From a virus, in the IMG/VR virus record IMGVR_UViG_3300044922_000409, positions 35,738 through 99,737 of that record: a stretch of DNA of 64,000 nucleotides. The stretch is one strand, 5' to 3'. Shown in pieces: positions 1-64,000 of this stretch; positions within the stretch are counted from its first letter, which is position 1, and every line of letters begins with the position of its first letter. The notes beneath the pieces are model-generated. The model saw nothing but the letters and a program-made list of their open reading frames with translations. It made no database searches and had not been told where the DNA came from. The position numbers and the translations under genes are program-made.

Positions 1-2
1 AT

Positions 3-1310
3 AATACACAGAAAAGTTATGGCATGTGGATGATTCCGCCTGATCCGGGTACTACTGTTGTTATTATTTTTATTGATGGAGATCCAAAGCGTGGGTATTG
101 GATCGGATGTGTTCAAGACGAAAATATGAACTTTATGGTTCCTGGATTAGCCGGAACTGCAAATGCAGTTACACCAAAAAAAATTGACGGGGTAGTAACT
201 CGATCGCCGGTATCTGAATACAATAAAAAATCAAATACAACTACCGGTGATGCTACTAAGTTTAAAAAACCGGTGCATCCTATTGCAGATGCTATGGAAA
301 AAGCAGGTTTATTGCTAGACGACATTCGTGGAATAACAACTAGTAGTGCAAGACGAGAAACACCGAGTGCAGTATTTGGTATATCAACTCCTGGCCCATT
401 AGATAAAAAAGGCAAACAAGGCACTATTGGAAAAAAAGAACACGAAATTAAAAATGCGTATGTAAGTAGATTAGGTGGTACTACGTTTGTAATGGATGAC
501 GGAGATGATAAAGTTCTTCGTAAAACTCCGGCTAGCGAAGGAAAACCCGATTATGTTAGAGCAGACCAGGGAGAAAAAGGTGGAAATGTTGGTATACCGC
601 ACAACGAATTAGTTAGACTCCGCACTCGTACAGGTCATCAAATTTTATTGCACAATAGTGAAGATTTAATTTATATTGGTAATGCAAAAGGTACTGCATG
701 GATTGAATTAACAAGTAACGGTAAAATTGATATCTATGCAGAAGACTCTATTAGCATCCATACTGCTCAAGATTTTAATTTTTATGCAGGGCGAGATATA
801 AACTTTGAAGCTGCTAAAAATATTAATATGAAAGCAGGTGCTGAGTTGCAAATCGAAGCTGGCAAAGATTTAAATATTGTAATTGGCGGCGATGGCAAAG
901 TTACAACTACCGGTGGACTTGATATTAATACTACTGGTAGTAATAAATTTACTGCAGCTGGATCAACTGAAATTAAAAGTGGTGGGAATCACATCGAGTC
1001 TGCATCGCAAATTCATATGAACGGGCCAGGCGCAGGTGCAGCTAAATCTGCTAAAAAGTTAAAGATACATGCATTACCTACTGAAGTAAAAGGTGGAACA
1101 ATAAATTCAATAATGCGTCGGATACCAACTCACGAACCGTATCCACAGCATGAAAATTTAGATCCGTTAAAGTTTAATGCTAGTGCAACTAACCGAGATA
1201 TTGATGGTCGAACTGAAGGTACTAGTCAAACATTGAAAGAACCAGCAACATTATGGAAAATATATACATCTATAATAGAAACATTTAATAAAGTAAAGGG
1301 AGGAAAATAA
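3..1310 (+). CDS. 5: Baseplate hub / tail spike protein, gp5-like (5' partial)
   Basis: Central spike of the baseplate, which punctures the outer membrane and sits under the tail tube in T4-like phages. The reading frame is open to the left window edge: codons from position 3 read N-T-Q-K-S-Y-G before the first Met at 24, so the true start lies outside. The N-terminal part (M-W-M-I-P-P-D-P-G-T, then an Ile/Val-rich strand) looks like the OB-fold of gp5/VgrG proteins. From about residue 215 onward (counting from Met 24) there are short alternating repeats (DINFEAAKNINMKAG and similar), as in the gp5/VgrG triple-stranded beta-helix. I see no lysozyme domain of the T4 gp5 type between the OB-fold and the helix. 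The gene overlaps gp25 by one base (TAATG). Family assignment is good; loss of lysozyme is judged only by eye. Confidence 0.85.
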   Translation, partial: NTQKSYGMWMIPPDPGTTVVIIFIDGDPKRGYWIGCVQDENMNFMVPGLAGTANAVTPKKIDGVVTRSPVSEYNKKSNTTTGDATKFKKPVHPIADAMEKAGLLLDDIRGITTSSARRETPSAVFGISTPGPLDKKGKQGTIGKKEHEIKNAYVSRLGGTTFVMDDGDDKVLRKTPASEGKPDYVRADQGEKGGNVGIPHNELVRLRTRTGHQILLHNSEDLIYIGNAKGTAWIELTSNGKIDIYAEDSISIHTAQDFNFYAGRDINFEAAKNINMKAGAELQIEAGKDLNIVIGGDGKVTTTGGLDINTTGSNKFTAAGSTEIKSGGNHIESASQIHMNGPGAGAAKSAKKLKIHALPTEVKGGTINSIMRRIPTHEPYPQHENLDPLKFNASATNRDIDGRTEGTSQTLKEPATLWKIYTSIIETFNKVKGGK

Positions 1311-1741
1311 TGAGTTTATCAATGTATGATAGGATTACATTACCGGCATTTGCTAATAAACCGGAACTAGTAAAACCAAAAACTTATAAAGGATTTAGTA
1401 CAGTTAATACACAATCAGAACAATACAGCTTGTATGATTTTGAATTAATTAAACAAGATATACAAAATCATTTTCATGTTAGACAAGGTGAACGATTAAT
1501 GCAACCGAATTTTGGCACTATTATTTGGGATCTGTTGTTTGAACCATTAACTAATGAAATAAAAGACATGATTTTGCGAGATATTAACAATATCATTAAT
1601 TATGACCCTCGAGTACAAATTGGTGATGCAATAGTAACAACTTATGAAAGTGGGATACAAATTGAATTCTCGTTAACTTTTACTCCATATAACGTTACTG
1701 AAAAAATAAAAATGCGATTTGATCAACAACAAGGCCTGTAG
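1310..1741 (+). CDS. 25: Baseplate wedge protein gp25
   Basis: Small baseplate wedge subunit of the gp25 family, found at the junction of wedge and hub in contractile tails. It is 143 residues long, close to T4 gp25 (132). Residues 60-75 contain R-Q-G-E-R-L-M-Q-P-N-F-G-T, a typical segment of the family, followed by W-D-L-L-F-E-P and a C-terminal beta-strand pattern ending F-T-P-Y-N-V-T-E-K. The ATG overlaps the stop of gp5 (TAATG), and gp6 follows after a 59-base gap, so the T4 order gp5-gp25-gp6 is kept in part. Confidence 0.9.
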   Translation: MSLSMYDRITLPAFANKPELVKPKTYKGFSTVNTQSEQYSLYDFELIKQDIQNHFHVRQGERLMQPNFGTIIWDLLFEPLTNEIKDMILRDINNIINYDPRVQIGDAIVTTYESGIQIEFSLTFTPYNVTEKIKMRFDQQQGL

Positions 1742-1770
1742 CATAATAAACTATACGGTTTATGTTAATT

Positions 1771-1778
1771 AATAAATA
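1771..1778 (+). promoter_or_regulatory. Late promoter-like motif before gp6
   Basis: AATAAATA in the gp25-gp6 gap, 22 bases before the gp6 start. It matches the T4 late -10 element TATAAATA at 7 of 8 positions. The same core recurs before other virion genes here (18326, 21850, and 44536, 59311 on the minus strand). AT-rich background makes a single hit weak; support comes from recurrence in the few true gaps. Confidence 0.5.
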
Positions 1779-1800
1779 TCATTATTAGGATAACATCATC

Positions 1801-4800
1801 ATGAGTGCAACTGACAGACAAAATAGATTATTAGTAGCTGAAGATTGGAAAAAAATATATCAATCATTCAGAAGTGCAGATTTTCAAAGTTATGATTTTG
1901 AAAATTTACGACGTACAATGGTTGATTATATTCGCCAAAACTATCCAGAAGATTTCAATGATTACATCGAAAGTTCAGAATATCTAGCATTATTAGATGT
2001 GATTGCATTTTTAGGACAAAGTGTAGCATTTCGTGTAGATTTAAATGCACGAGAAAACTTTTTAGAATTAGCCGAACGTCGTGACAGTATTTTACGATTA
2101 TCGCAGTTAGTAAGTTACAATGCAAAACGAAATATTCCAGCACACGGATTATTAAAATTCACATCAGTTAATACAACACAAGACATATATGACAGTAACG
2201 GCAACAGTTTATCAGGCCAAACTGTTACATGGAATGATTCGTCAAATCCAATTTGGTATGATCAATTTATTAAAGTAATAAATGCAGCACTACCAGGAAC
2301 CCAACGATTTGGTAATCCGGTAGATTCTTCCATTATATATAATATACCTACTGAGCAGTACACATTCCAAAGTGCAACTGCCGATGTTCCGATTTATGCA
2401 TTTTCTAAAACAGTTGCCGGTCGATCGATGAATTTTGAAGTTACTAGTACTACATTTGCTGGACAAGATTATATATATGAAGAAGCACCTAAACTTAAAA
2501 ATAGGTTGTCGTGTGTATATCGAAATGACGGACACGGATACGGCAGTGCAGGTTCGGGCTTCTTTTTCAACTTTACACAAGGTACTATAGGACATTCACA
2601 ATTTACAGTTGACCAACCTCGAAGTAACGATCTAATTAATATTGCATCAACTGGTATTAATAATACCGATGTGTGGTTATATCGATTAGATAAAAATGGA
2701 GACGAAACTGAGACATGGACGCAGGTACCAAGTCTTAAAGGTAACAACATTATCTATAATAGTGTTAATAAAAATATTAAAAATATTTTTGGTGTAACAA
2801 CTCGTGCAAACGACGCAATTACTTTAAACTTTAGTGATGGTACTTTTGGTAATATGCCATACGGCACATTTAAAGTATATTATCGATTAAGCAACGGTTT
2901 GTCATATACTGTTAATTCAAAGGATATACGAAATGTATCAATTACTATTCCATACATGTCAAATATGGGACAACAAGAGTCATTAACCATTTCGTTAGCA
3001 TTATCAACAACGATTACTAATGCCGAATCTAGTGAAACAAATGCTAGTATTAAAGCAAATGCACCTGCGTCATATTACACACAAAACCGAATGATTACAG
3101 GCGAAGATTATAATATTTGTCCGTTAAGTGTAAGTCAACAAGTATTAAAAGTTAAAGCAGTTAATCGTTCATCAAGTGGGATTAGCAGATATTTTGATTT
3201 AGTTGATCCAACTGGCAAATATAGTTCTACAAATTTGTTTGCAGATGACGGTGTTATATATAAAGATAATTATGAATCATACACTAAATTTTCATATATT
3301 AATAAAACAGATATCGAAGGTGTGATATACAATGTAGTAAATAACATCTTAACTAAATCTGAACTACGTAATTTTTATTATTCAAAATATACCGATTTTG
3401 CAAAATTAGGTAGTAATTTGCAAGTTGGATGGAGAGCAGTAACGTCTGACGTAGTGTCATCTACTGGATACATTTATGATTTACAGGCCACTGGTGAAGT
3501 TTACAAAGTTGGTCCACAATATACAGTTTCTGATTTAAAATATGTTACCTTAGGATCACTAATAAAATTTGTTGCGCCTACCGGTTATTATTTTAATCTT
3601 GATAATCAAAATAAACTTGAAGAAGCTATTAGTGTAAATTATGCACCTAATACATCATTATACATTTGGGCTGCAGTTGTTGCTATAGTTAATGACGGCC
3701 GAGCTAACGGTATTGGCGTATTATCATCCGGAGCAGGCCCGATTACATTAAATGTTAATATTGCCGATGGTGCAATCATAAGCCAAATTATACCTAAATG
3801 TCGAACAACATTAGATTTAAATGTAATTAACACTATGATTGATTTAATTTTTGAAAATAAATCTTTTGGATTAAGTTATAATGCAGCACAACAGGTATGG
3901 CAACTTGTATTTGAATCAAACATAGATTCGACTAGTCAATTTAGTTTAATTAATCAAGGTAGTATTACTAATACACAGAAAGATGCTAGTTGGATGTTGC
4001 TATTTACTACCGATAATGAATATTATACAATTACTAGTAGAGAAACTCGTTATATTTTTGAGAGTGACAGTCAAATTAGGTTTTATTTTGATAGCAGTGA
4101 AAAGGTATATGACAGTAGAACAAATTCAGTAGTTCGTGATAAAATCAAGGTGTTAAGTATTAACAAACAAATATCATCGTATAATTCATATACTACTGAT
4201 TTTGTTTGGGATGTTGTTTCTGAATACATTGGGTTAGATGGGTATGTTGATAATAAGAAGATAGTAGTGTCGTTTGCAGATTCTGATGATAATGGCATTG
4301 CAGATGATCCTGAATTATTCACAAATCTTGTGTTATATCAACAATATATATTGCAAGAAAAATATCAAATTTCATTAGGGCAAGAAGATTATCGATATGT
4401 TGCAAATAACAGTAAAGTTTGGATAATTCCAGAACTTACAACAATTGGAGATGTAGGATTGTATTATTATATACCGGGATCAAATACCGTAACTCAAGCA
4501 TCGTCTACTGGTGTATTAGAACCTACATTGGATTACAAGGTGTATGAAGGTCGCGCGAATTTAAAATTTCAATATATTCATAACGCAAATTATGAATCAA
4601 GAATAGATCCAGGTGTGAGCAATATTATTGACGTGCATGTATTAACTAAAGGTTATGATACTGCGTTTAGACAATGGATTAACGGTGCAGCTATTTCTAA
4701 ACCATTACCGCCGAGTGCAGATGAATTATACAATACACTCAGTCCGTCATTAAATTTAATTAAATCTATCTCAGATGAAATAATTTATCATGCAGTTAAC

Positions 4801-5238
4801 TATAAAATATTGTTCGGTGCAACTGCTGATCCGGAATTGCAAGCAGTATTTAAAATTACAAAAACTCCAGGACAGATAATATCTGATAACGATATTAAAT
4901 CGCAAGTAATAGTTGCAATTAATACTTTCTTTAATTTAGACAACTGGGATTTTGGAGATACATTTTTCTTCACAGAGCTAGCAACATTTGTAATGAATCA
5001 ACTAGCACCAAAAATTTCAAATTTTGTAATTGTACCTCGAAGACAAGGTTTAAATTTTGGTAGTTTATTCGAAGTTAAGTCATTAAGTAACCAACTTCTT
5101 ATAAATGGAGCAACGGTTGATGATATTGAACTTATATCCGGAATCACTGCAACTAATATTAAAACATCAAATGTAATGTCTCTTGATAGTACAATAAATC
5201 GTCAATCTATAACTAGTTCTACATATGGGAATATCTAA
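1801..5238 (+). CDS. 6: Baseplate wedge protein gp6
   Basis: Large wedge subunit that forms the inner ring of the baseplate and holds the wedges together. The N-terminus (D-W-K-K-I-Y-Q-S-F around residues 16-24, then D-F-Q-S-Y-D-F-E-N-L-R and Y-I-R-Q-N-Y-P-E-D-F-N-D) is the conserved gp6 start in T4-like phages, followed by the family segments L-A-L-L-D-V-I-A-F-L-G and L-A-E-R-R-D-S. At 1145 residues it is much longer than T4 gp6 (660); the extra length lies in the middle, with many beta-strand-like Thr/Ser/Tyr-rich stretches. The C-terminal part (about 980-1100), with V-I-V-P-R-R-Q-G-L-N-F-G, looks like the conserved gp6 core again. An AGGA motif precedes the ATG. It overlaps the next gene by one base. 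Confidence 0.9.
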   Translation: MSATDRQNRLLVAEDWKKIYQSFRSADFQSYDFENLRRTMVDYIRQNYPEDFNDYIESSEYLALLDVIAFLGQSVAFRVDLNARENFLELAERRDSILRLSQLVSYNAKRNIPAHGLLKFTSVNTTQDIYDSNGNSLSGQTVTWNDSSNPIWYDQFIKVINAALPGTQRFGNPVDSSIIYNIPTEQYTFQSATADVPIYAFSKTVAGRSMNFEVTSTTFAGQDYIYEEAPKLKNRLSCVYRNDGHGYGSAGSGFFFNFTQGTIGHSQFTVDQPRSNDLINIASTGINNTDVWLYRLDKNGDETETWTQVPSLKGNNIIYNSVNKNIKNIFGVTTRANDAITLNFSDGTFGNMPYGTFKVYYRLSNGLSYTVNSKDIRNVSITIPYMSNMGQQESLTISLALSTTITNAESSETNASIKANAPASYYTQNRMITGEDYNICPLSVSQQVLKVKAVNRSSSGISRYFDLVDPTGKYSSTNLFADDGVIYKDNYESYTKFSYINKTDIEGVIYNVVNNILTKSELRNFYYSKYTDFAKLGSNLQVGWRAVTSDVVSSTGYIYDLQATGEVYKVGPQYTVSDLKYVTLGSLIKFVAPTGYYFNLDNQNKLEEAISVNYAPNTSLYIWAAVVAIVNDGRANGIGVLSSGAGPITLNVNIADGAIISQIIPKCRTTLDLNVINTMIDLIFENKSFGLSYNAAQQVWQLVFESNIDSTSQFSLINQGSITNTQKDASWMLLFTTDNEYYTITSRETRYIFESDSQIRFYFDSSEKVYDSRTNSVVRDKIKVLSINKQISSYNSYTTDFVWDVVSEYIGLDGYVDNKKIVVSFADSDDNGIADDPELFTNLVLYQQYILQEKYQISLGQEDYRYVANNSKVWIIPELTTIGDVGLYYYIPGSNTVTQASSTGVLEPTLDYKVYEGRANLKFQYIHNANYESRIDPGVSNIIDVHVLTKGYDTAFRQWINGAAISKPLPPSADELYNTLSPSLNLIKSISDEIIYHAVNYKILFGATADPELQAVFKITKTPGQIISDNDIKSQVIVAINTFFNLDNWDFGDTFFFTELATFVMNQLAPKISNFVIVPRRQGLNFGSLFEVKSLSNQLLINGATVDDIELISGITATNIKTSNVMSLDSTINRQSITSSTYGNI

Positions 5239-8200
5239 TGGTTAACAAAAAAATAACTTTACCTAGAAGTACAGCAACCGATACAAGCAACAGTGATAAT
5301 ACTGCAAATTTTTTACCTAGTTATTACCGAACAGACACTAATAAAAAATTCTTACATGCAACAATTAATCAGTTAACCCAGCCGGGTACTGTAAAAAAAG
5401 TTAACGGGTATATTGGTCGATTAAATGCTAAAGCATCCTCATCGGCTGATATTTTTATAAATGCGCCTACTCAGGTTAGGCAAAATTATCAATTAGAACC
5501 TGGGTTAGTAATAACTGATAATATAGATAATACTGTATATCTAAAAGATTATCAAGATTATATTAATCAGTTGCGTGTTAACGGCGCAAATGTATTTGAT
5601 CATTCTAGATTAAATAATCAAGAATTTTACAGTTGGGATCCACATATCGATTGGGATAAATTTGTTAATTTTCAAGATTACTATTGGTTACCAAACGGTC
5701 CTAATACTATTAGTATTAGTCATGCTGCTACGACTGACCAAAGTGTATTTACAGTAACGATTGATACGGCTGGTCTTGATTCTGCATATGTGTTTACACC
5801 TAATGGATTTAATAGAAATCCAACAATTACATTATATAGAGGAAAAACTTATGAATTTAACATTCATAGTACTGACAACGTGTTTAGTTTTAAAACTATT
5901 CGAACTGAAGGTACACTAAACCGATACATAACACCTACATTAGATAACAATTCAATTACTTCGGGTAAAATTATATTTACCGTACCGTATAATGCACCGG
6001 ATGTGTTATTTTATGTAAGCGAATCTAATATTGATCTTGGTGGCACAATTAGTATTTTAGATATTAACACTAGCGGATTCATTGATGTTGCTACTGAAAT
6101 TATAGGCAAACAATCATTCCAAATGCCAAATGGTAAATTATTAAGTAATGGTATGTGTTTATTGTTTACTGGTGAAGTAACACCGGCATTATATGCAACC
6201 GGAAAATTTTATGTTGAAGGTGTTGGCACTGCTATTAAATTAATTCCAGAGCGTGATTTAGAAATAATTGCACCATATACTACCTCCGAAATGATTTTAT
6301 TTGATGCAACCCCGTTTGATACAACACCATTTAGTGATGCTACTACATTTGCAGGAAATCCAGATTATATTGTAATTAACAGAAGCAGTACTGACAAAAA
6401 TCAGTGGAGCCGATATAATAAATGGTTTCATAAAAGTGTAATTGAAACTAGTGCTGCAATTAATGGAATAACTGCAACTGTTGATCAGTCTATGCGTGCA
6501 GTTAGACCTATTATTGAGTTTGATGCTAATTTAAAATTATTTAATTTTGGAACAACTGCAATTACTGATATCTCAATTATTGATCGGTATACAACTGATG
6601 CATTTTCAACAATTGAAGGATCACTTGGTCACACCGTTGACAACATCCCATTACAACATGGACAAAGAATTATATTTACTGCTGATACTGATCAATTAGT
6701 AGCAAACAACGTGTATCGTGTTGAATTTATTGATGTGAAACATACAACTGACGGATTCGGAGTTTCTAATAGTCGACAAATTCGACTTGTATTAGAATTA
6801 AAACCATCTGAAAATCAAGTTGTATTAGTGCAACAAGGCACAATATCACAAGGTACTATGTTTTGGTATAATGGTAATACGTGGATTAGTGCGCAACAAA
6901 AAACTAAACTAAACCAACCACCATTATTTGATGTAGTTGATAGTAATGCAATAAGTTTTGGTAACGGTGCTGTATATCCAGGTACTACATTTAAAGGTAC
7001 TTCTGTATTTTCGTACAAAGTTGGTACCGGAATAGCAGACAGCAAATTAGGGTTTCCTCTATCGTATAAAAATATTAATAACATTGGTGACATAAATTTT
7101 AATTTTACATTATTAACTGATATGTTTCAATATGATCAATCAAGTAACACTATTACAAAAACAACAGATGTAGGATATTTAATTAAAACTGTTAACGGAC
7201 ACGTGAATTATGTTAACGGCTGGCAAACAAGTTCTGTATCAAATGTGCAACCAGCGGTTCGCATTTACAGAAATTCAGAGATGACAAATAATTTTGATAT
7301 AGATATTTTTGATACGTTACCTGCATTAATAGACATTAGTGTTCGCGTTTATATAAATGGCATGCGATCACCAGCTAGTAATTGGGTTATTAAAACTACG
7401 GCAACTAGCGTTACAGTTGGCCAAGTGCCGTTGACACAATATCAAATTGTGTTTAACACACCTGTGTTGTTAACTGATTGCGTAACTATAAAAGTGTATT
7501 CGCGTACTCCTATTAACACAAATGGGTTTTATGAAATTCCGATTAATTTACAACATAATCCACTAAATGGTGTACTGACTGAGTTTACACTAGGCGAAGT
7601 AATTGATCACGTTGATAGCATTATTGATAACATTTATACAGGTACATCATTTGTTGGTATATTCCCGGGTCTTAGTAATTTGAGAGATTTAGGAAATGTA
7701 ACACAATTTGGTACAAAATTTGTTCAGCATAGTGGACCACTTAGTTTGCCAATGTATCATTTAACATCGGCTAACAATGTAATTAATGCGATTGAAAAAT
7801 CAAGAGACGACTATTGCAAGTTTAAACGTGCATTTATGGTGTTAGCTGAAACATTAGGAGTAGATACCCATCCTATTAATCATGTAAATTTAATTTTGCG
7901 TACACTAAATGCAGATGTTCCAGCAACTGCTCCTTACTACTTTAGTGACATGGTACCATATGGAGCGTATTCGAAAATTGATGTTACTGTTCGTGACCCT
8001 GAATCTAATATTTTCTCATTATCTAAAGTGTTTAGTTTATCAGAATTGTCAACTTCGGCAGTTCTTATATATGTAAATGACCGGCAGTTATTGCACGGTA
8101 AAGATTATACGTTTAGCAATCAAGGATTTGTAATTGTTACTGCACTATTAAACGTTGCTGATGTAGTATCAGTGTATGAATATAGCACTACTGACGGATG

Positions 8201-11200
8201 TTTGATACCAGAAACACCTACTAAGTTAGGTATCTGGCCAAAATATGAACCAAAAATATTCTTAGATACTACATTATTAACTCCTTCAAGAATGATACAA
8301 GGACATGACGGTAGTTTAATATTAGCATATAACGACTATAGAGATGATTTGATTTTAGAATTAGAAAAGAGAATTTATAATAACATTAAAATTAAATATG
8401 ATCCTACTATTTTTGATATATGTGATATGATTCCTAGTTATGCTCGAACTACTGATTATAGCTTAGACGAATTTAATTTAGTGTTATCTGCAAACTATTA
8501 TCAATGGTCAACACATGTTAAAAAAGATTTTTCAATACCTTCATTACCTGGAACTAGAAATAATCCTTTTACATTTAATTATAGCAGCAATTTTGCTCCA
8601 GATGGTCGACCAACACCTGGATTTTGGAGAGGTATTTATCAATGGGTGTATGATACTGATCGTCCACACTTATGCCCGTGGGAGATGCTAGGAATTAGCG
8701 AAGAACCAATTTGGTGGAGTACAGTATACGGATTGGCACCGTACACTAGTGATAATTTAGTGATGTGGAATGATATTAGTAACGGATTGGTAAAAGAGCC
8801 AGATCAACCAATTGTTAAGAAAACTAAATTTGTTAAATCTTTTTTGATGAATTATTTGCCCGTTGACAGCAATGGTCGATTAGTTAGTCCATTAACAAAT
8901 AATATTGCTAGCGGAACATCATCAAGTGATGTTCAATTATCCTTTAAGTTTGGTGATGTATCGCCAACTGAAGCTGCTTGGAGACGTCATTCACATTATC
9001 CATTTAGCGTATTAAAAACACTATTATTATTAAAACCTGCAATGACAATGGGATTAACACTAGATAGAAACCGAATTGTTCGAAATTTAACAGATCAATT
9101 AATATATTTAGATACTGGTGTACGTATTAGACTGGCTGATATTAAATTGCCGAGTGTGTATTTAAGTAGCACCCGGGTACAAACTGCAGGTCTTATAAAT
9201 TATTTGGTAAATTATATTGATTGTAATGAATTGTCGTTATACAATGAATATAAAAATAATTTATCAAAAGTAACTGCGCAGTTATGTTATCGTGTTGGTG
9301 CATTTACTAGTAAAGAAAAGTTTAATTTATTATTAGAATCAAAATCACCGTCGTCAGTTGGCAATATTTTTATACCACCAGAAGATTATAAAGTAATAAT
9401 GAATACGTCATCTCCGATTGCATCATTAGTATATAGCGGTGTTACTATTACTAAAGTAGAAGGTGGATTCGAAGTTACCGGATATAGCAAAACCCAACCG
9501 TATTTTACATACTATGCTAGTTATTATAGCGGTTCAACTATTACAGTTGGCGGTATTTCTGCAGTATATTCCGTATGGACACCGTACCATTATTATGTAG
9601 TTGGATTTGTAGTTAAGTATAACAATTCATATTGGCAAACTAAAATTTCACATAATTCAACTGAATATTTTTCAATAGATCATTTCACACTGTTACCATC
9701 TATTCCGATTGTTGGTGGTTCTAAGGTTGAATTTAGAACACGTTGGGAGTCTACTGAAATAATTGTACCATATGGTACTAAATTTTCGTCAATACAAGAA
9801 GTAACAGATTTTTTATTAGGTTATGGAAAATGGTTAACAGATCAAGGATTTGTATTTGATGACTATAACGATCAGTTAGGGTCAGTATCCAATTGGGAAA
9901 CTAGTGCTAAAGAATTTATTTTTTGGACTGCAAACAATTGGGGAGTATCTCAACAGTTATGGGATGATTGGGTACCGGATATGTTAATTACCTTTGATAC
10001 AATTGTTCGATATACCGGAGATTATTATCGTGCAATTAGAACAATGCAAGAACCAGTATTTAATGAGACTGATTATGAATTAATAAACGGTCTTAGTTCT
10101 AATGGAAATTCAGTCATAACACTAAGTCCGGCTGCAACTAAACTGCAATTTAAAACTATTTTAAGTGTAGTAGACGATATTACTAATCCGGATTATGTGT
10201 ATGAGATGTTTAATGCGCAAGGTAGTCCAATTCATTCTAATCTAGTAAATTCATATAGGTCAGGTAACATAGTAAGTTATTCCACTACTGATATTAACGC
10301 ATACATTTATTGTGCTAGTTTTTACTTAGTGCAAAAAGAACATGTTATTGTGATGAATAATGCAACTATGTTTAATGATGTAGTTTATAATCCAGAAAGT
10401 GGATATAAACAAGACAAAATTAAAGTGTCCGGATATGTTAGCATTGAGTGGAATGGCTCATTAAATGTTCCGGGATTTATCGTAGACAGTGCAATCATAC
10501 ATGAATGGGAAATATGGAAAGATTATTCAGTAGGTGATATTGTTAAACACCAAACATTTTATTATAGTGCAAGTAAATTTTTGTCAGGTACACAAAAATT
10601 TAATGATTTAGACTGGATTAAGTTAACAGAAAAACCAACTGCAAAATTATTGCCAAACTGGAATTATAAAGCAACTCAATTTACTGATTTCTACAGTTTA
10701 GATAGTGACAATTTTGATGCAGCTCAACAAAAAATGGCTCAGCATCTTATTGGATACCAAAAAAGACAGTACCTAGAAAATATTATTCAAGATGACACTA
10801 GTGAATTTAAATTTTATCAAGGTATGATAATTGAAAAAGGTACAACAAATGTTCTTAACAAACTTTTTGATGTTTTGAGTCTCGATGGTCAAGAAAGTAT
10901 GGAGTTTTATGAAGAATGGGCAATTAGAACCGGACAATACGGCGCAAGTTCAGCATATAATACTGTTGAATTTATATTAGACGAGGCATTAATAAGAACT
11001 AATCCGCAAGGAGTTGAATTAGTTACGACTACACAACAACTTGATGATCGTATTATTCGACAAATTCCGTCTGATGTGTATGTAAAACCATTAGGATATA
11101 CTCCGTATATTTGGCCTGCATTATCGTCAACGTCATCTATATTACGATCAAGCGGCCATGTTAGAGCTGATGAAGTAACAGTTACCATTCGATCACCTGA

Positions 11201-14200
11201 AGAGTTAACGACCCTTGATCCATCAGTATTACCTATTAACTCGTATGTGTTATGTACCTTTGAAAATGCAAGTTGGAATGTGTACCAAATTATATCATCT
11301 AAGTTATCACTTATTGCAATAACAATGATAGATGATACCACTGTAGAAATAACAGTTAATTCTTACATTAATTTTGATGTTGATTCATATGTTGGTATTA
11401 AACACAACTCGTTTAATTCATTTTATAAAGTAGTAAGTATCGGAACAAACAATTTTAGAATTAACATAGCTGGATTAAAGATTCCGACTAATGTTAAAAC
11501 TATTTCACTTGTTACTGCAAAATCTCGTCGTGTAAGTTCAATTGATAATATGAATTATACGTTAGCAGATTTAGGAACATCATCATTATTATGGGCAGAT
11601 AACACATTAGCTAATGATCAGACATGGGCAACTTGGAAACATCAATCTGTTTATACAAGAAATACGGTGTTTAATCAACAGTTAATTGATAATTTAAAAT
11701 TTGGAAAAAGCGTTGCATCAACTGCAGACGGTAACTTAGCAGCAATCACAACTGCGCTTGGCGAGGTTATGATCTACGATAGGTTAGGTAGTTCTAAACC
11801 ATGGACTCTCCGCCAAGTAATTAATAAACCGTTTATATCATCAGTTACTCCTATTGCAGACACAATTGCAACTGTTGTTGCTATATCTAAAGATGGTAAA
11901 TGGCTAGCAACTGGATCACCAACTGCTAGTTTTGCAACGGTGTCGATGCCAATGACTGGTTTAAATGTAACTGATATTAACGGTTTAAATACCGAGTATC
12001 CTGGGCAAGGTGTTGTGTCAATATACGAAAACACCAATAACATGTTTACATTAGTTAACACAGTTACGAGCCCAATGCCACAGTCGCATGAAAATTTTGG
12101 ATTAACTTTAGAATTTAGTATCGGTGCATCGCAATCATTGTTTGTAGGAACATCTCGTAGTTATAGTACAGTTTATCGATTGCAGTATATAGAAACAATC
12201 CGTGCAGGTACATTGTATAATCCAAATGGCAGTACTTCAACTTCTATTCAAGTTTCGACAACTGTTGATATTGTACCTGGCATGCGTATTAGAGGTACAA
12301 ATATTGATAACATTGTAACCGATGTTATTGATGATACAACTATCGTTCTTAATACGCCGTTGTCTGCAGATCCTGATGGTAATTTAATATTTTCTACATT
12401 AGAATGGAACTATTGTAATGAAGTATATTATAACGATCAGCCTGGTAGCAACTATGGTAAATTAATTAGGGTGTCAGCCGATGGCGCCATTTTAGTAATT
12501 TCTGCACCATATGGGTATGGGGTGTTTAGTTCCGGTCAGGTATACATATATGAATACGATATTATGTTAAATTCTTACATACTGTTAACGACGTTGTCAT
12601 CAACTAGTTCAAATTCACATAGTATTATGATGGAACAGTATGGTCAAAGTATTACGGTATCAAATAACGGTGAATACATAGCAGTATCAACACAAATGAA
12701 CACGTACACAGTTAACAGTAACTTACAGTGGGTACAGATGGCATCAATCGGAATAGTGTATATTTATGAACGTAACGGAAGTGACTATAACTTGTATTAT
12801 GAACCGATTGCTGCATCAGATATTACTAGCGGCTTTGGTACAGACATTCAATTCACAAATGATTATTCAACACTTGTAATTTATAGTCAAAATACAGATA
12901 ACACACACCGAATGTCTATTGATGCTGGCACAACTACATTTGATGCAGCAGAATTAGATACGATTAATACTACTACTATTACATATACACTTACTGAGTT
13001 TGGCGGCATTGACGTCTATGATCGGTATGGACTGAGTTGGGTTATTAGTGAACGATTAACTACTTTATCATTATCTGAAGATGGATACGGAACATCTATT
13101 GTTGCAACACCGGACAGTATACTAGTTAGTTCACCGTTTGCAGAAACTAGAGTTTCACAGTACATTAATTTGCAAACTGGCATCGTATACGATTATGTTA
13201 AACCGACCAACCAGTACAGTTGGACAATAAATCACTATCCTGTTGCCAAACCCGATGTAAAGAAAATTAAACAAGCATTTTTATATAATAGATCAACTAA
13301 CAAATTAATAAAGCATTTAGATCTAGTTGATTCGTTACAAGGTAAAAATTCAAGTATTGCTGATCAGGAAATTAAATTTAAATCGTTTTACGATCCAGCA
13401 GTATACAGTTCGCAAGTAGACAATCCAACATGGGTTAATGACGGTCTTGTAAATATAGATGATGGAATAGCATGGACTACAAATCAAGTAGGTGCATTAT
13501 GGTGGGATTTAAGAACAGCTAAATTTATTGATAGTTATACGGATGATGTAGTTTATAGAAACAGTACATGTAGTACACTTGCATTTGGTGCATCGATTGA
13601 CATATATGAATGGGTTGAAACAGATCTATTACCGTCGGAGTGGGATGCAGAGGCAGACACTGAAGCAGGATTAGCAATTGGTATAAGTGGAAAGTCGTTA
13701 TATGGTGATAATGCATTTAGTTACTGTCAACGATATAATAAGTTAACTCAACGTCTTATAAACACTTATTATTTTTGGGTTAAGAATAAAATAACAATAC
13801 CGTCAATTCCGGGAAGAAATTTGTCAGCAAATACGGTATCTAATTTAATTGCAAACCCGCGAGGCGCAGGGTACGAGTATTTGGCATTAACTGGATTAAA
13901 TTCGTTTAGTTTAGTAAATGTAAAATCACTATTACATCATACTGATGCGGTATTATCAGTTGAGTTTTGGAATGGCAATACTGTTGATCAAAATATTCAT
14001 TCACAGTGGAAACTTATTAGCACTTCTCCTAGAACAACTATACCTGCAAATATAGAACAAAAATGGTTTGATAGTTTGTGTGGGAAAGATTTAGGAAATC
14101 GAGTAGTGCCTGATCAATCGCTGCCAGTTAAATTGCAATATGGAATTGAAAATCGCCCACGCCAAAGTATGTTTATTAATCAATACGAAGCATTAAAGCA

Positions 14201-17200
14201 ACTAATTGAGCAAACTAACATAGTGTTACGCTCAAATTTAATAGTTGATACTCGTAATATGGCAAACTTGCACAAGTATGATGAACTTCCAAGTGTAACA
14301 CGCGGATTATACGACGACATTATTGATACTGATTTAGAATTACGATTTGCAATTGCAAAGTCGTATATTAAACCAGAAATTACACCAATAATAACAGATA
14401 GTGCAATTACTGGAATTATCGTAGTGTCTCCTGGACGCGGGTATTTAATAGCTCCGTATTTTACAGTTATTGGCAGCGGTACAGGTGCAATTATTAAATC
14501 GGTAATTAATGTAGCTGGTCAAATCATTGGTTGTGAAATTATAAGATCAGGAGTTGGGTATAATAGTACTACTACATTAGATATTAGAGATTATTCATTA
14601 TTAGTTAAAAGTGATTCTGCATCAAATAACGGATGGAGTATATACGCGTATCAATCAGCTACTGAAACATGGAGTAAGACACTATCTCAAACTTATAATA
14701 CTACCCGATATTGGGATTTAATTGATTGGTATGCAGATGGATATACACAATTTACAGCAATTACTCATTCAATTAATACATATGCTGATTTAAATTTGAT
14801 TAGTGTTAAAATTGGAGAACATGTAAAAATAAACACAACAAGTTCAAATCGATGGGTTCTGTTAAAAAAATATGCAAATGTAACATCAGTTGACTGGACA
14901 CTTTCATATAAAGTTATTGGTAGTCAAAACGGTACAATTCAATTTAACTCATTATTATATGATTTTAACGATACAGTAATTGGGTATGATGGATTGTTGT
15001 ATGATTCTGGAGTATTTGATAACGGCGCATCAACCGAGTTACGGATAATTTTAAATTCAATAAAGGACGATTTATTAATTGACGACTTAAAATCACAATA
15101 TTTAAGTTTATTTTTCTCTAGCATTCGATATGCAATGTCTGAACAGACATATATTGATTGGATTTTTAAAACAAGTTTTGTTAATGTGACTCACAAAGTC
15201 GGTAATTTACATCAGTCAGTTACATATCGTAATGATAATTTATCAAATTTTGAGGATTACGTATCAGAAGTAACACCGTATAGAAGTCAAATTAGAGAAT
15301 ATGTAAGTTTATATAATAATATTGATGTAGGTAAATTTGCAGTAACCGATTTTGATATGCCACCTGCAATTATCAATGGTAGTATTGCCCCTGTAGTTGC
15401 GGTAATTAACAGTGATGATGAAATTATAGTATCCTCTGGAAATATAGATAGTTATCCATGGAAAAGTTGGGCCGATACTGTAGGTTTTTCAGTAGTATCA
15501 ATAAAATTATTAGATGGAGGTTCTGGATATGTGTCTGAACCGACTATTAAAATTTCTGGAGCATCCGGTTCAGATGCTCATGCAACTGCATTTATTTTAA
15601 ATGGTAAAGTAAATCGAATTAATTTGATAACATATGGCTCAAAATATTTGTCAATACCGACTATTTCGTTTGAAGGTGGGTTACGTGCAGGCGGAGTTTC
15701 TGCAAGCGCAATTGCAATTTTAGGAAACAGTGTTGTCCGATCTAATCTAGTTGCTGTTAAATTTGATAGAGTTACATCAACATACGATGCAATTACATTA
15801 TCTCATACAGAAACATTTGTTGGAACCGGATCAAAATTGCAATTTCCGTTAATATGGGTTCCGAATGTACAAATTGGGTATTCTAGCGTAACAGTTAATG
15901 GAATTTCGGAATTGCGTGATAACTATACACTTCGAATTGTTACTTCTAATATTAACGGAACTGTAAAGTATTCTGGATCAATAACATTTGTAACAGCACC
16001 ACCTGTTGGATACGAAATTAATGTAACATATATGAAAGACGTGTCGATGTTAACAGCTGCTGATCGTATCCAGTATTTTTATAATTCTCCAGATGGCGGA
16101 TTAGGACATGAACTATCACAGTTAATGACCGGTGTTGAATACGCCGGTGTGATACTTAGCGGAAAAGATGTTAATACTGCAAACGGTTGGGGAAGTGGCG
16201 GTTATTATACTGATAAATGGGATAGTTATAAATCGGTAATTGATGATTACAGTATAACAGTGTCTGCTGATGTGCATGATATTCAAATGCCATATGTACC
16301 AGTAGTTGGTACTATGCTAAATGTATATTATTATCCAGTAAGTATTGCAGATACATTTAATACTGATGGTAGAACGTTAACTTACACCTATTCTAATTAT
16401 GAACAAGTTCCGACTGTTAATTTATATAAGGTTGTATCAACTTCATTAGTAACTGCAGCTTTAAGTGATATAATTTATGTAACTTCGGTATACGGCATTA
16501 ATGTTGGTGATACAGTTACTGATTTTACTAATATCAAATGGACTAAATTATTAAAAGCAACGTCTACTAGTATTGCTAACGGACATTATTATGTAACATT
16601 ATCATCGATTGATCAGTTAACTATCGGTATGCCGTTATTATTCTTAGGTAATGAATTTAGCAATTTGCAAGACGGATATACATATTATGTTAAAACTATC
16701 AGTGCTACTAACCGTATTACAATTAGTGGCACAGTAAGCGGACCTGAAATTGTATTAACTGCTGATACCGGTAGTATGACAGTAGTAGTTGGTGCATTCA
16801 AGTATGATACTACTGTAATTGAAGTTAATAAAATAACTAATGCTGTAACATTATCTCAACCAGTAAGTACTATTATATTAGAAAATACTTCATTAAAATT
16901 TGGTCGAACATTGTCAAAGTATCAAGATTTAGCAAATATCAGTAGAACTAAATTTACATTAATGAAAAAATTACCAATTGGCATGATTATAGAAGTATCG
17001 GGTACAAGAGAAGCTATTAGACTTGATGATGATAATTATGGTAATATAACTACTATACCTAAAAATACTAATGCAATCATGTCACCGTATATTGCAGACG
17101 GTACCGGCGATATGATTATTATACCTACTAATTATGTAGATGTATACGGAAACACTCGTACATTTACTGTTTCAGCAGGTGACAGGTTTGTGATTCGTAA

Positions 17201-18305
17201 ATCAACTAGTAGCGGCTCTGAAGAATTAATTGATATCGATTCTGCTATTTCGGGGGGCACTTTTGCAATTGGCTCAGCTGCTGGGATTGCAGCTGATGAC
17301 ATTATCATCGATGGCGATATGTTAACAAATCAAGACACGCACGCCGGACCTGAAGAAGTAGTACCCGGACAGGTAATTGATGCAGTTGCTATTACTATAT
17401 TTGATACAAACGTATCCGGATCGTACATGCAGTTTAAAGACATGTTAAATCGTACACATTTTAAACGGTTAAACGCATTTAAATATACTACATTAACTAC
17501 AGCTATATCACAAACTAGTACTACTATAACAGTAGCTGATGCAACAACGTTTGATTTACCAAATCCAACAGGTAATAAACCGGGTGTAATTTATGTTAAC
17601 GGTGAACGAATTGAGTTTTTTACAATTACCGGAAATGTATTAGGGCAATTGCGTAGAGGTACATTAGGAACTAGTATTCCTGTAACCCATCCGATAGGTA
17701 CTAATGTACAAGAAATTAGTACCGGCGAATCGATGCCGGTATCTGATCAAATTATTATGGACCAGTATGAATCAGATGGTACTAATTTACTTACTATTGC
17801 AATTTCTCCTACTAAATCAAAAGATATTTGGAAAACATCAATACCTAATGCTGCATCATACGGCCAATGTAACGACATTGATGTATATATTGGCGGATAT
17901 GACGAATCAATATGGGGGTCGTTAGTTTCATATACTGACGGAATGATAGTTAAACACAATAGCTATACATATAGATGTGTCGAAGATCACATTAGCAGTA
18001 GTAGCTTTAGTACAGATATTTCTAAATGGATATTTTTTATTGGTAATATAAAATTAAAAAAATCTCCATACAGTATACATAATAGTAATATTAATGCAAC
18101 AAGTCCCGAGGGTGATATTGCGTTTGATGCTGATTTTTCAGTAGATGGTAAATCTAAGCAAATTCGATTAACTAATGTTTTACCGATTGGAACTCAAGTT
18201 ACTGTTATTAAACGGACAGGAATGTCTTGGAACTTACCAACTACATCTGCAGTTATATCAACGTTCTTAAATGCAGTACCTGGAAGTCAGTATCTTAACA
18301 ATTAA
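5238..18305 (+). CDS. Giant virion protein (4355 residues) at the gp7 position
   Basis: Uninterrupted frame of 13,068 bases directly after gp6, overlapping it by TAATG. T4 has gp7 (1032 residues) here; similar giant proteins follow gp6 in T4-like phages of aquatic bacteria, from memory. The N-terminus (L-P-S-Y-Y-R-T-D-T-N-K-K-F-L, residues 28-41; Q-N-Y-Q-L-E-P at 82-88) is the recognisable conserved part. Residues about 2150-2660 hold WD/FG-GAP-like blades: S-K-D-G-K-W-L-A-T-G, N-N-G-E-Y-I-A-V-S and V-Y-I-Y-E segments recur, suggesting a beta-propeller. Two G-G-x-G-Y-x-x-x-P repeats occur near 3060-3120 and 3420-3490. The C-terminal 250 residues contain L-R-R-G-T-L-G. No transmembrane segment seen. 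Role as a wedge or peripheral baseplate protein is inferred from position and length. Confidence 0.75.
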   Translation: MVNKKITLPRSTATDTSNSDNTANFLPSYYRTDTNKKFLHATINQLTQPGTVKKVNGYIGRLNAKASSSADIFINAPTQVRQNYQLEPGLVITDNIDNTVYLKDYQDYINQLRVNGANVFDHSRLNNQEFYSWDPHIDWDKFVNFQDYYWLPNGPNTISISHAATTDQSVFTVTIDTAGLDSAYVFTPNGFNRNPTITLYRGKTYEFNIHSTDNVFSFKTIRTEGTLNRYITPTLDNNSITSGKIIFTVPYNAPDVLFYVSESNIDLGGTISILDINTSGFIDVATEIIGKQSFQMPNGKLLSNGMCLLFTGEVTPALYATGKFYVEGVGTAIKLIPERDLEIIAPYTTSEMILFDATPFDTTPFSDATTFAGNPDYIVINRSSTDKNQWSRYNKWFHKSVIETSAAINGITATVDQSMRAVRPIIEFDANLKLFNFGTTAITDISIIDRYTTDAFSTIEGSLGHTVDNIPLQHGQRIIFTADTDQLVANNVYRVEFIDVKHTTDGFGVSNSRQIRLVLELKPSENQVVLVQQGTISQGTMFWYNGNTWISAQQKTKLNQPPLFDVVDSNAISFGNGAVYPGTTFKGTSVFSYKVGTGIADSKLGFPLSYKNINNIGDINFNFTLLTDMFQYDQSSNTITKTTDVGYLIKTVNGHVNYVNGWQTSSVSNVQPAVRIYRNSEMTNNFDIDIFDTLPALIDISVRVYINGMRSPASNWVIKTTATSVTVGQVPLTQYQIVFNTPVLLTDCVTIKVYSRTPINTNGFYEIPINLQHNPLNGVLTEFTLGEVIDHVDSIIDNIYTGTSFVGIFPGLSNLRDLGNVTQFGTKFVQHSGPLSLPMYHLTSANNVINAIEKSRDDYCKFKRAFMVLAETLGVDTHPINHVNLILRTLNADVPATAPYYFSDMVPYGAYSKIDVTVRDPESNIFSLSKVFSLSELSTSAVLIYVNDRQLLHGKDYTFSNQGFVIVTALLNVADVVSVYEYSTTDGCLIPETPTKLGIWPKYEPKIFLDTTLLTPSRMIQGHDGSLILAYNDYRDDLILELEKRIYNNIKIKYDPTIFDICDMIPSYARTTDYSLDEFNLVLSANYYQWSTHVKKDFSIPSLPGTRNNPFTFNYSSNFAPDGRPTPGFWRGIYQWVYDTDRPHLCPWEMLGISEEPIWWSTVYGLAPYTSDNLVMWNDISNGLVKEPDQPIVKKTKFVKSFLMNYLPVDSNGRLVSPLTNNIASGTSSSDVQLSFKFGDVSPTEAAWRRHSHYPFSVLKTLLLLKPAMTMGLTLDRNRIVRNLTDQLIYLDTGVRIRLADIKLPSVYLSSTRVQTAGLINYLVNYIDCNELSLYNEYKNNLSKVTAQLCYRVGAFTSKEKFNLLLESKSPSSVGNIFIPPEDYKVIMNTSSPIASLVYSGVTITKVEGGFEVTGYSKTQPYFTYYASYYSGSTITVGGISAVYSVWTPYHYYVVGFVVKYNNSYWQTKISHNSTEYFSIDHFTLLPSIPIVGGSKVEFRTRWESTEIIVPYGTKFSSIQEVTDFLLGYGKWLTDQGFVFDDYNDQLGSVSNWETSAKEFIFWTANNWGVSQQLWDDWVPDMLITFDTIVRYTGDYYRAIRTMQEPVFNETDYELINGLSSNGNSVITLSPAATKLQFKTILSVVDDITNPDYVYEMFNAQGSPIHSNLVNSYRSGNIVSYSTTDINAYIYCASFYLVQKEHVIVMNNATMFNDVVYNPESGYKQDKIKVSGYVSIEWNGSLNVPGFIVDSAIIHEWEIWKDYSVGDIVKHQTFYYSASKFLSGTQKFNDLDWIKLTEKPTAKLLPNWNYKATQFTDFYSLDSDNFDAAQQKMAQHLIGYQKRQYLENIIQDDTSEFKFYQGMIIEKGTTNVLNKLFDVLSLDGQESMEFYEEWAIRTGQYGASSAYNTVEFILDEALIRTNPQGVELVTTTQQLDDRIIRQIPSDVYVKPLGYTPYIWPALSSTSSILRSSGHVRADEVTVTIRSPEELTTLDPSVLPINSYVLCTFENASWNVYQIISSKLSLIAITMIDDTTVEITVNSYINFDVDSYVGIKHNSFNSFYKVVSIGTNNFRINIAGLKIPTNVKTISLVTAKSRRVSSIDNMNYTLADLGTSSLLWADNTLANDQTWATWKHQSVYTRNTVFNQQLIDNLKFGKSVASTADGNLAAITTALGEVMIYDRLGSSKPWTLRQVINKPFISSVTPIADTIATVVAISKDGKWLATGSPTASFATVSMPMTGLNVTDINGLNTEYPGQGVVSIYENTNNMFTLVNTVTSPMPQSHENFGLTLEFSIGASQSLFVGTSRSYSTVYRLQYIETIRAGTLYNPNGSTSTSIQVSTTVDIVPGMRIRGTNIDNIVTDVIDDTTIVLNTPLSADPDGNLIFSTLEWNYCNEVYYNDQPGSNYGKLIRVSADGAILVISAPYGYGVFSSGQVYIYEYDIMLNSYILLTTLSSTSSNSHSIMMEQYGQSITVSNNGEYIAVSTQMNTYTVNSNLQWVQMASIGIVYIYERNGSDYNLYYEPIAASDITSGFGTDIQFTNDYSTLVIYSQNTDNTHRMSIDAGTTTFDAAELDTINTTTITYTLTEFGGIDVYDRYGLSWVISERLTTLSLSEDGYGTSIVATPDSILVSSPFAETRVSQYINLQTGIVYDYVKPTNQYSWTINHYPVAKPDVKKIKQAFLYNRSTNKLIKHLDLVDSLQGKNSSIADQEIKFKSFYDPAVYSSQVDNPTWVNDGLVNIDDGIAWTTNQVGALWWDLRTAKFIDSYTDDVVYRNSTCSTLAFGASIDIYEWVETDLLPSEWDAEADTEAGLAIGISGKSLYGDNAFSYCQRYNKLTQRLINTYYFWVKNKITIPSIPGRNLSANTVSNLIANPRGAGYEYLALTGLNSFSLVNVKSLLHHTDAVLSVEFWNGNTVDQNIHSQWKLISTSPRTTIPANIEQKWFDSLCGKDLGNRVVPDQSLPVKLQYGIENRPRQSMFINQYEALKQLIEQTNIVLRSNLIVDTRNMANLHKYDELPSVTRGLYDDIIDTDLELRFAIAKSYIKPEITPIITDSAITGIIVVSPGRGYLIAPYFTVIGSGTGAIIKSVINVAGQIIGCEIIRSGVGYNSTTTLDIRDYSLLVKSDSASNNGWSIYAYQSATETWSKTLSQTYNTTRYWDLIDWYADGYTQFTAITHSINTYADLNLISVKIGEHVKINTTSSNRWVLLKKYANVTSVDWTLSYKVIGSQNGTIQFNSLLYDFNDTVIGYDGLLYDSGVFDNGASTELRIILNSIKDDLLIDDLKSQYLSLFFSSIRYAMSEQTYIDWIFKTSFVNVTHKVGNLHQSVTYRNDNLSNFEDYVSEVTPYRSQIREYVSLYNNIDVGKFAVTDFDMPPAIINGSIAPVVAVINSDDEIIVSSGNIDSYPWKSWADTVGFSVVSIKLLDGGSGYVSEPTIKISGASGSDAHATAFILNGKVNRINLITYGSKYLSIPTISFEGGLRAGGVSASAIAILGNSVVRSNLVAVKFDRVTSTYDAITLSHTETFVGTGSKLQFPLIWVPNVQIGYSSVTVNGISELRDNYTLRIVTSNINGTVKYSGSITFVTAPPVGYEINVTYMKDVSMLTAADRIQYFYNSPDGGLGHELSQLMTGVEYAGVILSGKDVNTANGWGSGGYYTDKWDSYKSVIDDYSITVSADVHDIQMPYVPVVGTMLNVYYYPVSIADTFNTDGRTLTYTYSNYEQVPTVNLYKVVSTSLVTAALSDIIYVTSVYGINVGDTVTDFTNIKWTKLLKATSTSIANGHYYVTLSSIDQLTIGMPLLFLGNEFSNLQDGYTYYVKTISATNRITISGTVSGPEIVLTADTGSMTVVVGAFKYDTTVIEVNKITNAVTLSQPVSTIILENTSLKFGRTLSKYQDLANISRTKFTLMKKLPIGMIIEVSGTREAIRLDDDNYGNITTIPKNTNAIMSPYIADGTGDMIIIPTNYVDVYGNTRTFTVSAGDRFVIRKSTSSGSEELIDIDSAISGGTFAIGSAAGIAADDIIIDGDMLTNQDTHAGPEEVVPGQVIDAVAITIFDTNVSGSYMQFKDMLNRTHFKRLNAFKYTTLTTAISQTSTTITVADATTFDLPNPTGNKPGVIYVNGERIEFFTITGNVLGQLRRGTLGTSIPVTHPIGTNVQEISTGESMPVSDQIIMDQYESDGTNLLTIAISPTKSKDIWKTSIPNAASYGQCNDIDVYIGGYDESIWGSLVSYTDGMIVKHNSYTYRCVEDHISSSSFSTDISKWIFFIGNIKLKKSPYSIHNSNINATSPEGDIAFDADFSVDGKSKQIRLTNVLPIGTQVTVIKRTGMSWNLPTTSAVISTFLNAVPGSQYLNN

Positions 18306-18325
18306 ACTAACAGTTAATATTACTT

Positions 18326-18333
18326 GATAAATA
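18326..18333 (+). promoter_or_regulatory. Late promoter-like motif
   Basis: GATAAATA in the 48-base gap after the giant gene, 20 bases before the next ATG; 7 of 8 match to the T4 late element. A purine-rich AAGAGAGAA follows as ribosome binding site. Confidence 0.5.
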
Positions 18334-18353
18334 TATGATAAAGAGAGAACACT

Positions 18354-18962
18354 ATGCAGAATAAAGATATAACAGGATTACATATAGAAGGACACATTAA
18401 AATATATGATCCCATTAGTAAAGAAGTATATGTGAATAAACGAAATGCAATTCATTACGAAAATATAAGTATTGCATTAGCAAAAAGTATAGCTGACAGA
18501 GGACAGGGATTTATTTATGAAATGGGGTTCGGTAATGGCGGAACAACCGTTGACCCAACTGGCATTATTACATATTTAACACCTAATAGTTCAGGTTCAA
18601 ATGCAAGTTTGTATAATGAAACATATTTAAAAATTGTAAATGATCGGTCTATTAATAATACTGATCCTACTAGAAATTTTATTGAAACTCGCCATGTTAC
18701 TGGAATGAATTATACTGATGTATTTGTTACATGTTTATTAGATTATACAGAACCAACCGGTCAAGAGGCATTTGACACATCGTCAAGTAACAACGGAACA
18801 TTTGTTTTTGACGAATTAGGATTAAAATCATACAATGCAGACGGCACTAGTATGTTATTAACTCACGTTATTTTTCATCCTGTACAAAAATCATTAAATC
18901 GATTAATACAGATTGATTATACCGTTCGTATACAAAGTTTAACAAGTATAGCAGGAGTATAA
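18354..18962 (+). CDS. Putative virion protein, 202 residues, unknown role
   Basis: Not assigned to a family with certainty. The protein has an N-terminal beta-type stretch (H-I-E-G-H-I-K-I-Y-D-P), a Gly/Thr-rich segment around residues 60-72 (M-G-F-G-N-G-G-T-T) and a hydrophobic beta-rich C-terminus with I-D-Y-T-V-R-I-Q. No signal peptide or membrane segment. It lies between the giant baseplate-region protein and the fibre genes, with its own late promoter-like motif, and is followed after one base by the next gene. Position suggests a tail-fibre or baseplate attachment protein; this is inference from context only. Confidence 0.6.
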   Translation: MQNKDITGLHIEGHIKIYDPISKEVYVNKRNAIHYENISIALAKSIADRGQGFIYEMGFGNGGTTVDPTGIITYLTPNSSGSNASLYNETYLKIVNDRSINNTDPTRNFIETRHVTGMNYTDVFVTCLLDYTEPTGQEAFDTSSSNNGTFVFDELGLKSYNADGTSMLLTHVIFHPVQKSLNRLIQIDYTVRIQSLTSIAGV

Positions 18963-18963
18963 T

Positions 18964-20973
18964 ATGGCATATCAAGTTAAATTTACAGAAGCAACTAACT
19001 CAGCTAAGCCGGCAATTGTTGTTGAAGATAAAACAATTAATGCACAAACTGATCTTAACTTTGTTGGACAAAATTATGCAGGGTATGCTCCAATTCTTGC
19101 AGAAAATTTCTTGCATTTGTTGGAAAATTTTGCTAAAAGTACAGCTCCGACTAATCCAGTTGAAGGTCAGATATGGTATGATAATACCACAGGGGAAAAC
19201 ATACTTAAGGTGTTTGATGGCACCACTTGGAATCCTACTGGATCAATAAAAAAAGCAGTAGCTGCACCCGATGTTGCAAATAGTACAAATGGTGATTTAT
19301 GGGTAAATCCTATAACACGACAACTGTATATTTTTTCAGGTATTACCTGGGAATTAATTGGTCCTCAATTTAGTAGTGGTGTAAAAACAGGCCCATTAGT
19401 AGAATTATTTGTTGATACACTAGTTGACGTAACAAATAACCAACCGCATTCAGTAATATCGTTGTATGCAAGTAACGAAAGATTGGCAATTATAAGTGCT
19501 GATTCGTTTATTCCAAAATCGTATACTATTGGATTTGCAACAATTAATCGAGGAATCAATTTATCAACTATTAATAGTAGTGCAACTTCTCTTATTAAGT
19601 TATGGGGAACTGCACGGTCGGCAGATTCATTAGTAGTTGGCAGTGCAGAAGTTAGTGCTTCAAATTTTTTAAGAGCTGATGTTGCATCAACTACTACCGC
19701 TGCATTAAATGTGCAATCTGATAGTGGTATCTCAGTTGGTAGTGATTTAAGTTTTAGTATTAATGCAACTACATCAGTAATTGGGTTAACTGCAAAAAAT
19801 AAAAATATTGGCATTAAAGTGCAGGATAATCAAGGTGTGACTACTGTTATTCATGTTGATACACAGAAACGAGTAGGAATTGGGTCAAATAATACATCAC
19901 CGTTATCTACATTAGATGTAGGAGGAGATGCACTCATTCGTACTAGTTTAACTGTTGGTAGTGTTGACGACGTTGTACCGGGAAGTATTAATTTGTACGG
20001 TAACATGACTGTATTTAAAACATCAACATTTAAAGATATTGCAACTTTTGAAAAACCGATACGTGTTTATAATTTAACCGGCGGAGCAGTTATATTACCG
20101 CAATATACCGTGGATCAGTTAGTAGCAAGTCGTCCTATGTACGACATCGGTTCAGCGGTATTGCCATTTAGAAACATGTATGCTAAGTCATTTGTAGGTG
20201 ATTTAACAGGTAGTGTAACTGGTACGCTTACTGGAAACGTAACAGGTTCAGCATCTTATTTAAAGAATGCAGTTAACATGACGTTAACTGGTGACGTTAC
20301 TACTGCAGCAACACAGTTTAATGGGCAGTCGGATGTTACATTTACAACTACTATTAGTCAAGGATTTATTACCTCAAAAGATCCAGCAGATGCATCGTTT
20401 GATACTGATCAAATATTAACATTTCGTACTAAAACTGGGCTGCAACGTACTACTAAGGCATTATTTTTGCAATCGGTTCCGTCAGTACCAACAGGCGCAA
20501 TTTTACCATTTGCTGGTTCTATAATACCAGCTGGATATTTGTTATGTGACGGTAGCGAAATATTAATTTCGTCATATATTCAATTACATAATACGCTAGG
20601 ATATGCATATCGAGATCCAACATTGTTAGTTGGTGTTGGAACATTTGCATTACCTGATTTGCGAGGTAGATTTCCATTAGGTTGTGATAACATGGACAAC
20701 AAATTAACTATTCTTAATGCTAGTGGTTCTACCGTTAACGCCGGCGGTAATCGAAATGGAACTATAGATAACGCTAGTAATGCAGCAAATCGAGTTCAAA
20801 ATCCAAATTCTAAAAAGACTGGTGCATCTTCAGGTACTGATACATTAGGCATTGCTGCACAAGCTAATGCAACCGGCGATAAAATGCTAGCAAATTCAAA
20901 CGGATCTATGTATTCTATTATGAATCCATATCAAACAATAAATTATATCATATTTACCGGAGTAGTAACCTAA
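18964..20973 (+). CDS. Tail fibre protein with tail-collar domain
   Basis: 669-residue fibre-type protein. Residues 1-95 form a module shared with the next two genes (Y-A-G-Y-A-P, then N-F-L-H-L-L-E-N-F-A, G-Q-I-W-Y-D and L-K-V-F-D-G-T-T-W). Residues about 160-330 are Ser/Thr/Ala-rich shaft sequence. G-S-V-T-G-T-L-T-G-N-V-T-G repeats at about 418-430 are typical of phage fibre shafts. Residues 500-575 match the phage tail collar domain: V-P-T-G-A-I-L-P-F-A-G, G-Y-L-L-C-D-G and F-A-L-P-D-L-R-G-R-F-P. The last 90 residues are Asn/Gly/Ala-rich, as in collar-domain fibre tips. TAATG overlap links it to the next gene, so the three fibre genes are probably co-transcribed. Confidence 0.85.
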   Translation: MAYQVKFTEATNSAKPAIVVEDKTINAQTDLNFVGQNYAGYAPILAENFLHLLENFAKSTAPTNPVEGQIWYDNTTGENILKVFDGTTWNPTGSIKKAVAAPDVANSTNGDLWVNPITRQLYIFSGITWELIGPQFSSGVKTGPLVELFVDTLVDVTNNQPHSVISLYASNERLAIISADSFIPKSYTIGFATINRGINLSTINSSATSLIKLWGTARSADSLVVGSAEVSASNFLRADVASTTTAALNVQSDSGISVGSDLSFSINATTSVIGLTAKNKNIGIKVQDNQGVTTVIHVDTQKRVGIGSNNTSPLSTLDVGGDALIRTSLTVGSVDDVVPGSINLYGNMTVFKTSTFKDIATFEKPIRVYNLTGGAVILPQYTVDQLVASRPMYDIGSAVLPFRNMYAKSFVGDLTGSVTGTLTGNVTGSASYLKNAVNMTLTGDVTTAATQFNGQSDVTFTTTISQGFITSKDPADASFDTDQILTFRTKTGLQRTTKALFLQSVPSVPTGAILPFAGSIIPAGYLLCDGSEILISSYIQLHNTLGYAYRDPTLLVGVGTFALPDLRGRFPLGCDNMDNKLTILNASGSTVNAGGNRNGTIDNASNAANRVQNPNSKKTGASSGTDTLGIAAQANATGDKMLANSNGSMYSIMNPYQTINYIIFTGVVT

Positions 20974-21839
20974 TGAGTTATACAATAAACAGAACTGATG
21001 GAACATTATTAACTGAATTAGTAGACGGAACGGTTGATCAAATTTCATCAGATTTAACATTAGTTGGGAAAAATGCAAGTGCATACGGTGCCTATATAAA
21101 TGAAAATTTTGTACAATTATTGGAAAATTTTGCCAACTATAAAGCCCCTGCTAAACCAATTCAAGGTCAATTATGGTTTGATTCTCTTGAAAAACGATTA
21201 AAAGTATTTGATGGTTATACGTTTAAATTGAGTGCCGGCACAATTGTAGCCGATGCAGTGCCTAGCTCGATTGCACAAGGCGACATTTGGATTGATAATA
21301 AAAATAAGCAATTATATTTTAACGATGGCGTATCAACAATTTTAGTTGGGCCAACATCAACTAATGTAACTGGTTATGCGGTAGAGATTGTACTTGACAA
21401 TATCGGAGATCCACATACTATAATGTTATTGCGAATATTAACTTCGTTAGTTGGCATATTTAGTATTGATGCATTTACATTAGGCGATAGTATTGCAGGA
21501 TATGCTAGATCTAATATTGAAATTGGTTTTAATTTTGCTACTGTATCAAATATTACATATGTTAATGATCCGGTTATTGATACCGATGCTGCAAATAAGC
21601 AATATGTTGATAACTCAATTAAAATAGCTCCGCTTGCTATTTCATTAAACACAACATCAATGGTTGATACTCATACTGAAATTCCGGATTTATTATCTAA
21701 AATTTTCCCAGCATCTGAACATGCAGTAATTGACGTAGTTGGACCAATTTGTAGAGTAGTATGTACTAACAATATAGTTGTAACAGTTAAGCAATTTGTA
21801 TTAACTGACAGTGTGTGGACGTGGCAATCTGATTTATGA
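20973..21839 (+). CDS. Short fibre-family protein sharing the N-terminal module
   Basis: 288-residue protein whose first 110 residues are paralogous to the preceding and following proteins: L-V-G-K-N-A-S-A-Y-G-A-Y, N-F-V-Q-L-L-E-N-F-A-N, G-Q-L-W-F-D and L-K-V-F-D-G. The middle has A-A-N-K-Q-Y-V-D-N-S (about 205-214), a motif seen repeatedly in phage fibre shafts. It lacks a collar or adhesin tip, so it may be a connector or an alternative short fibre. Start at the TAATG junction with the upstream gene. Confidence 0.75.
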   Translation: MSYTINRTDGTLLTELVDGTVDQISSDLTLVGKNASAYGAYINENFVQLLENFANYKAPAKPIQGQLWFDSLEKRLKVFDGYTFKLSAGTIVADAVPSSIAQGDIWIDNKNKQLYFNDGVSTILVGPTSTNVTGYAVEIVLDNIGDPHTIMLLRILTSLVGIFSIDAFTLGDSIAGYARSNIEIGFNFATVSNITYVNDPVIDTDAANKQYVDNSIKIAPLAISLNTTSMVDTHTEIPDLLSKIFPASEHAVIDVVGPICRVVCTNNIVVTVKQFVLTDSVWTWQSDL

Positions 21840-21849
21840 TACATAAAAG

Positions 21850-21857
21850 AATAAATA
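21850..21857 (+). promoter_or_regulatory. Late promoter-like motif
   Basis: AATAAATA in the 42-base gap between the second and third fibre genes, 25 bases before the ATG at 21882, followed by an AAGGAAT ribosome binding site. 7 of 8 match to the T4 late element. Confidence 0.45.
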
Positions 21858-21881
21858 TATTAAAAATAAGGAATATCTAAA

Positions 21882-23393
21882 ATGGCATATGACGTTAGAC
21901 AATATAACGGAGATCCGGCAGCAACAGTTGAAGAAGGTACCATAAATTCTAAGTTTGACATTAGGTTAGTTGGGAAAAACTACGCAGGCTACGGAGAAAC
22001 GCAGAATACAAATTTTATTCATTTATTAGAAAATTTCTCTAATAACACTCCACCTCCTAAAGCTACAACCGGCCAAATTTGGTATAATAGTGCTGATCAA
22101 AAATTACAATTCAATGCAGGCACGATGTCATTAAAAGAATGGCATACAATCGGGTCAGTTGAATCATCTGTGATTGCACCGACTACATTAAAGGTTGGCA
22201 ATTTTTGGTGGGATACTACAAATAGCCATTTATATTGTAGAAGTGCAGTTGGTACTAATATATTCATCGGTGGTGATACTTCAGGAATTATTACACAAAT
22301 GAAGTCACGTACTGTTACTGCAGTTGGCGGAGCAACTCACGAAATAATCGAAGCAATGGTAGATAATACTACTATTTTTATTATTAGTAAAGATGCAGAT
22401 TTTACGTTAAACACAGAATATAATGATATTTCAGGATTTACACATGTATATCCGGGTATCACATTATCTAACATAACAGGAGTTAAATTTAATGGCACTG
22501 TTACTAATTCGGAACAGCTTGGCGGGATCGAAGCAGACAAATATATTAATAATGTTACTCCGGTATTTCCAGTAATTGCAAAATTTGCCGATGCAGGGAT
22601 ATCAATCGGAGCAACTGAAACATTGTTCATTTATAGTGATTTAGGAATTCCTACTATTAATAATGGAGTATCTGAAAAAATAGTATTTAACACAACAACC
22701 CTTGCTGGATCAGCTATTGCAATGGAATTAAACGGTGCTGATATACTACCAGGTACTGTTGATGTTTCTAATTTAGGATCAATTGGTTCACAATTTGATA
22801 CAGTTTATGCATCGACATTTACAGGTAATGCAGCTTCGGCAACTAGTGCAGCAACAGCCGCGCAGGCTGATTCAGTATTAGCAGGAACAACGTATCGTAC
22901 TGCATCAGAAACTATTGCTGCTGGTACTATTGTAGCAAGAACTTCATCTGACTCATTAGTTAACGGTACAAATCTTACTGCAGGATCAATTAATGCAAAT
23001 TATTTTGTAGGTATTGCAACACATGCATTAGCAGCTGATTTAGCAGAAAAGTATGTAGCTGATGCCAAATACGAAACTGGCACAGTGTTAATGATTGGCG
23101 GCGAACAAGAAGTAACTGCTGCGCAAGGTGGATATCGCGCACTAGGTGCAGTATCGGAAAATCCAGCGTATGCAATGAATACGGGATTAGTTGATGGTAC
23201 ATATGTTGCATTAAAAGGCCGAGTACCGGTTAAAGTTATAGGTATAGTTAAAAAAGGTGATCGATTAATTGCTGCAGATACCGGAGTTGCATCGTCGTTG
23301 ACATTGTTAGAACATGCAGGTCTTGTTTTTGCAATTGCACTCGAAGATAACAATGATACGGATATCAAACTGGTTGAAGCAGTTATTTTATAA
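21882..23393 (+). CDS. Fibre-family protein with C-terminal DLAEKY-type domain
   Basis: 503 residues. Third copy of the N-terminal module (L-V-G-K-N-Y-A-G-Y-G, N-F-I-H-L-L-E-N-F, G-Q-I-W-Y-N). An Ala-rich shaft segment (A-S-A-T-S-A-A-T-A-A) lies near residue 320. The C-terminal 120 residues begin A-A-D-L-A-E-K-Y and contain Y-E-T-G-T-V-L and V-A-L-K-G-R-V-P-V-K-V. From memory this beta-barrel-like end occurs in many phage fibre and head-decoration proteins, often next to self-cleaving chaperone domains; no Ser/Lys S74 protease dyad was recognised here. Function is probably tail or side-fibre structure. Confidence 0.75.
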   Translation: MAYDVRQYNGDPAATVEEGTINSKFDIRLVGKNYAGYGETQNTNFIHLLENFSNNTPPPKATTGQIWYNSADQKLQFNAGTMSLKEWHTIGSVESSVIAPTTLKVGNFWWDTTNSHLYCRSAVGTNIFIGGDTSGIITQMKSRTVTAVGGATHEIIEAMVDNTTIFIISKDADFTLNTEYNDISGFTHVYPGITLSNITGVKFNGTVTNSEQLGGIEADKYINNVTPVFPVIAKFADAGISIGATETLFIYSDLGIPTINNGVSEKIVFNTTTLAGSAIAMELNGADILPGTVDVSNLGSIGSQFDTVYASTFTGNAASATSAATAAQADSVLAGTTYRTASETIAAGTIVARTSSDSLVNGTNLTAGSINANYFVGIATHALAADLAEKYVADAKYETGTVLMIGGEQEVTAAQGGYRALGAVSENPAYAMNTGLVDGTYVALKGRVPVKVIGIVKKGDRLIAADTGVASSLTLLEHAGLVFAIALEDNNDTDIKLVEAVIL

Positions 23394-23407
23394 ACAAAGG
23401 AAACAAT

Positions 23408-26400
23408 ATGGCAACACCAATTACAGCATTACAATACAATACAGTTCAATCTAAAATAGCTAAAATTTTAGGTGAAGGAACTGGGGATTATGGATACGGT
23501 CAGATTGTATTAAGCAATCCAATTTCAGAAGGTGACGTATTTACTTTTGAAATGTTTGATAGTTTAAAAACTGACATTTTATCTGCAAGACAACATCAAA
23601 TTGGCCGACTAATACGTCCACCGATCAGTGAAGTTCCTGCAAATGGCTTAATAACCGCTGCTCAATTTATACAATATACATCAACTTCGGGGCTAGTAGA
23701 GTCAAATAGATTAGTAACTCCGCCTAGCTCACAAGCTGTGCGTGAGGTAATAACATCAACTACATTAATTGACCCATGGAATAATGTTACTACTCACACA
23801 GTTGAATTGTCATTTGAATCTGGTGCTGCAATGAGAGCGTATTTCAATACTGGTAGTACTATTGAATTTTCAGCTTCTAGAGCAGGAGGAGGAACAACTA
23901 CAAAAAATACATCATGGACCAATATGTTAGCGGCAGTAGGAGTTGTTAGTTTCAAGCGTTCAGCAACTACTTCAACTAAATCAGCTGGTACTGCAAACGG
24001 TTATACTGCATTAATGGCACAACCAAGTACTCCTATTAAAATATTTCAAAGAACTGTTACTGATGCATTTAAACCAAATTATTATTCGATAACTGCACAG
24101 TTGACTGAGTCACTTGGAGATGAGCCACCTGCTGGCATTACATTTACTATTGAATTTTCAGACAATTCAACAGCTGGATTGGATATCAACGTTACTGGAA
24201 CTTTAACTAGTACAGTAAGGGTGTATCGTGCAATGGGAATATTTACAACACCGGATTCAACAATGTTATCGTTTGAAGCACCGTCACCTACTCCTACTAT
24301 TGACGAGTTACAAGGTGGCACAGCACTTCCTACATATTCACTTATAAGAACAGGTGCAACACAAATTCATGAAGGTGATAATGTTCCGGCTTCTTTTTAT
24401 GTTTCAACTTTTAATGTTGACGACGGTACTGAGTTATATTGGACTGTTAGCGGGTATGGTATTTCTGCTAGTGATTTTGAAGATATTGATTCAATTACGG
24501 ATGTTCCGTTTACTATTAATACAAATTCGTCACTACCTCTTAATTTTTACGCTGCTGCTGATTATTCTACTGAAAAACTTGAACGGTTTAATTTGGAAAT
24601 ACGAACTGCACCTATGTCAACTAGTCCAGTAGTTGCTAATATTTCAGCATCACTTCAGCAAATAACTGACGATTCAAGAAACCTAGCTCCAGTAGCAGCG
24701 TTGGCAAGTTATAGATTTATATCACAAACGATTACTTCTGTAAAAGAAGGATTTAATGCAACATTTACAATTGCTGCTACCGGGATAACAAAACCTGTAG
24801 AAGTTACGTGGAAAATAGTAGGTATTCTCGGTGAAGTTACTGGTACTGATTTTTCTGGTATCGCTAGTAAACTGACAGGTACATTTAATATTACCAGTAC
24901 ATTTACGTTAAATTTATTAACACTTAAAGATGCATTTGTTGAACCAGATGATGCATTCCAAGTTGAAATATACGTTATGGAAAATAATGCATTAACATTA
25001 AAAGACACTAGCGCAACAATGTCAATTGTTGATACAACAGTAGTTGTACCAGAAGGGTCGTGGTCAGTATCGTCAAACAGAATAACATCGATTGCTGAAG
25101 GTAACACACAAGGGGTTCAATTTACAGTTACTACACCGACTAGTGTTAAAAATAATACAAAATTATATTGGAAAGCAGTACTTACGTCGGCAAATGGTGT
25201 GTTAGCTGATGCTGATTTTAAAAACACCGGTGGCATTGGTATCGGCGGAACAAACTCTAGTTATATTTTTGTTACTAATAATACTGCTACACTTACTAGA
25301 TATGCAGCAAATGATACGTTTACTGAAGGCACTGAAAGTTTTGCAATTGAATTTTATATGGATACTAGTCCTGCATCTAACGCACCGTTTACTTCAGATA
25401 GATTTGTAGTTTCTAGTCCAGTAGTTGATGTTACAGAAAAAGATACGTATACCATATCACCTCCGTCAACAATAACTGAAGGTAATACAACTGGTATGAC
25501 ATATACTGTAACTACTCCGTATATGGAAAAAGGTTCATTGTGGTGGTTTATCCCAACAAGTCCTACTATCACTGCTGACGATTTTAATGCAATGTATGGT
25601 GAAATTCCGATTATAAATAGCACCGGAACCTTTACTATATATGCAAAAGATGATGGTCTAATTGAAGGTAACGAAACATTTAACGTAGTAGTAAGGGCAA
25701 CATCAGTTGCAACTGATGCTATATTAATTTCAAGTTTAAATTCAACTGTAATTGAAACAGACGTTTATACTATTGACACTCAAGGAGTTGCATCTATTGC
25801 AGAAGGCGGTACACGTATTGATTTTGCTATAACTACTCCAAAAATGAGTTCGGGTTATGTATTTTGGACGTTACAATCTGATTCTGGTGTAGTTGATAAA
25901 GACGATTTTGCAGAAGGTAAAACTTCAGGTCAAATTTCAATTACTAATAATTCAGGTTCGTTTTATTTAACAGCATTAGCTGATGGCAAAACTGAAGGTA
26001 TAGAATCATTTCATATTGTTTTACGTACTGGATCGATTACTGGCCCTATAAAGAAAATTAGTGATATTATAACAATTACAGAAGTTGTTAAATACAATGT
26101 TAATGCCGTTACTACGTCAATTACTGAAGGCGTAACTGGTACAATATTTAATATTACTACACCAAAAGTTGCCGATGCTACAGTATTACGGTGGGAAGCA
26201 GTTGCAGTTACTGGCGCACTTCAAACTACTGATTTTATAGTAACTGATTATGCACAACAAGCTACGCAAGCTACTTCAGGCACAGTACGCGTTATGAACA
26301 ATAAAGCATCGTTTATAATGAATGCTAGATCCGATAGTACAACTGAAGGTGCTGAATCATTTCAAGTAGCGTTATTTGATGCAGACGGCAATGATCTAAA

Positions 26401-29400
26401 TAGCCGCAGTCAAATTATAACATTAAATGAAATTATTAATTTTAGTATTTTAACACCGGTAGTAAATGGCTCATCTGTTACTTCGTTTGATGAAGGCACA
26501 AAATTAGCATTACAAGTTTACACTCCAAAACGTGATAAAAATACTCCGCTATACTGGAAAGTAGTTCGGTATTCTGGAACAATTACATTTGATGCAGCAT
26601 CTGGTGCAATACCGCCTAATGACTTTGACGGTGCATGGAATGGCACAGTGTATGTTGATGGCAACAATCATGCAGAAATTATTATTGGTATAAGTAATGA
26701 TTTGTATAGTGACGGGGTTGATGTATTTAGAGTTGAAGTAAGAGAAGTTTCAACATCAGTATTACCTGATGCAGTCACTTTGCCAATTACTATTACTGAT
26801 ACATCTGGTACTCCGGCTGTTATTGTACCAGATGCCCCAAAAGTTCTTACTATTACACCTAAAGTAAACAATGCTGCAGCAACGTCTGTGTATGAAGGAG
26901 GTACTATTACATTTGAGGTTGCTACTGCAAATATTCTACCAGCAAGAGATATTTACTATTCAATTTATGGCGGCGCTGGTCTAGCAGACAACGACATTGT
27001 TGGTGGTTTAAATAGTTCAGTTGCACTTCACGTAAATTCAAGTGGTATTGTAAATATTCCAATTGTAATAAACACCGACGTGTTAAGTGAAGCTGCTGAA
27101 TTGTTTATGCTTCAAATTATTTTAGATGAATCGACTAATTCTCCAATTGCTATTTCTAAAGCAGTTACTATTACTGATGCGTTACAATACAGAGTTTCGC
27201 CATCGAAAGTTTCAGTGTTAGAAGGCGAGTCAATAAAACTTAATTTTTATACACCACCATCTGCATTTAACACTAATATTAGATGGAATATTGATTCTGT
27301 AACAGTTGGAAGTTCAAGTGCAGTAACAGCTGAAGATTTTGATGTAACTTCTGCATCTGGTACACTGTACGGCACCGTATTAATTGATTCAATTGGTTAT
27401 GGCAGTGTTACATTAACACCAGTGTCAAACGACGCAACTGAAGGTGCTGAATATTTTACAGTATCATTATCTACAACAGCCGGTGCGCCGATTGCACTTG
27501 GAGTTCCATGTCCACAAATAAAAATTAGAGAAAATATTGATTACAGTTTATCAGTATTATCTACTCCAATGGATGAAGGCGGTTCAGTTAGAACATTTAC
27601 GTTTACTACGCCAAAGATGGCAGATTCTACGTTTACATATGAAGTTATTCAAAAATCCGGAACTGTTACATATTCTGATTTTGAAGAAACTAAAACTCTA
27701 ACATCTGGACCAATTGGAAACTCATTTACTACTACTAACAATACTGGCACATTCCATCTTCAAGCTCGATCAGATAACTTTGTTGAAGGAAACAATGATT
27801 CATTTGTTGTAATGATTTATAAAAATGGAAATCCAGTTGCAATTACACCTGAATGTCCGCAAATTTATATACATGAAACTGGCGCATATAATATTTCAGT
27901 GATTGATAATACATCAACATTAGTACCCGGCGGAGTAGTAAAATATAAGATCACAACTCCATATTATGATGATGCTACTAAACTTTATTGGGAAATATTG
28001 CCGTATCAAAGCTCAGTTATTGGAGTTAACGACTTTGTAGAAACAAAGTCAGCTAATGCATTAACTAATTATGTAACATTATATTCAAATGAAGGATATT
28101 TTACATTACAAGCAGCATCTGCGTTTAATAAAGGCAATACGCCATTTGTAATTCAACTACGTACTGGATCAGCAACTGGCTCTATTCAAACATTAGGGGC
28201 TGCTTGCCCGGTTGTTACTATTACACCGCTGCAAGTATATAGTATATCTGCAAACGGTAATAACTTTGCTGAAGGGCAGACTGTTAGATTTACAATTAAC
28301 ACGCCAGTGTTATCTGCAGGAACAACAGTATATTGGAAACTTGTTGCTGAAACCACCGGATCACCTGCGTTAACTGCAACAGACTTCTACTATTCAATGA
28401 ATGGCGCTACTTCAGCACCGCTAGATGCAACATTATCAAAATATTTTACAGTTGGTTCAACATCTGTTCCACTATTGTTAGATATTCAATTTACTAAAGA
28501 TTCAGCTTCAGAAGTTGCTAAATCGTTTCATTTAGAAGTAAGCTTAACAGACGGCGGTGCACTAGTAGAGTTAAATGCTGTTAACCCTGTTGTTACATTT
28601 ACTGATGAAGCAGGATATGTAGTTTCATGTCAATCGACGACTATTCTAGCAAATGAAATAGCAACCTTTAAAGTTATTGTGCCTGCATCATCTGCCATAA
28701 CTGGATTATATTGGGCAGTTAACGCTTCTGCTTCGTATTTTACAGCAGCATCAGGTGTAGTTCCGGTACCGAGCCATCCTAACAGTACTATTGAGATTAG
28801 TATTCCTGTTACTGCTGCACCTACATTACCCGATGCTGCAAATAATAGTAGTTTTACGATATCACTTCGTGAAAATAATTTGCAAGGATTAACAATTGCA
28901 GTACCAAATCCACCAACTGTTTCATTAAGTAAAGGGTTTGTACTTACAGGCACTACAAATTTAACCGCTGGTGACAATGGATTTACTGCAACAGTGCAAA
29001 CTCCAATCGGAACTAAGTTAATTACTTGGACTATAGCAAGTTCAAATATACTTGAAACAGAGTTGACGATTGGTAAAAAGAGTGATACAGTAGTTCCTGA
29101 TCTAGTAACTGGTATAGCAACATTACCATTAATTAGTGTAGTTGGAAGGTCTGCAACGGTTGCTGCATCAGCTATCAAAAAAGATTTTATATTATCTATA
29201 GACGACGCCAATGGTGTTAATAAGACAAAAAGTTCTAATATTACAGTAACCTATCCAGAAGTTAAAGTAGTAACAACCACACCACCAACAACCACACCAC
29301 CAACAACCACACCACCACCAACCACAATAGTTATTGATCCACCAAAAACAGTAGTATTTGATCCACCGTCATTTGGCACCGGTGCAGTTGCATTAGCTGA

Positions 29401-31600
29401 AAGTAAAACTGTTACTATAGGTGTAACCACTACTAGTTTTAAAGCAACAGACTCTATTACGCTTGAACTGTGGAGTGTATCAACTAGTTCAACTACTAAT
29501 CCAAAAGCTACATTAAAAACCAATTTTACACAATCTATTACTGTGCCAGTTGGATCTGACCCGGTACTTTTAATTGGTAAGATTAATGTTGTTCTAACAA
29601 ATAATAAAGGAACGGTAACGCTAACATCAATTGCTAATTTTAAAAGAATTGGCAGCAGTAAATTTTATATAAAAACAGGACCTAGTATCGTTTCTCCGGC
29701 ACAAAGTGCGGATATTGTAATAGCCCCAACTGCTGGTGTTAGTACGCCTGATACTGAAGAAAAAGCAGCAATTGACATGGCGGCGCTAGAAGCTTCAACT
29801 TCTGCTAACAAAATAACTGATATTACTGTAACTAATAAAACATCAAATCAGATGACGCAAGGTAAAGGTGGCTCGGTTCAATTTACTGTAACACCTCCAG
29901 TTAGTACTACAATAACATGGGCTGTGAATAGTATTAGTACAGGAAACGTAGTAAAATATATTACCTCTCCAGCTACTGCTATTACTAATGTTACAACTGG
30001 AACAATAGAAACTAACGTAACTGGAGAAGGATATTTAGATTTAGCAATTCTTGATAGCGAGTCGCTGGCGGTGGAGGGCACATTTTCTATTAAACTTACT
30101 GCACCTTCTAATGTTGCAAAATCAACTGATCAAATTACAGTTGTTGCTCCACCAAAAGATACCAAAACTGGAACTATTAATAATACTACTACTTTTACTA
30201 AAGCAGGTGAGTTTGTAATACCTAAAGGAGTAGCGTCAATTAAATTTGAGTTAAAAGGCGGCGGCGGCATGGGCGGCGGCGGCGGGTATGGGTCCGCAGG
30301 CGCATCAGGTAAACCTGGTGATAAGATTGCAGGACTTATGAATATTCCTTCAACTGGAGGCACATTAATAATTAAAGTAATACCTGGCGGTTTAGGTGCT
30401 GCAATTGTGCGGGGGAAGAATGGTACAACACCAGTAGCTGTACAAGGCATATTAGGACGCGGCGGTGCTGGCGGCGATGCAATGGCAATATATTGGAAAG
30501 GAAGACCATCCTTAGGTAAAGAAACTCCAATTGCTATTGTTGCAGGTGGCGGCGGCGGCGGCGCTGGCGGCTCAAGTACAATAACAATCACACCAAGTTC
30601 GCCTACTTCTGTTGTTTCTAAATCAACTATAGTTGCTGGGCAAGTTGCTAAGAAAGGCGGAGCCGGCGGCGGCGGCGCGCCAAACGGTACAACGTCAACT
30701 ACTGTTCCATCTGTAACTTCTACAGCTGGCGGCGGCGGCGGTCAATCTTATATGGACTCGGCATATACCGGCGCCGGAGTATTAATTCAGCGTACAACTG
30801 CCGCAGGCGGGGCCGGCGGAGCCGGTGGAGCAAGCATGAATAATACTGCTCCCACAAATGATACCGGTGCTGCAGGTGAAGGCCCGTCGTTGGTAATAAC
30901 CCCATTAACATCAACTGCTATCATTGCGCCGTCGATTGGTGATATGTGGGTTGAACAAGGTGGCTATTATGCAGGAATTATAACTGATGCCGGCGTTGAC
31001 TATCATTTAATTGTGTCTGGCAGAGCACACAACACTACTGATGCTGGAAATCAATTAGCCGTAGGAAAAGCTGGAAATCAGTCTACTACTACATCGACAT
31101 CAATGACTAACGGACCGCAAATATTTAAAGAAATGCTAGCAGAAAATGTTAGTACTCCTGGAAAATGGCCAGCTGCAGCGGCGGTTAACGCTACTTGGAA
31201 TACAGGAACTCCGTGGAAAGGTTTTAAAGATTGGTATATACCTTCGCTAACTGAGTTATGGTTAGCGTATTGGACATTTAAACCAAATGCTACTAAAAAC
31301 AACCCTACATACACACATACTGGCGAATATACTTATGTTGCAACGGATGAAACATCGTCGTATTTTACTAAATTTCCAATGACCACCTATATTCCTACGG
31401 TAACAACACAGCCGTCGATGAAAACAGCAAATCCTGTAAACGATGCATTTTCAACTAAATACTGGTTTACTTCATCAACTACACGTATTCACACTGGCAC
31501 CTCTTATAAAACGTTATTAAGCCCTAACAACGGTTTAACTATAGTATATCCTATGACCACTGCTCACGCAATTCGAGCAGTACGTAGAATACCAGTCTAG
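23408..31600 (+). CDS. Giant adhesin-like tail protein with Calx-beta-type repeats
   Basis: 2730-residue protein, likely receptor-binding or surface fibre. Residues about 1-280 are unassigned. From about 300 to 1750 there are roughly a dozen repeats of about 110-120 residues with the pattern I-x-E-G-x-T, F-x-I-x-T-P, L-Y-W, D-F and T-E-G-x-E-x-F, as in Calx-beta/Ig-like domains, which often bind calcium. A Thr/Pro linker follows (about 1955-1975). Residues about 2280-2480 contain at least four Gly clusters resembling the glycine-rich motifs of T4-type gp38 adhesin tips. The last 150 residues carry D-W-Y-I-P-S-L-T-E-L-W and A-V-R-R-I-P-V, as in DUF1566-type lectin-like ends. Ribosome site AAAGGA lies 7 bases before the ATG. 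Last gene of the plus-strand unit. Confidence 0.8.
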   Translation: MATPITALQYNTVQSKIAKILGEGTGDYGYGQIVLSNPISEGDVFTFEMFDSLKTDILSARQHQIGRLIRPPISEVPANGLITAAQFIQYTSTSGLVESNRLVTPPSSQAVREVITSTTLIDPWNNVTTHTVELSFESGAAMRAYFNTGSTIEFSASRAGGGTTTKNTSWTNMLAAVGVVSFKRSATTSTKSAGTANGYTALMAQPSTPIKIFQRTVTDAFKPNYYSITAQLTESLGDEPPAGITFTIEFSDNSTAGLDINVTGTLTSTVRVYRAMGIFTTPDSTMLSFEAPSPTPTIDELQGGTALPTYSLIRTGATQIHEGDNVPASFYVSTFNVDDGTELYWTVSGYGISASDFEDIDSITDVPFTINTNSSLPLNFYAAADYSTEKLERFNLEIRTAPMSTSPVVANISASLQQITDDSRNLAPVAALASYRFISQTITSVKEGFNATFTIAATGITKPVEVTWKIVGILGEVTGTDFSGIASKLTGTFNITSTFTLNLLTLKDAFVEPDDAFQVEIYVMENNALTLKDTSATMSIVDTTVVVPEGSWSVSSNRITSIAEGNTQGVQFTVTTPTSVKNNTKLYWKAVLTSANGVLADADFKNTGGIGIGGTNSSYIFVTNNTATLTRYAANDTFTEGTESFAIEFYMDTSPASNAPFTSDRFVVSSPVVDVTEKDTYTISPPSTITEGNTTGMTYTVTTPYMEKGSLWWFIPTSPTITADDFNAMYGEIPIINSTGTFTIYAKDDGLIEGNETFNVVVRATSVATDAILISSLNSTVIETDVYTIDTQGVASIAEGGTRIDFAITTPKMSSGYVFWTLQSDSGVVDKDDFAEGKTSGQISITNNSGSFYLTALADGKTEGIESFHIVLRTGSITGPIKKISDIITITEVVKYNVNAVTTSITEGVTGTIFNITTPKVADATVLRWEAVAVTGALQTTDFIVTDYAQQATQATSGTVRVMNNKASFIMNARSDSTTEGAESFQVALFDADGNDLNSRSQIITLNEIINFSILTPVVNGSSVTSFDEGTKLALQVYTPKRDKNTPLYWKVVRYSGTITFDAASGAIPPNDFDGAWNGTVYVDGNNHAEIIIGISNDLYSDGVDVFRVEVREVSTSVLPDAVTLPITITDTSGTPAVIVPDAPKVLTITPKVNNAAATSVYEGGTITFEVATANILPARDIYYSIYGGAGLADNDIVGGLNSSVALHVNSSGIVNIPIVINTDVLSEAAELFMLQIILDESTNSPIAISKAVTITDALQYRVSPSKVSVLEGESIKLNFYTPPSAFNTNIRWNIDSVTVGSSSAVTAEDFDVTSASGTLYGTVLIDSIGYGSVTLTPVSNDATEGAEYFTVSLSTTAGAPIALGVPCPQIKIRENIDYSLSVLSTPMDEGGSVRTFTFTTPKMADSTFTYEVIQKSGTVTYSDFEETKTLTSGPIGNSFTTTNNTGTFHLQARSDNFVEGNNDSFVVMIYKNGNPVAITPECPQIYIHETGAYNISVIDNTSTLVPGGVVKYKITTPYYDDATKLYWEILPYQSSVIGVNDFVETKSANALTNYVTLYSNEGYFTLQAASAFNKGNTPFVIQLRTGSATGSIQTLGAACPVVTITPLQVYSISANGNNFAEGQTVRFTINTPVLSAGTTVYWKLVAETTGSPALTATDFYYSMNGATSAPLDATLSKYFTVGSTSVPLLLDIQFTKDSASEVAKSFHLEVSLTDGGALVELNAVNPVVTFTDEAGYVVSCQSTTILANEIATFKVIVPASSAITGLYWAVNASASYFTAASGVVPVPSHPNSTIEISIPVTAAPTLPDAANNSSFTISLRENNLQGLTIAVPNPPTVSLSKGFVLTGTTNLTAGDNGFTATVQTPIGTKLITWTIASSNILETELTIGKKSDTVVPDLVTGIATLPLISVVGRSATVAASAIKKDFILSIDDANGVNKTKSSNITVTYPEVKVVTTTPPTTTPPTTTPPPTTIVIDPPKTVVFDPPSFGTGAVALAESKTVTIGVTTTSFKATDSITLELWSVSTSSTTNPKATLKTNFTQSITVPVGSDPVLLIGKINVVLTNNKGTVTLTSIANFKRIGSSKFYIKTGPSIVSPAQSADIVIAPTAGVSTPDTEEKAAIDMAALEASTSANKITDITVTNKTSNQMTQGKGGSVQFTVTPPVSTTITWAVNSISTGNVVKYITSPATAITNVTTGTIETNVTGEGYLDLAILDSESLAVEGTFSIKLTAPSNVAKSTDQITVVAPPKDTKTGTINNTTTFTKAGEFVIPKGVASIKFELKGGGGMGGGGGYGSAGASGKPGDKIAGLMNIPSTGGTLIIKVIPGGLGAAIVRGKNGTTPVAVQGILGRGGAGGDAMAIYWKGRPSLGKETPIAIVAGGGGGGAGGSSTITITPSSPTSVVSKSTIVAGQVAKKGGAGGGGAPNGTTSTTVPSVTSTAGGGGGQSYMDSAYTGAGVLIQRTTAAGGAGGAGGASMNNTAPTNDTGAAGEGPSLVITPLTSTAIIAPSIGDMWVEQGGYYAGIITDAGVDYHLIVSGRAHNTTDAGNQLAVGKAGNQSTTTSTSMTNGPQIFKEMLAENVSTPGKWPAAAAVNATWNTGTPWKGFKDWYIPSLTELWLAYWTFKPNATKNNPTYTHTGEYTYVATDETSSYFTKFPMTTYIPTVTTQPSMKTANPVNDAFSTKYWFTSSTTRIHTGTSYKTLLSPNNGLTIVYPMTTAHAIRAVRRIPV
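29271..29325 (+). repeat. Short tandem repeat coding for a Thr/Pro linker
   Basis: Repeats of ACAACCACACCACCA and shortened forms within the adhesin gene. They encode T-T-T-P-P units separating the Calx-beta-like region from the later domains. Such low-complexity repeats can change length by slippage and so vary the spacer. Confidence 0.85.
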
Positions 31601-31625
31601 CAATTAGTAAAAAGTAGTACAAATG

Positions 31626-31651
31626 AAAAAGCCAGCATATGCTGGCTTTTT
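31626..31651. terminator. Bidirectional intrinsic terminator between convergent units
   Basis: Perfect 26-base palindrome: AAAAA, GCCAGCATATGCTGGC, TTTTT. It has a GC-containing stem flanked by A and T runs on both sides, so it can stop the plus-strand fibre unit (ending 31600) and the minus-strand unit (ending with thyX at 31657). Confidence 0.92.
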
Positions 31652-31656
31652 TATGA

Positions 31657-32436
31657 TTAGTGTTTGTAAAAATTAAAAAAGTGTCGATGCCATTTAAGTT
31701 TTTTAGGTTCAACAATTTCTTCTTTAATAGGTTCTAAAAGTTGTTTCACAACAGGTTCTTCCTTGTAAACAAAGTCATTTACCATTGGAAATACTGCGCT
31801 AATTGCTTGCGCACACGCTACTGCAACTTGTTTGTGTTCAAGCTGTGTATCCACGTTACTGCGCACTTGTATGTAGTGAATCCATGAGCGCAACGTCCCG
31901 TTAACATACACACGACTCTTAGTATTACCCTCTGGAAGAACGACACGAGCTTGCTCTTTAGCAATGCCCTTGCTAATTGCCCATTCGTATTGTGCTTTTG
32001 CTGAATTAATATGAGCTTCCTGTCTTAGATGCCATTCATTATTAATTGCCTCTTCTTCAGGAGTATTAATTGTAATTGAATTTTGACGATTTTTAGGATC
32101 TTGGAACCGTGCTTCACGTATTTCAAAAGACAAGTCATCAGTTGGATCTGCATAACGTTGACTAAACTCTTGGAATCTAAATGATGCATGCCGTAGTAAT
32201 TGACGTGCAATATCGCGGGTAGTATTAATTTCTAAACATACATTAACCATTTCAAGTGGTGACCAATGTTTATGTTTAATTAGGTAGTTGATTAGTTTGT
32301 CTGAAGTTTCTGTATTAAATTGATTAGATGGATTACTTACTCTAGCACAAAATGCAATAAGTTCTTGTGCATCGTTAATCCCTAAATCAGCAAATTCTTT
32401 AGTTGGTTGTGAGTACGATACTAATTTAATATTCAT
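31657..32436 (-). CDS. thyX: Flavin-dependent thymidylate synthase
   Basis: Makes dTMP from dUMP using methylenetetrahydrofolate, FAD and NADPH, feeding phage DNA synthesis. 259 residues. C-A-R-V-S-N-P at 30-36, H-W-S-P-L-E at 57-62 and R-S-N-V-D-T-Q-L-E-H near residue 190 are family features. The ThyX signature (R-H-R-x-x-S-x-x-x-x-S-x-R) appears as R82-H-A-S-F-R-F-Q-E-F-S-Q-R94: the third Arg is Ala84 and the first Ser is Arg87, while R82, H83, S92 and R94 remain. The last 40 residues are Lys/Glu-rich. It overlaps the upstream 106-residue gene by four bases and ends at the shared terminator. Confidence 0.88.
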   Translation of the reverse strand: MNIKLVSYSQPTKEFADLGINDAQELIAFCARVSNPSNQFNTETSDKLINYLIKHKHWSPLEMVNVCLEINTTRDIARQLLRHASFRFQEFSQRYADPTDDLSFEIREARFQDPKNRQNSITINTPEEEAINNEWHLRQEAHINSAKAQYEWAISKGIAKEQARVVLPEGNTKSRVYVNGTLRSWIHYIQVRSNVDTQLEHKQVAVACAQAISAVFPMVNDFVYKEEPVVKQLLEPIKEEIVEPKKLKWHRHFFNFYKH

Positions 32437-32753
32437 AGTTTTATTTTTTTTAAAAATTTATTAGTTGATTTTTCAATATCTCTTTTAACGTGAATAGCAT
32501 CAAGTTTAAAATCAATATCATAAATGTGATCTTCATATGATAGTAGTAGTTCAGCTAATGTCAGTTGAAAATTATCCCAACCATCTTTTTTTAGTTGTGA
32601 TGTTAATTTTATTTCCCAAGACTTTGTATCTTTAAAATTAATAACAACTGACTGTACATAATGAAGAGGTAACACATTGAGTGTTACCTCTTCAAATACT
32701 TCCGGCCAGTGAGCAATTACTTCTTTAGGAAGTAATTTCTTTCGTAGCGTCAA
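32433..32753 (-). CDS. Hypothetical protein, 106 residues, TTG start
   Basis: Not recognised. Mixed alpha/beta composition with a charged C-terminus (K-R-D-I-E-K-S-T-N-K-F-L-K-K). The frame has no internal Met, so translation would begin at TTG (32753), preceded by an AAGG within the end of the upstream gene, which it overlaps by 29 bases. Its stop overlaps the thyX start, which suggests translational coupling. Reality is supported by the tight packing and by the absence of another frame that fills the gap. Confidence 0.6.
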   Translation of the reverse strand: MTLRKKLLPKEVIAHWPEVFEEVTLNVLPLHYVQSVVINFKDTKSWEIKLTSQLKKDGWDNFQLTLAELLLSYEDHIYDIDFKLDAIHVKRDIEKSTNKFLKKIKL

Positions 32754-33336
32754 TCTTAGCCTTTTTAGCTGTTGGAACTAATTCCTCAGCCTGTCTACGT
32801 AACGACGCAGCATCTTTTGATAATCTGTCTGCTTCAGAACGAAAATGTTTAGCTTGTTGCTCGGGAGTCAATGGTATAGCCGGTTCTGCTTTAACTGGTT
32901 CTGGTGCTATTACTTTTTCAGTAACGCTTGCAGTTTCTGTCTGTACTGGCGACTTAAGAGATAAGTCATCAACTGCTAACCCACGACTTTCTGCAATAGT
33001 TTGATTAAGTTCTGATAATAAAATTGTATATGCATTTGTTGGCATCATTTCAATTTGATCAGTTGATGCTTTTACTAACTTACCTTGGGTATGCAATGCT
33101 GCTAGCATAATACTACCATCTGGAAAATTAGTACGAGCCATTGCTTCGGCAAACTCATACGATGATTGTCCTGCATTGCTTTCAACTAAACTAATTAGTG
33201 CATCATGATAACTATCAGGTAAGCTTTCGGTGGGTACAATTAAACAATTGTATGCATCACCGGGCAGTGTACGATATGCAACTATACACTTTTTACCAGT
33301 AGTAATAACTCTACCGACGTGTTTAAGTTCCGCCAT
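32725..33336 (-). CDS. Hypothetical protein, 203 residues, coiled-coil C-terminus
   Basis: Not assigned. Residues 1-130 look like a globular alpha/beta domain (V-G-R-V-I-T-T-G-K-K-C-I-V-A-Y-R, then L-P-G-D-A-Y-N-C-L-I-V). Residues 130-165 are a Pro/Glu/Val linker. Residues 168-200 (R-S-E-A-D-R-L-S-K-D-A-A-S-L-R-R) form a probable coiled coil. Start overlaps the stop of the upstream gene (TAATG). Similar proteins occur near thyX in T4-like aquatic phages, from memory; function unknown. Confidence 0.7.
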   Translation of the reverse strand: MAELKHVGRVITTGKKCIVAYRTLPGDAYNCLIVPTESLPDSYHDALISLVESNAGQSSYEFAEAMARTNFPDGSIMLAALHTQGKLVKASTDQIEMMPTNAYTILLSELNQTIAESRGLAVDDLSLKSPVQTETASVTEKVIAPEPVKAEPAIPLTPEQQAKHFRSEADRLSKDAASLRRQAEELVPTAKKAKIDATKEITS

Positions 33337-33578
33337 TATTGCGTACCAGCAGCTTCAGCTTGTTTTGCAATAGTAGTTAAAAATGTATCTAATTTAGTAT
33401 ATGTTTGACCAACTGCTACCATTTCAGATGGTTTAAACGCACCGCGTGAGCTAGCAATATCAATGATTGTTTTTAACGCAGTTAAATCATTAACAGTAAG
33501 ATCTGCAGATTGATCTTGATTTACTTGTTCTGCACTAGCTTCTGGTTGTGTTTCGGTTGTTTGTACATTGTCTGTCAT
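33336..33578 (-). CDS. Small acidic hypothetical protein, 80 residues
   Basis: Not recognised. The first 30 residues are Gln/Glu/Thr/Ala-rich and probably disordered; the rest (L-T-A-L-K-T-I-I-D-I-A-S-S-R-G-A-F-K) is predicted helical with a net negative charge. Ribosome site AAAGGAA precedes the ATG. It is coupled to the 203-residue gene downstream by a one-base overlap. Confidence 0.7.
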   Translation of the reverse strand: MTDNVQTTETQPEASAEQVNQDQSADLTVNDLTALKTIIDIASSRGAFKPSEMVAVGQTYTKLDTFLTTIAKQAEAAGTQ

Positions 33579-33610
33579 AATATTTCCTTTTGTTAAGTTT
33601 ATGTAATTAA

Positions 33611-33898
33611 TTATCTTGAATTTAAATCAGGGCACGCAATTGTGAAAAAACTAAGTTCTTTTTCAGATTCAAACCCGATTGTAATATTATATACGATTGT
33701 GTTATTTGCATCTAGCGAAATACCTTTTCCTATATAATATCGACTATTTAAATGTTTTATGATCCATGTATTAATAGAATCGATCAATTCTGTTCGATAT
33801 CTATTAACTGTTATATATTCAAAATGCGGACATGCAAAATCTACGCGCCGCATTTTAAAGTAATCTAATGGATTTGCCTTTCCATTTTTTAATGCCAT
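33611..33898 (-). CDS. Hypothetical protein, 95 residues
   Basis: Not recognised. Alternating polar and hydrophobic strands (Y-I-T-V-N-R-Y, Y-N-I-T-I-G-F-E-S) suggest a small alpha/beta fold; starts with a basic segment. Its ATG follows immediately after the TAA of the VWA gene, so it is probably expressed with the MoxR/VWA pair. No motif to indicate function. Confidence 0.65.
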   Translation of the reverse strand: MALKNGKANPLDYFKMRRVDFACPHFEYITVNRYRTELIDSINTWIIKHLNSRYYIGKGISLDANNTIVYNITIGFESEKELSFFTIACPDLNSR

Positions 33899-35080
33899 TT
33901 ATGCAGGTTCCGTTGCAAAATCGTAATACGCGTATTCACCCCATGGCGGAACAATTGTAGTAGTGCCATGAATAATAAACACCGTATCACAGTATGTTTC
34001 ATCTCCCCATGATCCAAATGGATAACCATCTGTAAACATAATGAACTTTTTAGGATTGATGTCATGTTCTTTCATATATTCCCAGTTTGCATCAAAGTCA
34101 GTACCACCACCGCCTTTTACTTCGTAATGATCAAACTCGTCCATTGAGAATCCATCAAACTCTTGTTCATTATATACCTGTGTATCAAAACACCATAGCT
34201 TAATTTTGAAATCTTGATATTCTTGCATAATACCTTTAATTTCACTTAAGAAGTCAGATGCTTGTGTGTCACTAATAGAACCTGACATATCAATTGCAAT
34301 ACAAATATCGATTGTTTCAGAAAAGTTAGTGCCTGGTAAAATTGCATTCATGTGCCAACCTTTTCTATTTGGTCTCATGAATGAAAAATCATGTTTTATA
34401 GTACTTTGAATCTGCTGACGTAAAATTTCACGCCAGTTCATTTTTGGTTCAGTAAGTTCCTTAATAAGTCGAGCAACATTTGCAGGAGTGTTTCCTGCAC
34501 CTGCAGCTTGTGCTGCACTCATAGTAGCTTCACGAATCTCGTCACGAATCTTTTTTAATTCGTCTTTTGTATATTGCGGACGATTAGAACCATTCGGATT
34601 GCTTTCCCAATCAACGTGTTCATCGAGCATTTGCCCAATTTCATCAAGTTGTTGCTCGTCCATTTCATCCATTAATTTATCATAAATTTCTTCTGACCCC
34701 ATACCATAATATGCAGGATCATGATACATTTTAATAGTTGGAATTGGATCACCGATTTTATCTCGAACTAATTGACCGTTAACATTATAATCGCATGCAA
34801 TGTTAAACACTTTAGGTTTACGACCATCACGTCTTGACATGTGATCAAATACATTATGTAGGATCTCATGCCCAATAACAAATTCAATTTGTTTTATTGA
34901 TAGTGGCTCAAAAAAATCACGATTATAAAAGATATGACGACCATCTGTTGCTGCAGTTGGACACCAATCTGATCCATCTACAATTTTTAAACGAGTAGCC
35001 ATATTTCCAAAAAATGGGTGGCGTAACAACAAACCTACGCGAGCTACGATAATTTTATCAACAATTGAATCTAAAGACAT
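33899..35080 (-). CDS. VWA-domain protein with zincin-like HExxH motif, MoxR partner
   Basis: 393 residues. The N-terminal half holds H71-E-I-L-H75, a zinc-peptidase-type motif, in V-I-G-H-E-I-L-H-N-V-F-D-H, and an acidic helical stretch (about 125-160). The C-terminal half is a von Willebrand factor A domain with MIDAS D264-M-S266-G-S268 and a later M-F-T-D-G motif. This architecture is that of bacterial VWA proteins that work with MoxR AAA ATPases in metal insertion or complex assembly. The MoxR gene lies just upstream, with 73 bases between. A consensus promoter is present in that gap, and AAGGAG precedes the ATG. Function in the phage is unknown; peptidase activity is unproven. Confidence 0.8.
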   Translation of the reverse strand: MSLDSIVDKIIVARVGLLLRHPFFGNMATRLKIVDGSDWCPTAATDGRHIFYNRDFFEPLSIKQIEFVIGHEILHNVFDHMSRRDGRKPKVFNIACDYNVNGQLVRDKIGDPIPTIKMYHDPAYYGMGSEEIYDKLMDEMDEQQLDEIGQMLDEHVDWESNPNGSNRPQYTKDELKKIRDEIREATMSAAQAAGAGNTPANVARLIKELTEPKMNWREILRQQIQSTIKHDFSFMRPNRKGWHMNAILPGTNFSETIDICIAIDMSGSISDTQASDFLSEIKGIMQEYQDFKIKLWCFDTQVYNEQEFDGFSMDEFDHYEVKGGGGTDFDANWEYMKEHDINPKKFIMFTDGYPFGSWGDETYCDTVFIIHGTTTIVPPWGEYAYYDFATEPA

Positions 35081-35111
35081 GAATTACTCCTTATAGTTAT
35101 ATAGTGCGTAA

Positions 35112-35140
35112 AGTATAACACCGCCTTGCGGCGGTGTCAA
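35112..35140 (-). promoter_or_regulatory. Sigma70-type promoter for the VWA gene
   Basis: On the minus strand TTGACA (35140-35135), a 17-base spacer, then TATACT (35117-35112). The ATG of the VWA gene is about 30 bases further on. The spacer consists almost entirely of a hairpin, annotated separately. Confidence 0.78.
35118..35137 (-). other. GC-rich hairpin inside promoter spacer
   Basis: Minus strand reads ACACCGCC-GCAA-GGCGGTGT: an 8-bp perfect stem with a GNRA tetraloop, strikingly GC-rich for this genome. It fills the spacer between the -35 and -10 boxes and overlaps the -35 by three bases. In RNA from the upstream MoxR gene it would be a stable hairpin followed by UAUACUUU, so it may act as a weak terminator; as DNA it may be an operator. 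Both roles are inference. Confidence 0.75.
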
Positions 35141-35153
35141 CTGTTTTTTAATA

Positions 35154-36242
35154 TTATTGACCGCTAGCGGCAGTAATATATTTGCCATATTTACCGTGGA
35201 ACTCATCAAAACAACTAATTTCTTCTGGATCAAGCGGTAATTTGTATGAGCATAATGCAAGTTTAGTACCCATAATTGCAATTTCTGTTTCGAAATTGTT
35301 CATCATAAATAAGAAATAATTATTAACTTGCTCGTTCCAATTAGGCACCTTTTTTCTAGCAGATTCTTTTAATTCGTAACATAAACTAATTGTTAACGAG
35401 TACATTGCTGAAATCTCTTTTGTTTCACAAGTAGTTACTTTACCATTTAATACTGCAGTCGGATTAGGTAGTTTACTTGAAAACTGTCTGTGAGCCATAA
35501 ATTTAATAGCTAAGCCTTCACCAATTGAACCAGCAACTAAATCTGATAATGTATCTGCGTCAGTATCGTTATCGTTAATTAACTCACTTACAAAGCTCCA
35601 TGATCTAGGTGTAGCAAATGCACGTGAACTTGATTTAGAATCAAAAGTATAAAGATCGCTTTTGCATGAAGTTAAAAATCCAATTACATCTGGATGAACT
35701 GCATTGTCAGTTGCCCAATCAAAGTAATCATCCCAATCAACTGCCATTTCTAAGTGAATAAATCTATTAGCTAATGGCGCAGGCATACGATATGTAACAC
35801 CTTTGTCTGTTTCTCTGTTACCAGCAGCAACAATAACAACGTTATCAGGTAACTCGTATTGTCCTACACGACGATTTAAAATAAGCTGATAAGCAGCAGC
35901 CTGTACACTCGGAGCAGCAGAATTCATCTCATCTAAAAACAAAATAACAGTTTTAAATTGTGATGCAAACGCATTGCTTGGTAATTCTGACGGTGGAGCC
36001 CATACCATTGTTTGGTCTACTGAATCAAAGTACGGAATACCTTTAATATCAGTTGGTTCCCATAAACTTAATCGAACATCGATAACATGTGCATCTAATT
36101 CACTACCTAGCTGTTTAATAATATCTGATTTACCAATGCCTGGAGGTCCCCATAAAAAGATTGGACGTTTGCTGCTGAATGCTTTGCGTAAAGATTTTTT
36201 AGCTGATTTTGGTCCAACTGTACGTGATACGATGTTGCTCAT
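35154..36242 (-). CDS. MoxR-family AAA+ ATPase
   Basis: 362-residue AAA+ ATPase. Walker A is W-G-P-P-G-I-G-K-S (31-39), Walker B is V-I-L-F-L-D-E-M-N (99-107). A-A-G-N-R-E-T-D (about 150) is a sensor 1-type strand and P-L-A-N-R-F-I-H the arginine-finger region, as in MoxR/CobS-type ATPases. These act as chaperones for VWA-domain partners, and such a partner is encoded directly downstream. The C-terminal 100 residues are helical and specific to phage relatives. A consensus promoter lies about 85 bases upstream, leaving an untranslated leader of about 80 bases. What complex it remodels is not known. Confidence 0.88.
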   Translation of the reverse strand: MSNIVSRTVGPKSAKKSLRKAFSSKRPIFLWGPPGIGKSDIIKQLGSELDAHVIDVRLSLWEPTDIKGIPYFDSVDQTMVWAPPSELPSNAFASQFKTVILFLDEMNSAAPSVQAAAYQLILNRRVGQYELPDNVVIVAAGNRETDKGVTYRMPAPLANRFIHLEMAVDWDDYFDWATDNAVHPDVIGFLTSCKSDLYTFDSKSSSRAFATPRSWSFVSELINDNDTDADTLSDLVAGSIGEGLAIKFMAHRQFSSKLPNPTAVLNGKVTTCETKEISAMYSLTISLCYELKESARKKVPNWNEQVNNYFLFMMNNFETEIAIMGTKLALCSYKLPLDPEEISCFDEFHGKYGKYITAASGQ

Positions 36243-36327
36243 AAATTAATACCTCATAGGTTATATAAAAAAGAAAAGTTAATAACTTGTGTAGCTAATG
36301 TTGTGTTGCTAACAAACTATGTAGCAT

Positions 36328-36355
36328 ATTATACAGCTTTTTTTGTAAGTGTCAA
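36328..36355 (-). promoter_or_regulatory. Sigma70-type promoter for the MoxR gene
   Basis: Minus strand TTGACA (36355-36350), 16-base spacer, TATAAT (36333-36328): both boxes match consensus. It lies just beyond the stop of the upstream 129-residue gene. The expected start near 36321 gives a leader of about 80 bases before the MoxR ATG. Confidence 0.85.
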
Positions 36356-36362
36356 GTATTTT

Positions 36363-36752
36363 TTATAAGTTATCTTGCCGTGCTTTCATTGCTTTAACAA
36401 GTCCGTATCTGCGAATATCGTCTGAGAAGAAATATAGTTCAACGCATTTTCGTTCGTCAAATACGGTTATGCTTTTATATGTAAGATAATACGGGCAATC
36501 AAGATATCGTTCTAAAAATATAATTGTTTGCGGGCTTATTTCAATAGTATCAGTAAACGGGACTTCATATGATTTTAATTCTAACGTAGACGTTAAAAAC
36601 TCAAAGCCACACTCACTTAACCGATATGCAGTTTGTTTACCAACACGAGATGATTGCCACCATTTACGTGAAAATAATAATACGTTAGTGTCATCCGAAC
36701 TTTTACCCCATTGATCTAAAAATATTTTTGTTAATGTATCTCTAGGAATCAT
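36363..36752 (-). CDS. Hypothetical protein, 129 residues
   Basis: Not recognised. Basic alpha/beta protein with L-F-S-R-K-W-W-Q-S-S-R-V-G-K-Q-T-A-Y-R near residues 26-44, which could be a nucleic-acid-contacting loop (inference), and several Tyr/Phe-rich strands later. Its ATG overlaps the stop of the upstream 91-residue gene by four bases, so the two are likely translated together. It ends just before the MoxR promoter. Confidence 0.65.
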   Translation of the reverse strand: MIPRDTLTKIFLDQWGKSSDDTNVLLFSRKWWQSSRVGKQTAYRLSECGFEFLTSTLELKSYEVPFTDTIEISPQTIIFLERYLDCPYYLTYKSITVFDERKCVELYFFSDDIRRYGLVKAMKARQDNL

Positions 36753-37024
36753 CGCACAGTAACTCCGTTAGTTAGCTTTACAACAGTGAAGTCACTGCAA
36801 TTAAATTCACTATTTAGCTTAGTAGCTAAGTTGTGTGCATGTCCTGGATTCGAAAATGAAGATTTTTTATATTTAGATCCAACTGGTAAGGTGGTGCTTT
36901 TTAAATTAAATGGTTCATCTTTATAAACAACTGCCCAAATTGCGTCGGCTTCTAAAATTTGATCTAATTGTCCGGTATTTGGATCATAATGTTCTACTAA
37001 TACACGCGGTTTTGGTCTTGCCAT
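36749..37024 (-). CDS. Hypothetical protein, 91 residues
   Basis: Not recognised. Begins M-A-R-P-K-P-R-V-L-V-E-H-Y-D-P, has a basic centre (G-S-K-Y-K-K-S-S-F) and H-A-H-N-L-A-T-K-L-N helix. A very strong AGGAGG ribosome site precedes the ATG and a late promoter-like GATAAATA lies 24 bases upstream, so it may be made late. Seen in relatives only as a conserved unknown, as far as I recall. Confidence 0.65.
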   Translation of the reverse strand: MARPKPRVLVEHYDPNTGQLDQILEADAIWAVVYKDEPFNLKSTTLPVGSKYKKSSFSNPGHAHNLATKLNSEFNCSDFTVVKLTNGVTVR

Positions 37025-37047
37025 ACGGTCCTCCTATTAACTACGTG

Positions 37048-37055
37048 TATTTATC
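37048..37055 (-). promoter_or_regulatory. Late promoter-like motif
   Basis: Minus strand GATAAATA in the 32-base gap upstream of the 91-residue gene; the same octamer occurs at 18326 before a virion gene. 7 of 8 match to the T4 late element. Confidence 0.42.
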
Positions 37056-37056
37056 G

Positions 37057-37305
37057 TTAATTAGTCTCGCTAAAATTTCCACCATCTAGTTGAATAGTAA
37101 CAGTCTCATTAGTTGAATTAGTAGATAAAGATTCAACTAATGCAGAATAGTCTTGATTAAGCTGATCTAAAATTTCAGTTAGTGCTAAATTAAGTAGTCT
37201 AGCTTGCTGAATTGGCATTTTAACTTCTTTTTGTTGACTCAATTCGGTTGCACGTAATAGCTGTGCAAATTGGGTAATTGGACTTAAATTAATTGAATTT
37301 TGCAT
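37057..37305 (-). CDS. Hypothetical protein, 82 residues
   Basis: Not recognised. Strongly helical (F-A-Q-L-L-R-A-T-E-L-S-Q-Q, then Q-Q-A-R-L-L-N-L-A-L-T-E-I-L) with a Thr/Asn-rich tail. The first two-thirds feel conserved in T4-like aquatic phages from memory, but no function is known. Overlaps the upstream 161-residue gene by 17 bases. Confidence 0.6.
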   Translation of the reverse strand: MQNSINLSPITQFAQLLRATELSQQKEVKMPIQQARLLNLALTEILDQLNQDYSALVESLSTNSTNETVTIQLDGGNFSETN

Positions 37306-37774
37306 TTGCTAACACCATTTTCATTTCTAGTTCTGATTTAAACGGACCTTTATGTGAGTTACGTTCAATTGTAATCGCTTTAGGACAAAAACTTTTAACC
37401 CAGCCCTTTTCAAATTTAATAATGTAATATCCTGCGCAATACAAACTTTTACTTTGATCGCTTTTAGTAAATAACGGCAATTTACGACGAACATCGTAAA
37501 TTGCATTGTACGGTGTACAGCTAGTAGGATATCCGTAACACTCGTTTAACGTAACGGCTGAAACTTTTATATGATGATTAGACGTAAAAAAATTAGAACC
37601 AAATTCAGATGTAAGTTCTTCTTTTTTATTAAAACATAATTCACCAGTAGTACTACTTAATATATATTGGTCGTTTTCTTTTTTATGCAGGGTTGCAATT
37701 TTCAAACCGTCTTGTTCAACAATCCAAAATTTACCATCTACGATCGGTTTAGCATAAATCTCAAAGTCTACCAT
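37289..37774 (-). CDS. Hypothetical protein, 161 residues
   Basis: Not recognised. Beta-rich N-terminal half and a basic C-terminal half (I-E-R-N-S-H-K-G-P-F-K-S); three Cys at scattered positions do not form a clear metal site. ATG overlaps the stop of the upstream 66-residue gene by seven bases. Lies in a run of overlapping small genes downstream of the RNase H-like nuclease. Confidence 0.6.
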   Translation of the reverse strand: MVDFEIYAKPIVDGKFWIVEQDGLKIATLHKKENDQYILSSTTGELCFNKKEELTSEFGSNFFTSNHHIKVSAVTLNECYGYPTSCTPYNAIYDVRRKLPLFTKSDQSKSLYCAGYYIIKFEKGWVKSFCPKAITIERNSHKGPFKSELEMKMVLANAKFN

Positions 37775-37968
37775 TGATCAACACCTGTAATTTCAACAGT
37801 TTGAGTAGTAGCAATACCATTTACTACATACGGAAATGATATTCCTAGTACATAGCCAATTCCGCTTGATCCGTCGTAACACACATCAATCTTGTCTACT
37901 TCTGGAAATTTTTCTAATACTGCTAATATTTCAGTGAGTTCTTCTTTTGTAATTGTAATTTTTTTCAT
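37768..37968 (-). CDS. Hypothetical protein, 66 residues
   Basis: Not recognised. Acidic, with an N-terminal helix (T-K-E-E-L-T-E-I-L-A-V-L-E-K-F-P) followed by beta segments around G-S-S-G-I-G-Y-V-L-G. The ATG lies two bases beyond the stop of the nuclease gene, so it is almost certainly on the same transcript. Confidence 0.6.
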   Translation of the reverse strand: MKKITITKEELTEILAVLEKFPEVDKIDVCYDGSSGIGYVLGISFPYVVNGIATTQTVEITGVDQW

Positions 37969-37970
37969 AG

Positions 37971-38957
37971 TTATGTTGTTGGGTAGTTTGCTTGAAACGG
38001 TTCTGCAAATGGTTGAATATTATCAATCATTCTTCGCATATCGTATGATTGACAAAACTTAATCATACGTGAACCGACTTGTGTAATACATTTTGGTTTA
38101 GAATTAACGCTAATTGTTTCGTTAATGATTGCGCGTACATCTTCCGGTTGCTGTGTTAGGTCGATCAACACTCGATTACGATTATAGTCATCTATCACAC
38201 GATGTTCTACACCATTATGATCAGTCCATCGTTGTAATAAGAAATTATTCCACGCATATCCTTGCGTCGCACGATCTTCAAATGCTTCAGTTAATCCGAT
38301 CTTCTTTTTAGTACCTTTAGTTCTAGCACCGGGATATGCTGAAAACACGTTATCACTAGTATCACCTCTTATGCATTTTTCGAATAACATCCATTCTGGA
38401 TCAAATGGCATTTTATTTTCGCCTGTTTTTTTATCTTTAACGGGTTTACCTTTTGCATCAAAATATCCTTCATGCGTAATATGATGGTCTGCTACACCGT
38501 TATATTGACTAACCGTAGGGCTAATCAATTGTTGAAAGTCAGTGTCTGTACTAACAATAACATGTGTAGCATCTGGATGTGCTTGAATAAATCCTGCAAT
38601 TAAATCATCTGCTTCTAATCGTGAATGTTGTAATACAGTACAGTTAGTTTTTTCAGTAATAAAGGTTGCAAAATCTCCATAGGCTTCCCAGAATAGTTTG
38701 TCATCTTCTTGTTCTTTAACAGTCATAGCAGCACGAGTTACTGCTCGGTTGCGTTTATATGGTTCGTAAAAATCTTTACGCCAACTCCGACCTTCTAAAC
38801 AAAAGATTACGTGTTCACCGTTAAAATCATTCCATGCTTTTTTAACACTATTAAATGTAATGTGTAACGCCATTCCGAGTTTTAAATCGGATGTGCCTTG
38901 AACTGAATGTCGTGCGCGATAAAACAAGTTTGATAAATCGACTAAAATAAATGCCAT
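37971..38957 (-). CDS. rnh: 5'-3' exonuclease, T4 RNase H / FEN family
   Basis: Removes RNA primers and flaps from the lagging strand during phage replication. 328 residues, close to T4 RNase H (305). Metal-binding acidic residues of the PIN/FEN fold are visible: D7 in I-L-V-D-L-S-N-L, E and DD in R-L-E-A-D-D-L-I-A-G (about 117-126), D-T-D-F-Q-Q-L (about 137-146) and C-I-R-G-D-T-S-D-N-V (about 193-202), followed by a helix-hairpin-helix-type region. Y-E-P-Y-K-R-N-R (61-68) is the usual basic arch segment. A small 53-residue gene lies directly upstream. Confidence 0.9.
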   Translation of the reverse strand: MAFILVDLSNLFYRARHSVQGTSDLKLGMALHITFNSVKKAWNDFNGEHVIFCLEGRSWRKDFYEPYKRNRAVTRAAMTVKEQEDDKLFWEAYGDFATFITEKTNCTVLQHSRLEADDLIAGFIQAHPDATHVIVSTDTDFQQLISPTVSQYNGVADHHITHEGYFDAKGKPVKDKKTGENKMPFDPEWMLFEKCIRGDTSDNVFSAYPGARTKGTKKKIGLTEAFEDRATQGYAWNNFLLQRWTDHNGVEHRVIDDYNRNRVLIDLTQQPEDVRAIINETISVNSKPKCITQVGSRMIKFCQSYDMRRMIDNIQPFAEPFQANYPTT

Positions 38958-38965
38958 TGTGTCCT

Positions 38966-39127
38966 CTATTGTTGAAAGTTAAAAGTATATTCCGGTTTGA
39001 CTATAAACTTTGCTTCCCACCCGTTAACAGTAGGCCTAACATATTCTAATTTAATAGTAGGATTGTTATATAATACATCATAATTGCCGGGTAGTTGTTT
39101 AGTTGGGCCTGGTCCAAGTGTTCTCAT
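38966..39127 (-). CDS. Small hypothetical protein, 53 residues
   Basis: Short frame that fits exactly between the nuclease (start 38957) and the 145-residue gene (stop 39136). The translation starts M-R-T-L-G-P-G-P-T-K-Q-L-P-G-N-Y-D-V and ends E-Y-T-F-N-F-Q-Q. An AGGTAAC ribosome site precedes the ATG. Gly/Pro-rich start and a beta-type end. The tight fit (8-base spacing on each side) and normal codon use make it likely real. Function unknown. Confidence 0.65.
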   Translation of the reverse strand: MRTLGPGPTKQLPGNYDVLYNNPTIKLEYVRPTVNGWEAKFIVKPEYTFNFQQ

Positions 39128-39135
39128 GTTGTTAC

Positions 39136-39573
39136 CTATTGTGTTTTATTAATTTTAAGAAATCCAAAATCTTGATCAGATACGTCAATTCCTTCGGCTG
39201 CAGCAGCATTGTAACAGATATCTCTATACCAACGACCTACAATTTCATCTTCGGGATCACCTTCGTAACCGTATCCATCTTGTTTTAATTTTTCAACCCA
39301 AAACTCATTCCAGTCAAGTTCAAAAAAACCATTTCTAACATTTTGTTTATTAACCTTAAATCCGATCACATCGACCCACGGTTCTTTCTTTAATGTAGCA
39401 ATTTCTTTTGGAGTAAGAGGCGTTTGAACAACTTCTTCTTTAACTTTAGGTTGTCTTACTTTACGTTTTTTAATAGCTTGTTGTTTAGATAATTGTGCTT
39501 CTTTTAATTGCTGTTGCAATGCCAACTCATCATTACGATCACCGAATAATTTTTTTATAATTTTTTCAAACAT
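39136..39573 (-). CDS. Hypothetical protein, 145 residues
   Basis: Not recognised. Starts M-F-E-K-I-I-K-K-L-F-G, then a charged Gln/Lys-rich coiled coil (about 15-45) and a globular C-terminal part (W-V-D-V-I-G-F-K-V-N, W-F-W-type aromatic pattern, E-G-D-P-E-D-E-I-V-G-R-W-Y). I chose the ATG at 39573, which overlaps the queE stop (TAATG), over an upstream in-frame TTG. Conserved unknown next to queE in related phages, from memory. Confidence 0.65.
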   Translation of the reverse strand: MFEKIIKKLFGDRNDELALQQQLKEAQLSKQQAIKKRKVRQPKVKEEVVQTPLTPKEIATLKKEPWVDVIGFKVNKQNVRNGFFELDWNEFWVEKLKQDGYGYEGDPEDEIVGRWYRDICYNAAAAEGIDVSDQDFGFLKINKTQ

Positions 39574-40412
39574 TATGTTCCCCAACCGTTGCCAAATAGT
39601 GGAAGATGTAGCCTATCACTATATCGCAATCCATATTTTAATGCAAGTTCTGCTACTGCTTTGTTGTTTAAATGATAAACATCTTCAACACCGCCAACTG
39701 GCATTAAATAAACATCACCTCTAAAACCAGCTGCTCTATACCATTCTAATGCTTCTAGAGCTTCAATAACATCTTCTTTAGTTGCAACTACAAATTTTAA
39801 AAATGAACCATAACTTGATAGTTGGTACTCAGTTACAATTTCAGGACAAATTGCCTTATCTTTTAGTTCTCCGCTTACACTTAGCTTAGGACTAATTGAA
39901 AATGTTACTTGATATCGTCTTTTTCCAAATATGTAATCTTCTAATTCTTCTGATAATACTTGTGTGCCGTTAGTTTCAAACGTAATGTTTTTTAAGTCTT
40001 CTAACTTTGGATGATTTAACAATTCTGGATATATCTTTTGCCATCCAGGTAACAATGGTTCACCTCCTGTAATTACTAAGTGTACATTACCCCATCTTTT
40101 ATTAGGTAGCAGATTAATCATTTTATCTGCAATTTCATCGATAGTCATTATAGGACTTAACTGTTTAAATTTTGGATGCCAGCTTGCATAACTGTCACAC
40201 CCGGTAGTTACTAATGGTAGTTCATCATATGAATGATATTGTATACCATTATTAGCAATTGCATCTGCTTGTACACTTAGTTCACCTTTAGGCATACCAA
40301 ACCCTCTACAAGAAAAATTGCACCCAAACGTTCTAAGGAACACACTTGGCACTCCCATAAATCTACCCTCACCTTGTAATGAGTAAAATATTTCTGATAC
40401 TTTAAGTGTCAT
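39573..40412 (-). CDS. queE: 7-carboxy-7-deazaguanine synthase-like radical SAM enzyme
   Basis: QueE converts 6-carboxytetrahydropterin to 7-carboxy-7-deazaguanine. 279 residues. Substrate-binding Q13-G-E-G16 and the SAM-binding G116-G-E-P119 are clear. The iron-sulfur motif is unusual. Canonical QueE has C-x3-C-x2-C-D; here C31-N-F-S-C35 is followed by 36 residues (R-G-F-G-M-P-K-G-E-L and so on) before C72-D-S-Y-A-S-W, which matches the usual third Cys plus the Asp and aromatic residues after it. So an insert appears to sit inside the cluster loop. FolE is upstream with one gene between, and all three overlap or nearly touch. Confident as QueE family; exact activity inferred. Confidence 0.87.
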   Translation of the reverse strand: MTLKVSEIFYSLQGEGRFMGVPSVFLRTFGCNFSCRGFGMPKGELSVQADAIANNGIQYHSYDELPLVTTGCDSYASWHPKFKQLSPIMTIDEIADKMINLLPNKRWGNVHLVITGGEPLLPGWQKIYPELLNHPKLEDLKNITFETNGTQVLSEELEDYIFGKRRYQVTFSISPKLSVSGELKDKAICPEIVTEYQLSSYGSFLKFVVATKEDVIEALEALEWYRAAGFRGDVYLMPVGGVEDVYHLNNKAVAELALKYGLRYSDRLHLPLFGNGWGT

Positions 40413-40852
40413 TTGTTATCCTGTGTTAATTGTTTACGAAACTCGTAGCAATCTTTAACTGCAGACGTTAATGCGTCTGCATAATTTAATGTTTGTTGTT
40501 CAGACATTATAGTCGATTGTTGATATTTAAGATAACCATCAAACCACAAATTCCATGTAATTTTACAACGATGATGAAATCCATTAAGAAAACTTAATGT
40601 AGTATATGCAACCGTACTTAAAAATACATTTTTGATTTTATAAGTTTCTGCAACATCGAATGGTCTATCCCAATATGCAGTTTTTTGTGTAGTAAAGGTA
40701 GTTACTGTAACATTAAATTCATCAGCTTCTACCATAAACTCGATATCATCATCTTCGTTACCGCATTTGCATTTAATTGCATACATTTTACTATCACCCC
40801 AGTCATTTGTTTGCATAATGCCTACTGCTGGAATTTGTGGTGTTAATTTCAT
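40409..40852 (-). CDS. Hypothetical protein, 147 residues, between folE and queE
   Basis: Not recognised. Carries a C-K-C-G motif near residue 28, with other Cys (R-C-K-I-T-W; D-C-Y-E-F) far away, and a beta-rich centre. AAGGAG lies ahead of the ATG. It overlaps queE by four bases and sits eight bases after folE, so it is co-expressed with the two deazaguanine genes. It has no PTPS/QueD motif. Could be an accessory protein of the pathway or an unrelated small gene. Confidence 0.65.
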   Translation of the reverse strand: MKLTPQIPAVGIMQTNDWGDSKMYAIKCKCGNEDDDIEFMVEADEFNVTVTTFTTQKTAYWDRPFDVAETYKIKNVFLSTVAYTTLSFLNGFHHRCKITWNLWFDGYLKYQQSTIMSEQQTLNYADALTSAVKDCYEFRKQLTQDNK

Positions 40853-40860
40853 AAATCTCC

Positions 40861-41532
40861 TTATTTGTTTACAATACTCATAAATTCTGCACGAGTAGTT
40901 GGATCGTTTTTAAATGCACCACCTAACTTACTAGTAATAGTAGTGCTACCTGTGTCTTCTACACCTCTTGCGGCAACACAATAATGTTTTGCATCGATAA
41001 CTACTGCAATATTATCAGTATCTAAGATGTATTCTAATGCGTGGAATACTTGTTCTGTTAATCTTTCTTGTACTTGTGGACGTTTTGAAAAGTATTCAAC
41101 TACGCGGTTAATTTTGCTTAGACCAAGTACAACGTCGTTTGGAATATAACCAACTGTTGCAAATCCATCAATTACTACAAAATGATGTTCGCAATTACTT
41201 TGCACGTTAATGTTGCGTTCAATTAACATTTCATTGTACCCCATTTTATTTTGTATAGTAGTACACTTTGGAAATGCGTCATAATCAAGGCCCCAAAATA
41301 TTTCGTTAACGAACATTTTTGCAACTCGTTTAGGAGTGTCTGCTAAACTGTCATCTAATAAGTCTAACCCTAATGTTACCATAATATCATAAAACTTATC
41401 CTGAATGATATTAATTTTTTCTGATGTTGTTAATATTTTTTCAGTCACTGGTGTTTCAACACCTAAACTTACTAAATGATTGTGTATTGCTAAACCTAAT
41501 GCTGGATCTGTTTTTAATTTATTAAAGCTCAT
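40861..41532 (-). CDS. folE: GTP cyclohydrolase I
   Basis: Opens GTP to 7,8-dihydroneopterin triphosphate, the first step to folate and to 7-deazaguanine. 223 residues, normal for the family (E. coli 222). Zinc ligands are C114 and H117 in C-E-H-H and C185 in A-K-H-Y-C-V-A-A-R-G-V. S-T-T-I-T-S (196-201) and the G-Y-I-P segment also match. With queE downstream, the pathway use is probably 7-deazaguanine for DNA, with ThyX folate supply as the alternative. Its own consensus promoter is just upstream. Confidence 0.95.
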   Translation of the reverse strand: MSFNKLKTDPALGLAIHNHLVSLGVETPVTEKILTTSEKINIIQDKFYDIMVTLGLDLLDDSLADTPKRVAKMFVNEIFWGLDYDAFPKCTTIQNKMGYNEMLIERNINVQSNCEHHFVVIDGFATVGYIPNDVVLGLSKINRVVEYFSKRPQVQERLTEQVFHALEYILDTDNIAVVIDAKHYCVAARGVEDTGSTTITSKLGGAFKNDPTTRAEFMSIVNK

Positions 41533-41558
41533 TTTTAATTCCTTGTTTGTAAGTGTAC

Positions 41559-41587
41559 ATTATACAGTAGTATTTAGGTTTTGTCAA
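41559..41587 (-). promoter_or_regulatory. Sigma70-type promoter for folE
   Basis: Minus strand TTGACA (41587-41582), 17-base spacer, TATAAT (41564-41559), then AAGGA 5-10 bases before the folE ATG at 41532. Both boxes match consensus. The -35 box lies inside the end of the upstream 55-residue gene. Confidence 0.88.
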
Positions 41588-41741
41588 TTGTTTTAAACAT
41601 TGCTAATTCATCTTGTAAGTATTCTACGTAATCTTGAAGTCCGGACAACATACGAGGATCACCGGTACCGGCATGTTTGTCAATATCATTTTTTACATTT
41701 TTAATTTTTTCTTGTAGTTCTTCTTTAGTTAAATCTGTCAT
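41574..41741 (-). CDS. Small hypothetical protein, 55 residues
   Basis: Short frame starting M-T-D-L-T-K-E-E-L-Q-E-K-I-K and ending L-A-M-F-K-T-I-D-K-T. Helical and strongly charged, with a G-T-G-D-P-R turn in the middle, suggesting a helical hairpin. A strong GGAGGG ribosome site precedes the ATG. It overlaps the upstream 110-residue gene by 17 bases, and the folE promoter begins within its last codons. Function unknown. Confidence 0.7.
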   Translation of the reverse strand: MTDLTKEELQEKIKNVKNDIDKHAGTGDPRMLSGLQDYVEYLQDELAMFKTIDKT

Positions 41742-42057
41742 TGTTTCCCTCCGATCTTGCTATTTCTAAAAACATTTTATATTTTTCATATGCTGCGTTA
41801 ACAGTTGGATTAGAATCTCTAACATACATATCTTCATAATGTTTTTTATTCCATTCTTCACATTTTTCAGCTTTGTCGATCAACTTTATAAAATCTTTCT
41901 CGTTTAATTTAACAGTTAAAGACCTCGTAACGTTTGCTCGTTCGCTTGGAATTGATGCCTTTGACCAATCTATCGAATAAGTGTTATCTGCAGAATAATA
42001 TTGTTCAATGTCTATGCTTCGTATACCGTATTTCTGTGTTATTTCGGATAGTTCCAT
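41725..42057 (-). CDS. Hypothetical protein, 110 residues
   Basis: Not recognised. Starts M-E-L-S-E-I-T-Q-K-Y-G, then a beta-type middle (R-S-L-T-V-K-L-N) and a long charged helix. I chose the ATG at 42057, which overlaps the stop of the upstream phosphoribosyltransferase (TAATG), rather than a TTG eight codons earlier. Translationally coupled to its neighbours. Confidence 0.65.
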   Translation of the reverse strand: MELSEITQKYGIRSIDIEQYYSADNTYSIDWSKASIPSERANVTRSLTVKLNEKDFIKLIDKAEKCEEWNKKHYEDMYVRDSNPTVNAAYEKYKMFLEIARSEGNNDRFN

Positions 42058-42587
42058 TACTTTTTCCAGTAGTTTTCCCAAGGAAAGTCAATCCATATAG
42101 GATCTTCTCGTTTGTCAAATTCTTCTGCGCAATAATCAACATGCGCGTTACTTGCAGCATTATCAAATATTACAGCAAATCTTACATTCCTGTGCCACAC
42201 ATCATGATCCCATCGTATATCATTTGGTAAACACAATGATTTCCAATCTTCTTTAATCCAATCAAGTGTTGCACCTGAGTCATTAATATCATCAACAATT
42301 AGAATGTTTTTAGCTAGACCAACACTTGCTAATTCATCATCAGTGACTCCAAATGCATCACACGCCATCCATGCATTGTGTTCATTATCATCCGGATGAT
42401 CACGTAAGCTAACGTGTAATGTTAACATTTTAACACCTAGGTATTGGCTTAGTAAGTTCGCGGGGATAAGTCCCCCGCGTGTAATGCCTACAATATAATC
42501 TGGTTTCCACTCGTCTTTTTGTATTTGACGTGCAATTTCCAATGCTGCACCTTCTAATTGTTTCCAACTGTATTTTACTACTTTCAT
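42057..42587 (-). CDS. Type I phosphoribosyltransferase
   Basis: 176-residue purine-type phosphoribosyltransferase. The PRPP-binding loop is I-L-I-V-D-D-I-N-D-S-G-A-T (95-107), and I-V-G-I-T-R-G-G-L-I-P (32-42) is the usual PP-binding loop of xanthine/hypoxanthine enzymes. It would join a purine base to PRPP. In a phage with folE and queE nearby it may serve nucleotide salvage or a modified-base branch, but the substrate cannot be told from sequence. ATG overlaps the stop of the upstream gene by four bases. Confidence 0.85.
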   Translation of the reverse strand: MKVVKYSWKQLEGAALEIARQIQKDEWKPDYIVGITRGGLIPANLLSQYLGVKMLTLHVSLRDHPDDNEHNAWMACDAFGVTDDELASVGLAKNILIVDDINDSGATLDWIKEDWKSLCLPNDIRWDHDVWHRNVRFAVIFDNAASNAHVDYCAEEFDKREDPIWIDFPWENYWKK

Positions 42588-43036
42588 TCGTCGTCCTTTG
42601 GAAGTATGCTGTCTTCGTAACAGATTGTGTAAATTGATTTTAAATTCTCATATGCTTTGTCTAGGCCAGGGTAATCATTGCATAGTTTTCTGAATGCATT
42701 CCATTCAGGAAAGTTATCTTCAAATGGTTTACCATATGCAGCCCAACTAGAAGTAGACCAAGTATTTCCTCCTATTCCGTTATATGCGTAATAGTTACTT
42801 GTTAAATTAGTAGAATTAAATCCGGTTATAGTATTATGGCCATACATGCCATTACTTCCAGTGATAGTAATTGTATCACTCGCTGCTGTTCCACACATAA
42901 CATTTGACGCTGTATATGCTGATAATGTACTGGCATCAAACGCAGGTATACTGTAACGTGTTGGATCCCCATCCATAGTAAATGTAATAGTATCAGATCC
43001 GGTTGATGTAGTAATAGTATCATTTAAAGTTGTCAT
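42584..43036 (-). CDS. Hypothetical Ser/Thr-rich protein, 150 residues
   Basis: Two-part protein. The first 95 residues are Thr/Ser/Gly/Asn-rich and beta-like (T-T-S-T-G-S-D-T-I-T-F). The last 50 (W-N-A-F-R-K-L-C-N-D-Y-P-G-L-D-K-A-Y-E-N) are helical and acidic. That C-terminal type is common in small proteins of T4-like aquatic phages. The second ATG (43036), with AAGG seven bases ahead, is chosen over one five codons earlier. Overlaps the glycosyltransferase gene end by 17 bases. Function unknown. Confidence 0.62.
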   Translation of the reverse strand: MTTLNDTITTSTGSDTITFTMDGDPTRYSIPAFDASTLSAYTASNVMCGTAASDTITITGSNGMYGHNTITGFNSTNLTSNYYAYNGIGGNTWSTSSWAAYGKPFEDNFPEWNAFRKLCNDYPGLDKAYENLKSIYTICYEDSILPKDDE

Positions 43037-44120
43037 ATAATACCCTTGCATTAAAAAATTCTTTTGTTAAGTAATCTGCTTGTTTTTTAATATGCAACGC
43101 ATATTCGTCGTATTTTTCTATATAATTAATAATTTGATTACATAAATCAAAACTGTGTGCCTCGTAATCTGCAAAACATTCAGTCCACTGTGATGGATAT
43201 TTAAAATGATACATATACATTTCTTTATAGCTAAGTCTGTTAGGCACCATTGGTATAGCTCCAAGTAATGCACCTTCATAACAACTAATGCCTAGTGTTT
43301 CTTGTAAATTAGCACTAAACACAATCTTTGCTTCACTTAACAATTTATGATATTCGTCTTTAGTAAGTGTTTCTTCTTGGCATATAACAAAGTCATATTG
43401 TGGTAATTGATCTTTTAATGCTTTAAAAATATCAACTTGTTTTTCTGATGCAATTCTGTGCGGAAACACGATTAAATCACGTTTCTCTGCATTTAAATAT
43501 GGTGTAAGTTCGTCGGCTAAATATTCCATTGGCCATCCAGTGCGAACAATTTTACCATCGTCGTACCTTTCATTCCAATCTTCGTCAAACCACGGATTTT
43601 CACTAATCATGCCGTTGTTTAATAGTTGCTCCATAAACATTCTCACATGAAATTCTGTTGCAAAATAATTATGATCAAATGATGCATAATAACTTTTTTC
43701 AGCAAGTTTAACCCAACCGTGATCAATCCCACCTAAAAAATCATGTTTGTCATAACTGCCAGCATGCCACAGTCCGTGAAATGTCCAATTTAATCTCATC
43801 AAATCTTTAATATATTTTAAATTTATAATTGCTGGATTCCAAGCATCTGTAAATAAGAAATGATCATTAGTTGTTGATTTATCATAATTTTTTAAAAATC
43901 CAACAAGTTGCGATCCCTTCCATACGTTAGTGTCTATAAAGTTTAAGAATGCACCGGGTGTTACATCTGATGATTGTTGATCACCAGTAATTTGAATAAT
44001 GTTAAAGTTATCGCCAAGTTGTTTTTTAAGTTGTTTAGGTATATATTCAAACCATTGACTAGTATAGCGAGTGTCAAGTGGTTCAAGTGCAAAAATCCAA
44101 ATAGTAGGTTTTATTTTCAA
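43020..44120 (-). CDS. Glycosyltransferase, GT-B fold, TTG start
   Basis: 366-residue GT-B-type glycosyltransferase. The C-terminal half shows the nucleotide-sugar site: D-L-I-V-F-P-H-R (about 240) followed by L-L-S-E-A-K-I-V-F-S-A-N-L-Q-E-T-L-G-I-S-C-Y-E-G-A-L-L-G split over residues 268-290, with the E-x7-E spacing of GT4-like enzymes. Translation would begin at TTG, 6 bases after a strong AGGAG. It lies between the deazaguanine genes (DpdA and QueD-like upstream, FolE and QueE downstream), so it may glycosylate DNA, as T4 glucosyltransferases do, or a virion or host target. Substrate unknown. Confidence 0.75.
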   Translation of the reverse strand: MKIKPTIWIFALEPLDTRYTSQWFEYIPKQLKKQLGDNFNIIQITGDQQSSDVTPGAFLNFIDTNVWKGSQLVGFLKNYDKSTTNDHFLFTDAWNPAIINLKYIKDLMRLNWTFHGLWHAGSYDKHDFLGGIDHGWVKLAEKSYYASFDHNYFATEFHVRMFMEQLLNNGMISENPWFDEDWNERYDDGKIVRTGWPMEYLADELTPYLNAEKRDLIVFPHRIASEKQVDIFKALKDQLPQYDFVICQEETLTKDEYHKLLSEAKIVFSANLQETLGISCYEGALLGAIPMVPNRLSYKEMYMYHFKYPSQWTECFADYEAHSFDLCNQIINYIEKYDEYALHIKKQADYLTKEFFNARVLYDNFK

Positions 44121-44136
44121 AATAAACTCCTGTTAT

Positions 44137-44158
44137 GAAAGCTCCAAAAGGAGCTTTC
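44137..44158 (-). other. Hairpin between the 84-residue gene and the glycosyltransferase
   Basis: GAAAGCTCC, loop of four, GGAGCTTTC: perfect 9-bp stem. On the minus strand it ends 8 bases before the AGGAG of the glycosyltransferase. No T run follows, so it is not a classic terminator; it may be a processing or translation-control element. Confidence 0.65.
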
Positions 44159-44175
44159 GTGGTTAATATTAAATG

Positions 44176-44430
44176 TTATGATTTTTTATAATTGTTAGTT
44201 TTTGGTCTAACATTATTGGGCCATGGTTTATTGCCCTGGTATGGTTTTCTAGGACGCTTACTTGCCATATACGCACCATACGATTTAGTATCTTTGCGAT
44301 ACAAATCTGCTGGATCAAATTTACGTAATTCAATTCTACAAAAGTCACGAAATGCTTCAAGATCTTCAAAGATTTTAACAACATCTGGACGACTTTCAAA
44401 GTATGAGAATGTTTTGTAATTTTTAGCCAT
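44176..44430 (-). CDS. Small basic hypothetical protein, 84 residues
   Basis: Not assigned. Starts M-A-K-N-Y-K-T-F-S-Y-F-E-S-R-P-D-V, followed by a helical stretch and a very basic, Pro-rich tail (A-S-K-R-P-R-K-P-Y-Q-G-N-K-P). The tail suggests nucleic-acid binding (inference). A perfect T4 late promoter octamer lies about 100 bases upstream, with a strong hairpin in the leader. Another overlapping frame (44169-44510) was rejected. Probably a late, possibly DNA-associated, protein. Confidence 0.65.
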   Translation of the reverse strand: MAKNYKTFSYFESRPDVVKIFEDLEAFRDFCRIELRKFDPADLYRKDTKSYGAYMASKRPRKPYQGNKPWPNNVRPKTNNYKKS

Positions 44431-44465
44431 TTTATTTTCTTCCGTTTTATAATAAAGTTATGGTA

Positions 44466-44496
44466 GTATATACTAACAACCTCTGTTAGTGTATAC
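44466..44496 (-). other. Leader hairpin upstream of the 84-residue gene
   Basis: Arms GTATATACTAAC and GTTAGTGTATAC around a 7-base loop: 11 of 12 pairs are Watson-Crick. It lies between the late promoter motif (44529-44536) and the ATG at 44430, so it would be in the mRNA leader. It may stabilise the message or regulate translation; no U run follows. Confidence 0.7.
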
Positions 44497-44528
44497 TGTA
44501 AATTGTACATCTGGTTTAATACTAGGTT

Positions 44529-44536
44529 TATTTATA
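44529..44536 (-). promoter_or_regulatory. T4-type late promoter
   Basis: TATAAATA on the minus strand, an exact match to the T4 late promoter element, in the 130-base gap between the QueD-like gene and the 84-residue gene. No other frame occupies this gap. It would drive the 84-residue gene and possibly the glycosyltransferase late in infection. Confidence 0.7.
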
Positions 44537-44560
44537 CATGAGTTTTACATGTGATTAGTT

Positions 44561-44920
44561 TTAGTTGTATTCGGTATATGATCCATTTTCACCATCTTCA
44601 GAAACTTCAATCCACACTTCTTTATGTGGGTATTCATCTTTTATGTTCCAGTATAAATCATTGCTTATCATTTCACAACTTTTATTATCTAATGATAATG
44701 TTGAAGTAATGTACAATGATTCTAACCATCTTTTAAATTGTATAAACTCTACATCTCTGTCATCATGTGTAACTTCAAGCCATACTTTAAAATGAAATAT
44801 GTGTCTATGCGGGTGTCCTAAAAACGATACATCTGCTAAGTTAGGATCAGTTAGTGCTGCAGGATAACAATGGATTCCTTCTTTCTTAAAAGTGACCCAG
44901 ATCATTTGTTTATTAATCAT
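44561..44920 (-). CDS. T-fold protein, putative 6-carboxytetrahydropterin synthase (QueD)-like
   Basis: 119 residues, the usual size of QueD (about 120). The order of features fits the PTPS/QueD fold: G-I-H-C-Y-P-A-A near residues 15-22 (compare F-x-A-A-H), then H-P-H-R-H-I-F-H-F-K-V-W-L-E-V (36-50, compare H-G-H-x-F-x-V-x-L-E-I), V-E-F-I-Q-F-K (compare D-F-x-E-L-K), N-K-S-C-E-M-I (compare N-P-T-S-E-V) and V-S-E-D-G-E-N-G (compare V-x-E-T). The zinc His set is plausible; the catalytic Cys of QueD is not in its usual place. FolE and QueE, the steps before and after, are in the same region. Similarity is my reading of motifs, not an alignment. Confidence 0.55.
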   Translation of the reverse strand: MINKQMIWVTFKKEGIHCYPAALTDPNLADVSFLGHPHRHIFHFKVWLEVTHDDRDVEFIQFKRWLESLYITSTLSLDNKSCEMISNDLYWNIKDEYPHKEVWIEVSEDGENGSYTEYN

Positions 44921-45441
44921 TTAAGTACCTTGTCGTTATTATAGTTAAACCAGTTAGTGAACTTCTTGTGATCTTGTAGATCGTGCAAGCTATGTGTCCA
45001 CACGCCGGGGTTAGTTGCGTTAAATGTAGTGTCGTCAATCTTAACCATTGTATTATAACTCCAATCCTTAATATTTGCAACCGGAATTCTAATTTGTGGT
45101 ATAAAATTATTATACTTGCATAAATTAGTATTTGTGTTAAAATCGATTACTGCTGTAAATGGAATATCTAATGAACACAGTTTTCCTGTTTTTAAAAAGT
45201 GCGCAATAGTGTTATTCCAGTTGAGCCATGCACCTGGTGTATCTGGATTAAAACTATGGTTTGCACCAAAGAAGATATGTGTAATATCCTCTGTAGTATC
45301 TAACCGGTAATGGATTGCTTCTGTAGTTTGAATACCAACAATAAATAATGTTTTTAAACCATATGCTGGAGTATGCTCTACTTCATCTCCAACAAAAAAT
45401 TTAGCAGTGTTAGTAGTTGTGTTGTTGTATGTTCTATTCAT
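44917..45441 (-). CDS. Unknown protein, 174 residues, between dpdA-like and queD-like genes
   Basis: Not recognised. Begins with an Asn/Thr-rich tail, then F-V-G-D-E-V-E-H-T-P-A-Y-G-L-K-T-L-F-I-V-G (about 16-36). It contains an internal repeat: F-N-P-D-T-P-G-A-W (64-72) and F-N-A-T-N-P-G-V-W (about 139-147), each followed by a segment rich in Trp/His/Phe. It overlaps the genes on both sides (eight and four bases), so it is translated with the DpdA-like and T-fold proteins. This argues for a role in the same modification pathway, perhaps as a partner of the transglycosylase. Confidence 0.7.
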   Translation of the reverse strand: MNRTYNNTTTNTAKFFVGDEVEHTPAYGLKTLFIVGIQTTEAIHYRLDTTEDITHIFFGANHSFNPDTPGAWLNWNNTIAHFLKTGKLCSLDIPFTAVIDFNTNTNLCKYNNFIPQIRIPVANIKDWSYNTMVKIDDTTFNATNPGVWTHSLHDLQDHKKFTNWFNYNNDKVLK

Positions 45442-47065
45442 CTTTAATGCTATCTTCTAAGTTAGATAAGTTAAGTTCTTCATCAACGAAATCATCGTCA
45501 TCGTCATCAAATGACCATAATTCATTAACCTTTGTATCAGGATTGATTGTTTTTTTACCAGTATTCCCGCGTGTACCAGGTATTGCTATCCACAGTTTGT
45601 TATATGTTTTAATAATTGCCAATGCGTCAACTAAATTATCAACTGCAAAGATTGAATCAATAACATCTCTAACATATACGTGTTTAAATTTTTCATCCAC
45701 TAACATATTAGGCAAAATACCGTTATCGTATGCTCGATTTGCCTGTTGTACAGCATCCAAGTGACTCCATACGTTGTGCCCCATTAATATAGCATAACTA
45801 AAACTATCCCAACTAGTTCTACCTACTTTATTAACTTTATTAGCATCACCCATTGTAATCCAATATTTAGGATCATTTAAGTATAATGGATCTGAAAATA
45901 ATAATGCATGATCAATGTTATCATTATCAACTTCTGTCCAGTTAGGAACACCTTGACTGTATATACATATATCTTTAATTGGTACTTGATCGATTAACGG
46001 ACTTGGATTAAACACTTTAAAGATCTTATCTTGAATAACTGCATCTTTAAATAGTCGAGTATCAGTTGAATATTTTTTATCATCAGCACTTGGCACCATT
46101 CGATACACCCATTTAGATCTATCTTCAACTTCGGTAGTAATATAGACTTGACCATTTGCAGTAGCTAAAAATGGACTAGCACAATCGTAACTAATAGTAA
46201 AGTTTGGATTATGATATTTACGTACTGCCCGTTGAATGTCTGTTAATAAACATGCCCATTCTAATTTACTTGTTCCTAAAAAATGCATCCAATCTTGATG
46301 CCCTTGTTCTAGTAATCCGTCAAATCGCAATGTAACTAATCGTCTAAGAACTAGGTCAGCATCACACATGTTTTGTCCACCCATTGCCCAACCATTAAAC
46401 GCCTTGTCACCGTAGATAGTAGGATCGCAATATTTCTTCATACGTTGGTACCAATCTTCTGCATCAGTGTGTGTTTCGCCTTGCAATACGTTTAAGAATT
46501 TGCATTTACCAGAGCGATTATTAACAAAATAATCATTATTAATATAAGTACCTTGTACTGCATCCATGTAATCATTAATACCTGTTGCTGCTTGCCCTGC
46601 AGGGCTACGTGCAACCCACGCAGGAATATCAAGACACATACCGTAATCCATTAACTCGTCCATCCATCGTAATACTTGTTCACGTTTCTTTTGTGCTTTA
46701 GGACAAGCAGGATCTTTCCAATCAGCCGGCCACACACCTTTACCAATCTGGAAACCACCTGAGTCACCTAGTACCCAACTTGTAGTTCTGTCTCTGTTAC
46801 GAAACATGTCTTCGCTTTCGTCAAACTTATCTAAATCTAAGTTTGCGTGTCCTGCTGAATATAAGCACCATTTGTAGTAGAACTCTCCTTTTTCAGGTTC
46901 TAAATAGTTAAGTCCTTCTACTCCAGCTTTAAATGATGCAGGAATACGTGAAGGTTCAACATAATTACCGTAACGTTGTTTTCCAATAAACGTCGAGTAA
47001 AAACCCGACGTTGCTGGTAGGAAAACAGCATAATCATTCTGCGTTGCTGTTAAGTTCCGATTCAT
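45434..47065 (-). CDS. dpdA: DpdA-like DNA 7-deazaguanine transglycosylase (TGT superfamily)
   Basis: 543 residues. TGT enzymes swap guanine for a 7-deazaguanine; DpdA does so in DNA. Visible motifs: G100-D-S-G-G-F-Q106 (catalytic Asp strand), C-L-D-I-P-A-W (144-150), N-V-L-Q-G-E (192-197), G-W-A-M-G-G-Q (225-231), H-F-L-G-T (261-265) and S-Y-D294-C-A-S-P. The last fits the nucleophile motif D-C of bacterial TGT (F-D-C-V-x-P-T-R), but the tRNA-binding T-R-N-A-R part is missing. No PUA domain or the four-ligand zinc site of tRNA TGT is seen. The C-terminus is very acidic (a run of Asp). The length and missing tRNA features favour DNA as the target. Confidence 0.78.
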   Translation of the reverse strand: MNRNLTATQNDYAVFLPATSGFYSTFIGKQRYGNYVEPSRIPASFKAGVEGLNYLEPEKGEFYYKWCLYSAGHANLDLDKFDESEDMFRNRDRTTSWVLGDSGGFQIGKGVWPADWKDPACPKAQKKREQVLRWMDELMDYGMCLDIPAWVARSPAGQAATGINDYMDAVQGTYINNDYFVNNRSGKCKFLNVLQGETHTDAEDWYQRMKKYCDPTIYGDKAFNGWAMGGQNMCDADLVLRRLVTLRFDGLLEQGHQDWMHFLGTSKLEWACLLTDIQRAVRKYHNPNFTISYDCASPFLATANGQVYITTEVEDRSKWVYRMVPSADDKKYSTDTRLFKDAVIQDKIFKVFNPSPLIDQVPIKDICIYSQGVPNWTEVDNDNIDHALLFSDPLYLNDPKYWITMGDANKVNKVGRTSWDSFSYAILMGHNVWSHLDAVQQANRAYDNGILPNMLVDEKFKHVYVRDVIDSIFAVDNLVDALAIIKTYNKLWIAIPGTRGNTGKKTINPDTKVNELWSFDDDDDDFVDEELNLSNLEDSIKDE

Positions 47066-47450
47066 CTTCTTCCTGTTTTGGGGTTAATAAATTACTAAGT
47101 AAAGTTTTAGTAACTTGTAAATTAGTTTCTACATCTGTAATTCTATTAGCTGCGCTTACAAACTGCGGACTTGCAGTAACATGTCCGACTATATGCGAAT
47201 TAAGAGTGTAATTTGTATATGGGTTTCGATTATACTCTTCAAGTGTGGTTAATCTTGATTCAAGTCCTTGCACACGTTGTTTTATGTATTCGTAATCAAC
47301 ATAAAACTGTTCAAATGGTCCTGGCATAGCATAAGATGGCATATCTAATTGCGCTAACATTGTTACTTTATCAAGAGATGACTTAACACTTTCATTTTGA
47401 TTAACATACACAACGTCTAATAATTTTAATGCTTTTCTAATATCTATCAT
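47034..47450 (-). CDS. Hypothetical coiled-coil protein, 138 residues
   Basis: Not recognised. Helical, with heptad-like stretches at about 55-75 (Y-I-K-Q-R-V-Q-G-L-E-S-R-L-T-T-L) and 100-125 (I-T-D-V-E-T-N-L-Q-V-T-K-T-L-L), ending in an acidic tail. The ATG overlaps the clamp stop by one base and its end overlaps dpdA by 32 bases, so it is expressed with the clamp and dpdA. Confidence 0.65.
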   Translation of the reverse strand: MIDIRKALKLLDVVYVNQNESVKSSLDKVTMLAQLDMPSYAMPGPFEQFYVDYEYIKQRVQGLESRLTTLEEYNRNPYTNYTLNSHIVGHVTASPQFVSAANRITDVETNLQVTKTLLSNLLTPKQEEDESELNSNAE

Positions 47451-48187
47451 TATTTTGTGTGTGCAGGTAATGTATAAGTGTATACTGCATTTCCGCTATC
47501 AACGATAATTTGTAACGAACCTTGATCAGATACTCGCATCTTAATATCACCGTTTAAATTTAAAATGCTTAGTACATGTGTAATTGGCCAAGACCATGTA
47601 TTTTTTAAATTAGCAGTGATTCCTGGATGAAATACGTATGATCCTGCATGTGTGCTAGCATCACCAAATCTAAATACTAAGTCATTATTAACAGTAGCTA
47701 ATTGAAATACAGTTTCTTCAGTATGAGCAGCAGCCTGATGTTTTAATCGTTGTATACTTACAATAGATGGACTAAATTCAATTTCGTATGTAATTTCTAC
47801 TTTAAGTTTAGGTCTTCTAACTTTGGCATTAATGATTTCTTGATTCATAAATCGATAATCATTTTCATAATCGCCAGTTTCATTAGAAAAGTGAAGTCCG
47901 GTTGGTAATTGTTCATCATCTCTAGTTTCGTAAACAACTTTAATATTTGCATCTTTTTTATATTCTGGACATTTAAGATGAAGATCTAATTTATTTAAGT
48001 TAGGCATTCCAAAAATACTTTCGCCTAATTCAGGAACAGGAGCATGTGTAGTTGCTAATAGCATTACTGATCTATCTTCAGCAATGGATTCGATAATAGC
48101 ATTGTTTGAGGTCGCAGTTACTTTAACTAATGGTAAAATGCTTAATGTATGTGTATGTGCTACTAAATCTTGTAAAAATGTTTTCAT
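47450..48187 (-). CDS. 45: DNA polymerase sliding clamp, gp45-like
   Basis: Ring-shaped processivity factor for the phage polymerase; in T4 it also activates late transcription with gp33 and gp55. 245 residues from the chosen ATG (T4 gp45 has 228). The beta-strand and loop pattern of gp45 can be followed: I-L-P-L-V-K-V-T-A-T-S-N-N-A-I-I-E-S-I, L-N-K-L-D-L-H-L-K-C-P, and a C-terminal V-L-S-I-L-N-L-N-G-D-I-K-M-R-V strand. It adjoins the DNA polymerase. The ATG at 48187 is chosen over an upstream TTG because AGGAG sits eight bases ahead and the TTG is part of the -35 box of the promoter. Confidence 0.82.
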   Translation of the reverse strand: MKTFLQDLVAHTHTLSILPLVKVTATSNNAIIESIAEDRSVMLLATTHAPVPELGESIFGMPNLNKLDLHLKCPEYKKDANIKVVYETRDDEQLPTGLHFSNETGDYENDYRFMNQEIINAKVRRPKLKVEITYEIEFSPSIVSIQRLKHQAAAHTEETVFQLATVNNDLVFRFGDASTHAGSYVFHPGITANLKNTWSWPITHVLSILNLNGDIKMRVSDQGSLQIIVDSGNAVYTYTLPAHTK

Positions 48188-48209
48188 ATAATGTCTCCTA
48201 GTTGTGTAT

Positions 48210-48238
48210 ATTATATTATAGTTGTGTTGTTTTGTCAA
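48210..48238 (-). promoter_or_regulatory. Sigma70-type promoter for the sliding clamp
   Basis: Minus strand TTGACA (48238-48233), 17-base spacer, TATAAT (48215-48210); a second overlapping TATAAT lies at 48220-48215 with a too-short spacer. The expected start near 48203 leaves a leader of about 16 bases with AGGAG. It lies just after the DNA polymerase stop. Confidence 0.88.
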
Positions 48239-48246
48239 GCGTTTCG

Positions 48247-50910
48247 TTAATCAAAATCAAATAAGCTATTAAATGTATTTCTATCTGATGTATCAACTAA
48301 TTTCCAATTTAAGATACCGATTAAGTTATCTAGTTTGTTATCAATAATAGTATCTTCCATTTCGTTGTGATCGAATGGCAAGTCTTTAAACCATTGTGGC
48401 AATCGTAATTCGTCTACTGGATATGCAACACTTGTAAAGCCTAACGGGTTTTGTTTAAGTTTGCATACAATAACTTTTGCACCATCTGTAACACTCATTG
48501 AGTATTTGTCACCGTACATACGTTTTAATGTATTCCAATTTAAACTTGCTCTAACATGACCTGGCATATTAACTTTCCCATGCTTAGTTTCTTTATCTAA
48601 GTATGTTGTAATATTATTTGCACGTTTTGGTGAACCTTTTTCCCAGCCCGGCCTAGCTTTAAATACTAATCTAAATTTGGTAATATAATCTAATACATTT
48701 GTTTCAGTATCACCTGATAATACCATTTTTAATACAGTAGCTAAAAAGTCTTGAATGAATTCTGGCGTATCACTACGTTTCAAATCTAGTCCCATAACTT
48801 TAATTTCACCAATGCTGCCATTTGTGTCTTTACGTTTACCTTCTTTATCATATACAAGCACTGCATATCGTTTTTTAGTAATAAACAATGATTTGCTACC
48901 AATAATCTCACGACCTGCTTTAATAACATCACCGCGTGTCTTTGGACAATGGAATGCATCTAACATAAACTGTTGGAATGTTCCATTAACTTGATCACCA
49001 ATTTGATCGTACAACTGAATAACCGTTTCTCTAGTCCATGGTAAACTTCCGTTATCAATATCTTTCTGCAATATTTTGTATGCTGAAAAATAACATGAGT
49101 CAGTATCACCATATATAATAGATTTTCCTGTATGATTATACTCACCGGTAATAATTTCATTTACTGTTGCAGCCATATGTTTCGCAATTTGCCTACCAGT
49201 TAACGTAGTTGATTGTCCAATCCGTTTGTCAAAGAATCTACACCCTGGGTTAAGAATTGCACCATACAAACTATTTAGGTTAATCTTCTTAACTAGCTGA
49301 CGTTTATCCCAGTACTCTTCTTCAATCTTATTACCTGCATTGATTGCTTCTTTTAGCTTTTTCTGCATATCTTTACGTTCTGCATACCAACGTTTAAGTA
49401 ATCCAGGAATAATACCTTCAGTTTCATACGAAAAGATAGTACCATTTGCTGAAATAACCCACGGTTGATTACTTTGGAATATTAATCGATAAACTTCGGC
49501 TGCACTTAGTACATCAGTATCACCATTTTCCCAATCAACTATAATGTCGGTACCTATTTCTTCATTCATTACAGACGTATACTCGAGTGTACCAAACAAT
49601 CCCTCCCATGCTGCAGCAAATGACTTTCCTTTTGCTAGTTGCATAGAAATATATTCATCAGTTGCTATAGGTCTTAACTGCCCTACAATAGTTTCCGGAC
49701 CCATATTTAATGCTCGAATAGCACTTGGATATAGTGAATTAATATCTAGTGAACCTATCCAGTCGTGTATACCTTCTTTAGGATATGCAACATATGCTCC
49801 AGCAGCTTGAATTGGTTCTGCTTTCCCTTTTCTATTAGGTACAACAAATCCTCGATGATGTGCTTCATTAATGATAGCTTGCTCTGTTACTGCGACTGCA
49901 CCCATTGTAGTCTGTAATAATACAGTATTTTCATGAGCAAGAGTGTTAGCTAAGTCAATAAATTTTAATTTCTTATCAAGTCTGTCTAACAGCATAGTAT
50001 CTTGTCTGTTGTACTCAATAAATGTTTTAAAGTCGTTATTATATAATTGATCAAGCGTGCCTTCGTATTGGGTTTTACGTTCCCCTAACTCATATTCTGC
50101 AATTGCATCTAATCGAAAGCTGTGTCGTTCTTCATACGTATATTTTCTGTATAATTCTAAACTATCTAAATGCACACGACCAACAAAATCGTATGTAACG
50201 GCTTGTTTTCCATACTTTTCATATTCGCGACGTTTAGGTAATTGATTAAACAAGCAGAATCGACGAGTGTCATCTTTTGATAACACTTTAGTAACACGAT
50301 TCACTGTATACGGAATATCAAATCCTTCACTATTCCATCCGCTAATGATATCAGCATCATCTAATAACGTAAGAAATGTATCTAACATATCTGCTTCATT
50401 ATCAAATAGAATAGTATTGGGGAATTCTTTAACTTGTTCTTTAGCTTGCTCTATAGTTAATGTTTTAGGAGGAACTGCTAGACATATAAGGGTTTCTAGC
50501 CATTGTAGGTATACTGCAATAGCTGTAATAGGCATAAACGCATCATCTGGTGATGCATATCCTCGTTCCGGATCAAAATCAACCTCGATATCATAAAACG
50601 CTATATTAAGTTTAGGTGCATCGTGATTGAGATAGTTATCTGACAAGCATTTAAAAATTGGATTAATATCTGCTTCAAATAACTTTTGGTTACCATGTAT
50701 TGCTAACTCTTTTCGGAACTCTTTTGTGTTGTTACAAACAACTTTTGATACAGGATCACTGTAAATTGATTGATATTTCCCTTTTGGATCGGTATAATAT
50801 AATGTAGGTTTAACGGGGATATCTTTATATTCTCGTTCACCTTTTGAATTTCTTTCTACAAGTTTAATAACATCGTTTTCACGATCAAAATATGCATCAA
50901 CATAACTCAT
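48247..50910 (-). CDS. 43: Family B DNA polymerase, gp43-like
   Basis: Replicative polymerase with proofreading exonuclease. 887 residues, near T4 gp43 (898). Exo I Y-D-I-E-V-D-F-D with D107/E109, exo II G-W-N-S-E-G-F-D-I-P-Y (about 195), and exo III Y-N-R-Q-D-T-M-L-L (about 303) are complete. Polymerase motif A is L-D-I-N-S-L-Y-P-S (about 393), motif B K-K-I-N-L-N-S-L-Y-G-A (about 543), motif C I-Y-G-D-T-D-S (about 604). The C-terminus F-N-S-L-F-D-F-D fits the clamp-binding tail type. No intein or split is seen. The ATG overlaps the stop of the small upstream gene (ATGA). Confidence 0.97.
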   Translation of the reverse strand: MSYVDAYFDRENDVIKLVERNSKGEREYKDIPVKPTLYYTDPKGKYQSIYSDPVSKVVCNNTKEFRKELAIHGNQKLFEADINPIFKCLSDNYLNHDAPKLNIAFYDIEVDFDPERGYASPDDAFMPITAIAVYLQWLETLICLAVPPKTLTIEQAKEQVKEFPNTILFDNEADMLDTFLTLLDDADIISGWNSEGFDIPYTVNRVTKVLSKDDTRRFCLFNQLPKRREYEKYGKQAVTYDFVGRVHLDSLELYRKYTYEERHSFRLDAIAEYELGERKTQYEGTLDQLYNNDFKTFIEYNRQDTMLLDRLDKKLKFIDLANTLAHENTVLLQTTMGAVAVTEQAIINEAHHRGFVVPNRKGKAEPIQAAGAYVAYPKEGIHDWIGSLDINSLYPSAIRALNMGPETIVGQLRPIATDEYISMQLAKGKSFAAAWEGLFGTLEYTSVMNEEIGTDIIVDWENGDTDVLSAAEVYRLIFQSNQPWVISANGTIFSYETEGIIPGLLKRWYAERKDMQKKLKEAINAGNKIEEEYWDKRQLVKKINLNSLYGAILNPGCRFFDKRIGQSTTLTGRQIAKHMAATVNEIITGEYNHTGKSIIYGDTDSCYFSAYKILQKDIDNGSLPWTRETVIQLYDQIGDQVNGTFQQFMLDAFHCPKTRGDVIKAGREIIGSKSLFITKKRYAVLVYDKEGKRKDTNGSIGEIKVMGLDLKRSDTPEFIQDFLATVLKMVLSGDTETNVLDYITKFRLVFKARPGWEKGSPKRANNITTYLDKETKHGKVNMPGHVRASLNWNTLKRMYGDKYSMSVTDGAKVIVCKLKQNPLGFTSVAYPVDELRLPQWFKDLPFDHNEMEDTIIDNKLDNLIGILNWKLVDTSDRNTFNSLFDFD

Positions 50911-51089
50911 GCTGCACCGCCGTTGCGATCGCGATTAGTTGCATGATCATTAATCCATTCCATAAATGCTTCTTCTTCACTACGTAGTGTTGCGACATCT
51001 TCATTAATGTGTTTTTCTATACCACATTCATTTCTTTCAACACACACGTCAGGATTATGACATGTTTCGCATATTGTTAAGTTTTCCAT
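50907..51089 (-). CDS. Small Cys-rich hypothetical protein, 60 residues
   Basis: Starts M-E-N-L-T-I-C-E-T-C-H-N-P-D-V-C and continues C-G-I-E-K-H. Four Cys and two His in the first 24 residues suggest a zinc site. The remainder is acidic. I use the ATG at 51089, which begins at this Cys cluster; an earlier in-frame ATG at 51131 is possible but has no clear ribosome site. It overlaps the polymerase start by ATGA. Function unknown. Confidence 0.6.
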   Translation of the reverse strand: MENLTICETCHNPDVCVERNECGIEKHINEDVATLRSEEEAFMEWINDHATNRDRNGGAA

Positions 51090-51174
51090 ATTGTATCTCA
51101 GTTTATGTGATTTGTGGCTCACAAATACCATTTTGCAGCTTGTGGCCTGCCTACCGTTTCGTGTTATACTTATG

Positions 51175-51429
51175 TTAAATACGTTTTGTAACGTCTAAGA
51201 TTGCTTCAACTTCTTCCCAATCTTCATTATGATCTGCCCAATTTCCTTTATGCGCTATCTTAATAGCTTTATTAATTACAGCAGGTTTAACTTGTAGTTC
51301 TTCTGCTACTGATTTTACAGTATCGCGTAAACCGGTTTGCAAGTCTTCAATTTCACGCAATACAAGTGAACCTTCATTGATTAATTTGTCAAGTTTAGAT
51401 TTTTCTTCAGGACCGTATGCTCTGCTCAT
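51175..51429 (-). CDS. dsbA: DsbA-like dsDNA-binding protein
   Basis: 84 residues; T4 DsbA, which binds DNA near late promoters, has 89. The similarity is in helical pattern and spacing: I-E-D-L-Q-T-G-L-R-D-T-V-K-S, then V-A-E-E-L-Q-V-K-P-A-V-I-N-K-A-I-K-I-A-H-K-G-N and an acidic last helix. T4 DsbA shows A-K-D-E-L-G-V-x5-N-R-L, then Y-H-K-D-N. A consensus promoter lies directly upstream. Such proteins are conserved in cyanophage relatives. Assignment from motif order only. Confidence 0.65.
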   Translation of the reverse strand: MSRAYGPEEKSKLDKLINEGSLVLREIEDLQTGLRDTVKSVAEELQVKPAVINKAIKIAHKGNWADHNEDWEEVEAILDVTKRI

Positions 51430-51461
51430 TTAATGTATCTCCGTTGTGTAGTAAAGTATGT

Positions 51462-51490
51462 ATTATATATTAAAATGCTCAATATGTCAA
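51462..51490 (-). promoter_or_regulatory. Sigma70-type promoter for the dsbA-like gene
   Basis: Minus strand TTGACA (51490-51485), 17-base spacer, TATAAT (51467-51462). About 33 bases to the ATG, with CGGAGA as ribosome site. It follows directly after the terminator of the upstream late cluster. Confidence 0.88.
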
Positions 51491-51515
51491 CTGGCATGGT
51501 AAAATGAAGATAAAA

Positions 51516-51537
51516 AAAGGCAGATTAATCTGCCTTT
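51516..51537 (-). terminator. Intrinsic terminator of the minus-strand late cluster
   Basis: Perfect 22-base palindrome AAAGGCAGATT/AATCTGCCTTT, extended by a T run on the minus strand (TTTTTTT in total at the 3' side). It lies 18 bases after the stop of the PG-binding protein gene at 51556. Confidence 0.92.
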
Positions 51538-51555
51538 ATTTAGTACTAGTAAATA

Positions 51556-52422
51556 TTAGTGTGATAAACTTTGCATTTGTTGTTGTACATCAGCTACATG
51601 TTTTTGTACGTCCGGATCACTGGTTTGACTAACAGATGCTAACAGGCTATTTAATTTAGCCATAATCGCAGCTTCACTGTTGTCAAATTGTGTCATATCC
51701 GGTGCTGCAGGTGCAGATGGTGCTGTCGGTGCTGTTGATGCTGCCGCCGGTTCATCAGATGGTTGATGTGATCTAGTATGATCTGCAGGCGTAGCACCTC
51801 CGCCATCAATACCTAGGTATTTTGCTTTTGCTGCGCGAGTTAATGGTCCTTCTTTACCGTCAAGTTCTAAATTTGCACCAAATTCATCATTTAAGAATTT
51901 TTGCAATTTTTGAACTTTTGGATCGCCTGTAAAATTAGCTTCTGGTTTAGCATCAGTTCCTGGTTTAACTTCTGGTTTAACTTCTGGTTTAACTTCTGGT
52001 TTAACTTCTGGTTTAACTTCTGGTTTAACTTCTGAGTCGTCTGACCATGGCATTGTTGGCATCGATGGCATCGATGGCATTTTTCCTGTATCAAGTGCAT
52101 GCATACCTGCAGCACCTGCTCCTGCAATACCAGCAACTGAAGTACGTCCACCCCATTTAGCTGCTGCTTTATCTGCATCGCTAGCTGCATTCCATGCACT
52201 TGCTGCGCCTTTGGGCTCTTTAAAACCTAAACCTCGTGCATAATTAAGTGCAGCAATTCCTTTACTTGCTAGCGATTCATTAGCTATTGATTCCATGTGT
52301 TCTTTCAATGAAGAAGACGCATATGTAGGAGTAGTTATTTCTGCAGTATGTGACGGATTGTCAATTAATGCCAATCGATCGCGTAATAAAGCAATTGATT
52401 CTGTTAATGTAGTTGGTTTCAT
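51556..52422 (-). CDS. Peptidoglycan-binding-domain protein with VKPE repeats, probable virion protein
   Basis: 288 residues. N-terminus M-K-P-T-T-L-T-E-S fits a (L/I)-x-E prohead protease site (L-T-E then S). A Gly/Ala-rich helical region (about 65-115) is followed by P-S-M-P-S-M-P-T-M-P, then tandem V-K-P-E units (about 131-155). A PG_binding_1-type domain covers about 172-206 (L-Q-K-F-L-N-D-E-F-G, D-G-K-E-G-P-L-T-R-A-A). The C-terminus is Ala/Pro/Gln-rich. The same domain ends the upstream protein. Likely binds cell wall during entry or release (inference). No catalytic residues were recognised. Last gene before the terminator. Confidence 0.72.
   Translation of the reverse strand: MKPTTLTESIALLRDRLALIDNPSHTAEITTPTYASSSLKEHMESIANESLASKGIAALNYARGLGFKEPKGAASAWNAASDADKAAAKWGGRTSVAGIAGAGAAGMHALDTGKMPSMPSMPTMPWSDDSEVKPEVKPEVKPEVKPEVKPEVKPGTDAKPEANFTGDPKVQKLQKFLNDEFGANLELDGKEGPLTRAAKAKYLGIDGGGATPADHTRSHQPSDEPAAASTAPTAPSAPAAPDMTQFDNSEAAIMAKLNSLLASVSQTSDPDVQKHVADVQQQMQSLSH
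51961..52032 (-). repeat. 12-base tandem repeat (six copies)
   Basis: Six perfect copies of TGGTTTAACTTC (as read on the plus strand), which encode the V-K-P-E units. Perfect identity between copies points to recent slippage expansion, so copy number may vary among relatives. Confidence 0.95.
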
Positions 52423-53969
52423 ATTCTATTTTCTCGTATATAAGTTTTAATTGCTGCTCTAGTTAGCGGACCCATCTTGCCATCTGGCTCTAAATGTGCG
52501 CCTAGCGAATTTAAGTATTCTTGAAATTGTTTAACACCTAGTTTAGTTGCTGAAGTAGTCGCTGTATGCGCAGCAGGCACACTTGCAGCTGGTTTATCTA
52601 ACGGTGGCGGACTAGGCATTGCTGCAGTCGGAGGTGCAGCTTGAGGTGGTTTAATTGCTATATCTTTTTTACCCACATCTGACGGTTTTGCCGCAGTAGC
52701 TGGTAATTGTTGCGCACGAGCTTGATCCTTAGCTTTCTCCATATCTAATGTTCGACCGATATTTATTGCATCTAACCCTAATGATGCTGCAGTACCAATT
52801 CCGGGAACTAGCGATACTAAACCGGATGCTGCAGCAATACCTGAACCTAAATAATCACCTTCTTTTGCTCGATCATATGCATCATATGCACCATATGCTG
52901 CGCCTAAACCCGGGATGAGTTTAGAGCCAGCCTTTGCTAATGCAGCTTTTCCTACAGTAGGTGCAGCACTTTTTGTTGCAGAACCTGCTAATTTAGCCAT
53001 ATCTAGTGGGCTAGATTTTATAGCACTTTTTGCTGCAGCAGGTTTAAATTTGCTTGTGTCCATTGCGTTATACTTTGCATCGTTTACGCTCGCTGATGGC
53101 ATTGGACTAGATCCATCAGCGTACCCAAAAGCCTCTAATAGTGCATCTGCTACGCCGTTAAATGATTCATGCACTGCAGGTGTTGTAGGACGTGGAAGAT
53201 TTGCCATCATTGCATTTAATTGTGCCCCTTTGTTACCCATGCCTGCTGTTATATCTTTAAGTGACGAAGATGCTTGATTTAAGTAATTTGCAATATTAGG
53301 TGGCGGTGTATTTCCTGAATATTGGGTGCTATAGTTACCACTACCGTTAGCAGGAACAGGAACCCCATTAAACCCGGGCACTTTCATACCTTTAAGCATA
53401 TCAGGAACTTGTTGCATATTAAATCCAGGTGATTGCATATTGCCCTGACTTGCAAAATTAGGAGTAATTTGAGCTTGACCTGGTGTCTGTGACGTAACAG
53501 GTGCTGCACCTGCTGATGACATCGTAGCAGCAGCTCGTTTATTATGTAAATCAGTTAACTGTTTAAGTAACTCGTCAATTTGATGTAATTTATCAGCTAA
53601 TTCATTATGTTGTGTAGAAATAGCCGCACTTTGAGTTTTTAAGTTGGCATTAGCAGCATCGAACACTCTATTGTTATCGAACCAGCCTGCTTGTGGAAGT
53701 TTTGCATTTGGTGGAAGTAATCCAGCAGCTGATAATTTTTCAGCAACTTCAAATGGAACTTCATCATCTTCATCACCGTCTACATCAACAAAATTGCCAG
53801 TAACTGGATCAACTAATCCTTCAAGATTGTTATCTTTTGCTAGCTTTGCTAATAACGGTAATCGTACTTTATCGTCTTGTTCGTATCCAGTAGTAGCAGC
53901 TACTACTGCACTCAATGTTAAACCTTCATTTAACATATCTAGTTTATTCATTAATGTTCTAAAATCCAT
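52419..53969 (-). CDS. Virion-type protein with C-terminal peptidoglycan-binding domain
   Basis: 516 residues from the second of two adjacent ATGs, which has the better spacing to GGAGG. The N-terminus M-D-F-R-T-L-M-N-K-L-D-M-L-N-E-G has an (L/I)-x-E site (L-N-E then G). The middle is Pro/Gln/Asn/Met-rich. About 340-410 is a Gly/Ala hydrophobic segment (L-I-P-G-L-G-A-A-Y-G-A-Y and L-V-S-L-V-P-G-I-G-T-A) that could insert into a membrane. The C-terminal 40 residues (F-Q-E-Y-L-N-S-L-G-A, D-G-K-M-G-P-L-T-R-A-A) are a PG-binding domain like that of the next gene. A role in DNA entry or wall contact is plausible. Overlaps both neighbours. Confidence 0.7.
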   Translation of the reverse strand: MDFRTLMNKLDMLNEGLTLSAVVAATTGYEQDDKVRLPLLAKLAKDNNLEGLVDPVTGNFVDVDGDEDDEVPFEVAEKLSAAGLLPPNAKLPQAGWFDNNRVFDAANANLKTQSAAISTQHNELADKLHQIDELLKQLTDLHNKRAAATMSSAGAAPVTSQTPGQAQITPNFASQGNMQSPGFNMQQVPDMLKGMKVPGFNGVPVPANGSGNYSTQYSGNTPPPNIANYLNQASSSLKDITAGMGNKGAQLNAMMANLPRPTTPAVHESFNGVADALLEAFGYADGSSPMPSASVNDAKYNAMDTSKFKPAAAKSAIKSSPLDMAKLAGSATKSAAPTVGKAALAKAGSKLIPGLGAAYGAYDAYDRAKEGDYLGSGIAAASGLVSLVPGIGTAASLGLDAINIGRTLDMEKAKDQARAQQLPATAAKPSDVGKKDIAIKPPQAAPPTAAMPSPPPLDKPAASVPAAHTATTSATKLGVKQFQEYLNSLGAHLEPDGKMGPLTRAAIKTYIRENRI

Positions 53970-54558
53970 CATTTTCCTCCGGTGCCGGTTGATTAGGAAC
54001 TATTTCATCATAATCATGCATAGTTAATACATCTCCGGATTTACTTAATTCAATTAACCGCGAGGTAACATCATGTAAGTCCATGTCAGTTTGTGCATCT
54101 TCCCTAGCATATTCTAATATTCGAATTAATAACGGAATATCCATTGTTACTACATCTTTTGGGTTGTCTATAGATTCTACCGGACTACTATCCTGCATAC
54201 CAGGACCAGCGACTGATTTAAATCCTGGATTTAAATCAGCGGTTGCTACTGATTCTCCCATTATTTTGTATGCAATTTTACGAGCATACATATTTAGATC
54301 TACTTTTTTTGCATAGTATTCTTGCTCATGTTCTTCAGCAGCTTCGGCCATATATTGTTTAAGTAATGACGGTTTTGCAGGCTGTTTCTCATCTAGCTTA
54401 GTATAATGTTGCATAGCCATTTGAACAGGAAGTGCAACTTTATGTGGAGTAGAACCTTCGGTCACAATTGACATGAATTTCTTCATGTCATTTGCACTTT
54501 CTATAGGAGCAGATGTCTTAACAGAATCCATTGCCTGTAGAATCTTCTTCATATCCAT
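53959..54558 (-). CDS. Hypothetical late-cluster protein, 199 residues
   Basis: Not recognised. N-terminus M-D-M-K-K-I-L-Q-A-M-D resembles neighbours. Mostly helical, with a charged middle (K-Q-Y-M-A-E-A-A-E-E-H-E-Q-E-Y-Y) and an acidic end. D-M-P/M-D-I-P-L-L-I-R-I-L-E-Y-A-R-E-D-A (about 138-155) resembles a segment in T4-like head or core proteins, from memory. Overlaps the next gene by 11 bases. Probably a virion or prohead core component. Confidence 0.62.
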   Translation of the reverse strand: MDMKKILQAMDSVKTSAPIESANDMKKFMSIVTEGSTPHKVALPVQMAMQHYTKLDEKQPAKPSLLKQYMAEAAEEHEQEYYAKKVDLNMYARKIAYKIMGESVATADLNPGFKSVAGPGMQDSSPVESIDNPKDVVTMDIPLLIRILEYAREDAQTDMDLHDVTSRLIELSKSGDVLTMHDYDEIVPNQPAPEENDGF

Positions 54559-54560
54559 AA

Positions 54561-55820
54561 TTATCTAATTACTCGTGAAGTAATTTCTCTCAAACGGCTT
54601 AATTCAACTGATTCTTTAACTACTTCTTTTTCTTTAGAAGATTTAATAGCTTTATCAATCGAACCTTTGTGTTCTTCTTTACCCGATTCAATTTTGCCAT
54701 CACCGTCATAATCTTTATCAGCTTTTTCTTTAGCAGATTCTTTAATATTTTTCCACATTGCAGCAGCAGCAATTTTTTTACCTTTTTCCCCGCCACCTGC
54801 TTTAGAAGCTACTGTGTCAAAGTTTTTACCTGGTTTACCGATATCGCCACCTGCTTTAGCTTTTTTAACAACAGCTGATTTTTTCTCAGCTGACAGACCT
54901 GCACTTGGTTTTTTCTTAGCTTCGTAAACTGATTCGGTTTTAGATTTGCTAGCATATGGATTGCCTGTATCTTGACTATTAGTAGTTGATTTAGGTTTGC
55001 TGCATGAGTCTTCATCGACATCATCTTCTGGACGACGTCCGCCGGCTTGTTTACTTTTTACTTTATCTAATTCTTTTTTAAACGCATCGCCATTACCACT
55101 TTTCTTTTCGTCTTTTTTAGCAAATGGATTGCTACCTTTTTTATCAGCAACTGGACTTGGTTTTTTAACTGGAGTAATTGCTTCTTCTTCAAATTCTTCG
55201 TCGTCCGGAATACCGTTATTGTTTTTATCTAAACGTTTTGATGCAGCATGGTATGCTTTGGCTTGACGATTGTATTTTTCAACTTTTTGTTTTGTAGCTT
55301 CTGGAAGAGCTTTTTCAACCATACCGGAACCACCGCATTCGCCGCAGGTATGAGACATGCCTTCCTTAACTGTTTTAGTTTTGTCAAGTTTTTCAGCTTG
55401 ATCAATTTTAAGGGCAGCAAGGGTTTTCTTTGCTTCTAATAACGCATTTTTCATTTGTCTTTTTTGACTTTCTGAGTACATATCACTATTCTCTATCTTA
55501 TCGCCGTATTCACTGAATTTCATTTCGTATTCTAAATAATGGTAAACTGAAGAAATATAATCTGCAGCTTTGGTAATTTTTGCTTGTACCCAAGATTCGA
55601 ATTGGTCTTCATCTTCAATTTTTTTAAATAATTTAACGCTATATTTTGCTAACTTATATAAGTCAGCTTTAACCATTGCACCTTCATCATCGGCTTCGAT
55701 GTCGTGTGCGTCATGATGTAATTCGTTTGACGAAATATCAACGTTAGGTTCTGGTAAATCAAATTTTGGCAAATCTACTTCTAGATCTGCAAATTCTGAA
55801 AGATGTTTTCTGTTTTTCAT
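54561..55820 (-). CDS. Highly charged late-cluster protein with EF-hand-like loops, 419 residues
   Basis: Not assigned to a named family. Starts M-K-N-R-K-H-L-S-E-F, again with an (L/I)-x-E site. I chose the ATG at 55820 (CGGAG ahead) over an upstream Met that overlaps the neighbouring gene. Residues 50-150 are a helical domain with K-A-D-L-Y-K-L-A-K-Y-S and A-A-D-Y-I-S-S-V-Y-H-Y-L-E-Y, conserved in related phages. One C-x-x-C-x-G-x-G motif (about 158-165) may bind metal. Two EF-hand-like loops are visible: D-K-N-N-N-G-I-P-D-D-E-E and D-Y-D-G-D-G-K-I-E. The rest is Lys/Glu-rich, low complexity. Probably a scaffold/core or internal head protein. Confidence 0.65.
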   Translation of the reverse strand: MKNRKHLSEFADLEVDLPKFDLPEPNVDISSNELHHDAHDIEADDEGAMVKADLYKLAKYSVKLFKKIEDEDQFESWVQAKITKAADYISSVYHYLEYEMKFSEYGDKIENSDMYSESQKRQMKNALLEAKKTLAALKIDQAEKLDKTKTVKEGMSHTCGECGGSGMVEKALPEATKQKVEKYNRQAKAYHAASKRLDKNNNGIPDDEEFEEEAITPVKKPSPVADKKGSNPFAKKDEKKSGNGDAFKKELDKVKSKQAGGRRPEDDVDEDSCSKPKSTTNSQDTGNPYASKSKTESVYEAKKKPSAGLSAEKKSAVVKKAKAGGDIGKPGKNFDTVASKAGGGEKGKKIAAAAMWKNIKESAKEKADKDYDGDGKIESGKEEHKGSIDKAIKSSKEKEVVKESVELSRLREITSRVIR

Positions 55821-55842
55821 GGTAAACTCCGTTATAGTATAT

Positions 55843-56094
55843 TTAGCCTCTTTTAATACTTCCGCCGCCAAATAAGCTAACATTCATATTTAATGCATTA
55901 TCAGTTGGCTTTTGTTTTTTTGGTAACAGTTGCGGAGGTGCTTTAGTGCCACTTCCGGTGGCTACACTACCGGTGTATGATTTTTTTCCTCTAGCAGTTC
56001 CTGGACTTAAATGCGGGTTAACTACAGTTGCAATAGATGCAGCATTTGTTGCACCTGCTGATGCCATTTCTGATATAATTTCTCTAATTTTCAT
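55843..56094 (-). CDS. Small basic late-cluster protein, 83 residues
   Basis: Not recognised. M-K-I-R-E-I-I-S-E then M-A-S-A-G: a clear short leader with an (L/I)-x-E site. After it comes Ala/Thr-rich and then basic, Pro-rich sequence ending F-G-G-G-S-I-K-R-G. Size, basic nature and leader resemble T4 internal proteins. Overlaps the upstream gene by four bases. Confidence 0.62.
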   Translation of the reverse strand: MKIREIISEMASAGATNAASIATVVNPHLSPGTARGKKSYTGSVATGSGTKAPPQLLPKKQKPTDNALNMNVSLFGGGSIKRG

Positions 56095-56348
56095 AACTTG
56101 TTACCCCATAATTCAAACCATGCAGGAGTTCCAGGGCGAATGTTGTTTTCACGTTGATATTTGCCGCGCTCATCACTAAATGATTGTTGATTTTGTTGAG
56201 CTCGATATTCGTGTAATCTAGCATTAGAGCCTAACCCGCCTAAGTGATGTGCAATTTTTAATTCGTGTATTGGATCGTCACTCGCAAGAAAACAGTCGTT
56301 AGGACTGTCTTGTAGTATGTTTTCAGTTGTTATTCTATATTGTTTCAC
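56091..56348 (-). CDS. Hypothetical protein, 85 residues
   Basis: Not recognised. Starts M-K-Q-Y-R-I-T-T-E-N-I-L-Q-D-S and has a Gln/Arg/Glu-rich helical part (E-Y-R-A-Q-Q-N-Q-Q-S-F) followed by T-P-A-W-F-E-L-W-G. No typical leader cleavage site of the L/I-x-E kind at the expected spot. Sits three bases after its upstream neighbour. Confidence 0.58.
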   Translation of the reverse strand: MKQYRITTENILQDSPNDCFLASDDPIHELKIAHHLGGLGSNARLHEYRAQQNQQSFSDERGKYQRENNIRPGTPAWFELWGNKL

Positions 56349-56351
56349 AAT

Positions 56352-56762
56352 CTAAATTCCGTATTTGTTTCTTTTAACTTTAGCAACAGGACTGGATACG
56401 TGAGTATCAGTATGTTCGGTACTATCTTTTGAAGTTAGTTTTTTACTTTTTAATCCTAGATTCTTTTTGCTATTATCAATAATTTTCTGTTCAACATCAG
56501 TATATGCAAGCGTTGCCATTTGATTACCGATCGGTCCTGCTGGATCATATGGATGATGTTCTTTTGGTCCACCTGCCATGTCAACACCAAATCTATACAT
56601 TGTATAATATGAGTTTGGGTCAGTATATGTTTCCATACCTTTTATTGCTGAATGATACTGATCAAGAACATTGCTTGACTTAGATGGTCTTTTTGTAGCA
56701 GACCCTTGACCTGCATTATTGCCGCCATCATCAGCTTCGTTTAATAATTCGTTTATTCTCAT
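56352..56762 (-). CDS. Late-cluster protein, 136 residues, paralogue of its neighbour
   Basis: Starts M-R-I-N-E-L-L-N-E then A-D: leader with (L/I)-x-E site. The ATG at 56762 is used, as an upstream Met would read into the previous gene. The body shares Y-R-F-G-V-D-M-A-G, A-Y-T-D and the C-terminus V-A-K-V-K-R-N-K-Y-G-I with the next gene upstream, so the two arose by tandem duplication. Function unknown; probably virion. Confidence 0.68.
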   Translation of the reverse strand: MRINELLNEADDGGNNAGQGSATKRPSKSSNVLDQYHSAIKGMETYTDPNSYYTMYRFGVDMAGGPKEHHPYDPAGPIGNQMATLAYTDVEQKIIDNSKKNLGLKSKKLTSKDSTEHTDTHVSSPVAKVKRNKYGI

Positions 56763-56763
56763 A

Positions 56764-57168
56764 CTAAATCCCATACCTATTTCTTTTTACTTTAGCGGTA
56801 GGACTAGCTTTATGCACGTCTGATTGTTCAACTGACTTTTTAGAAGCAATTGATTTACTACTAATCCCCATTTGCTTTGCAGCAGCTTTCAATATGATTG
56901 CGTCGCCGTCAGTATACGACATTGTAATAAAATCCCCGCCATTTGGCCCAGATTTATCAGTTTTAGATTGAGGTGCACCTGCCATTGCAATACCAAATCT
57001 ATATGCGTTATATGGGTTATTATTGTTGTTTAACGCAGGCCATGCTTCTAAACCAGGGGCTGCATTAAGAGCGCCTTTTTGTAACTTACCCTCACGGATC
57101 ATAGTAGCTTGCATTTCATTTACTGCAATTTCTAATTCTAGTATATCTTCTTTTGTGTATCGTTTCAT
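56764..57168 (-). CDS. Late-cluster protein, 134 residues, paralogue of its neighbour
   Basis: M-K-R-Y-T-K-E-D-I-L-E-L start; body with Y-R-F-G-I-A-M-A-G, S-Y-T-D and T-A-K-V-K-R-N-R-Y-G-I end, matching the protein encoded downstream. Three bases separate it from the end of the nucleotidyltransferase fusion gene upstream. Function unknown. Confidence 0.68.
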   Translation of the reverse strand: MKRYTKEDILELEIAVNEMQATMIREGKLQKGALNAAPGLEAWPALNNNNNPYNAYRFGIAMAGAPQSKTDKSGPNGGDFITMSYTDGDAIILKAAAKQMGISSKSIASKKSVEQSDVHKASPTAKVKRNRYGI

Positions 57169-57171
57169 TAT

Positions 57172-58884
57172 TCATTCCGTTGTACATGTTAATCCCTCTC
57201 TAGTTGCTTGATATAATGTTTTACCAAATACTATGATATCATCAGTTACACCAGTTATTAGTTGGAAATTAAGTTTGTCACCTATTTTAGCATATTCGCG
57301 TGCTAACGTACCGCTAGCGTTATTAGTGGAATCAGTGCGATCTCCACTGCTAACAAATTTTAATACTACGTGTTCTCTACCATTCGGGCCTCGAGCATAA
57401 TCAGTAGTACGGGTAGGCCCGCTGTTCCAATTGTTAAGTGCAGCTTCTAAACTTCTACTTCCGGATCCTAATCTGTCACTACCTGCAACAAAAGTCATGT
57501 GTCGGTATCCTCTATCATACAACCAGCATGCAGCTTGCCATGGATCTCTAACATATTCAGTTACCATAAAATTAGAATAATCAGGATGAATCTTTTTGAT
57601 AAATTCAGTTTTAACTTCATAATCTAACGGATCACTCGATGGATCACATTTACTACTTGCAAATATGTACGCATGTTCTTTTCCAAGTTCTACAGTTTGT
57701 TGTATAACTTTTTTGTGGCCAATAGTAGGTGGATTCATTCTACCAAAACAAAAAGTTGCCATTGGCATTTTACTTTTTGTTTCAACCTCTTCAACTGATA
57801 CTGTATATTTAGAAAAGTTGGCGCGGCTAAATTCCAATCTATTAATAATTTTTAACTTGTTGTTACCCGCGCCTGTAACGTATCCTTCGTGACTTATATT
57901 ACTATTTATTATAGGTTGCACCGCACTGTATAGTTGTTGTTCATCAATTTGGTGTTTGATATCTAATTTAAGATTAGAAATAGCACTCCACATTTCCCAT
58001 AATCCTACTATACCTTTGTAAATATCTTTATGGAATTCTCCATTAGGATTGCATATTTTATTAATAACATTCTGTGTAAATCTTGGCTTAGCAAATTCTA
58101 TAAACCTAGGAACGATATTAGTCTCTAAATCTTCAGAGTTAATCATACTAGTAATAAATGGGCCTATTGCAGTAATTACGCTTTTACATTTAGTTGCTGT
58201 TAATTTAGCTATAAACGCGTCTACGTCGTTGCAATGTGCAGTAATTGCACTTTGCACAGCTTGTAATAATACGCTGTTTATAACAATATTTGGTTTGATA
58301 GTCATTTCAGTAGCGATAAACGTAATATCTTTACATTCTGAAAATCCATCAAAGCCGGTGATTGGCTCATCTTCTGCAGTCAAACCTGGGAAGAATGTAT
58401 GTACTGCAATACCGCCGACGCTGTTTGCAATTGATTTACCTAAGTCGCTATTATGCTTAACACGGTATTCAACTGTGTTAGGTTTAAAAACATATGAATT
58501 ATTAATGCTAGATGGCATCCCGGCCCATAACAAATCGCCCATGTAATAGGTATCAGTTACTGGTGGAATAATTTTTTCTAATGCAGGGAGTAAGATATCT
58601 TCTTTATCCCACAAGTCGCTACGAACAGTATTACGAGTATTGTCGTATTCTCTAATCGTAGAAAAGTTGAGTTTGCCAGCGGCAATTTGTTTGAACATGT
58701 GTTTGTCAACAAACACTAATTTACCATCTCTGTCTCGACCAAAAACTATAGCAGGAAATCCATCCCATTTAATAGTTAATGTGTTAGTGTTAAAAGAAAG
58801 ACTAGCTAGTTCATTAACTGCTCTGCGGGCTCCAGTTGATCCCTCGTTAATGATAAGATCTTCTGGGTGTGCAATTCCTGCCAT
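57172..58884 (-). CDS. Fusion of KxDG nucleotidyltransferase-like core and NMNAT-like domain
   Basis: 570 residues. The N-terminal part carries motifs of the covalent nucleotidyltransferase (DNA/RNA ligase) superfamily: I-K39-W-D-G42 (motif I), Y-M-G-D-L-L-W (about 114-120, motif III-like), H-E-G-Y-V (332-336, motif IV) and N-K-L-K-I (342-346, motif V). The C-terminal part (about 373-570) is an NMNAT/PPAT-type cytidylyltransferase: F-G-R-M-N-P-P-T-I-G-H390 (HxGH-type), V-A-G-S-D-R and A-S-G-T-L-A-R529 (SxTxxR-type). It would transfer AMP or CMP between a nucleotide and a second substrate. D-L-I-I-N-E-G near the start could be a prohead protease site. It lies among head-type genes, so it may travel in the virion. 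Substrates unknown. Confidence 0.72.
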   Translation of the reverse strand: MAGIAHPEDLIINEGSTGARRAVNELASLSFNTNTLTIKWDGFPAIVFGRDRDGKLVFVDKHMFKQIAAGKLNFSTIREYDNTRNTVRSDLWDKEDILLPALEKIIPPVTDTYYMGDLLWAGMPSSINNSYVFKPNTVEYRVKHNSDLGKSIANSVGGIAVHTFFPGLTAEDEPITGFDGFSECKDITFIATEMTIKPNIVINSVLLQAVQSAITAHCNDVDAFIAKLTATKCKSVITAIGPFITSMINSEDLETNIVPRFIEFAKPRFTQNVINKICNPNGEFHKDIYKGIVGLWEMWSAISNLKLDIKHQIDEQQLYSAVQPIINSNISHEGYVTGAGNNKLKIINRLEFSRANFSKYTVSVEEVETKSKMPMATFCFGRMNPPTIGHKKVIQQTVELGKEHAYIFASSKCDPSSDPLDYEVKTEFIKKIHPDYSNFMVTEYVRDPWQAACWLYDRGYRHMTFVAGSDRLGSGSRSLEAALNNWNSGPTRTTDYARGPNGREHVVLKFVSSGDRTDSTNNASGTLAREYAKIGDKLNFQLITGVTDDIIVFGKTLYQATREGLTCTTE

Positions 58885-58905
58885 ATTGGTACCTATATAA
58901 AAATG

Positions 58906-59280
58906 TTAAGTGTGATCGTAACTACCATCTTTCATATCGTTAGCTACATTGTCGTATATTTTTTTACAAACATCTTTCCAAACTTTAGGATCTAACTTAT
59001 CTGGTAATTCACGAATTGGATATTCTTTAGTATAACATTTATATCCAGCTGCAACTGCAGATTTAAAAATAGAACATGTAGTATCTTCATCTGCATTTAG
59101 CATATCTATGTATTTCATGATAGCAGGATGCAAATATTTACGATATACATCGTCGTCGTTGTTGAGATAAAATATTAAATCATCAGCTAGGTCAAAATCA
59201 ATTTCATTGCCATCGTCAGAGGGTTTAATAAATTCTTCACTGTTAAAGTGGGCACTTTCAAGTAATTCAGTAATACGCAT
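58906..59280 (-). CDS. Acidic late-cluster protein, 124 residues
   Basis: Not recognised. Starts M-R-I-T-E-L-L-E then S-A-H-F: a leader of the same type as other cluster proteins. The body is acidic (D-F-D-L-A-D-D-L-I-F-Y-L-N-N-D-D-D) and helical, ending C-K-K-I-Y-D-N-V-A-N-D-M-K. A late promoter-like CATAAATA lies 24 bases upstream. First gene of the cluster that ends at the 51516-51537 terminator. Confidence 0.68.
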   Translation of the reverse strand: MRITELLESAHFNSEEFIKPSDDGNEIDFDLADDLIFYLNNDDDVYRKYLHPAIMKYIDMLNADEDTTCSIFKSAVAAGYKCYTKEYPIRELPDKLDPKVWKDVCKKIYDNVANDMKDGSYDHT

Positions 59281-59303
59281 AATTAAATTCCGGGTTATTA
59301 CTA

Positions 59304-59311
59304 TATTTATG
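59304..59311 (-). promoter_or_regulatory. Late promoter-like motif ahead of the minus-strand late cluster
   Basis: Minus strand CATAAATA (59311-59304) in the 32-base gap before the cluster's first gene; 7 of 8 match to TATAAATA. Confidence 0.5.
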
Positions 59312-59312
59312 T

Positions 59313-59933
59313 TTAATGTACTATCCTATCGATTGTAAGTCGTATACCCGATAATTGTAGTTTAACAATTAACAGTGTATTTTCACCAGTAACATATACG
59401 TGTCCGCCGCCGTAGCTACCATTCTCATCAGACAACATATCTCTACAACTGTTAGTAATTTTTACTTTGTTAATAGCATCTGCCCATTCAATAAAATCAG
59501 TATAGGGTTTTTCAGTTTTACCTAATGTAAGGCGATATTCATAATCCATAGTTGGCATATATACTGCACCTTCTATTAAATTATCAGGCGGGATACTAAT
59601 ACTACGTACTCGATCACTGTTGATTTCACGTAATTTTATAATATCACTCCAATCATTTGTATAAATGGTTAAAGTTGGATATTCAATTCTAGTACAATAA
59701 TCTGATATAGTTAGTAACTCGGTATACAATGTGTTTGCTAATTCTAAATCATCTACTCGATATAAATATCGATTGGTTGAGGATAAGATAGCTGCATTTG
59801 TATTTTCAATGTCTAATCGAGATTTGTATTTAGAGGTATTGCTACCTCTAAATACATTACCAAACGCGCATACCAGCACGATATTGTACTGGTATTTTCG
59901 TTTATATAACTTTTTTGTAGTTTTAATTTTCAT
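59313..59933 (-). CDS. Hypothetical protein, 206 residues
   Basis: Not recognised. Very basic start (M-K-I-K-T-T-K-K-L-Y-K-R-K-Y), then beta-rich sequence, and a C-terminal half with F-I-E-W-A-D-A-I-N-K-V-K-I and G-G-G-H-V-Y-V-T-G-E-N-T-L-L-I-V. The end (I-R-L-T-I-D-R-I-V) is hydrophobic beta. From memory, related phages have this as a conserved unknown. The start overlaps the end of the ClpA-like gene by 11 bases. Confidence 0.65.
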   Translation of the reverse strand: MKIKTTKKLYKRKYQYNIVLVCAFGNVFRGSNTSKYKSRLDIENTNAAILSSTNRYLYRVDDLELANTLYTELLTISDYCTRIEYPTLTIYTNDWSDIIKLREINSDRVRSISIPPDNLIEGAVYMPTMDYEYRLTLGKTEKPYTDFIEWADAINKVKITNSCRDMLSDENGSYGGGHVYVTGENTLLIVKLQLSGIRLTIDRIVH

Positions 59934-62211
59934 TAACTATTAAATCAGTAGTAGGTAACTCAGTAGTTAACAATGGAACTTTTGCAACTTTAGCTTTTGG
60001 AACAAGTAACAACTTGTCGTCTTCTACAGTAATTGTTAACCAACCGCCTTGTTTTAAATCACCAAATAACATCATTTTAGCAAGATCACATTTGATTTCT
60101 TTATCAATAACACGATGTAACGGTCTTGCACCCATTTTAGCATCAAATCCTTTTTCTAACAACCAATTAGTAGCAGCTTTGTCAATTTTAATACGGATTG
60201 GTTTTTCTTTAACTTGCTCACGTAATTCAGCTATGCATTTGTTAATTACCTTAATCATTGTATCCTTACTTAATTTATTAAATGTAATAACGCCATCTAA
60301 TCTATTACGGAATTCAGGCGACAGGAATTTTTTAAGATCAGTGTCTGCGTAATCTTTCTCCTGCGATCCAAACCCGATTTGATTCTTTTCTGCAGATTGT
60401 GCTCCTGCATTAGTAGTTAAAATTAATACAACATGTCGACAATCTGCTTGTTTACCATTTGATCCAGTAATAAATCCGTTATCCATTATCTGTAACAATA
60501 CAGTAGATACATCAGGATGTGATTTTTCAATCTCATCAAACAGTAACACTGCATTCGGATTTTCTTGGATCTGTGTAATTAGCAAACCTGCATTATCTTC
60601 AAACCCTACGTATCCAGGCGGGCTACCAATTAATTTACTAATACTATGTTTTTCTTGATATTCACTCATATCAAATCGTAACAATTTAGTATTCAAGTGT
60701 TTAGCAAGTGCTTTTGCAGTTTCTGTTTTACCACACCCTGTAGGCCCCATAAATACAAAACTACCAATCGGTTTGTTGTCTTGCTTTAGACCTGCTTGTG
60801 CTACTATAATTTTGTTAACTACTTCAGTTAACGCAGTAGTTTGACCGAACACTTCTTCTTCAAGTTTTTCTTGCAACGATGCTAATGAATTAGTTTCAGT
60901 TTGCATAATCTGTTCAACTGGCATGTTAACCATTTTAGATAGTTCAAACTGAATATCAGCTTCTGTTACTACTCGTGAATCTGCAAGTTTTAAGTTAAAT
61001 CTTGAACATGCACAGTCAATTAAATCAATAGCTTTATCAGGAAGTTTTTTATCTGCTTGATATTTTACTGATAGTTTAATTGATGCGGTTAACGCTTCGT
61101 CTTTAATCTTGAGATTATGATGTCCTTCATAGTACTTTTTAATACCTTTAAGAATTTGCAACGTCATCTCTTGTGTAGGTTCATCAATTGTAATACGTTG
61201 GAATCTTCGCATTAATGCACGATCTTTTTCAAAATGTTTGCGATATTCTTCCCATGTAGTAGAAGCAATAACTTTAATGTTACCTTTGCTCAATGCTGGT
61301 TTCATCATATTTGCTAAATCGTTAGCAGAGTTACCTGATGATCCAGCACCACTAATCATATGGGCTTCGTCAATAAATAACACGCATTTTCCAAGTTTCT
61401 GCAATGATTTAATAACTGCTTTAAATCGTTCTTCAAAATCGCCACGATATTTAGATCCTGCTAGCATTGCTGCAATATCAAGATTATATACAGTATAGTC
61501 AGTTAAGAACTCAGGAACTGCACCATTAACGATATTATAAGCAAGACCTTCGGCAATTGCAGTTTTGCCTACACCTGGATCGCCCACCATAATCACATTA
61601 TTTTTATTTCTGCGACCTAATGCTAGTGAAATATGCTCAAGTTCATCAATGCGTCCGATAACAGGATCAATCTTCTTTTGTTTAACTTCTTCGTTAAGAT
61701 TAGTAGTGTATGCCTGTAACGCTTTGTGTGAAGTTGGAGCAGATTTAGCAGAACCTGTGCTTTGACCATCATCATCAGCTATGTTAACTAGGTATTCTGC
61801 ATATTTTTCTTTAGTAATATTTACTTGTGCAATATAAAAGAATGCCCATGAACGTTTTTCGCCCATCATAGCTAAGAAAAAATCAGCCGGTTCAATCTGT
61901 TGGCTGCCATTAAACAATACCTGTGTAAATGCACGATTTAACGATCGTTCAACTGCTTGTGTTTTTTTAGGTTTAACTACTACTTCAACTGTAGTAATCT
62001 CTTGGCATTTAGTTTGTAAATGAGTAAGTACTAAATTTTTTAGATAAGTAGTGTCTGCACCAAAATGTTGTAACGATGCAACAAACCCTTCGTCTTCCAT
62101 AAGCAGCGAAAATAGGACGTGTTCGAGTGTAACATATTCGTGATGCATATTTTTTGCAGAGGCAATTGCTTTATCAAAGATTGCTTGTAATTTTTCGCTC
62201 GGTTCGACCAT
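59923..62211 (-). CDS. clpA: ClpA/ClpC-type AAA+ unfoldase with ClpP-docking loop
   Basis: 762 residues (E. coli ClpA 758). N-terminal Clp repeat domain (about 1-145: E-Y-V-T-L-E-H-V-L-F-S-L-L). AAA1: Walker A G210-D-P-G-V-G-K-T217, Walker B V-L-F-I-D-E-A-H (277-284), pore loop K-Y-R-G. AAA2: G-P-T-G-C-G-K-T (489-496), V-L-L-F-D-E-I-E (555-562), pore loop G-Y-V-G (533-536). After L-T-T-N-A-G comes Q-I612-G-F614-G, at the place of the IGL/IGF tripeptide that docks ClpP. No ClpP gene is in this window, so it may use host ClpP. No long middle domain of ClpB/Hsp104 type. A consensus promoter lies upstream, partly inside the dnaJ end. Confidence 0.93.
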   Translation of the reverse strand: MVEPSEKLQAIFDKAIASAKNMHHEYVTLEHVLFSLLMEDEGFVASLQHFGADTTYLKNLVLTHLQTKCQEITTVEVVVKPKKTQAVERSLNRAFTQVLFNGSQQIEPADFFLAMMGEKRSWAFFYIAQVNITKEKYAEYLVNIADDDGQSTGSAKSAPTSHKALQAYTTNLNEEVKQKKIDPVIGRIDELEHISLALGRRNKNNVIMVGDPGVGKTAIAEGLAYNIVNGAVPEFLTDYTVYNLDIAAMLAGSKYRGDFEERFKAVIKSLQKLGKCVLFIDEAHMISGAGSSGNSANDLANMMKPALSKGNIKVIASTTWEEYRKHFEKDRALMRRFQRITIDEPTQEMTLQILKGIKKYYEGHHNLKIKDEALTASIKLSVKYQADKKLPDKAIDLIDCACSRFNLKLADSRVVTEADIQFELSKMVNMPVEQIMQTETNSLASLQEKLEEEVFGQTTALTEVVNKIIVAQAGLKQDNKPIGSFVFMGPTGCGKTETAKALAKHLNTKLLRFDMSEYQEKHSISKLIGSPPGYVGFEDNAGLLITQIQENPNAVLLFDEIEKSHPDVSTVLLQIMDNGFITGSNGKQADCRHVVLILTTNAGAQSAEKNQIGFGSQEKDYADTDLKKFLSPEFRNRLDGVITFNKLSKDTMIKVINKCIAELREQVKEKPIRIKIDKAATNWLLEKGFDAKMGARPLHRVIDKEIKCDLAKMMLFGDLKQGGWLTITVEDDKLLLVPKAKVAKVPLLTTELPTTDLIVNEN

Positions 62212-62244
62212 AATAATTCCTTGTAGTAGTTAAAGTAAAGTTAT

Positions 62245-62272
62245 ATTATACATTATTATACGTAAATGTCAA
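62245..62272 (-). promoter_or_regulatory. Sigma70-type promoter for the clpA-like gene
   Basis: Minus strand TTGACA (62272-62267), 16-base spacer, TATAAT (62250-62245). Leader of about 25-30 bases with AAGGAA before the ATG at 62211. The -35 box overlaps the dnaJ stop codon. Confidence 0.86.
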
Positions 62273-63108
62273 CTTATCTGGTTGTTTATTTCTTGTAATT
62301 GTGCTATTAAATCTGGATTAGTAATAGCAGGTACTTTAATTTTAATAACAGCTACAAATCGACCAGTTTGTTTACTGTGTAAATTAGTAAATCCTAAACC
62401 ACTAGTTGCATATTCAGTACCTGTTGAATCACCAGGTTTAACTGTTATATCAATTGTAGTTCCAGATATAGTAGTAACTGATTTAACACACCCTATCATA
62501 GCTTCAATTGGATTAATTTCTATTGTAGTATATACGTCATTTCCTTCACGTTTAAATTTAGAATCGGGTAATATAATAACCGATACATTAAGATGACCGC
62601 GTGGGATATTTGGAATGGAGTCATCACCTAATCCCTGATAGCGAATAGTATCTCCTGTATCGATGCCTGCTGGCAAATTTATCGAAACAGTTTGAGATTT
62701 GCCACTTGGTAAAGTAAAGGTAGCATCTAATTGTTTGCCGTTAAACGAATCAACTAATGATACTTGTACTTGCAGATTTAAATCTGTATTACGTTGTTGC
62801 TGCCTAAACCCATTACCAAATGTTTGACTAAAATGGGCATGTTGGCCAAATATGTCATGCATGTTAAAGGTATGTCTAAATCCTCCACCTGAAAATCCAA
62901 AATTGTTTCCGGATTGTTGATTATCATATTCTGAACGTTTTTGTGGATCACTCAACGTGTCGTATGCAACTGATATATCTTTAAATGCAGATTGGTCGCC
63001 ACCAGATTTATCAGGATGGTGTTGATTAGCTAATTTTCTATATGCTTTTTTAATTTCGTCTTGTGTTGCAGTTTGGGATACACCCAGTTTTGAATAAAAG
63101 TCTGTCAT
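62269..63108 (-). CDS. dnaJ: DnaJ/CbpA-type co-chaperone
   Basis: 279 residues. J domain at 1-65 with H31-P-D33, which stimulates Hsp70 (DnaK). Then a Gly/Phe-rich linker (about 66-100: N-N-F-G-F-S-G-G-G-F) and two beta-barrel substrate-binding domains (about 108-270: V-S-L-V-D-S-F-N-G, G-D-T-I-R-Y-Q-G-L-G, V-K-P-G-D-S-T-G-T). The zinc-finger repeats of full DnaJ are absent, as in CbpA. No DnaK in this window, so it probably works with host DnaK, together with the ClpA-like unfoldase encoded next. Its promoter overlaps a hairpin. Confidence 0.93.
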   Translation of the reverse strand: MTDFYSKLGVSQTATQDEIKKAYRKLANQHHPDKSGGDQSAFKDISVAYDTLSDPQKRSEYDNQQSGNNFGFSGGGFRHTFNMHDIFGQHAHFSQTFGNGFRQQQRNTDLNLQVQVSLVDSFNGKQLDATFTLPSGKSQTVSINLPAGIDTGDTIRYQGLGDDSIPNIPRGHLNVSVIILPDSKFKREGNDVYTTIEINPIEAMIGCVKSVTTISGTTIDITVKPGDSTGTEYATSGLGFTNLHSKQTGRFVAVIKIKVPAITNPDLIAQLQEINNQIS

Positions 63109-63128
63109 AGTTAATGTCTCATAATAAA

Positions 63129-63170
63129 AGGTCAGTTTGTATAGTAATTATACTATACAACGACTGACCT
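63129..63170 (-). terminator. 42-base interrupted palindrome: terminator-like and operator-like
   Basis: Minus strand: outer arms AGGTCAGT and ACTGACCT (8 bp), inner arms TTGTATAGTA and TACTATACAA (10 bp) around TAAT, with a two-base CG bulge on one side. It is followed by TTTTATTAT, so in RNA from the upstream 78-residue gene and holin it can act as a terminator. It also spans the -10 box and most of the spacer of the dnaJ promoter. Confidence 0.7.
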
Positions 63171-63175
63171 GTCAA
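63147..63175 (-). promoter_or_regulatory. Sigma70-type promoter for dnaJ
   Basis: Minus strand TTGACA (63175-63170), 17-base spacer, TATAAT (63152-63147). Both boxes match consensus. The -10 box is at the centre of the 42-base palindrome. Expected transcription start about 30 bases before the ATG at 63108. Confidence 0.87.
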
Positions 63176-63183
63176 GATTTTGA

Positions 63184-63420
63184 TTACTTATGTTTTTTAA
63201 CTACTTTTTTTGGAGCTGGTTTTACAACTGCCTTTTTAGGTGGAACTTTTTTACCTTCAAATTTCTTATGAACTTTGATAGTTTTGCATTGTTTCTTACC
63301 TTTTACAGTTTTGCAAACTTCTTTAGTAGTTGGGCCAACATGCCCTTCTTCATAGTTAGCATATGCAACTGGTGAAGCTGCCAACATGCCAATTATAATT
63401 AATGATAATAGTTTTTTCAT
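63184..63420 (-). CDS. Small exported Lys-rich protein
   Basis: 78 residues. Residues 1-21 are a typical signal peptide (M-K-K-L-L-S-L-I-I-I-G-M-L-A-A-S-P-V-A-Y-A), with A-Y-A as likely cleavage site. The mature part is strongly basic (K-V-H-K-K-F-E-G-K-K-V-P-P-K-K) with two Cys (C-K-T-V-K-G-K-K-Q-C) that could form a disulfide in the periplasm. Position directly downstream of the holin-like gene suggests a role in lysis or envelope binding, such as a spanin-like or cationic factor, but it has no lipobox or transmembrane coil of known spanins. Function unknown. Confidence 0.7.
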   Translation of the reverse strand: MKKLLSLIIIGMLAASPVAYANYEEGHVGPTTKEVCKTVKGKKQCKTIKVHKKFEGKKVPPKKAVVKPAPKKVVKKHK

Positions 63421-63429
63421 AATGTTTCC

Positions 63430-63879
63430 TTAAATTGGTTCATCTGATTTTGGAATTGGTTTTGCCATCGGTCTTTTTCTAACAGGTGCAGGAGCTTCTT
63501 CAACTACCGGTGCAGGCGCAGGTGCTGGCGGTACATATACCGGTGCAGGCGCAGGTGCATAAACTGGAGTCGGAGCTGGTGATTCTTGCGGTGCTGGCAT
63601 GAAACTACCCATTCCAGGTAAAGACGGTGTGTTAATTTTTTCTTGTGTACGACCGTGTGCCGAAATACCTAATACAACACCCATTGCAATGTGATAAAGT
63701 CCACCACCTTGTAATGTTAATGGTTGCCACATGTCTAAGTTTTGACCGGGGTTATAGTATTGTAATACGTTGTATAGAATCGGTCCTACAATAAAGTCAA
63801 ACAAACATGTTGCCATGTATGTCATTGCCATCATTGGGCGCCAATATTTTGTCATAAAATCCTCTTTGTTTTCTTCCAT
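63430..63879 (-). CDS. Holin-like membrane protein with Pro/Ala-rich tail
   Basis: 149 residues. The first 80 residues resemble GTA/3-TM phage holins: K-Y-W-R-P-M-M-A-M-T-Y-M at 11-22 inside a first hydrophobic segment (about 15-40), and a second (about 60-72: L-Y-H-I-A-M-G-V-V-L-G-I), with W-R-P as the usual entrance. Residues 85-149 are a Pro/Ala/Val tail (A-P-A-P-V-Y-V-P-P-A-P) ending in basic R-K-R-P. Holins open the inner membrane at lysis. An AAGGAAC site precedes the ATG. No endolysin was found in this window. Confidence 0.72.
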   Translation of the reverse strand: MEENKEDFMTKYWRPMMAMTYMATCLFDFIVGPILYNVLQYYNPGQNLDMWQPLTLQGGGLYHIAMGVVLGISAHGRTQEKINTPSLPGMGSFMPAPQESPAPTPVYAPAPAPVYVPPAPAPAPVVEEAPAPVRKRPMAKPIPKSDEPI

Positions 63880-63894
63880 TTACGTTCCTTGTAT

Positions 63895-64000
63895 TTAAAT
63901 TGCTTTTGCAGCGGTTGATGCAATTGTGATTGCAGTGTTTATAATTTTGTTTAATTCAGTTTGTGCGTTAAGTGCTGCCGCATCTTCGATGATAATTCCA
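63895..64000 (-). CDS. 3' end of a hypothetical protein (partial at window edge)
   Basis: Open frame running off the right edge, ending in TAA at 63897-63895. The visible 34 residues end N-K-I-I-N-T-A-I-T-I-A-S-T-A-A-K-A-I, Ala/Ile-rich and probably helical. It is followed after 15 bases by the holin-like gene, so it is on the same transcript. Too short to assign. Confidence 0.5.
   Translation of the reverse strand, partial: GIIIEDAAALNAQTELNKIINTAITIASTAAKAI

Follow-up and report, generated by a model that had tools for sequence, protein, structure and literature searches.

The sequence analysed here, the window, is a 64,000-nt stretch covering positions 35,738 to 99,737 of IMG/VR record IMGVR_UViG_3300044922_000409, which totals 99,737 bases. 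It carries genes for FolE, QueE, a protein of the QueD-type T-fold, a DpdA-like transglycosylase, a glycosyltransferase (GT) and a phosphoribosyltransferase (PRT), and these are listed with their neighbours in Table 1. The open reading frames of the first four were recovered at the coordinates shown, all four on the minus strand. The genes form a conserved cassette of a large phage by which guanine in DNA is probably replaced with a 7-deazaguanine made without the QueC step. An earlier note on this DNA had proposed a 7-deazaguanine DNA-modification cluster here, and the analysis supports it, with FolE and QueE recognized by HMM and the transglycosylase by structure. In the contigs of relatives, the T-fold gene was downstream of the DpdA-like gene in 23/23 cases, and the DpdA-like gene was upstream of the T-fold gene in 50/52. 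Among usable contigs, the DpdA-like gene was linked to FolE in 11/14 and to the T-fold gene in 23/23, with QueE within the same cassette, and conservation in relatives was 35/38 for FolE and 45/55 for the GT. The 262-aa protein is a neighbour of DpdA and probably lies outside the chemistry.

Table 1. Genes of the cassette and its flank, with window coordinates
Feature	Coordinates	Strand	Evidence or remark
QueE, 7-carboxy-7-deazaguanine synthase, 279 aa, radical SAM	39573..40412	-	PHROG match; C31/C35/C72 invariant
147-aa protein between FolE and QueE	40409..40852	-	Conserved in close relatives
FolE, GTP cyclohydrolase I, 223 aa	40861..41532	-	Pfam and NCBIfam
Xanthine/guanine-type phosphoribosyltransferase (PRT), 176 aa	42057..42587	-	PF00156, 2.9e-16
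155-aa protein between GT and PRT	42584..43051	-	Present in part of the relatives
GT-B (GT4-like) glycosyltransferase, 366 aa	43020..44120	-	Family matches and conserved residues
Small cassette protein, 84 aa, conserved	44176..44430	-	Homologues in 100 loci
T-fold (QueD-fold) protein, 119 aa, phrog_17812	44561..44920	-	Proposed 7-carboxy-7-deazaguanine decarboxylase (DpdL-type)
p174, 174-aa orphan family	44917..45441	-	Conserved between DpdA and T-fold gene
DpdA-like DNA-guanine transglycosylase, 543 aa	45434..47065	-	Structure and invariant residues; divergent TGT-fold subfamily
262-aa protein	47450..48238	-	Always upstream of DpdA in relatives

The identities of FolE and QueE in the cluster are certain. 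FolE matched its Pfam family at 6e-60 and exceeded the cut-off of the NCBIfam equivalog. QueE matched PHROG 2076 (phrog_2076, "QueE-like radical SAM") at 3e-56 and has the three-cysteine motif of radical-SAM enzymes, its cluster cysteines being unchanged in 50/50 relatives. The second of these is set apart from the third by a long insert that also occurs in the QueE of phage nt-1. For the PRT, the XGPRT models scored under their cut-off; the gene adjoins QueE in Synechococcus phage BUCT-ZZ01.

The DpdA-like protein had zero matches in Pfam, PHROG and NCBIfam, a PF01702 search over nine records gave no match to its family, and sequence-profile searches of the PDB returned nothing. Its AlphaFold model (pLDDT 86.7) was compared with the PDB using Foldseek, and all of the top 50 matches were tRNA-guanine transglycosylases (TGTs; E 3.8e-7), while matches among viral structures include the Motura TGT and the nt-1 and phiST proteins. 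D101-S-G-G, D146, G225, and D294 are invariant in the family, and the D294 motif aligns with the TGT nucleophile. The TGT motifs with both active-site aspartates (DSGG, D146, and D294) are invariant in 24 diverse members and align with their counterparts in DpdA2-type proteins. The assignment of a DpdA-like transglycosylase made in the earlier note is upheld by this fold and these motifs. In the HMM search suggested there as a check, no non-DpdA family was indicated, and no HMM confirmed DpdA. The structural model, which decided the identity where HMMs did not, supports a DpdA in the broad sense with a putative role in DNA guanine exchange. Similarity to nt-1 DpdA2 is marginal (E 0.002 in one BLASTP comparison, 26% over 191 aa; P 0.03 with hhalign against nt-1 alone), and the transglycosylases of Acidovorax phage ACP17, Xanthomonas phage X1, and BUCT-ZZ01 are 27-30% identical to nt-1 DpdA2 over their length. 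Homology to DpdA1 (9g type) was not found with hhalign against the JG054 Queuovirinae protein (27 columns, P 0.02). Judged by sequence comparison, the protein represents a TGT-type subfamily that stands apart from DpdA1 and appears barely related to DpdA2.

The AlphaFold model of the T-fold protein (pLDDT 91) has a QueD-type T-fold, and its best structural matches are E. coli QueD with a TM of 0.73. Profile searches of the PDB with the T-fold alignment gave weak or chance matches only. The protein keeps a putative zinc site (H17/H38/H40) and E108, but the catalytic Cys and Asp-His of QueD, which are invariant in phage QueDs (C28, D71, and H72 in A4), are missing from the family. Identification as QueD was rejected on the loss of these residues and the co-occurrence of a separate true QueD. 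A QueF-like role was also considered; matches to QueF (PF14489) outside phi3ST:2 were under the cut-off, those that could be placed fall on FolE genes, and no gene for QueF accompanies the pathway. The T-fold family comprises at least 598 candidate stretches in one scan; PHROGs classes it as unknown, and it is "hypothetical" in every named record among the matches listed.

The absence of QueC reported for the window in the earlier note holds for the whole 99,737-base record (PF06508) and for relatives of 372, 372, and 356 kb. Canonical QueD was not found in the 99,737-base record, which is a genome fragment; in both 372-kb relatives it lies ~30 kb from DpdA, and the equivalent spot is beyond the end of this contig. 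Among 25 named phages, full-length QueC was present in 0/12 with the T-fold protein versus 11/13 without it (Fisher p=2e-5, which overstates independence because the 25 phages are related). A separate PTPS/QueD (PF01242) was present in 11 of the 12 and 13 of the 13, respectively. Faecalibacterium phage Roos encodes the T-fold protein and gave no PTPS match, and phage D479 has the T-fold protein plus a partial QueC-family match. The exchange of QueC and T-fold protein recurs in related sets, as in phiST versus phi3ST:2, and also among DpdA2 phages (ACP17, BUCT-ZZ01, and X1 versus nt-1), and three different transglycosylase types occur in linkage with the T-fold protein. Since it lacks the QueD residues and a separate QueD accompanies it in 11 of 12 phages, the T-fold protein would not be the step that completes the route to 7-carboxy-7-deazaguanine (CDG). 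The earlier note's assignment of the QueD step to this protein is not supported. The best reading of these comparisons is that the T-fold protein stands in for QueC, not for QueD.

The locus was compared with known systems. Cellulophaga phage phiST has FolE, QueD, a radical-SAM protein, a T-fold homologue, and a TGT-fold protein, likewise without QueC, but its transglycosylase is of another, smaller type (259 aa), and it has no GT and no p174. In the PA5oct group (Pseudomonas jumbo phages PA5oct, MIJ3, Paride, and others), the DpdA family (36.6%), the GT (45%), and the T-fold protein (52%) are shared, as are QueE, FolE, and QueD; p174 is encoded at another place in the genome, and QueC is again lacking. 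The arrangement differs, with FolE and QueD ~55 kb away, p174 ~28 kb away, and the GT gene immediately flanked by those for DpdA and the T-fold protein. The PA5oct homologue of the 262-aa protein is annotated as a structural protein and was detected by mass spectrometry. A literature search found no report of base modification in PA5oct or Paride. ACP17, X1, and BUCT-ZZ01 have the T-fold protein and GT beside the transglycosylase, with FolE, QueE, a separate QueD, and no full QueC, but their transglycosylase is DpdA2-type and not of the window's type. The DpdA2 system of Vibrio phage nt-1 (Hutinet et al. 2019, PMC6884629) shares FolE, the insert-bearing QueE, and a TGT-fold DpdA with the same motifs, but QueC is present and the T-fold protein and GT are not. 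The module of GT, T-fold protein, and DpdA looks new and is the apparent novelty of the locus.

We propose, with a probability of about 0.6, that the cassette encodes a 7-deazaguanine DNA modification that bypasses preQ0, with the T-fold protein in the place of QueC. FolE would convert GTP to dihydroneopterin triphosphate, a canonical QueD from another part of the genome would form 6-carboxy-tetrahydropterin, and QueE would produce CDG. The T-fold protein, not QueC, would then act on CDG, most likely by removal of the carboxylate to give free 7-deazaguanine, which DpdA would exchange for guanine in DNA after replication. The T-fold protein is most likely a CDG decarboxylase (DpdL-type), so that the product would be 2'-deoxy-7-deazaguanine (dDG) and not the carboxy base. 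The DNA of phiST reportedly carries 2'-deoxy-7-deazaguanine via DpdL, a name that, like DpdA3 and DpdA4, is said to come from work of Cui et al. in 2023; our literature search found no paper using DpdL in the sense of a CDG decarboxylase. The earlier note had offered the carboxy base and completion by host enzymes as the two options, and this pair misses decarboxylation, which we rate most likely. The PRT probably recycles the guanine set free by DpdA. In this lineage the GT-B enzyme, perhaps also p174, is presumably tied to the pathway, with possible decoration of the base or of DNA that already carries it. Protection of phage DNA from host restriction would result from the modification.

Matches to Glycos_transf_1 (5.5e-6) and Glyco_trans_1_4 (2.5e-6) among members of the GT family support a GT-B (GT4-like) enzyme; R222, E226, K227, and E282 are invariant, with R222, K227, and E282 counted among the donor-site residues, and E274 is nearly so. 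Profile searches of the PDB with this alignment, too, gave weak or chance matches only. Of 50,697 phage records, just 19 contain the GT, and the T-fold protein accompanies it in 15; among deazaguanine phages without the T-fold protein, 0/13 have the GT. Its neighbour is the DpdA gene, the T-fold gene, or both in PA5oct, ACP17, X1, Phosso, and BUCT-ZZ01 and in dozens of viral contigs. This specific co-occurrence with the T-fold protein strengthens the earlier idea of a GT that could extend the chemistry. Within the same 50,697 records, p174 was restricted to the PA5oct group and ACP17, and it accompanies the T-fold protein and DpdA in part of the GT-bearing phages and contigs. A 5-hydroxymethyl pyrimidine was considered as the GT acceptor and is disfavoured, as no gene of the thymidylate-synthase or hydroxymethylase families was found in G000-G003.

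That distribution, the conserved GT-B catalytic residues, and the lack of those two gene families in G000-G003 all argue for a reading in which the T-fold protein, GT, and p174 make a new hypermodified 7-deazaguanine. Glycosylation, at C7 or via the carboxylate for instance, would follow decarboxylation or take its place, either in DNA or on the base prior to its insertion. Glycosylated 7-deazaguanine is possible in this lineage. However, 7-deazaguanine is not known to carry an acceptor hydroxyl, the plain base offers the GT no obvious acceptor, and the enzyme could instead target a virion protein or the host. This GT is lacking in phages that combine the T-fold protein with the phiST-type transglycosylase and is thus dispensable for the core route. 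We hold this reading as tentative and on the unlikely side. The same modest weight is given to its wider form, a new glycosylated, QueC-free 7-deazaguanine with p174 as partner and a TGT subfamily outside DpdA1 and DpdA2, widespread in large phages including the PA5oct group.

The final base could also be dCDG, with the T-fold protein serving as a second QueD, a chaperone, or a regulator. QueC is missing while QueE is present, and there is a precedent in phage Bipper, which is without QueC and for which dCDG was proposed (Hutinet et al. 2019, PMC6884629). A route stopping at CDG, however, requires no additional enzyme, and the T-fold family, which lies in deazaguanine clusters, is strongly conserved; its putative metal and acid site does not vary, and it is no substitute for QueD. 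This outcome is considered improbable. Hosts with a complete queuosine pathway are common among bacteria, and a host QueC could turn phage CDG into preQ0 for insertion by DpdA. Other phages are thought to draw on host intermediates (PMC6884629). Yet precisely the phages that carry the T-fold protein, from widely differing hosts, consistently lack QueC, and a host-reliant pathway would not need FolE, QueD, and QueE either, which makes completion by the host quite doubtful. Action on tRNA, with the cluster boosting queuosine modification in the host, would fit the fold of a tRNA-guanine transglycosylase but is very improbable, as the DpdA-like family is far from true TGT with no PF01702 match, is encoded in the genomic context also seen for phage DpdA2 and phiST-type proteins, and belongs to a phage that, without QueC and QueF, makes no preQ0/preQ1 for tRNA.

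With decarboxylation by the T-fold protein as the preferred reading, the question shifts from the absence of QueC to the function of the protein in its place. If the T-fold protein is a CDG decarboxylase, dDG would be predictable in many phages, and should the linked GT modify that base as well, DNA would contain glycosylated purines of a new class.

QueC is not present in the whole record or in the large related virus genomes of 372, 372 and 356 kb, as the earlier note had observed for the window, and its place is taken, to judge from a comparison of phages, by the 119-aa T-fold protein. For this comparison, 25 named phages with deazaguanine genes were used, 12 with the T-fold protein and 13 without. 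Full-length QueC was found in 0/12 phages with the T-fold protein versus 11/13 without (Fisher p = 2e-5), or 1/12 versus 12/13 (p = 3e-5) when all above-cut-off matches were counted, including partial ones (D479, YB07). PTPS/QueD was found in 11/12 and 13/13, respectively, the D479 match being weak. Only Vibrio phage D479 departs from this mutual exclusion: besides the T-fold protein it has a partial QueC-family match (E = 6.4e-9, 69 positions, 278-aa frame); an annotated homing endonuclease adjoins its T-fold gene. Among phages with DpdA2 (nt-1 type), nt-1 carries QueC, and ACP17, BUCT-ZZ01 and X1 carry the T-fold protein instead; among Cellulophaga phages, phi3ST:2 carries QueC and QueF, and phiST the T-fold protein instead. 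The T-fold protein was found with three transglycosylase types (window, DpdA2 and the small phiST type).

Feature coordinates (L, locus stretches of named phages, except L001, left part of the same record; G003, 356-kb relative).
Feature	Sequence	Position	Strand
QueE	window	39573-40412	-
FolE	window	40861-41532	-
Phosphoribosyltransferase (PRT)	window	42057-42587	-
GT-B glycosyltransferase (GT)	window	43020-44120	-
T-fold protein (phrog_17812)	window	44561-44920	-
p174 (174 aa)	window	44917-45441	-
DpdA (543 aa)	window	45434-47065	-
262-aa protein	window	47450-48238	
Thr/Ser/Gly-rich ORFs	L001	2481-6911	
Partial GT copy	G003	149671-149928	
T-fold ORF, Bakedbeans	L162	5221-6372	
Partial QueC, D479	L163, OZ195776.1	153872-154066	
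T-fold ORF, MA9V-3	L165	5431-6312	
Roos locus	L166	6025-7893	

The label "QueD-like" stands for the fold, since the predicted structure is that of QueD (pLDDT 91; TM 0.73 to E. coli QueD) and the C-terminal half gave a profile match to phage QueD, but not for the identity. QueD itself was ruled out: the Cys and Asp-His pair invariant in phage QueDs are absent from the T-fold family, which keeps H17, H38 and H40 (in the place of zinc ligands), E83 and E108, and Acidovorax ACP17, Rhizobium RHph_I1_18, Synechococcus BUCT-ZZ01 and Cellulophaga phiST each have a separate QueD gene in the region of the T-fold gene. Both 372-kb relatives, whose DpdA is 79-80% identical to that of the window, encode a canonical QueD ~30 kb away from DpdA, on the side where it would fall past the end of our record, which is 99,737 bases long (window, bases 35,738-99,737) and probably a fragment. 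Its left part holds very long low-complexity ORFs, one of them 1476 aa, which probably encode tail fibres or adhesins. For the T-fold protein, occurrence together with QueD and QueE, exclusion of QueC and a fold of the purine/pterin-binding kind make 7-carboxy-7-deazaguanine (CDG) the most plausible substrate. Decarboxylation of CDG yields 7-deazaguanine, which Cui et al. in 2023 reportedly found in phiST and ascribed to an enzyme named DpdL; this tie is a lead. The T-fold domain is the C-terminal part of a larger ORF in Chryseobacterium phage MA9V-3 (after a domain resembling, by eye, an HNH/homing-type endonuclease) and in Vibrio phage Bakedbeans (after ~260 other residues). Faecalibacterium phage Roos has a reduced locus in which the T-fold protein is accompanied by a TGT-like protein (phrog_887) and by a YhhQ-type transporter (PF02592); PTPS/QueD and QueC had no match in the genome, and the locus perhaps works on imported or host-made deazaguanine.

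All four genes first named (FolE, QueD-like, QueE, DpdA-like) were recovered in place. FolE and QueE are certain by homology; the three radical-SAM cysteines of QueE are kept in 50/50 relatives, and a long insert separating the second from the third is shared with QueE of Vibrio phage nt-1, in whose DNA 7-deazaguanines were demonstrated (PMC6884629). The 543-aa DpdA matched no family above chance in Pfam, PHROGs or NCBIfam, its 23 diverse relatives none in Pfam, and a PDB sequence-profile search gave nothing. The reading as a DpdA-like transglycosylase is supported by an AlphaFold model built on 24 sequences (pLDDT 86.7), for which the best 50 PDB matches were all tRNA-guanine transglycosylases (E = 3.8e-7), and by TGT motifs (DSGGFQ, LDIP, LQG, GWAMGG, HFLGT, SYDCASP) with key positions invariant or nearly so, aligning with those of DpdA2-type proteins. 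Matches in a viral structure library were the Motura TGT, a 464-aa nt-1 protein (equal in length to nt-1 DpdA2) and the 259-aa phiST protein. Because it was rejected as DpdA1 (9g type) on sequence and is only marginally related to DpdA2, the enzyme is treated as a subfamily apart from these two types. A 262-aa protein precedes DpdA at every locus counted (55/55 and 50/50); in PA5oct the homologue carries the annotation of a structural protein, with detection by mass spectrometry.

Cassettes were counted in those IMG/VR contigs whose flanks were long enough. Downstream of DpdA were p174 and the T-fold gene (23/23), GT (21/22), PRT (13/16) and FolE (11/14); counted from the T-fold gene, DpdA was upstream in 50/52, with GT (45/55) and FolE (35/38) downstream, and no counted locus held QueC. 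Of 50,697 phage records just 19 carry the GT4-like GT, and 15 of the 19 also encode the T-fold protein; among deazaguanine phages that lack the T-fold protein, GT is in 0/13. Among T-fold phages, GT is confined to those whose transglycosylase is of window type or DpdA2; the others, mostly of phiST type, lack it. The well-conserved p174 family (FFxGxEVEHTP...KIDD...NPGVW) had no library match and occurs among named phages in the PA5oct group and ACP17 only, some of those with T-fold protein and GT. Hypergeometric values are inflated by near-identical genomes at record level and rest on an assumed phage-lineage number at lineage level. The distributions suggest that GT is functionally part of the deazaguanine pathway, and perhaps p174 also. 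The 356-kb relative has a second, partial GT copy (86 positions, 94-aa frame) ~2 kb from the full one. PRT, which also adjoins QueE in BUCT-ZZ01, would suit salvage of guanine released by DpdA.

A 2023 study reportedly described the deoxynucleosides of CDG and 7-deazaguanine. No report of the QueC/T-fold replacement pattern, a separate transglycosylase family or a dedicated glycosyltransferase was found in the literature searched; for Bipper, a pathway that dispenses with QueC had been anticipated in 2019 (PMC6884629). In the proposed pathway, FolE would convert GTP to H2NTP, QueD encoded elsewhere H2NTP to CPH4, QueE CPH4 to CDG and the T-fold protein CDG to 7-deazaguanine, which DpdA, judging by its fold, would exchange into DNA, with GT speculatively adding a decoration. 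The benefit is likely protection from restriction, by analogy with other 7-deazaguanine phages for which it was shown (PMC6884629).

Follow-up and report, generated by a model that had tools for sequence, protein, structure and literature searches.

In bacteriophage T4, capsid-targeting sequences (CTSs) are propeptides of 10-19 residues, and the first 10 residues of IPIII are enough for incorporation (PMC9026906). The jumbo phages SPN3US and phiKZ package numerous proteins, and N-terminal propeptides in them are cleaved off behind a motif with Glu at its end (PMC10052503). Most SPN3US propeptides have a length of 111-254 residues, and the protease has been described as a diverged gp21 homolog (PMC9026906).

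The window, by which we mean the whole stretch of 64,000 nucleotides analysed, lies in a fragment of a jumbo T4-related bacteriophage with relatives of 372 kb. Head genes of the gp20/21/22/23 type are present, and the scaffold, core, portal and major head genes adjoin a protease homologous to T4 gp21. With the prohead-protease substrates and ejection proteins of SPN3US and phiKZ, the locus shares the jumbo phage background and putative N-terminal propeptides with a Glu-ending motif; however, the SPN3US propeptides are mostly long and the protease is diverged. Several features are shared with the T4 internal proteins ipI, ipII and ipIII: a T4-type protease, core and head occur in one phage, the proteins are small, and the short leader follows M-K-..-E-hydrophobic-hydrophobic-x-E (MKTYQEFIAE in ipII and ipIII). 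The leaders of the cluster are mostly nine residues long with E at position 5, compared with ten residues in the T4 internal proteins; family matching revealed no resemblance between the mature proteins, and the cluster proteins are candidates for packaging. In our view the cluster (Table 1) is likely to be a late transcription unit in a jumbo phage whose head is of the T4 type, and most products of the unit would be CTS-tagged, packaged, cleaved and ejected.

Table 1. Features of the late unit and the protease gene. Genes are referred to by their lower coordinate; a slash follows the last leader residue.
Feature	Position	Strand	Leader, site or motif	Leader codons	Conservation or match
Intrinsic terminator closing the unit	51516..51537	(-)	9-bp stem, then T run		
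288-aa protein	51556..52422	(-)	MKPTTLTE/S		2/2, one being VAE
517-aa protein	52419..53972	(-)	...DMLNE/GLTLS		10/10, with 5-residue indel before site
199-aa protein	53959..54558	(-)	weaker candidate site IVTE/GS at residue 34		9/9 aligned relatives
419-aa charged protein	54561..55820	(-)	MKNRKHLSE/FA	55794..55820	11/11
83-aa protein	55843..56094	(-)	MKIREIISE/MASAG	56068..56094	9/9
85-aa protein	56091..56348	(-)	no leader recognised		N-terminus VKQYRITTENILQD conserved
136-aa YRFG paralog A	56352..56762	(-)	MRINELLNE/A	56736..56762	6/6 and family alignment
134-aa YRFG paralog B	56764..57168	(-)	probable leader, residues 1-26, end MIRE/GK	57091..57168	14/14
DUF6267 and HxGH nucleotidyltransferase fusion	57172..58884	(-)			PF19782, E=1.2e-35; phrog_3041
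124-aa protein	58906..59280	(-)	MRITELLE/S	59257..59280	LLE kept 13/13
Late promoter motif	59303..59311	(-)	CATAAATAT		31 bp before ATG of gene 58906-59280
gp21-type prohead protease	L002:15387-16013				PDB 5jbl, E=2.9e-15; phrog_207

Judging by sequence, the minus-strand genes at 51556-59280 appear to make up a single late unit. An earlier note on this DNA had proposed a late promoter motif and a terminator in the cluster, and both were confirmed. The promoter motif reads as given in Table 1 in the window and as TATAAATA in most, not all, relatives, and a motif of the latter type is kept at the site in 12 distinct upstream sequences, the window's own included. The exact octamer is absent from the coding strand within the cluster. 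In the window it is under-represented (3 vs 15.5 expected), and it was therefore replaced as a promoter pattern by the degenerate NATAAATAY; in the 372-kb relatives, matches to this pattern are concentrated in front of genes. The conserved late-type motif and the terminator suggest late expression of the unit. Among genes with the strict leader, 3 of 18 have a late promoter directly upstream, which is no significant enrichment (p=0.15).

A leader was scored as conserved in a distinct relative if (L/I)xE occurred at the site given. Leaders of about 6-20 residues ending in (L/I)xE were found in 58906, 56352, 55843, 54561, 52419 and 51556. In the first five of these genes every distinct relative keeps the leader end, despite some indels before the site; one relative of 55843 has a four-residue insertion there and still keeps it. 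The start of 56352 was set at the second Met of ORF 56352-56774. The leader of 54561 depends on the internal start M22 of ORF 54561-55883, which is preceded by an RBS-like ACGGAG and at which some relatives begin. The candidate site of 53959, VTE/G, lies in an N-terminus that is conserved as a whole. Since (L/I)xE is common, the sites of 54561, 51556 and 53959 are to be read as conserved among few or very similar sequences. The site of 53959 was not among the leaders listed in the earlier note.

The N-termini quoted in that note as sharing (L/I)-x-E leaders all exist, but two assignments did not hold. In 56764 a leader is likely, at a position other than the one proposed: ILE of KEDILE, rejected as the cleavage site, is kept in only 10 of the 14 relatives, whereas IRE/G at residue 26 is kept in all 14. 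By eye, E26 matches the leader end of distant family members, e.g., MKIREIIEE/GKLR. The second is the nucleotidyltransferase fusion, which had been counted as leader-bearing cargo. It belongs to the unit without a supported leader: the segment LIINEG is an element of the DUF6267 domain, E14 is replaced by D or N in 2 of 16 relatives, and cyanophage homologs have no LxE there, so the case for a cargo leader fails for this protein. Its DUF6267 part has possible counterparts of the motifs KxDG, EG and KxK of the ATP-dependent nucleic-acid ligase superfamily: K39-W-D-G, E333-G and K343-x-K345 are invariant in 14 close relatives. A Foldseek search with the fusion model gave weak matches, with no ligase among the matches listed, and a sequence search found no PDB relative of the fusion. 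AlphaFold confidence was low for the fusion (pLDDT 49) and paralog B (pLDDT 50), and the predicted folds were therefore not used. In 56091, no N-terminal LxE occurs ahead of residue 29.

Proteins 56352 and 56764 belong to a new family, YRFG, with 316 relatives in viral contigs; no match was found in 50,697 phage records, and no isolate phage carrying a member was found. The strict pattern M-[KR]-x-x-E-[ILF]-[IVL]-x-E opens 31 of 64 distinct N-termini of the family (shuffle mean 0.0115), and any [LIVF]xE occurs in 50 of the 64 (shuffle mean 17.7). The PF03420 protease is present in all five tested viral contigs of more than 200 kb with distant family members.

The leader motif is common to otherwise unrelated proteins. 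A regular expression shaped on the cluster leaders matches 18 of 1153 N-termini in three jumbo genomes and 1 of 3896 internal methionines (p=4e-11). Applied to 100 kb of T4 (165 ORFs), the sole independent check, it picks only ipII and ipIII. When orthologs were compared in three genomes, a conserved N-terminal [LI]xE was found in five of eight cluster genes vs 12 of 70 genes elsewhere (p=0.011); head proteins account for four of the 12. Proteins bearing the leader elsewhere in the relatives include an endonuclease VII-like protein, a weakly supported kinase-like protein and proteins with DUF4116 repeats. None of eight proteins, from the cluster or bearing the leader, matched in PADLOC.

Virion mass-spectrometry (MS) labels of the distant phage PA5oct (Arenbergviridae), whose scaffold is 40% identical to that of this phage, served as a further test. 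The MS-detected proteins EST35_0150 (MKINDIITE/G) and EST35_0238 (MKIKDILVE/S) bear a leader like those of the cluster, with GYYNP and SDEYV as the respective predicted new N-termini, and the probable gp23 site of this phage, YLIE/SPTAGATSAG, matches FLVE/NASAGATQAG of PA5oct when aligned by eye. Leader-type genes are weakly enriched among the MS-detected proteins (2/91 vs 1/387, p=0.09; p=0.05 with a looser pattern); as this enrichment is borderline, the labels were not taken as proof of packaging. MS-detected proteins are abundant in the stretch of PA5oct that lies between ClpA and DNA polymerase. PA5oct has no detectable counterparts of the cluster proteins, except for the nucleotidyltransferase domain of the fusion, the only match in a phmmer search (E up to 10); in PA5oct this domain is a stand-alone protein of 190 aa that was not MS-detected, whereas here it is fused to DUF6267.

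The leaders could also target the prohead core while the proteins are assembly or core parts cut at maturation rather than delivered effectors, an alternative that we find less probable but of real weight. The T4 capsid vertex protein gp24 has a leader of the same kind (MAKINELLRE/S, resembling that of 56352), T4 gp22 starts with an LIAE site, and gp22-, gp68- and gp23-like proteins of this phage have a conserved N-terminal LxE. The YRFG proteins are small with a basic C-terminus, and family and domain searches found no enzyme domain in them. However, gp24 is a shell protein, whereas 56352 has no detectable similarity to capsid proteins, and the leader-bearing proteins elsewhere look accessory, which fits cargo better. 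Ordinary N-terminal amphipathic helices, acting as oligomerisation or degradation signals and matching (L/I)xE incidentally, are a very unlikely explanation. [LI]xE is indeed frequent, and 36% of the internal sites in the cluster proteins and in neighbouring proteins show at least 90% conservation; yet one nine-residue pattern opens unrelated proteins, survives indels, is nearly absent at internal methionines and, in the tested part of T4, marks internal proteins only.

The two wall-binding-domain proteins proposed earlier bear on another reading, in which the unit serves the tail or lysis and these proteins would act at the cell wall, either from the tail or during lysis, rather than from the head. 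Protein 52419 has a glycine-rich hydrophobic stretch, which matches endolysin/peptidase families, and a C-terminal PG_binding_1 domain (PF01471, E=2.6e-5). Protein 51556, which has VKPE repeats and a PG-binding-like segment, qualifies only as a BLASTP relative of 52419, matching its PG-binding domain with 56% identity across 34 aa. Much of the window consists of tail genes. Nevertheless, both proteins have conserved leader-like N-termini, and searches of 52419 and of longer relatives revealed no catalytic domain; a tail or lysis module therefore seems unlikely.

For several leaders there is good sequence-level support for a T4-like capsid-targeting role, and for 56764 there is support at its corrected site, given the gp21-type protease, the resemblance to T4 gp24, ipII and ipIII, the conserved sites and the late unit. 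By analogy with T4 (PMC9026906), we infer targeting, cleavage and ejection of the cluster proteins as follows. Most products of the unit would start with a CTS of 8-26 residues, typically M-[K/R]-I-x-E-[I/L]-[I/L]-x-E, that binds a scaffold core of the gp22/67/68 type during prohead formation and thus traps the protein inside. Cleavage behind the glutamate of (L/I)-x-E would follow during maturation, carried out by the gp21-type protease, and the cargo would exit with the DNA upon infection. In T4 ipIII, a Glu-to-Asp exchange prevents cleavage yet leaves loading intact.

To our knowledge, little has been established about which proteins jumbo phages inject alongside their DNA. Should the leader prove to be a head-loading tag, sequence could predict injected proteins and the new N-terminus of each, the T4 capsid-targeting principle would extend to phages of 200-370 kb, and further candidates for counter-defence and host-takeover proteins would be available. 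The chances seem about even that the nine-residue M-[KR]-[IA]-x-E-[ILF]-[IVL]-x-E serves many jumbo T4-related phages as a transferable head-loading address, such that an N-terminal search would read out injected proteins, including kinase-like, endonuclease VII-like, DUF4116-repeat and YRFG-family ones. Found on many other proteins of related giant phages, the tag may be a simple predictor of injected proteins.

The minus-strand genes from 59280 down to 51556, named here by their lower coordinates, are probably head-cargo genes that use a capsid-targeting leader of the T4 type, by analogy with that phage. The earlier note, which had proposed this, describes a real feature and reads it mostly correctly: the late unit and the conserved leaders were borne out, and all leaders that it quoted are present in the sequence, whereas its leader for the fusion protein and its ILE site in 56764 were not upheld. 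The window starts at base 35738 of a virus record of 99,737 bases and runs to its last base (99737); a T4-type head module is located on the minus strand in the remaining part, outside the window. Judged by the scaffold (40% identity), the nearest isolates are jumbo phages of the PA5oct type; closely related versions of the cluster occur in IMG/VR, including two on contigs of 372 kb.

Genes of the head module, outside the window, and a candidate late sigma factor at locus L003
Feature	Location	Strand	Basis
Portal	Head module	Minus	phrog_213
gp67-like protein, 79 aa	Head module	Minus	Named from gene order and PA5oct homologs
gp68-like protein, acidic, 276 aa	Head module	Minus	Named from gene order and PA5oct homologs
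gp21-type protease	Head module	Minus	phrog_207; T4 gp21 structure 5jbl, E=2.9e-15
Scaffold	Head module	Minus	phrog_10922 (no function given there); named from PA5oct-type homologs and position
Major head protein	Head module	Minus	phrog_138
gp55-like late sigma factor (candidate)	L003:13173-14012		Recognised by eye

The late promoter motif and terminator of the earlier note were both found: CATAAATAT lies upstream of 59280, with mostly GTATAAATATA at the same position in relatives, and a hairpin lies directly 3' of 51556. Since the gene after this terminator is also served by a consensus sigma-70 promoter of its own (51490-51462), the sequence supports a single late unit from 59280 to 51556. 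In two of the jumbo genomes compared, 51/92 (G001) and 36/61 (G002) occurrences of the motif NATAAATAY fall between -80 and -10 relative to a same-strand gene, about 5% being expected. The window has four perfect (12/12) sigma-70 promoters on the minus strand (63175-63147, 62272-62245, 51490-51462, and 48238-48210), located just past the end of the late unit, ahead of the DnaJ and Clp genes, and ahead of 47450-48238; none is within the late unit. The octamer TATAAATA is depleted across the whole window, with 3 copies against 15.5 expected, as though it were avoided except at genuine late promoters. A late-type promoter motif and a variable-length leader also precede the protein L003:6196-7113, which has hydrophobic, probably membrane, segments; its relatives may end the leader at LNE/A or LYE/A (the slash marks the predicted cut).

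Each cluster gene was aligned with its distinct relatives and scored for retention of [LIVM]xE at the aligned site. The site is kept in 13/13 relatives for 58906, 6/6 for 56352, 9/9 for 55843, 11/11 for 54561, 10/10 for 52419, and 2/2 for 51556. It still adjoins the next conserved block despite a four-residue insertion in one relative of 55843 and a five-residue insertion in most relatives of 52419. For 56764, only 10/14 relatives retain the proposed ILE, and the site was corrected to MIRE/GK at residue 26 (14/14); distant family members have a short leader (MKIREIIEE/GKLR, MKINEIVTE/AKLRKG) ending, by inspection, apparently at the equivalent of this residue. Gene 53959, absent from the earlier list, has a weaker candidate site, IVTE/GS, at residue 34, and no leader was recognised in 56091. 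Internal [LI]xE sites of cluster and neighbouring proteins have a mean conservation of 61%, with 36% of such sites reaching >=90%. Conservation at one site therefore cannot settle the matter; the weight of the case comes from what the leaders share in form and position.

The pattern M[KR]x(1-3)[ED][ILVF][ILVM]xE, written after these leaders were seen, matched 18/1153 N-termini called by a simple ORF heuristic vs. 1/3896 internal methionines in the three jumbo genomes (Fisher p=4e-11). As an independent check, 100 kb of T4 gave 2/165 ORFs, exactly ipII and ipIII, which are known internal head proteins, and 0/578 internal methionines; ipI and Alt were not picked up. The T4 gp24 start, MAKINELLRE/S, is close to that of 56352, MRINELLNE/A. 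When orthologs were compared across three genomes, 5/8 cluster genes had a conserved N-terminal [LI]xE, a count that takes in 57172 and 56091, neither accepted as having a leader, vs. 12/70 others (p=0.011); four of those 12 are this phage's head proteins.

Genes 56352 and 56764 form a paralogous pair with a common core (YRFG and SPVAxxKRNKYG), and a profile-guided scan of viral contigs revealed 316 relatives. Among 64 distinct N-termini from fetched loci, with starts picked by a simple RBS rule so that some misses may be wrong starts, strict M[KR]xxE[ILVF][ILVF]xE was found in 31 (0.0115 expected when the first residues are shuffled) and any [LIVF]xE near the N-terminus in 50 (17.7 expected). 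The PF03420 (gp21-type) protease is present in 5/5 tested family-bearing contigs >200 kb and absent from the five smaller ones tested, which may be fragments. Four different members gave no match in 50,697 phage records, and the two window members gave none in Pfam or PHROGs.

The leader proposed for the fusion (57172-58884), HPEDLIINEGS, was rejected, since it falls inside the Pfam DUF6267 domain (from profile position 5), its glutamate is D or N in 2/16 relatives, and LxE was not found in the cyanophage homologs, which read HLEHLEDDIFNQGYAG and similar. DUF6267 (residues 35-350) contains invariant KWDG, EG, and KxK motifs of a kind occurring in nucleotide-binding ligases, suggesting a ligase-like fold, for which the structure model is poor; one possibility is a covalent nucleotidyltransferase joined to the HxGH nucleotidyltransferase. 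In cyanophages S-WAM1 and S-SSM2 (L171:2673-3728, L169:2435-3613), the protein neighbouring DUF6267 starts leader-like, MRFRQFIIE/A or MKKFSTFISE/A; that of S-WAM1 is annotated as cytitidyltransferase.

Virion evidence comes from the ESI-MS/MS labels in PA5oct records. Two detected proteins carry the strict leader (EST35_0150, MKINDIITE/G; EST35_0238, MKIKDILVE/S), a weak enrichment (2/91 detected vs. 1/387 others, p=0.09); a looser pattern gives 3/91 vs. 2/387 (p=0.05). The PA5oct genes between ClpA and DNA polymerase, the same place as the cluster, are mostly MS-detected; however, this is not direct support, because the only detectable counterpart there among the cluster proteins is the nucleotidyltransferase domain of the fusion.

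The T4 internal-protein leader suffices to bring foreign proteins into the core; its targeting and processing rely on different residues, and an Asp at the cleavage position abolishes processing without preventing targeting (PMC9026906). Once injected, T4 Ip1, Ip2, and Ip3 act as inhibitors of the host's type IV restriction enzymes (PMC12373910). By analogy, the leader-bearing cluster proteins would be loaded through their leaders, cleaved, and injected. As to the two proposed wall-binding proteins, 52419 has a PG-binding domain and 51556 the same PG-binding segment; a hydrophobic glycine-rich stretch of 52419 resembles parts of endolysin/peptidase families, and no catalytic domain was found. 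The charged protein 54561-55820 has a CxxCxGSG segment and two DxDxNG-like acidic loops, and it weakly matches the Excalibur calcium-binding domain (E=0.004).

In the 372-kb relatives, leaders are found on proteins with endonuclease VII-like and DUF4116-repeat matches and with weak kinase-like or metallopeptidase-like matches, which looks like a scattered repertoire, not a single cluster. One of them, G002, has consecutive large proteins (L045:15465-17840 and L046:145-5711), three with DUF4116 matches, each starting leader-like (MRLRELYTTLILE, MRFNEFKILLE, MFLRELYENLLLFE). This wider pattern of leaders is worth testing.

Follow-up and report, generated by a model that had tools for sequence, protein, structure and literature searches.

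A DUF6267 domain with ligase-type motifs is fused to a PPAT/NMNAT-fold nucleotidyltransferase in a T4-like phage

The window analysed here is a 64,000-nucleotide part of a 99.7-kb virus record (IMGVR_UViG_3300044922_000409), in which T4-type genes for the major capsid protein, the head maturation protease and the portal were found. The gene under study is an intact minus-strand ORF. A stop codon lies a few codons 5′ of its ATG, and the open frame of 577 aa holds no alternative start upstream of that ATG. The full-length protein was modelled with AlphaFold2 (pLDDT 89.9, pTM 0.75), and the model was combined with Pfam and PHROGs matches to delimit two domains. The original prediction that two nucleotidyltransferase domains share one chain was thereby confirmed, with catalytic residues kept in both. 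The features are as follows.

57172..58884, minus strand: the two-domain protein, 570 aa
57790..58884, minus strand: PF19782/DUF6267 domain (N-terminal, residues 1-365), a predicted covalent nucleotidyltransferase whose helical insertion covers approximately residues 204-316
58759..58770, minus strand: motif I, K39-W-D-G42, with K39 the predicted AMP-accepting lysine (K39, D41 and G42 in 67/67 members, W40 in at least 90%)
58534..58539, minus strand: motif III-like G116-D117 (D117 in 67/67), Asp replacing the usual Glu
57877..57888, minus strand: motif IV, E333-G-Y-V336 (E333, G334 and V336 invariant), aligned to EGYV of T4 Rnl1
57850..57852, minus strand: motif V lysine K345, invariant and in register with the motif V lysine of T4 Rnl1
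57190..57774, minus strand: C-terminal PPAT/NMNAT-fold nucleotidyltransferase, about residues 371-565 (370-565), phrog_3041/phrog_395 'cytidyltransferase'
57715..57747, minus strand: FGRMNPPTIGH, residues 380-390, T/HxGH signature (G381, R382, P385, G389 and H390 in 39/39)
57298..57315, minus strand: SGTLAR, residues 524-529, SxTxxR-type signature (S524 and R529 in 39/39)

The positions of motifs I and III were computed from the ORF coordinates. Elsewhere in the window, QueE-like and GTP cyclohydrolase genes (39573-41532, minus strand) suggest 7-deazaguanine synthesis, and a 4355-aa ORF (5238-18305, plus strand) lies downstream of baseplate wedge genes.

Residues 5-358 matched PF19782/DUF6267 with an E-value of 1.2e-35 and 124 bits, exceeding the Pfam gathering score of 27 bits. 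When 67 diverse members of the family were aligned (18-76% identical to the focal domain, most 18-31%), 16 residues proved invariant: K39, D41, G42, P44, G49, K61, D117, Y140, H162, K306, E333, G334, V336, K345, R349 and F352. The patterns of ligase motifs I, IV and V are thus present in ligase order, together with a motif III carrying Asp, and K61 and K306 are additional invariant lysines of the domain. Of the ligase-core motifs named at the outset, K39-W-D-G and E333-G stood, and K343 gave way to K345 as the invariant motif V lysine. The catalytic residues, whose loss on alignment would have spoken against such a core, were retained by all 67 members.

We then considered the fold of this domain. 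Its AlphaFold model (pLDDT 91.6, pTM 0.89) was compared with the PDB by Foldseek, and the three best matches were adenylyltransferase domains of the fungal tRNA ligase Trl1 (prob 0.82-0.89), with a best E-value of only 0.065 and TM-scores of 0.22-0.25. These were followed by a Naegleria RNA ligase, T4 DNA ligase, an archaeal RNA ligase and others, the ligases being interleaved with long-helix proteins of low probability. In a viral structure library, RNA ligases ranked next below the DUF6267 family itself (prob 0.96, 0.84 and 0.87); the best of these matches was weak (prob 0.96, E 2.2e-3) and TM-scores were low. Ligases thus lead the interpretable matches in both libraries at weak levels, and the predicted structure did not speak against the proposed ligase-like fold around K39.

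Profile comparison gave a similar picture. Using hhalign, DUF6267 aligned to the T4 Rnl1 family better than 30 shuffles for motifs IV-V only, where EGFVAI...KAVKLV of DUF6267 was in register with EGYVAV...HFKIK of Rnl1. A second local alignment placed motif I to K61 in register on the KEDG-to-KSK segment of Rnl1. Neither alignment was significant alone, the core reaching an E-value of 0.012 at best. Comparisons of DUF6267 with T4 Rnl2 and with the C-terminal domain gave nothing over shuffled controls. No Pfam ligase model matched the N-terminal domain, PF09511 had no match in the focal protein at E ≤ 1 and was not among the 25 families listed for the 67 DUF6267 members, and phmmer against PDB sequences returned zero matches; DUF6267 does not qualify as part of PF09511. 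The matches that profile searches did return for DUF6267 were coiled-coil matches by chance only, and were rejected. The N-terminal half contained no OB-fold or Rnl1-type C-terminal domain, and no LigA-type Ia NAD+-binding domain was found, merely 38 residues with one helix preceding K39.

The focal domain shares with T4 Rnl1 (PF09511) and fungal Trl1, whose adenylyltransferase domains are its nearest structural matches, the order and approximate spacing of KxDG, a downstream Lys, EG(Y/F)V and a motif V Lys. It differs from them in having no Pfam match, a GD in motif III and a helical segment inserted between motif III and motif IV, and in being fused to a second nucleotidyltransferase rather than followed by a C-terminal tRNA-ligase-type domain. 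Judged from its motifs and its model, DUF6267 appears to be a divergent nucleotidyltransferase family of the ligase type, interrupted by the helical insertion (roughly residues 204-316) and previously unrecognised as such; a literature search for DUF6267 found no mention of it.

The C-terminal half matched the PHROG 'cytidyltransferase' families (E 3.5e-24), and PF01467 scored 19.3 on it, just short of the Pfam cut-off of 21. Foldseek placed PPATs first and then NadD/NadM (prob 1.00, E 1.1e-4). The proposed NMNAT/PPAT-like domain was therefore borne out, both in fold and in all catalytic signatures. Across the two domains, the motifs originally picked out are real and far beyond chance: in alignments of 39-67 diverse relatives, KWDG (39-42), E333-G and FGRxNPPTxGH vary little or not at all. 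The NMNAT equivalog models fell far under their cut-offs, TIGR00482 at 12.4 of 112 bits and PRK08887 at 12.7 of 164 bits. Thr in place of the first His of HxGH is a PPAT trait. The names 'cytidyltransferase' and 'NMNAT' given to homologues of this domain are superfamily labels.

To see how widely the two domains travel together, we turned to their relatives. There were 452 matching phage records, nearly all of T4-like cyanophages and also of pelagiphages and of Methylophilales and Pseudomonas phages; close gene copies occur on records up to 372 kb, and plasmids gave no match. PF19782/DUF6267 proteins (T4-GC 71 in cyanophages) have motifs and a genetic partner in common with the focal protein but are usually encoded by a standalone gene, and in T4-like cyanophages the two halves are mostly separate adjoining genes, such as gp190/gp191 of P-SSM7. 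Among the IMG/VR loci fetched, 142 had the halves as split neighbours and 88 as fusions, counts that depend on locus sampling. A similar two-domain fusion, S-PM2d138 of Synechococcus phage S-PM2, is annotated as hypothetical and is divergent from the focal protein (25-28% identity over the full length). These data show that DUF6267 and C-domain genes are strongly linked and that the pairing is widespread, not unique to the focal phage.

The gene lies in a block of ORFs that were candidates for packaging into the head. In T4, about ten N-terminal residues direct internal proteins into the head and are removed by the gp21 protease (PMC9026906; PMC5694885). The neighbouring ORFs are as follows.

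58906..59280, minus strand: 124-aa candidate head-packaged protein, starting MRITELLESAHF, leader-like LLE/S, kept in 29 related loci
56764..57168, minus strand: 134-aa candidate head-packaged protein, MIRE/G, kept in 30 related loci
56352..56774, minus strand: 140-aa candidate head-packaged protein, starting MGFSMRINELLNEADD, leader-like LLNE/A
55843..56094, minus strand: 83-aa candidate head-packaged protein, starting MKIREIISEMAS, leader-like IISE/M
51556..55883, minus strand: four more ORFs of the block (51556-52422, 52419-53972, 53959-54558 and 54561-55883), three of the four with leader-like [LI]xE[AGS]

The motif [LI]xE[AGSM] was present within the first 30 residues of 7/9 neighbouring ORFs and of 4/70 elsewhere (Fisher p 3.7e-6), when the block at 51.5-59.3 kb was compared with the rest of the record and the focal ORF and head genes were left out. 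In a record with a T4-type head maturation protease, this enrichment upheld the view of the neighbourhood as likely head-packaged. Adjoining the head-protein block, the segment 59923-63108 (minus strand) encodes a DnaJ-like protein and an ATPase resembling ClpB/ClpC (phrog_4871, E 6e-241).

In standalone relatives the leader directly precedes the conserved domain, for example MKKFSAFLTE/AERS and MKNFNNYLAE/AKNTHMTH. In 111/111 deduplicated split pairs, one or both partners carried [LI]xE in front of the domain; as this lenient motif is common (43% of neighbouring ORFs) and the pairs are related sequences, the count is suggestive and not a strict test. The short N-terminal leader ending in L/I-x-E is thus common to relatives of the focal protein and to the gp21-cleaved, CTS-targeted T4 internal proteins and Alt, whereas the focal protein has none and no upstream start that could supply one. 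Fused relatives of 51% identity, the closest ones beyond the focal protein's own subclade, begin MNLFEIFNNPRRVINE/GIDHPED and the focal protein begins MAGIAHPED, so that its leader has seemingly been lost. A candidate leader within the focal protein, LIINE/G, was rejected because it is not kept in relatives (LIITDG, LIILNG) and lies inside a conserved helix of the family.

C-domain homologues with leaders, S-CREM2 gp154 and S-SCSM1 gp91, have been seen in virions by mass spectrometry, with carry-over named by the authors as possible (PMC10665884, PMC9602691). These proteins, of the same phrog_3041 and phrog_395 cytidyltransferase/NMNAT-like family as the focal C-domain, begin MKNFSSFLTEAD... 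and MKSFLQFLKEAA..., respectively; unlike the focal protein, they have a capsid-targeting-like leader of their own and are unfused to DUF6267. No DUF6267 protein was found in published virion reports. Virion delivery is therefore supported for the family, through T4-type capsid-targeting leaders and the published detection of cytidyltransferases in virions; the suggested head-packaging context held at this level, and not for the focal protein, which is without a leader.

Other proteins near these homologues were also noted. S-CREM2 gp156 (L348:10013-10726), reported in virions and encoded two genes away from the virion cytidyltransferase, matches the Pol-beta nucleotidyltransferase domain (PF01909, E 3.4e-4), which was absent from the relatives. 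Beside the S-SCSM1 cytidyltransferase lies the virion-annotated gp90 (L349:27459-28793), which looks similar to a P-SSM7 protein (L042:8517-9914, T4-GC 533). Neither has a significant Pfam match, and a PADI...SLKK pattern seen by eye hints at a putative PD-(D/E)XK-like nuclease.

Partner genes bore on what the pair might do. Three relatives with the fusion also encode a canonical Rnl1 and P-loop kinases of the AAA_33 type. In one of them (G004, 245 kb; L434, L430), some 600 bases separate the canonical Rnl1 (PF09511) from a kinase of the AAA_33 type, giving an RNA-repair-like cassette. In HTVC008M, gp129 (L041:11706-12368) is a Zeta_toxin/AAA_33 P-loop kinase encoded between the DUF6267 and cytidyltransferase genes. 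Neighbour clustering for a shared RNA-repair partner gave a single merged cluster and was uninformative. NadV was encoded by one of the three relatives (G002) and by neither the 100-kb focal record nor the relatives G001 and G004; virus records may be fragments, so this absence is weak evidence. A published survey reported NadV in every NadM phage (PMC9503650).

These observations bear on a role in NAD+ metabolism, in which the C-domain would be a true NMN adenylyltransferase refilling NAD+ depleted by host defence, and the ligase-like domain an NAD+-consuming or regulatory partner. NMNAT folds are among the structural matches of the C-domain, the proteomics authors called its homologues NMNAT, and G002 has NadV. 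We nevertheless consider this account unlikely, and the NAD-type metabolism originally raised found little backing: the NMNAT models score far under cut-off, PPATs are the best structural matches and the signature has TxGH in place of HxGH, NadV is missing from the focal record and two of three relatives, at odds with the survey, and there is no Ia domain ahead of K39. The Rnl1 and AAA_33 genes of relatives, the scarcity of NadV and the P-loop kinase of HTVC008M favour nucleic-acid end chemistry over NAD+ resupply. End repair or adenylylation of nucleic acid at infection start is accordingly the favoured function, though not a settled one.

Two domains with invariant catalytic residues, their close linkage or fusion and the leaders of relatives are what the analysis shows. 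On this basis our leading explanation, held tentatively and at somewhat less than even probability, is a two-enzyme nucleotidyltransferase, ligase-like plus PPAT/NMNAT-fold, that is packaged family-wide and acts on nucleic acid at infection start. The DUF6267 domain, resembling RNA ligases of the Rnl1/Trl1 type, would take up AMP on K39 and hand it on to a phosphorylated end of a nucleic acid, RNA being the likeliest. The C-domain would use an NTP to put a nucleotidyl group on a small acceptor that carries a phosphate, yielding a dinucleotide-type cofactor that may be used in or beside the ligase-like chemistry if the two domains cooperate. In the wider family, both enzymes would be made late, packaged into the head through the T4-type leader and injected, and at the onset of infection they would mend or modify nucleic acid. 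Given the canonical Rnl1 and AAA_33 kinases of relatives, a second RNA ligase would require a special role.

A rival account is host takeover, with the injected pair placing a nucleotide or dinucleotide on host RNA or protein, in a capping-like or Alt/ModB-like manner, instead of repairing ends. Leaders and virion detection at the family level imply action at infection start, a capping enzyme complex (8p4a) is among the weak structural matches, and repair is already covered by the separate Rnl1 in relatives. The chain, however, is without a capping-type partner (OB-fold, phosphatase or methyltransferase), and the target is without direct evidence, leaving this account a doubtful one. It is very unlikely that the packaged ligase-like enzyme mends DNA ends or nicks of the incoming genome: DNA ligases are among the weak structural matches and head packaging would put the enzyme on the genome, but RNA ligases rank above DNA ligases in both the PDB and the viral library, and there is no OB-fold or DNA-binding domain. 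A catalytically dead domain with a scaffolding or head-core role is most improbable, because, although the gene sits among head-type proteins and the motif III Glu is replaced by Asp, 16 invariant residues centred on the catalytic motifs persist despite mostly 18-31% identity, as in active enzymes.

The two-enzyme nucleotidyltransferase acting on nucleic acid also allows a bolder form, which we regard as quite unlikely: a widespread family of marine and freshwater T4-like phages would inject a two-enzyme machine with their DNA, one domain making a dinucleotide cofactor and the coupled ligase-like domain joining this cofactor, or the AMP from it, to RNA (or protein) of host or phage within minutes of infection. 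Hundreds of cyanophages and pelagiphages with sequenced genomes encode DUF6267, with a function so far unassigned. Its reading as a likely ligase-type enzyme, genetically tied to a nucleotidyltransferase with homologues in virions, raises the question of what these abundant marine phages deliver besides DNA and, if the DUF6267 pair is injected, whether it repairs or modifies nucleic acid at the start of infection.
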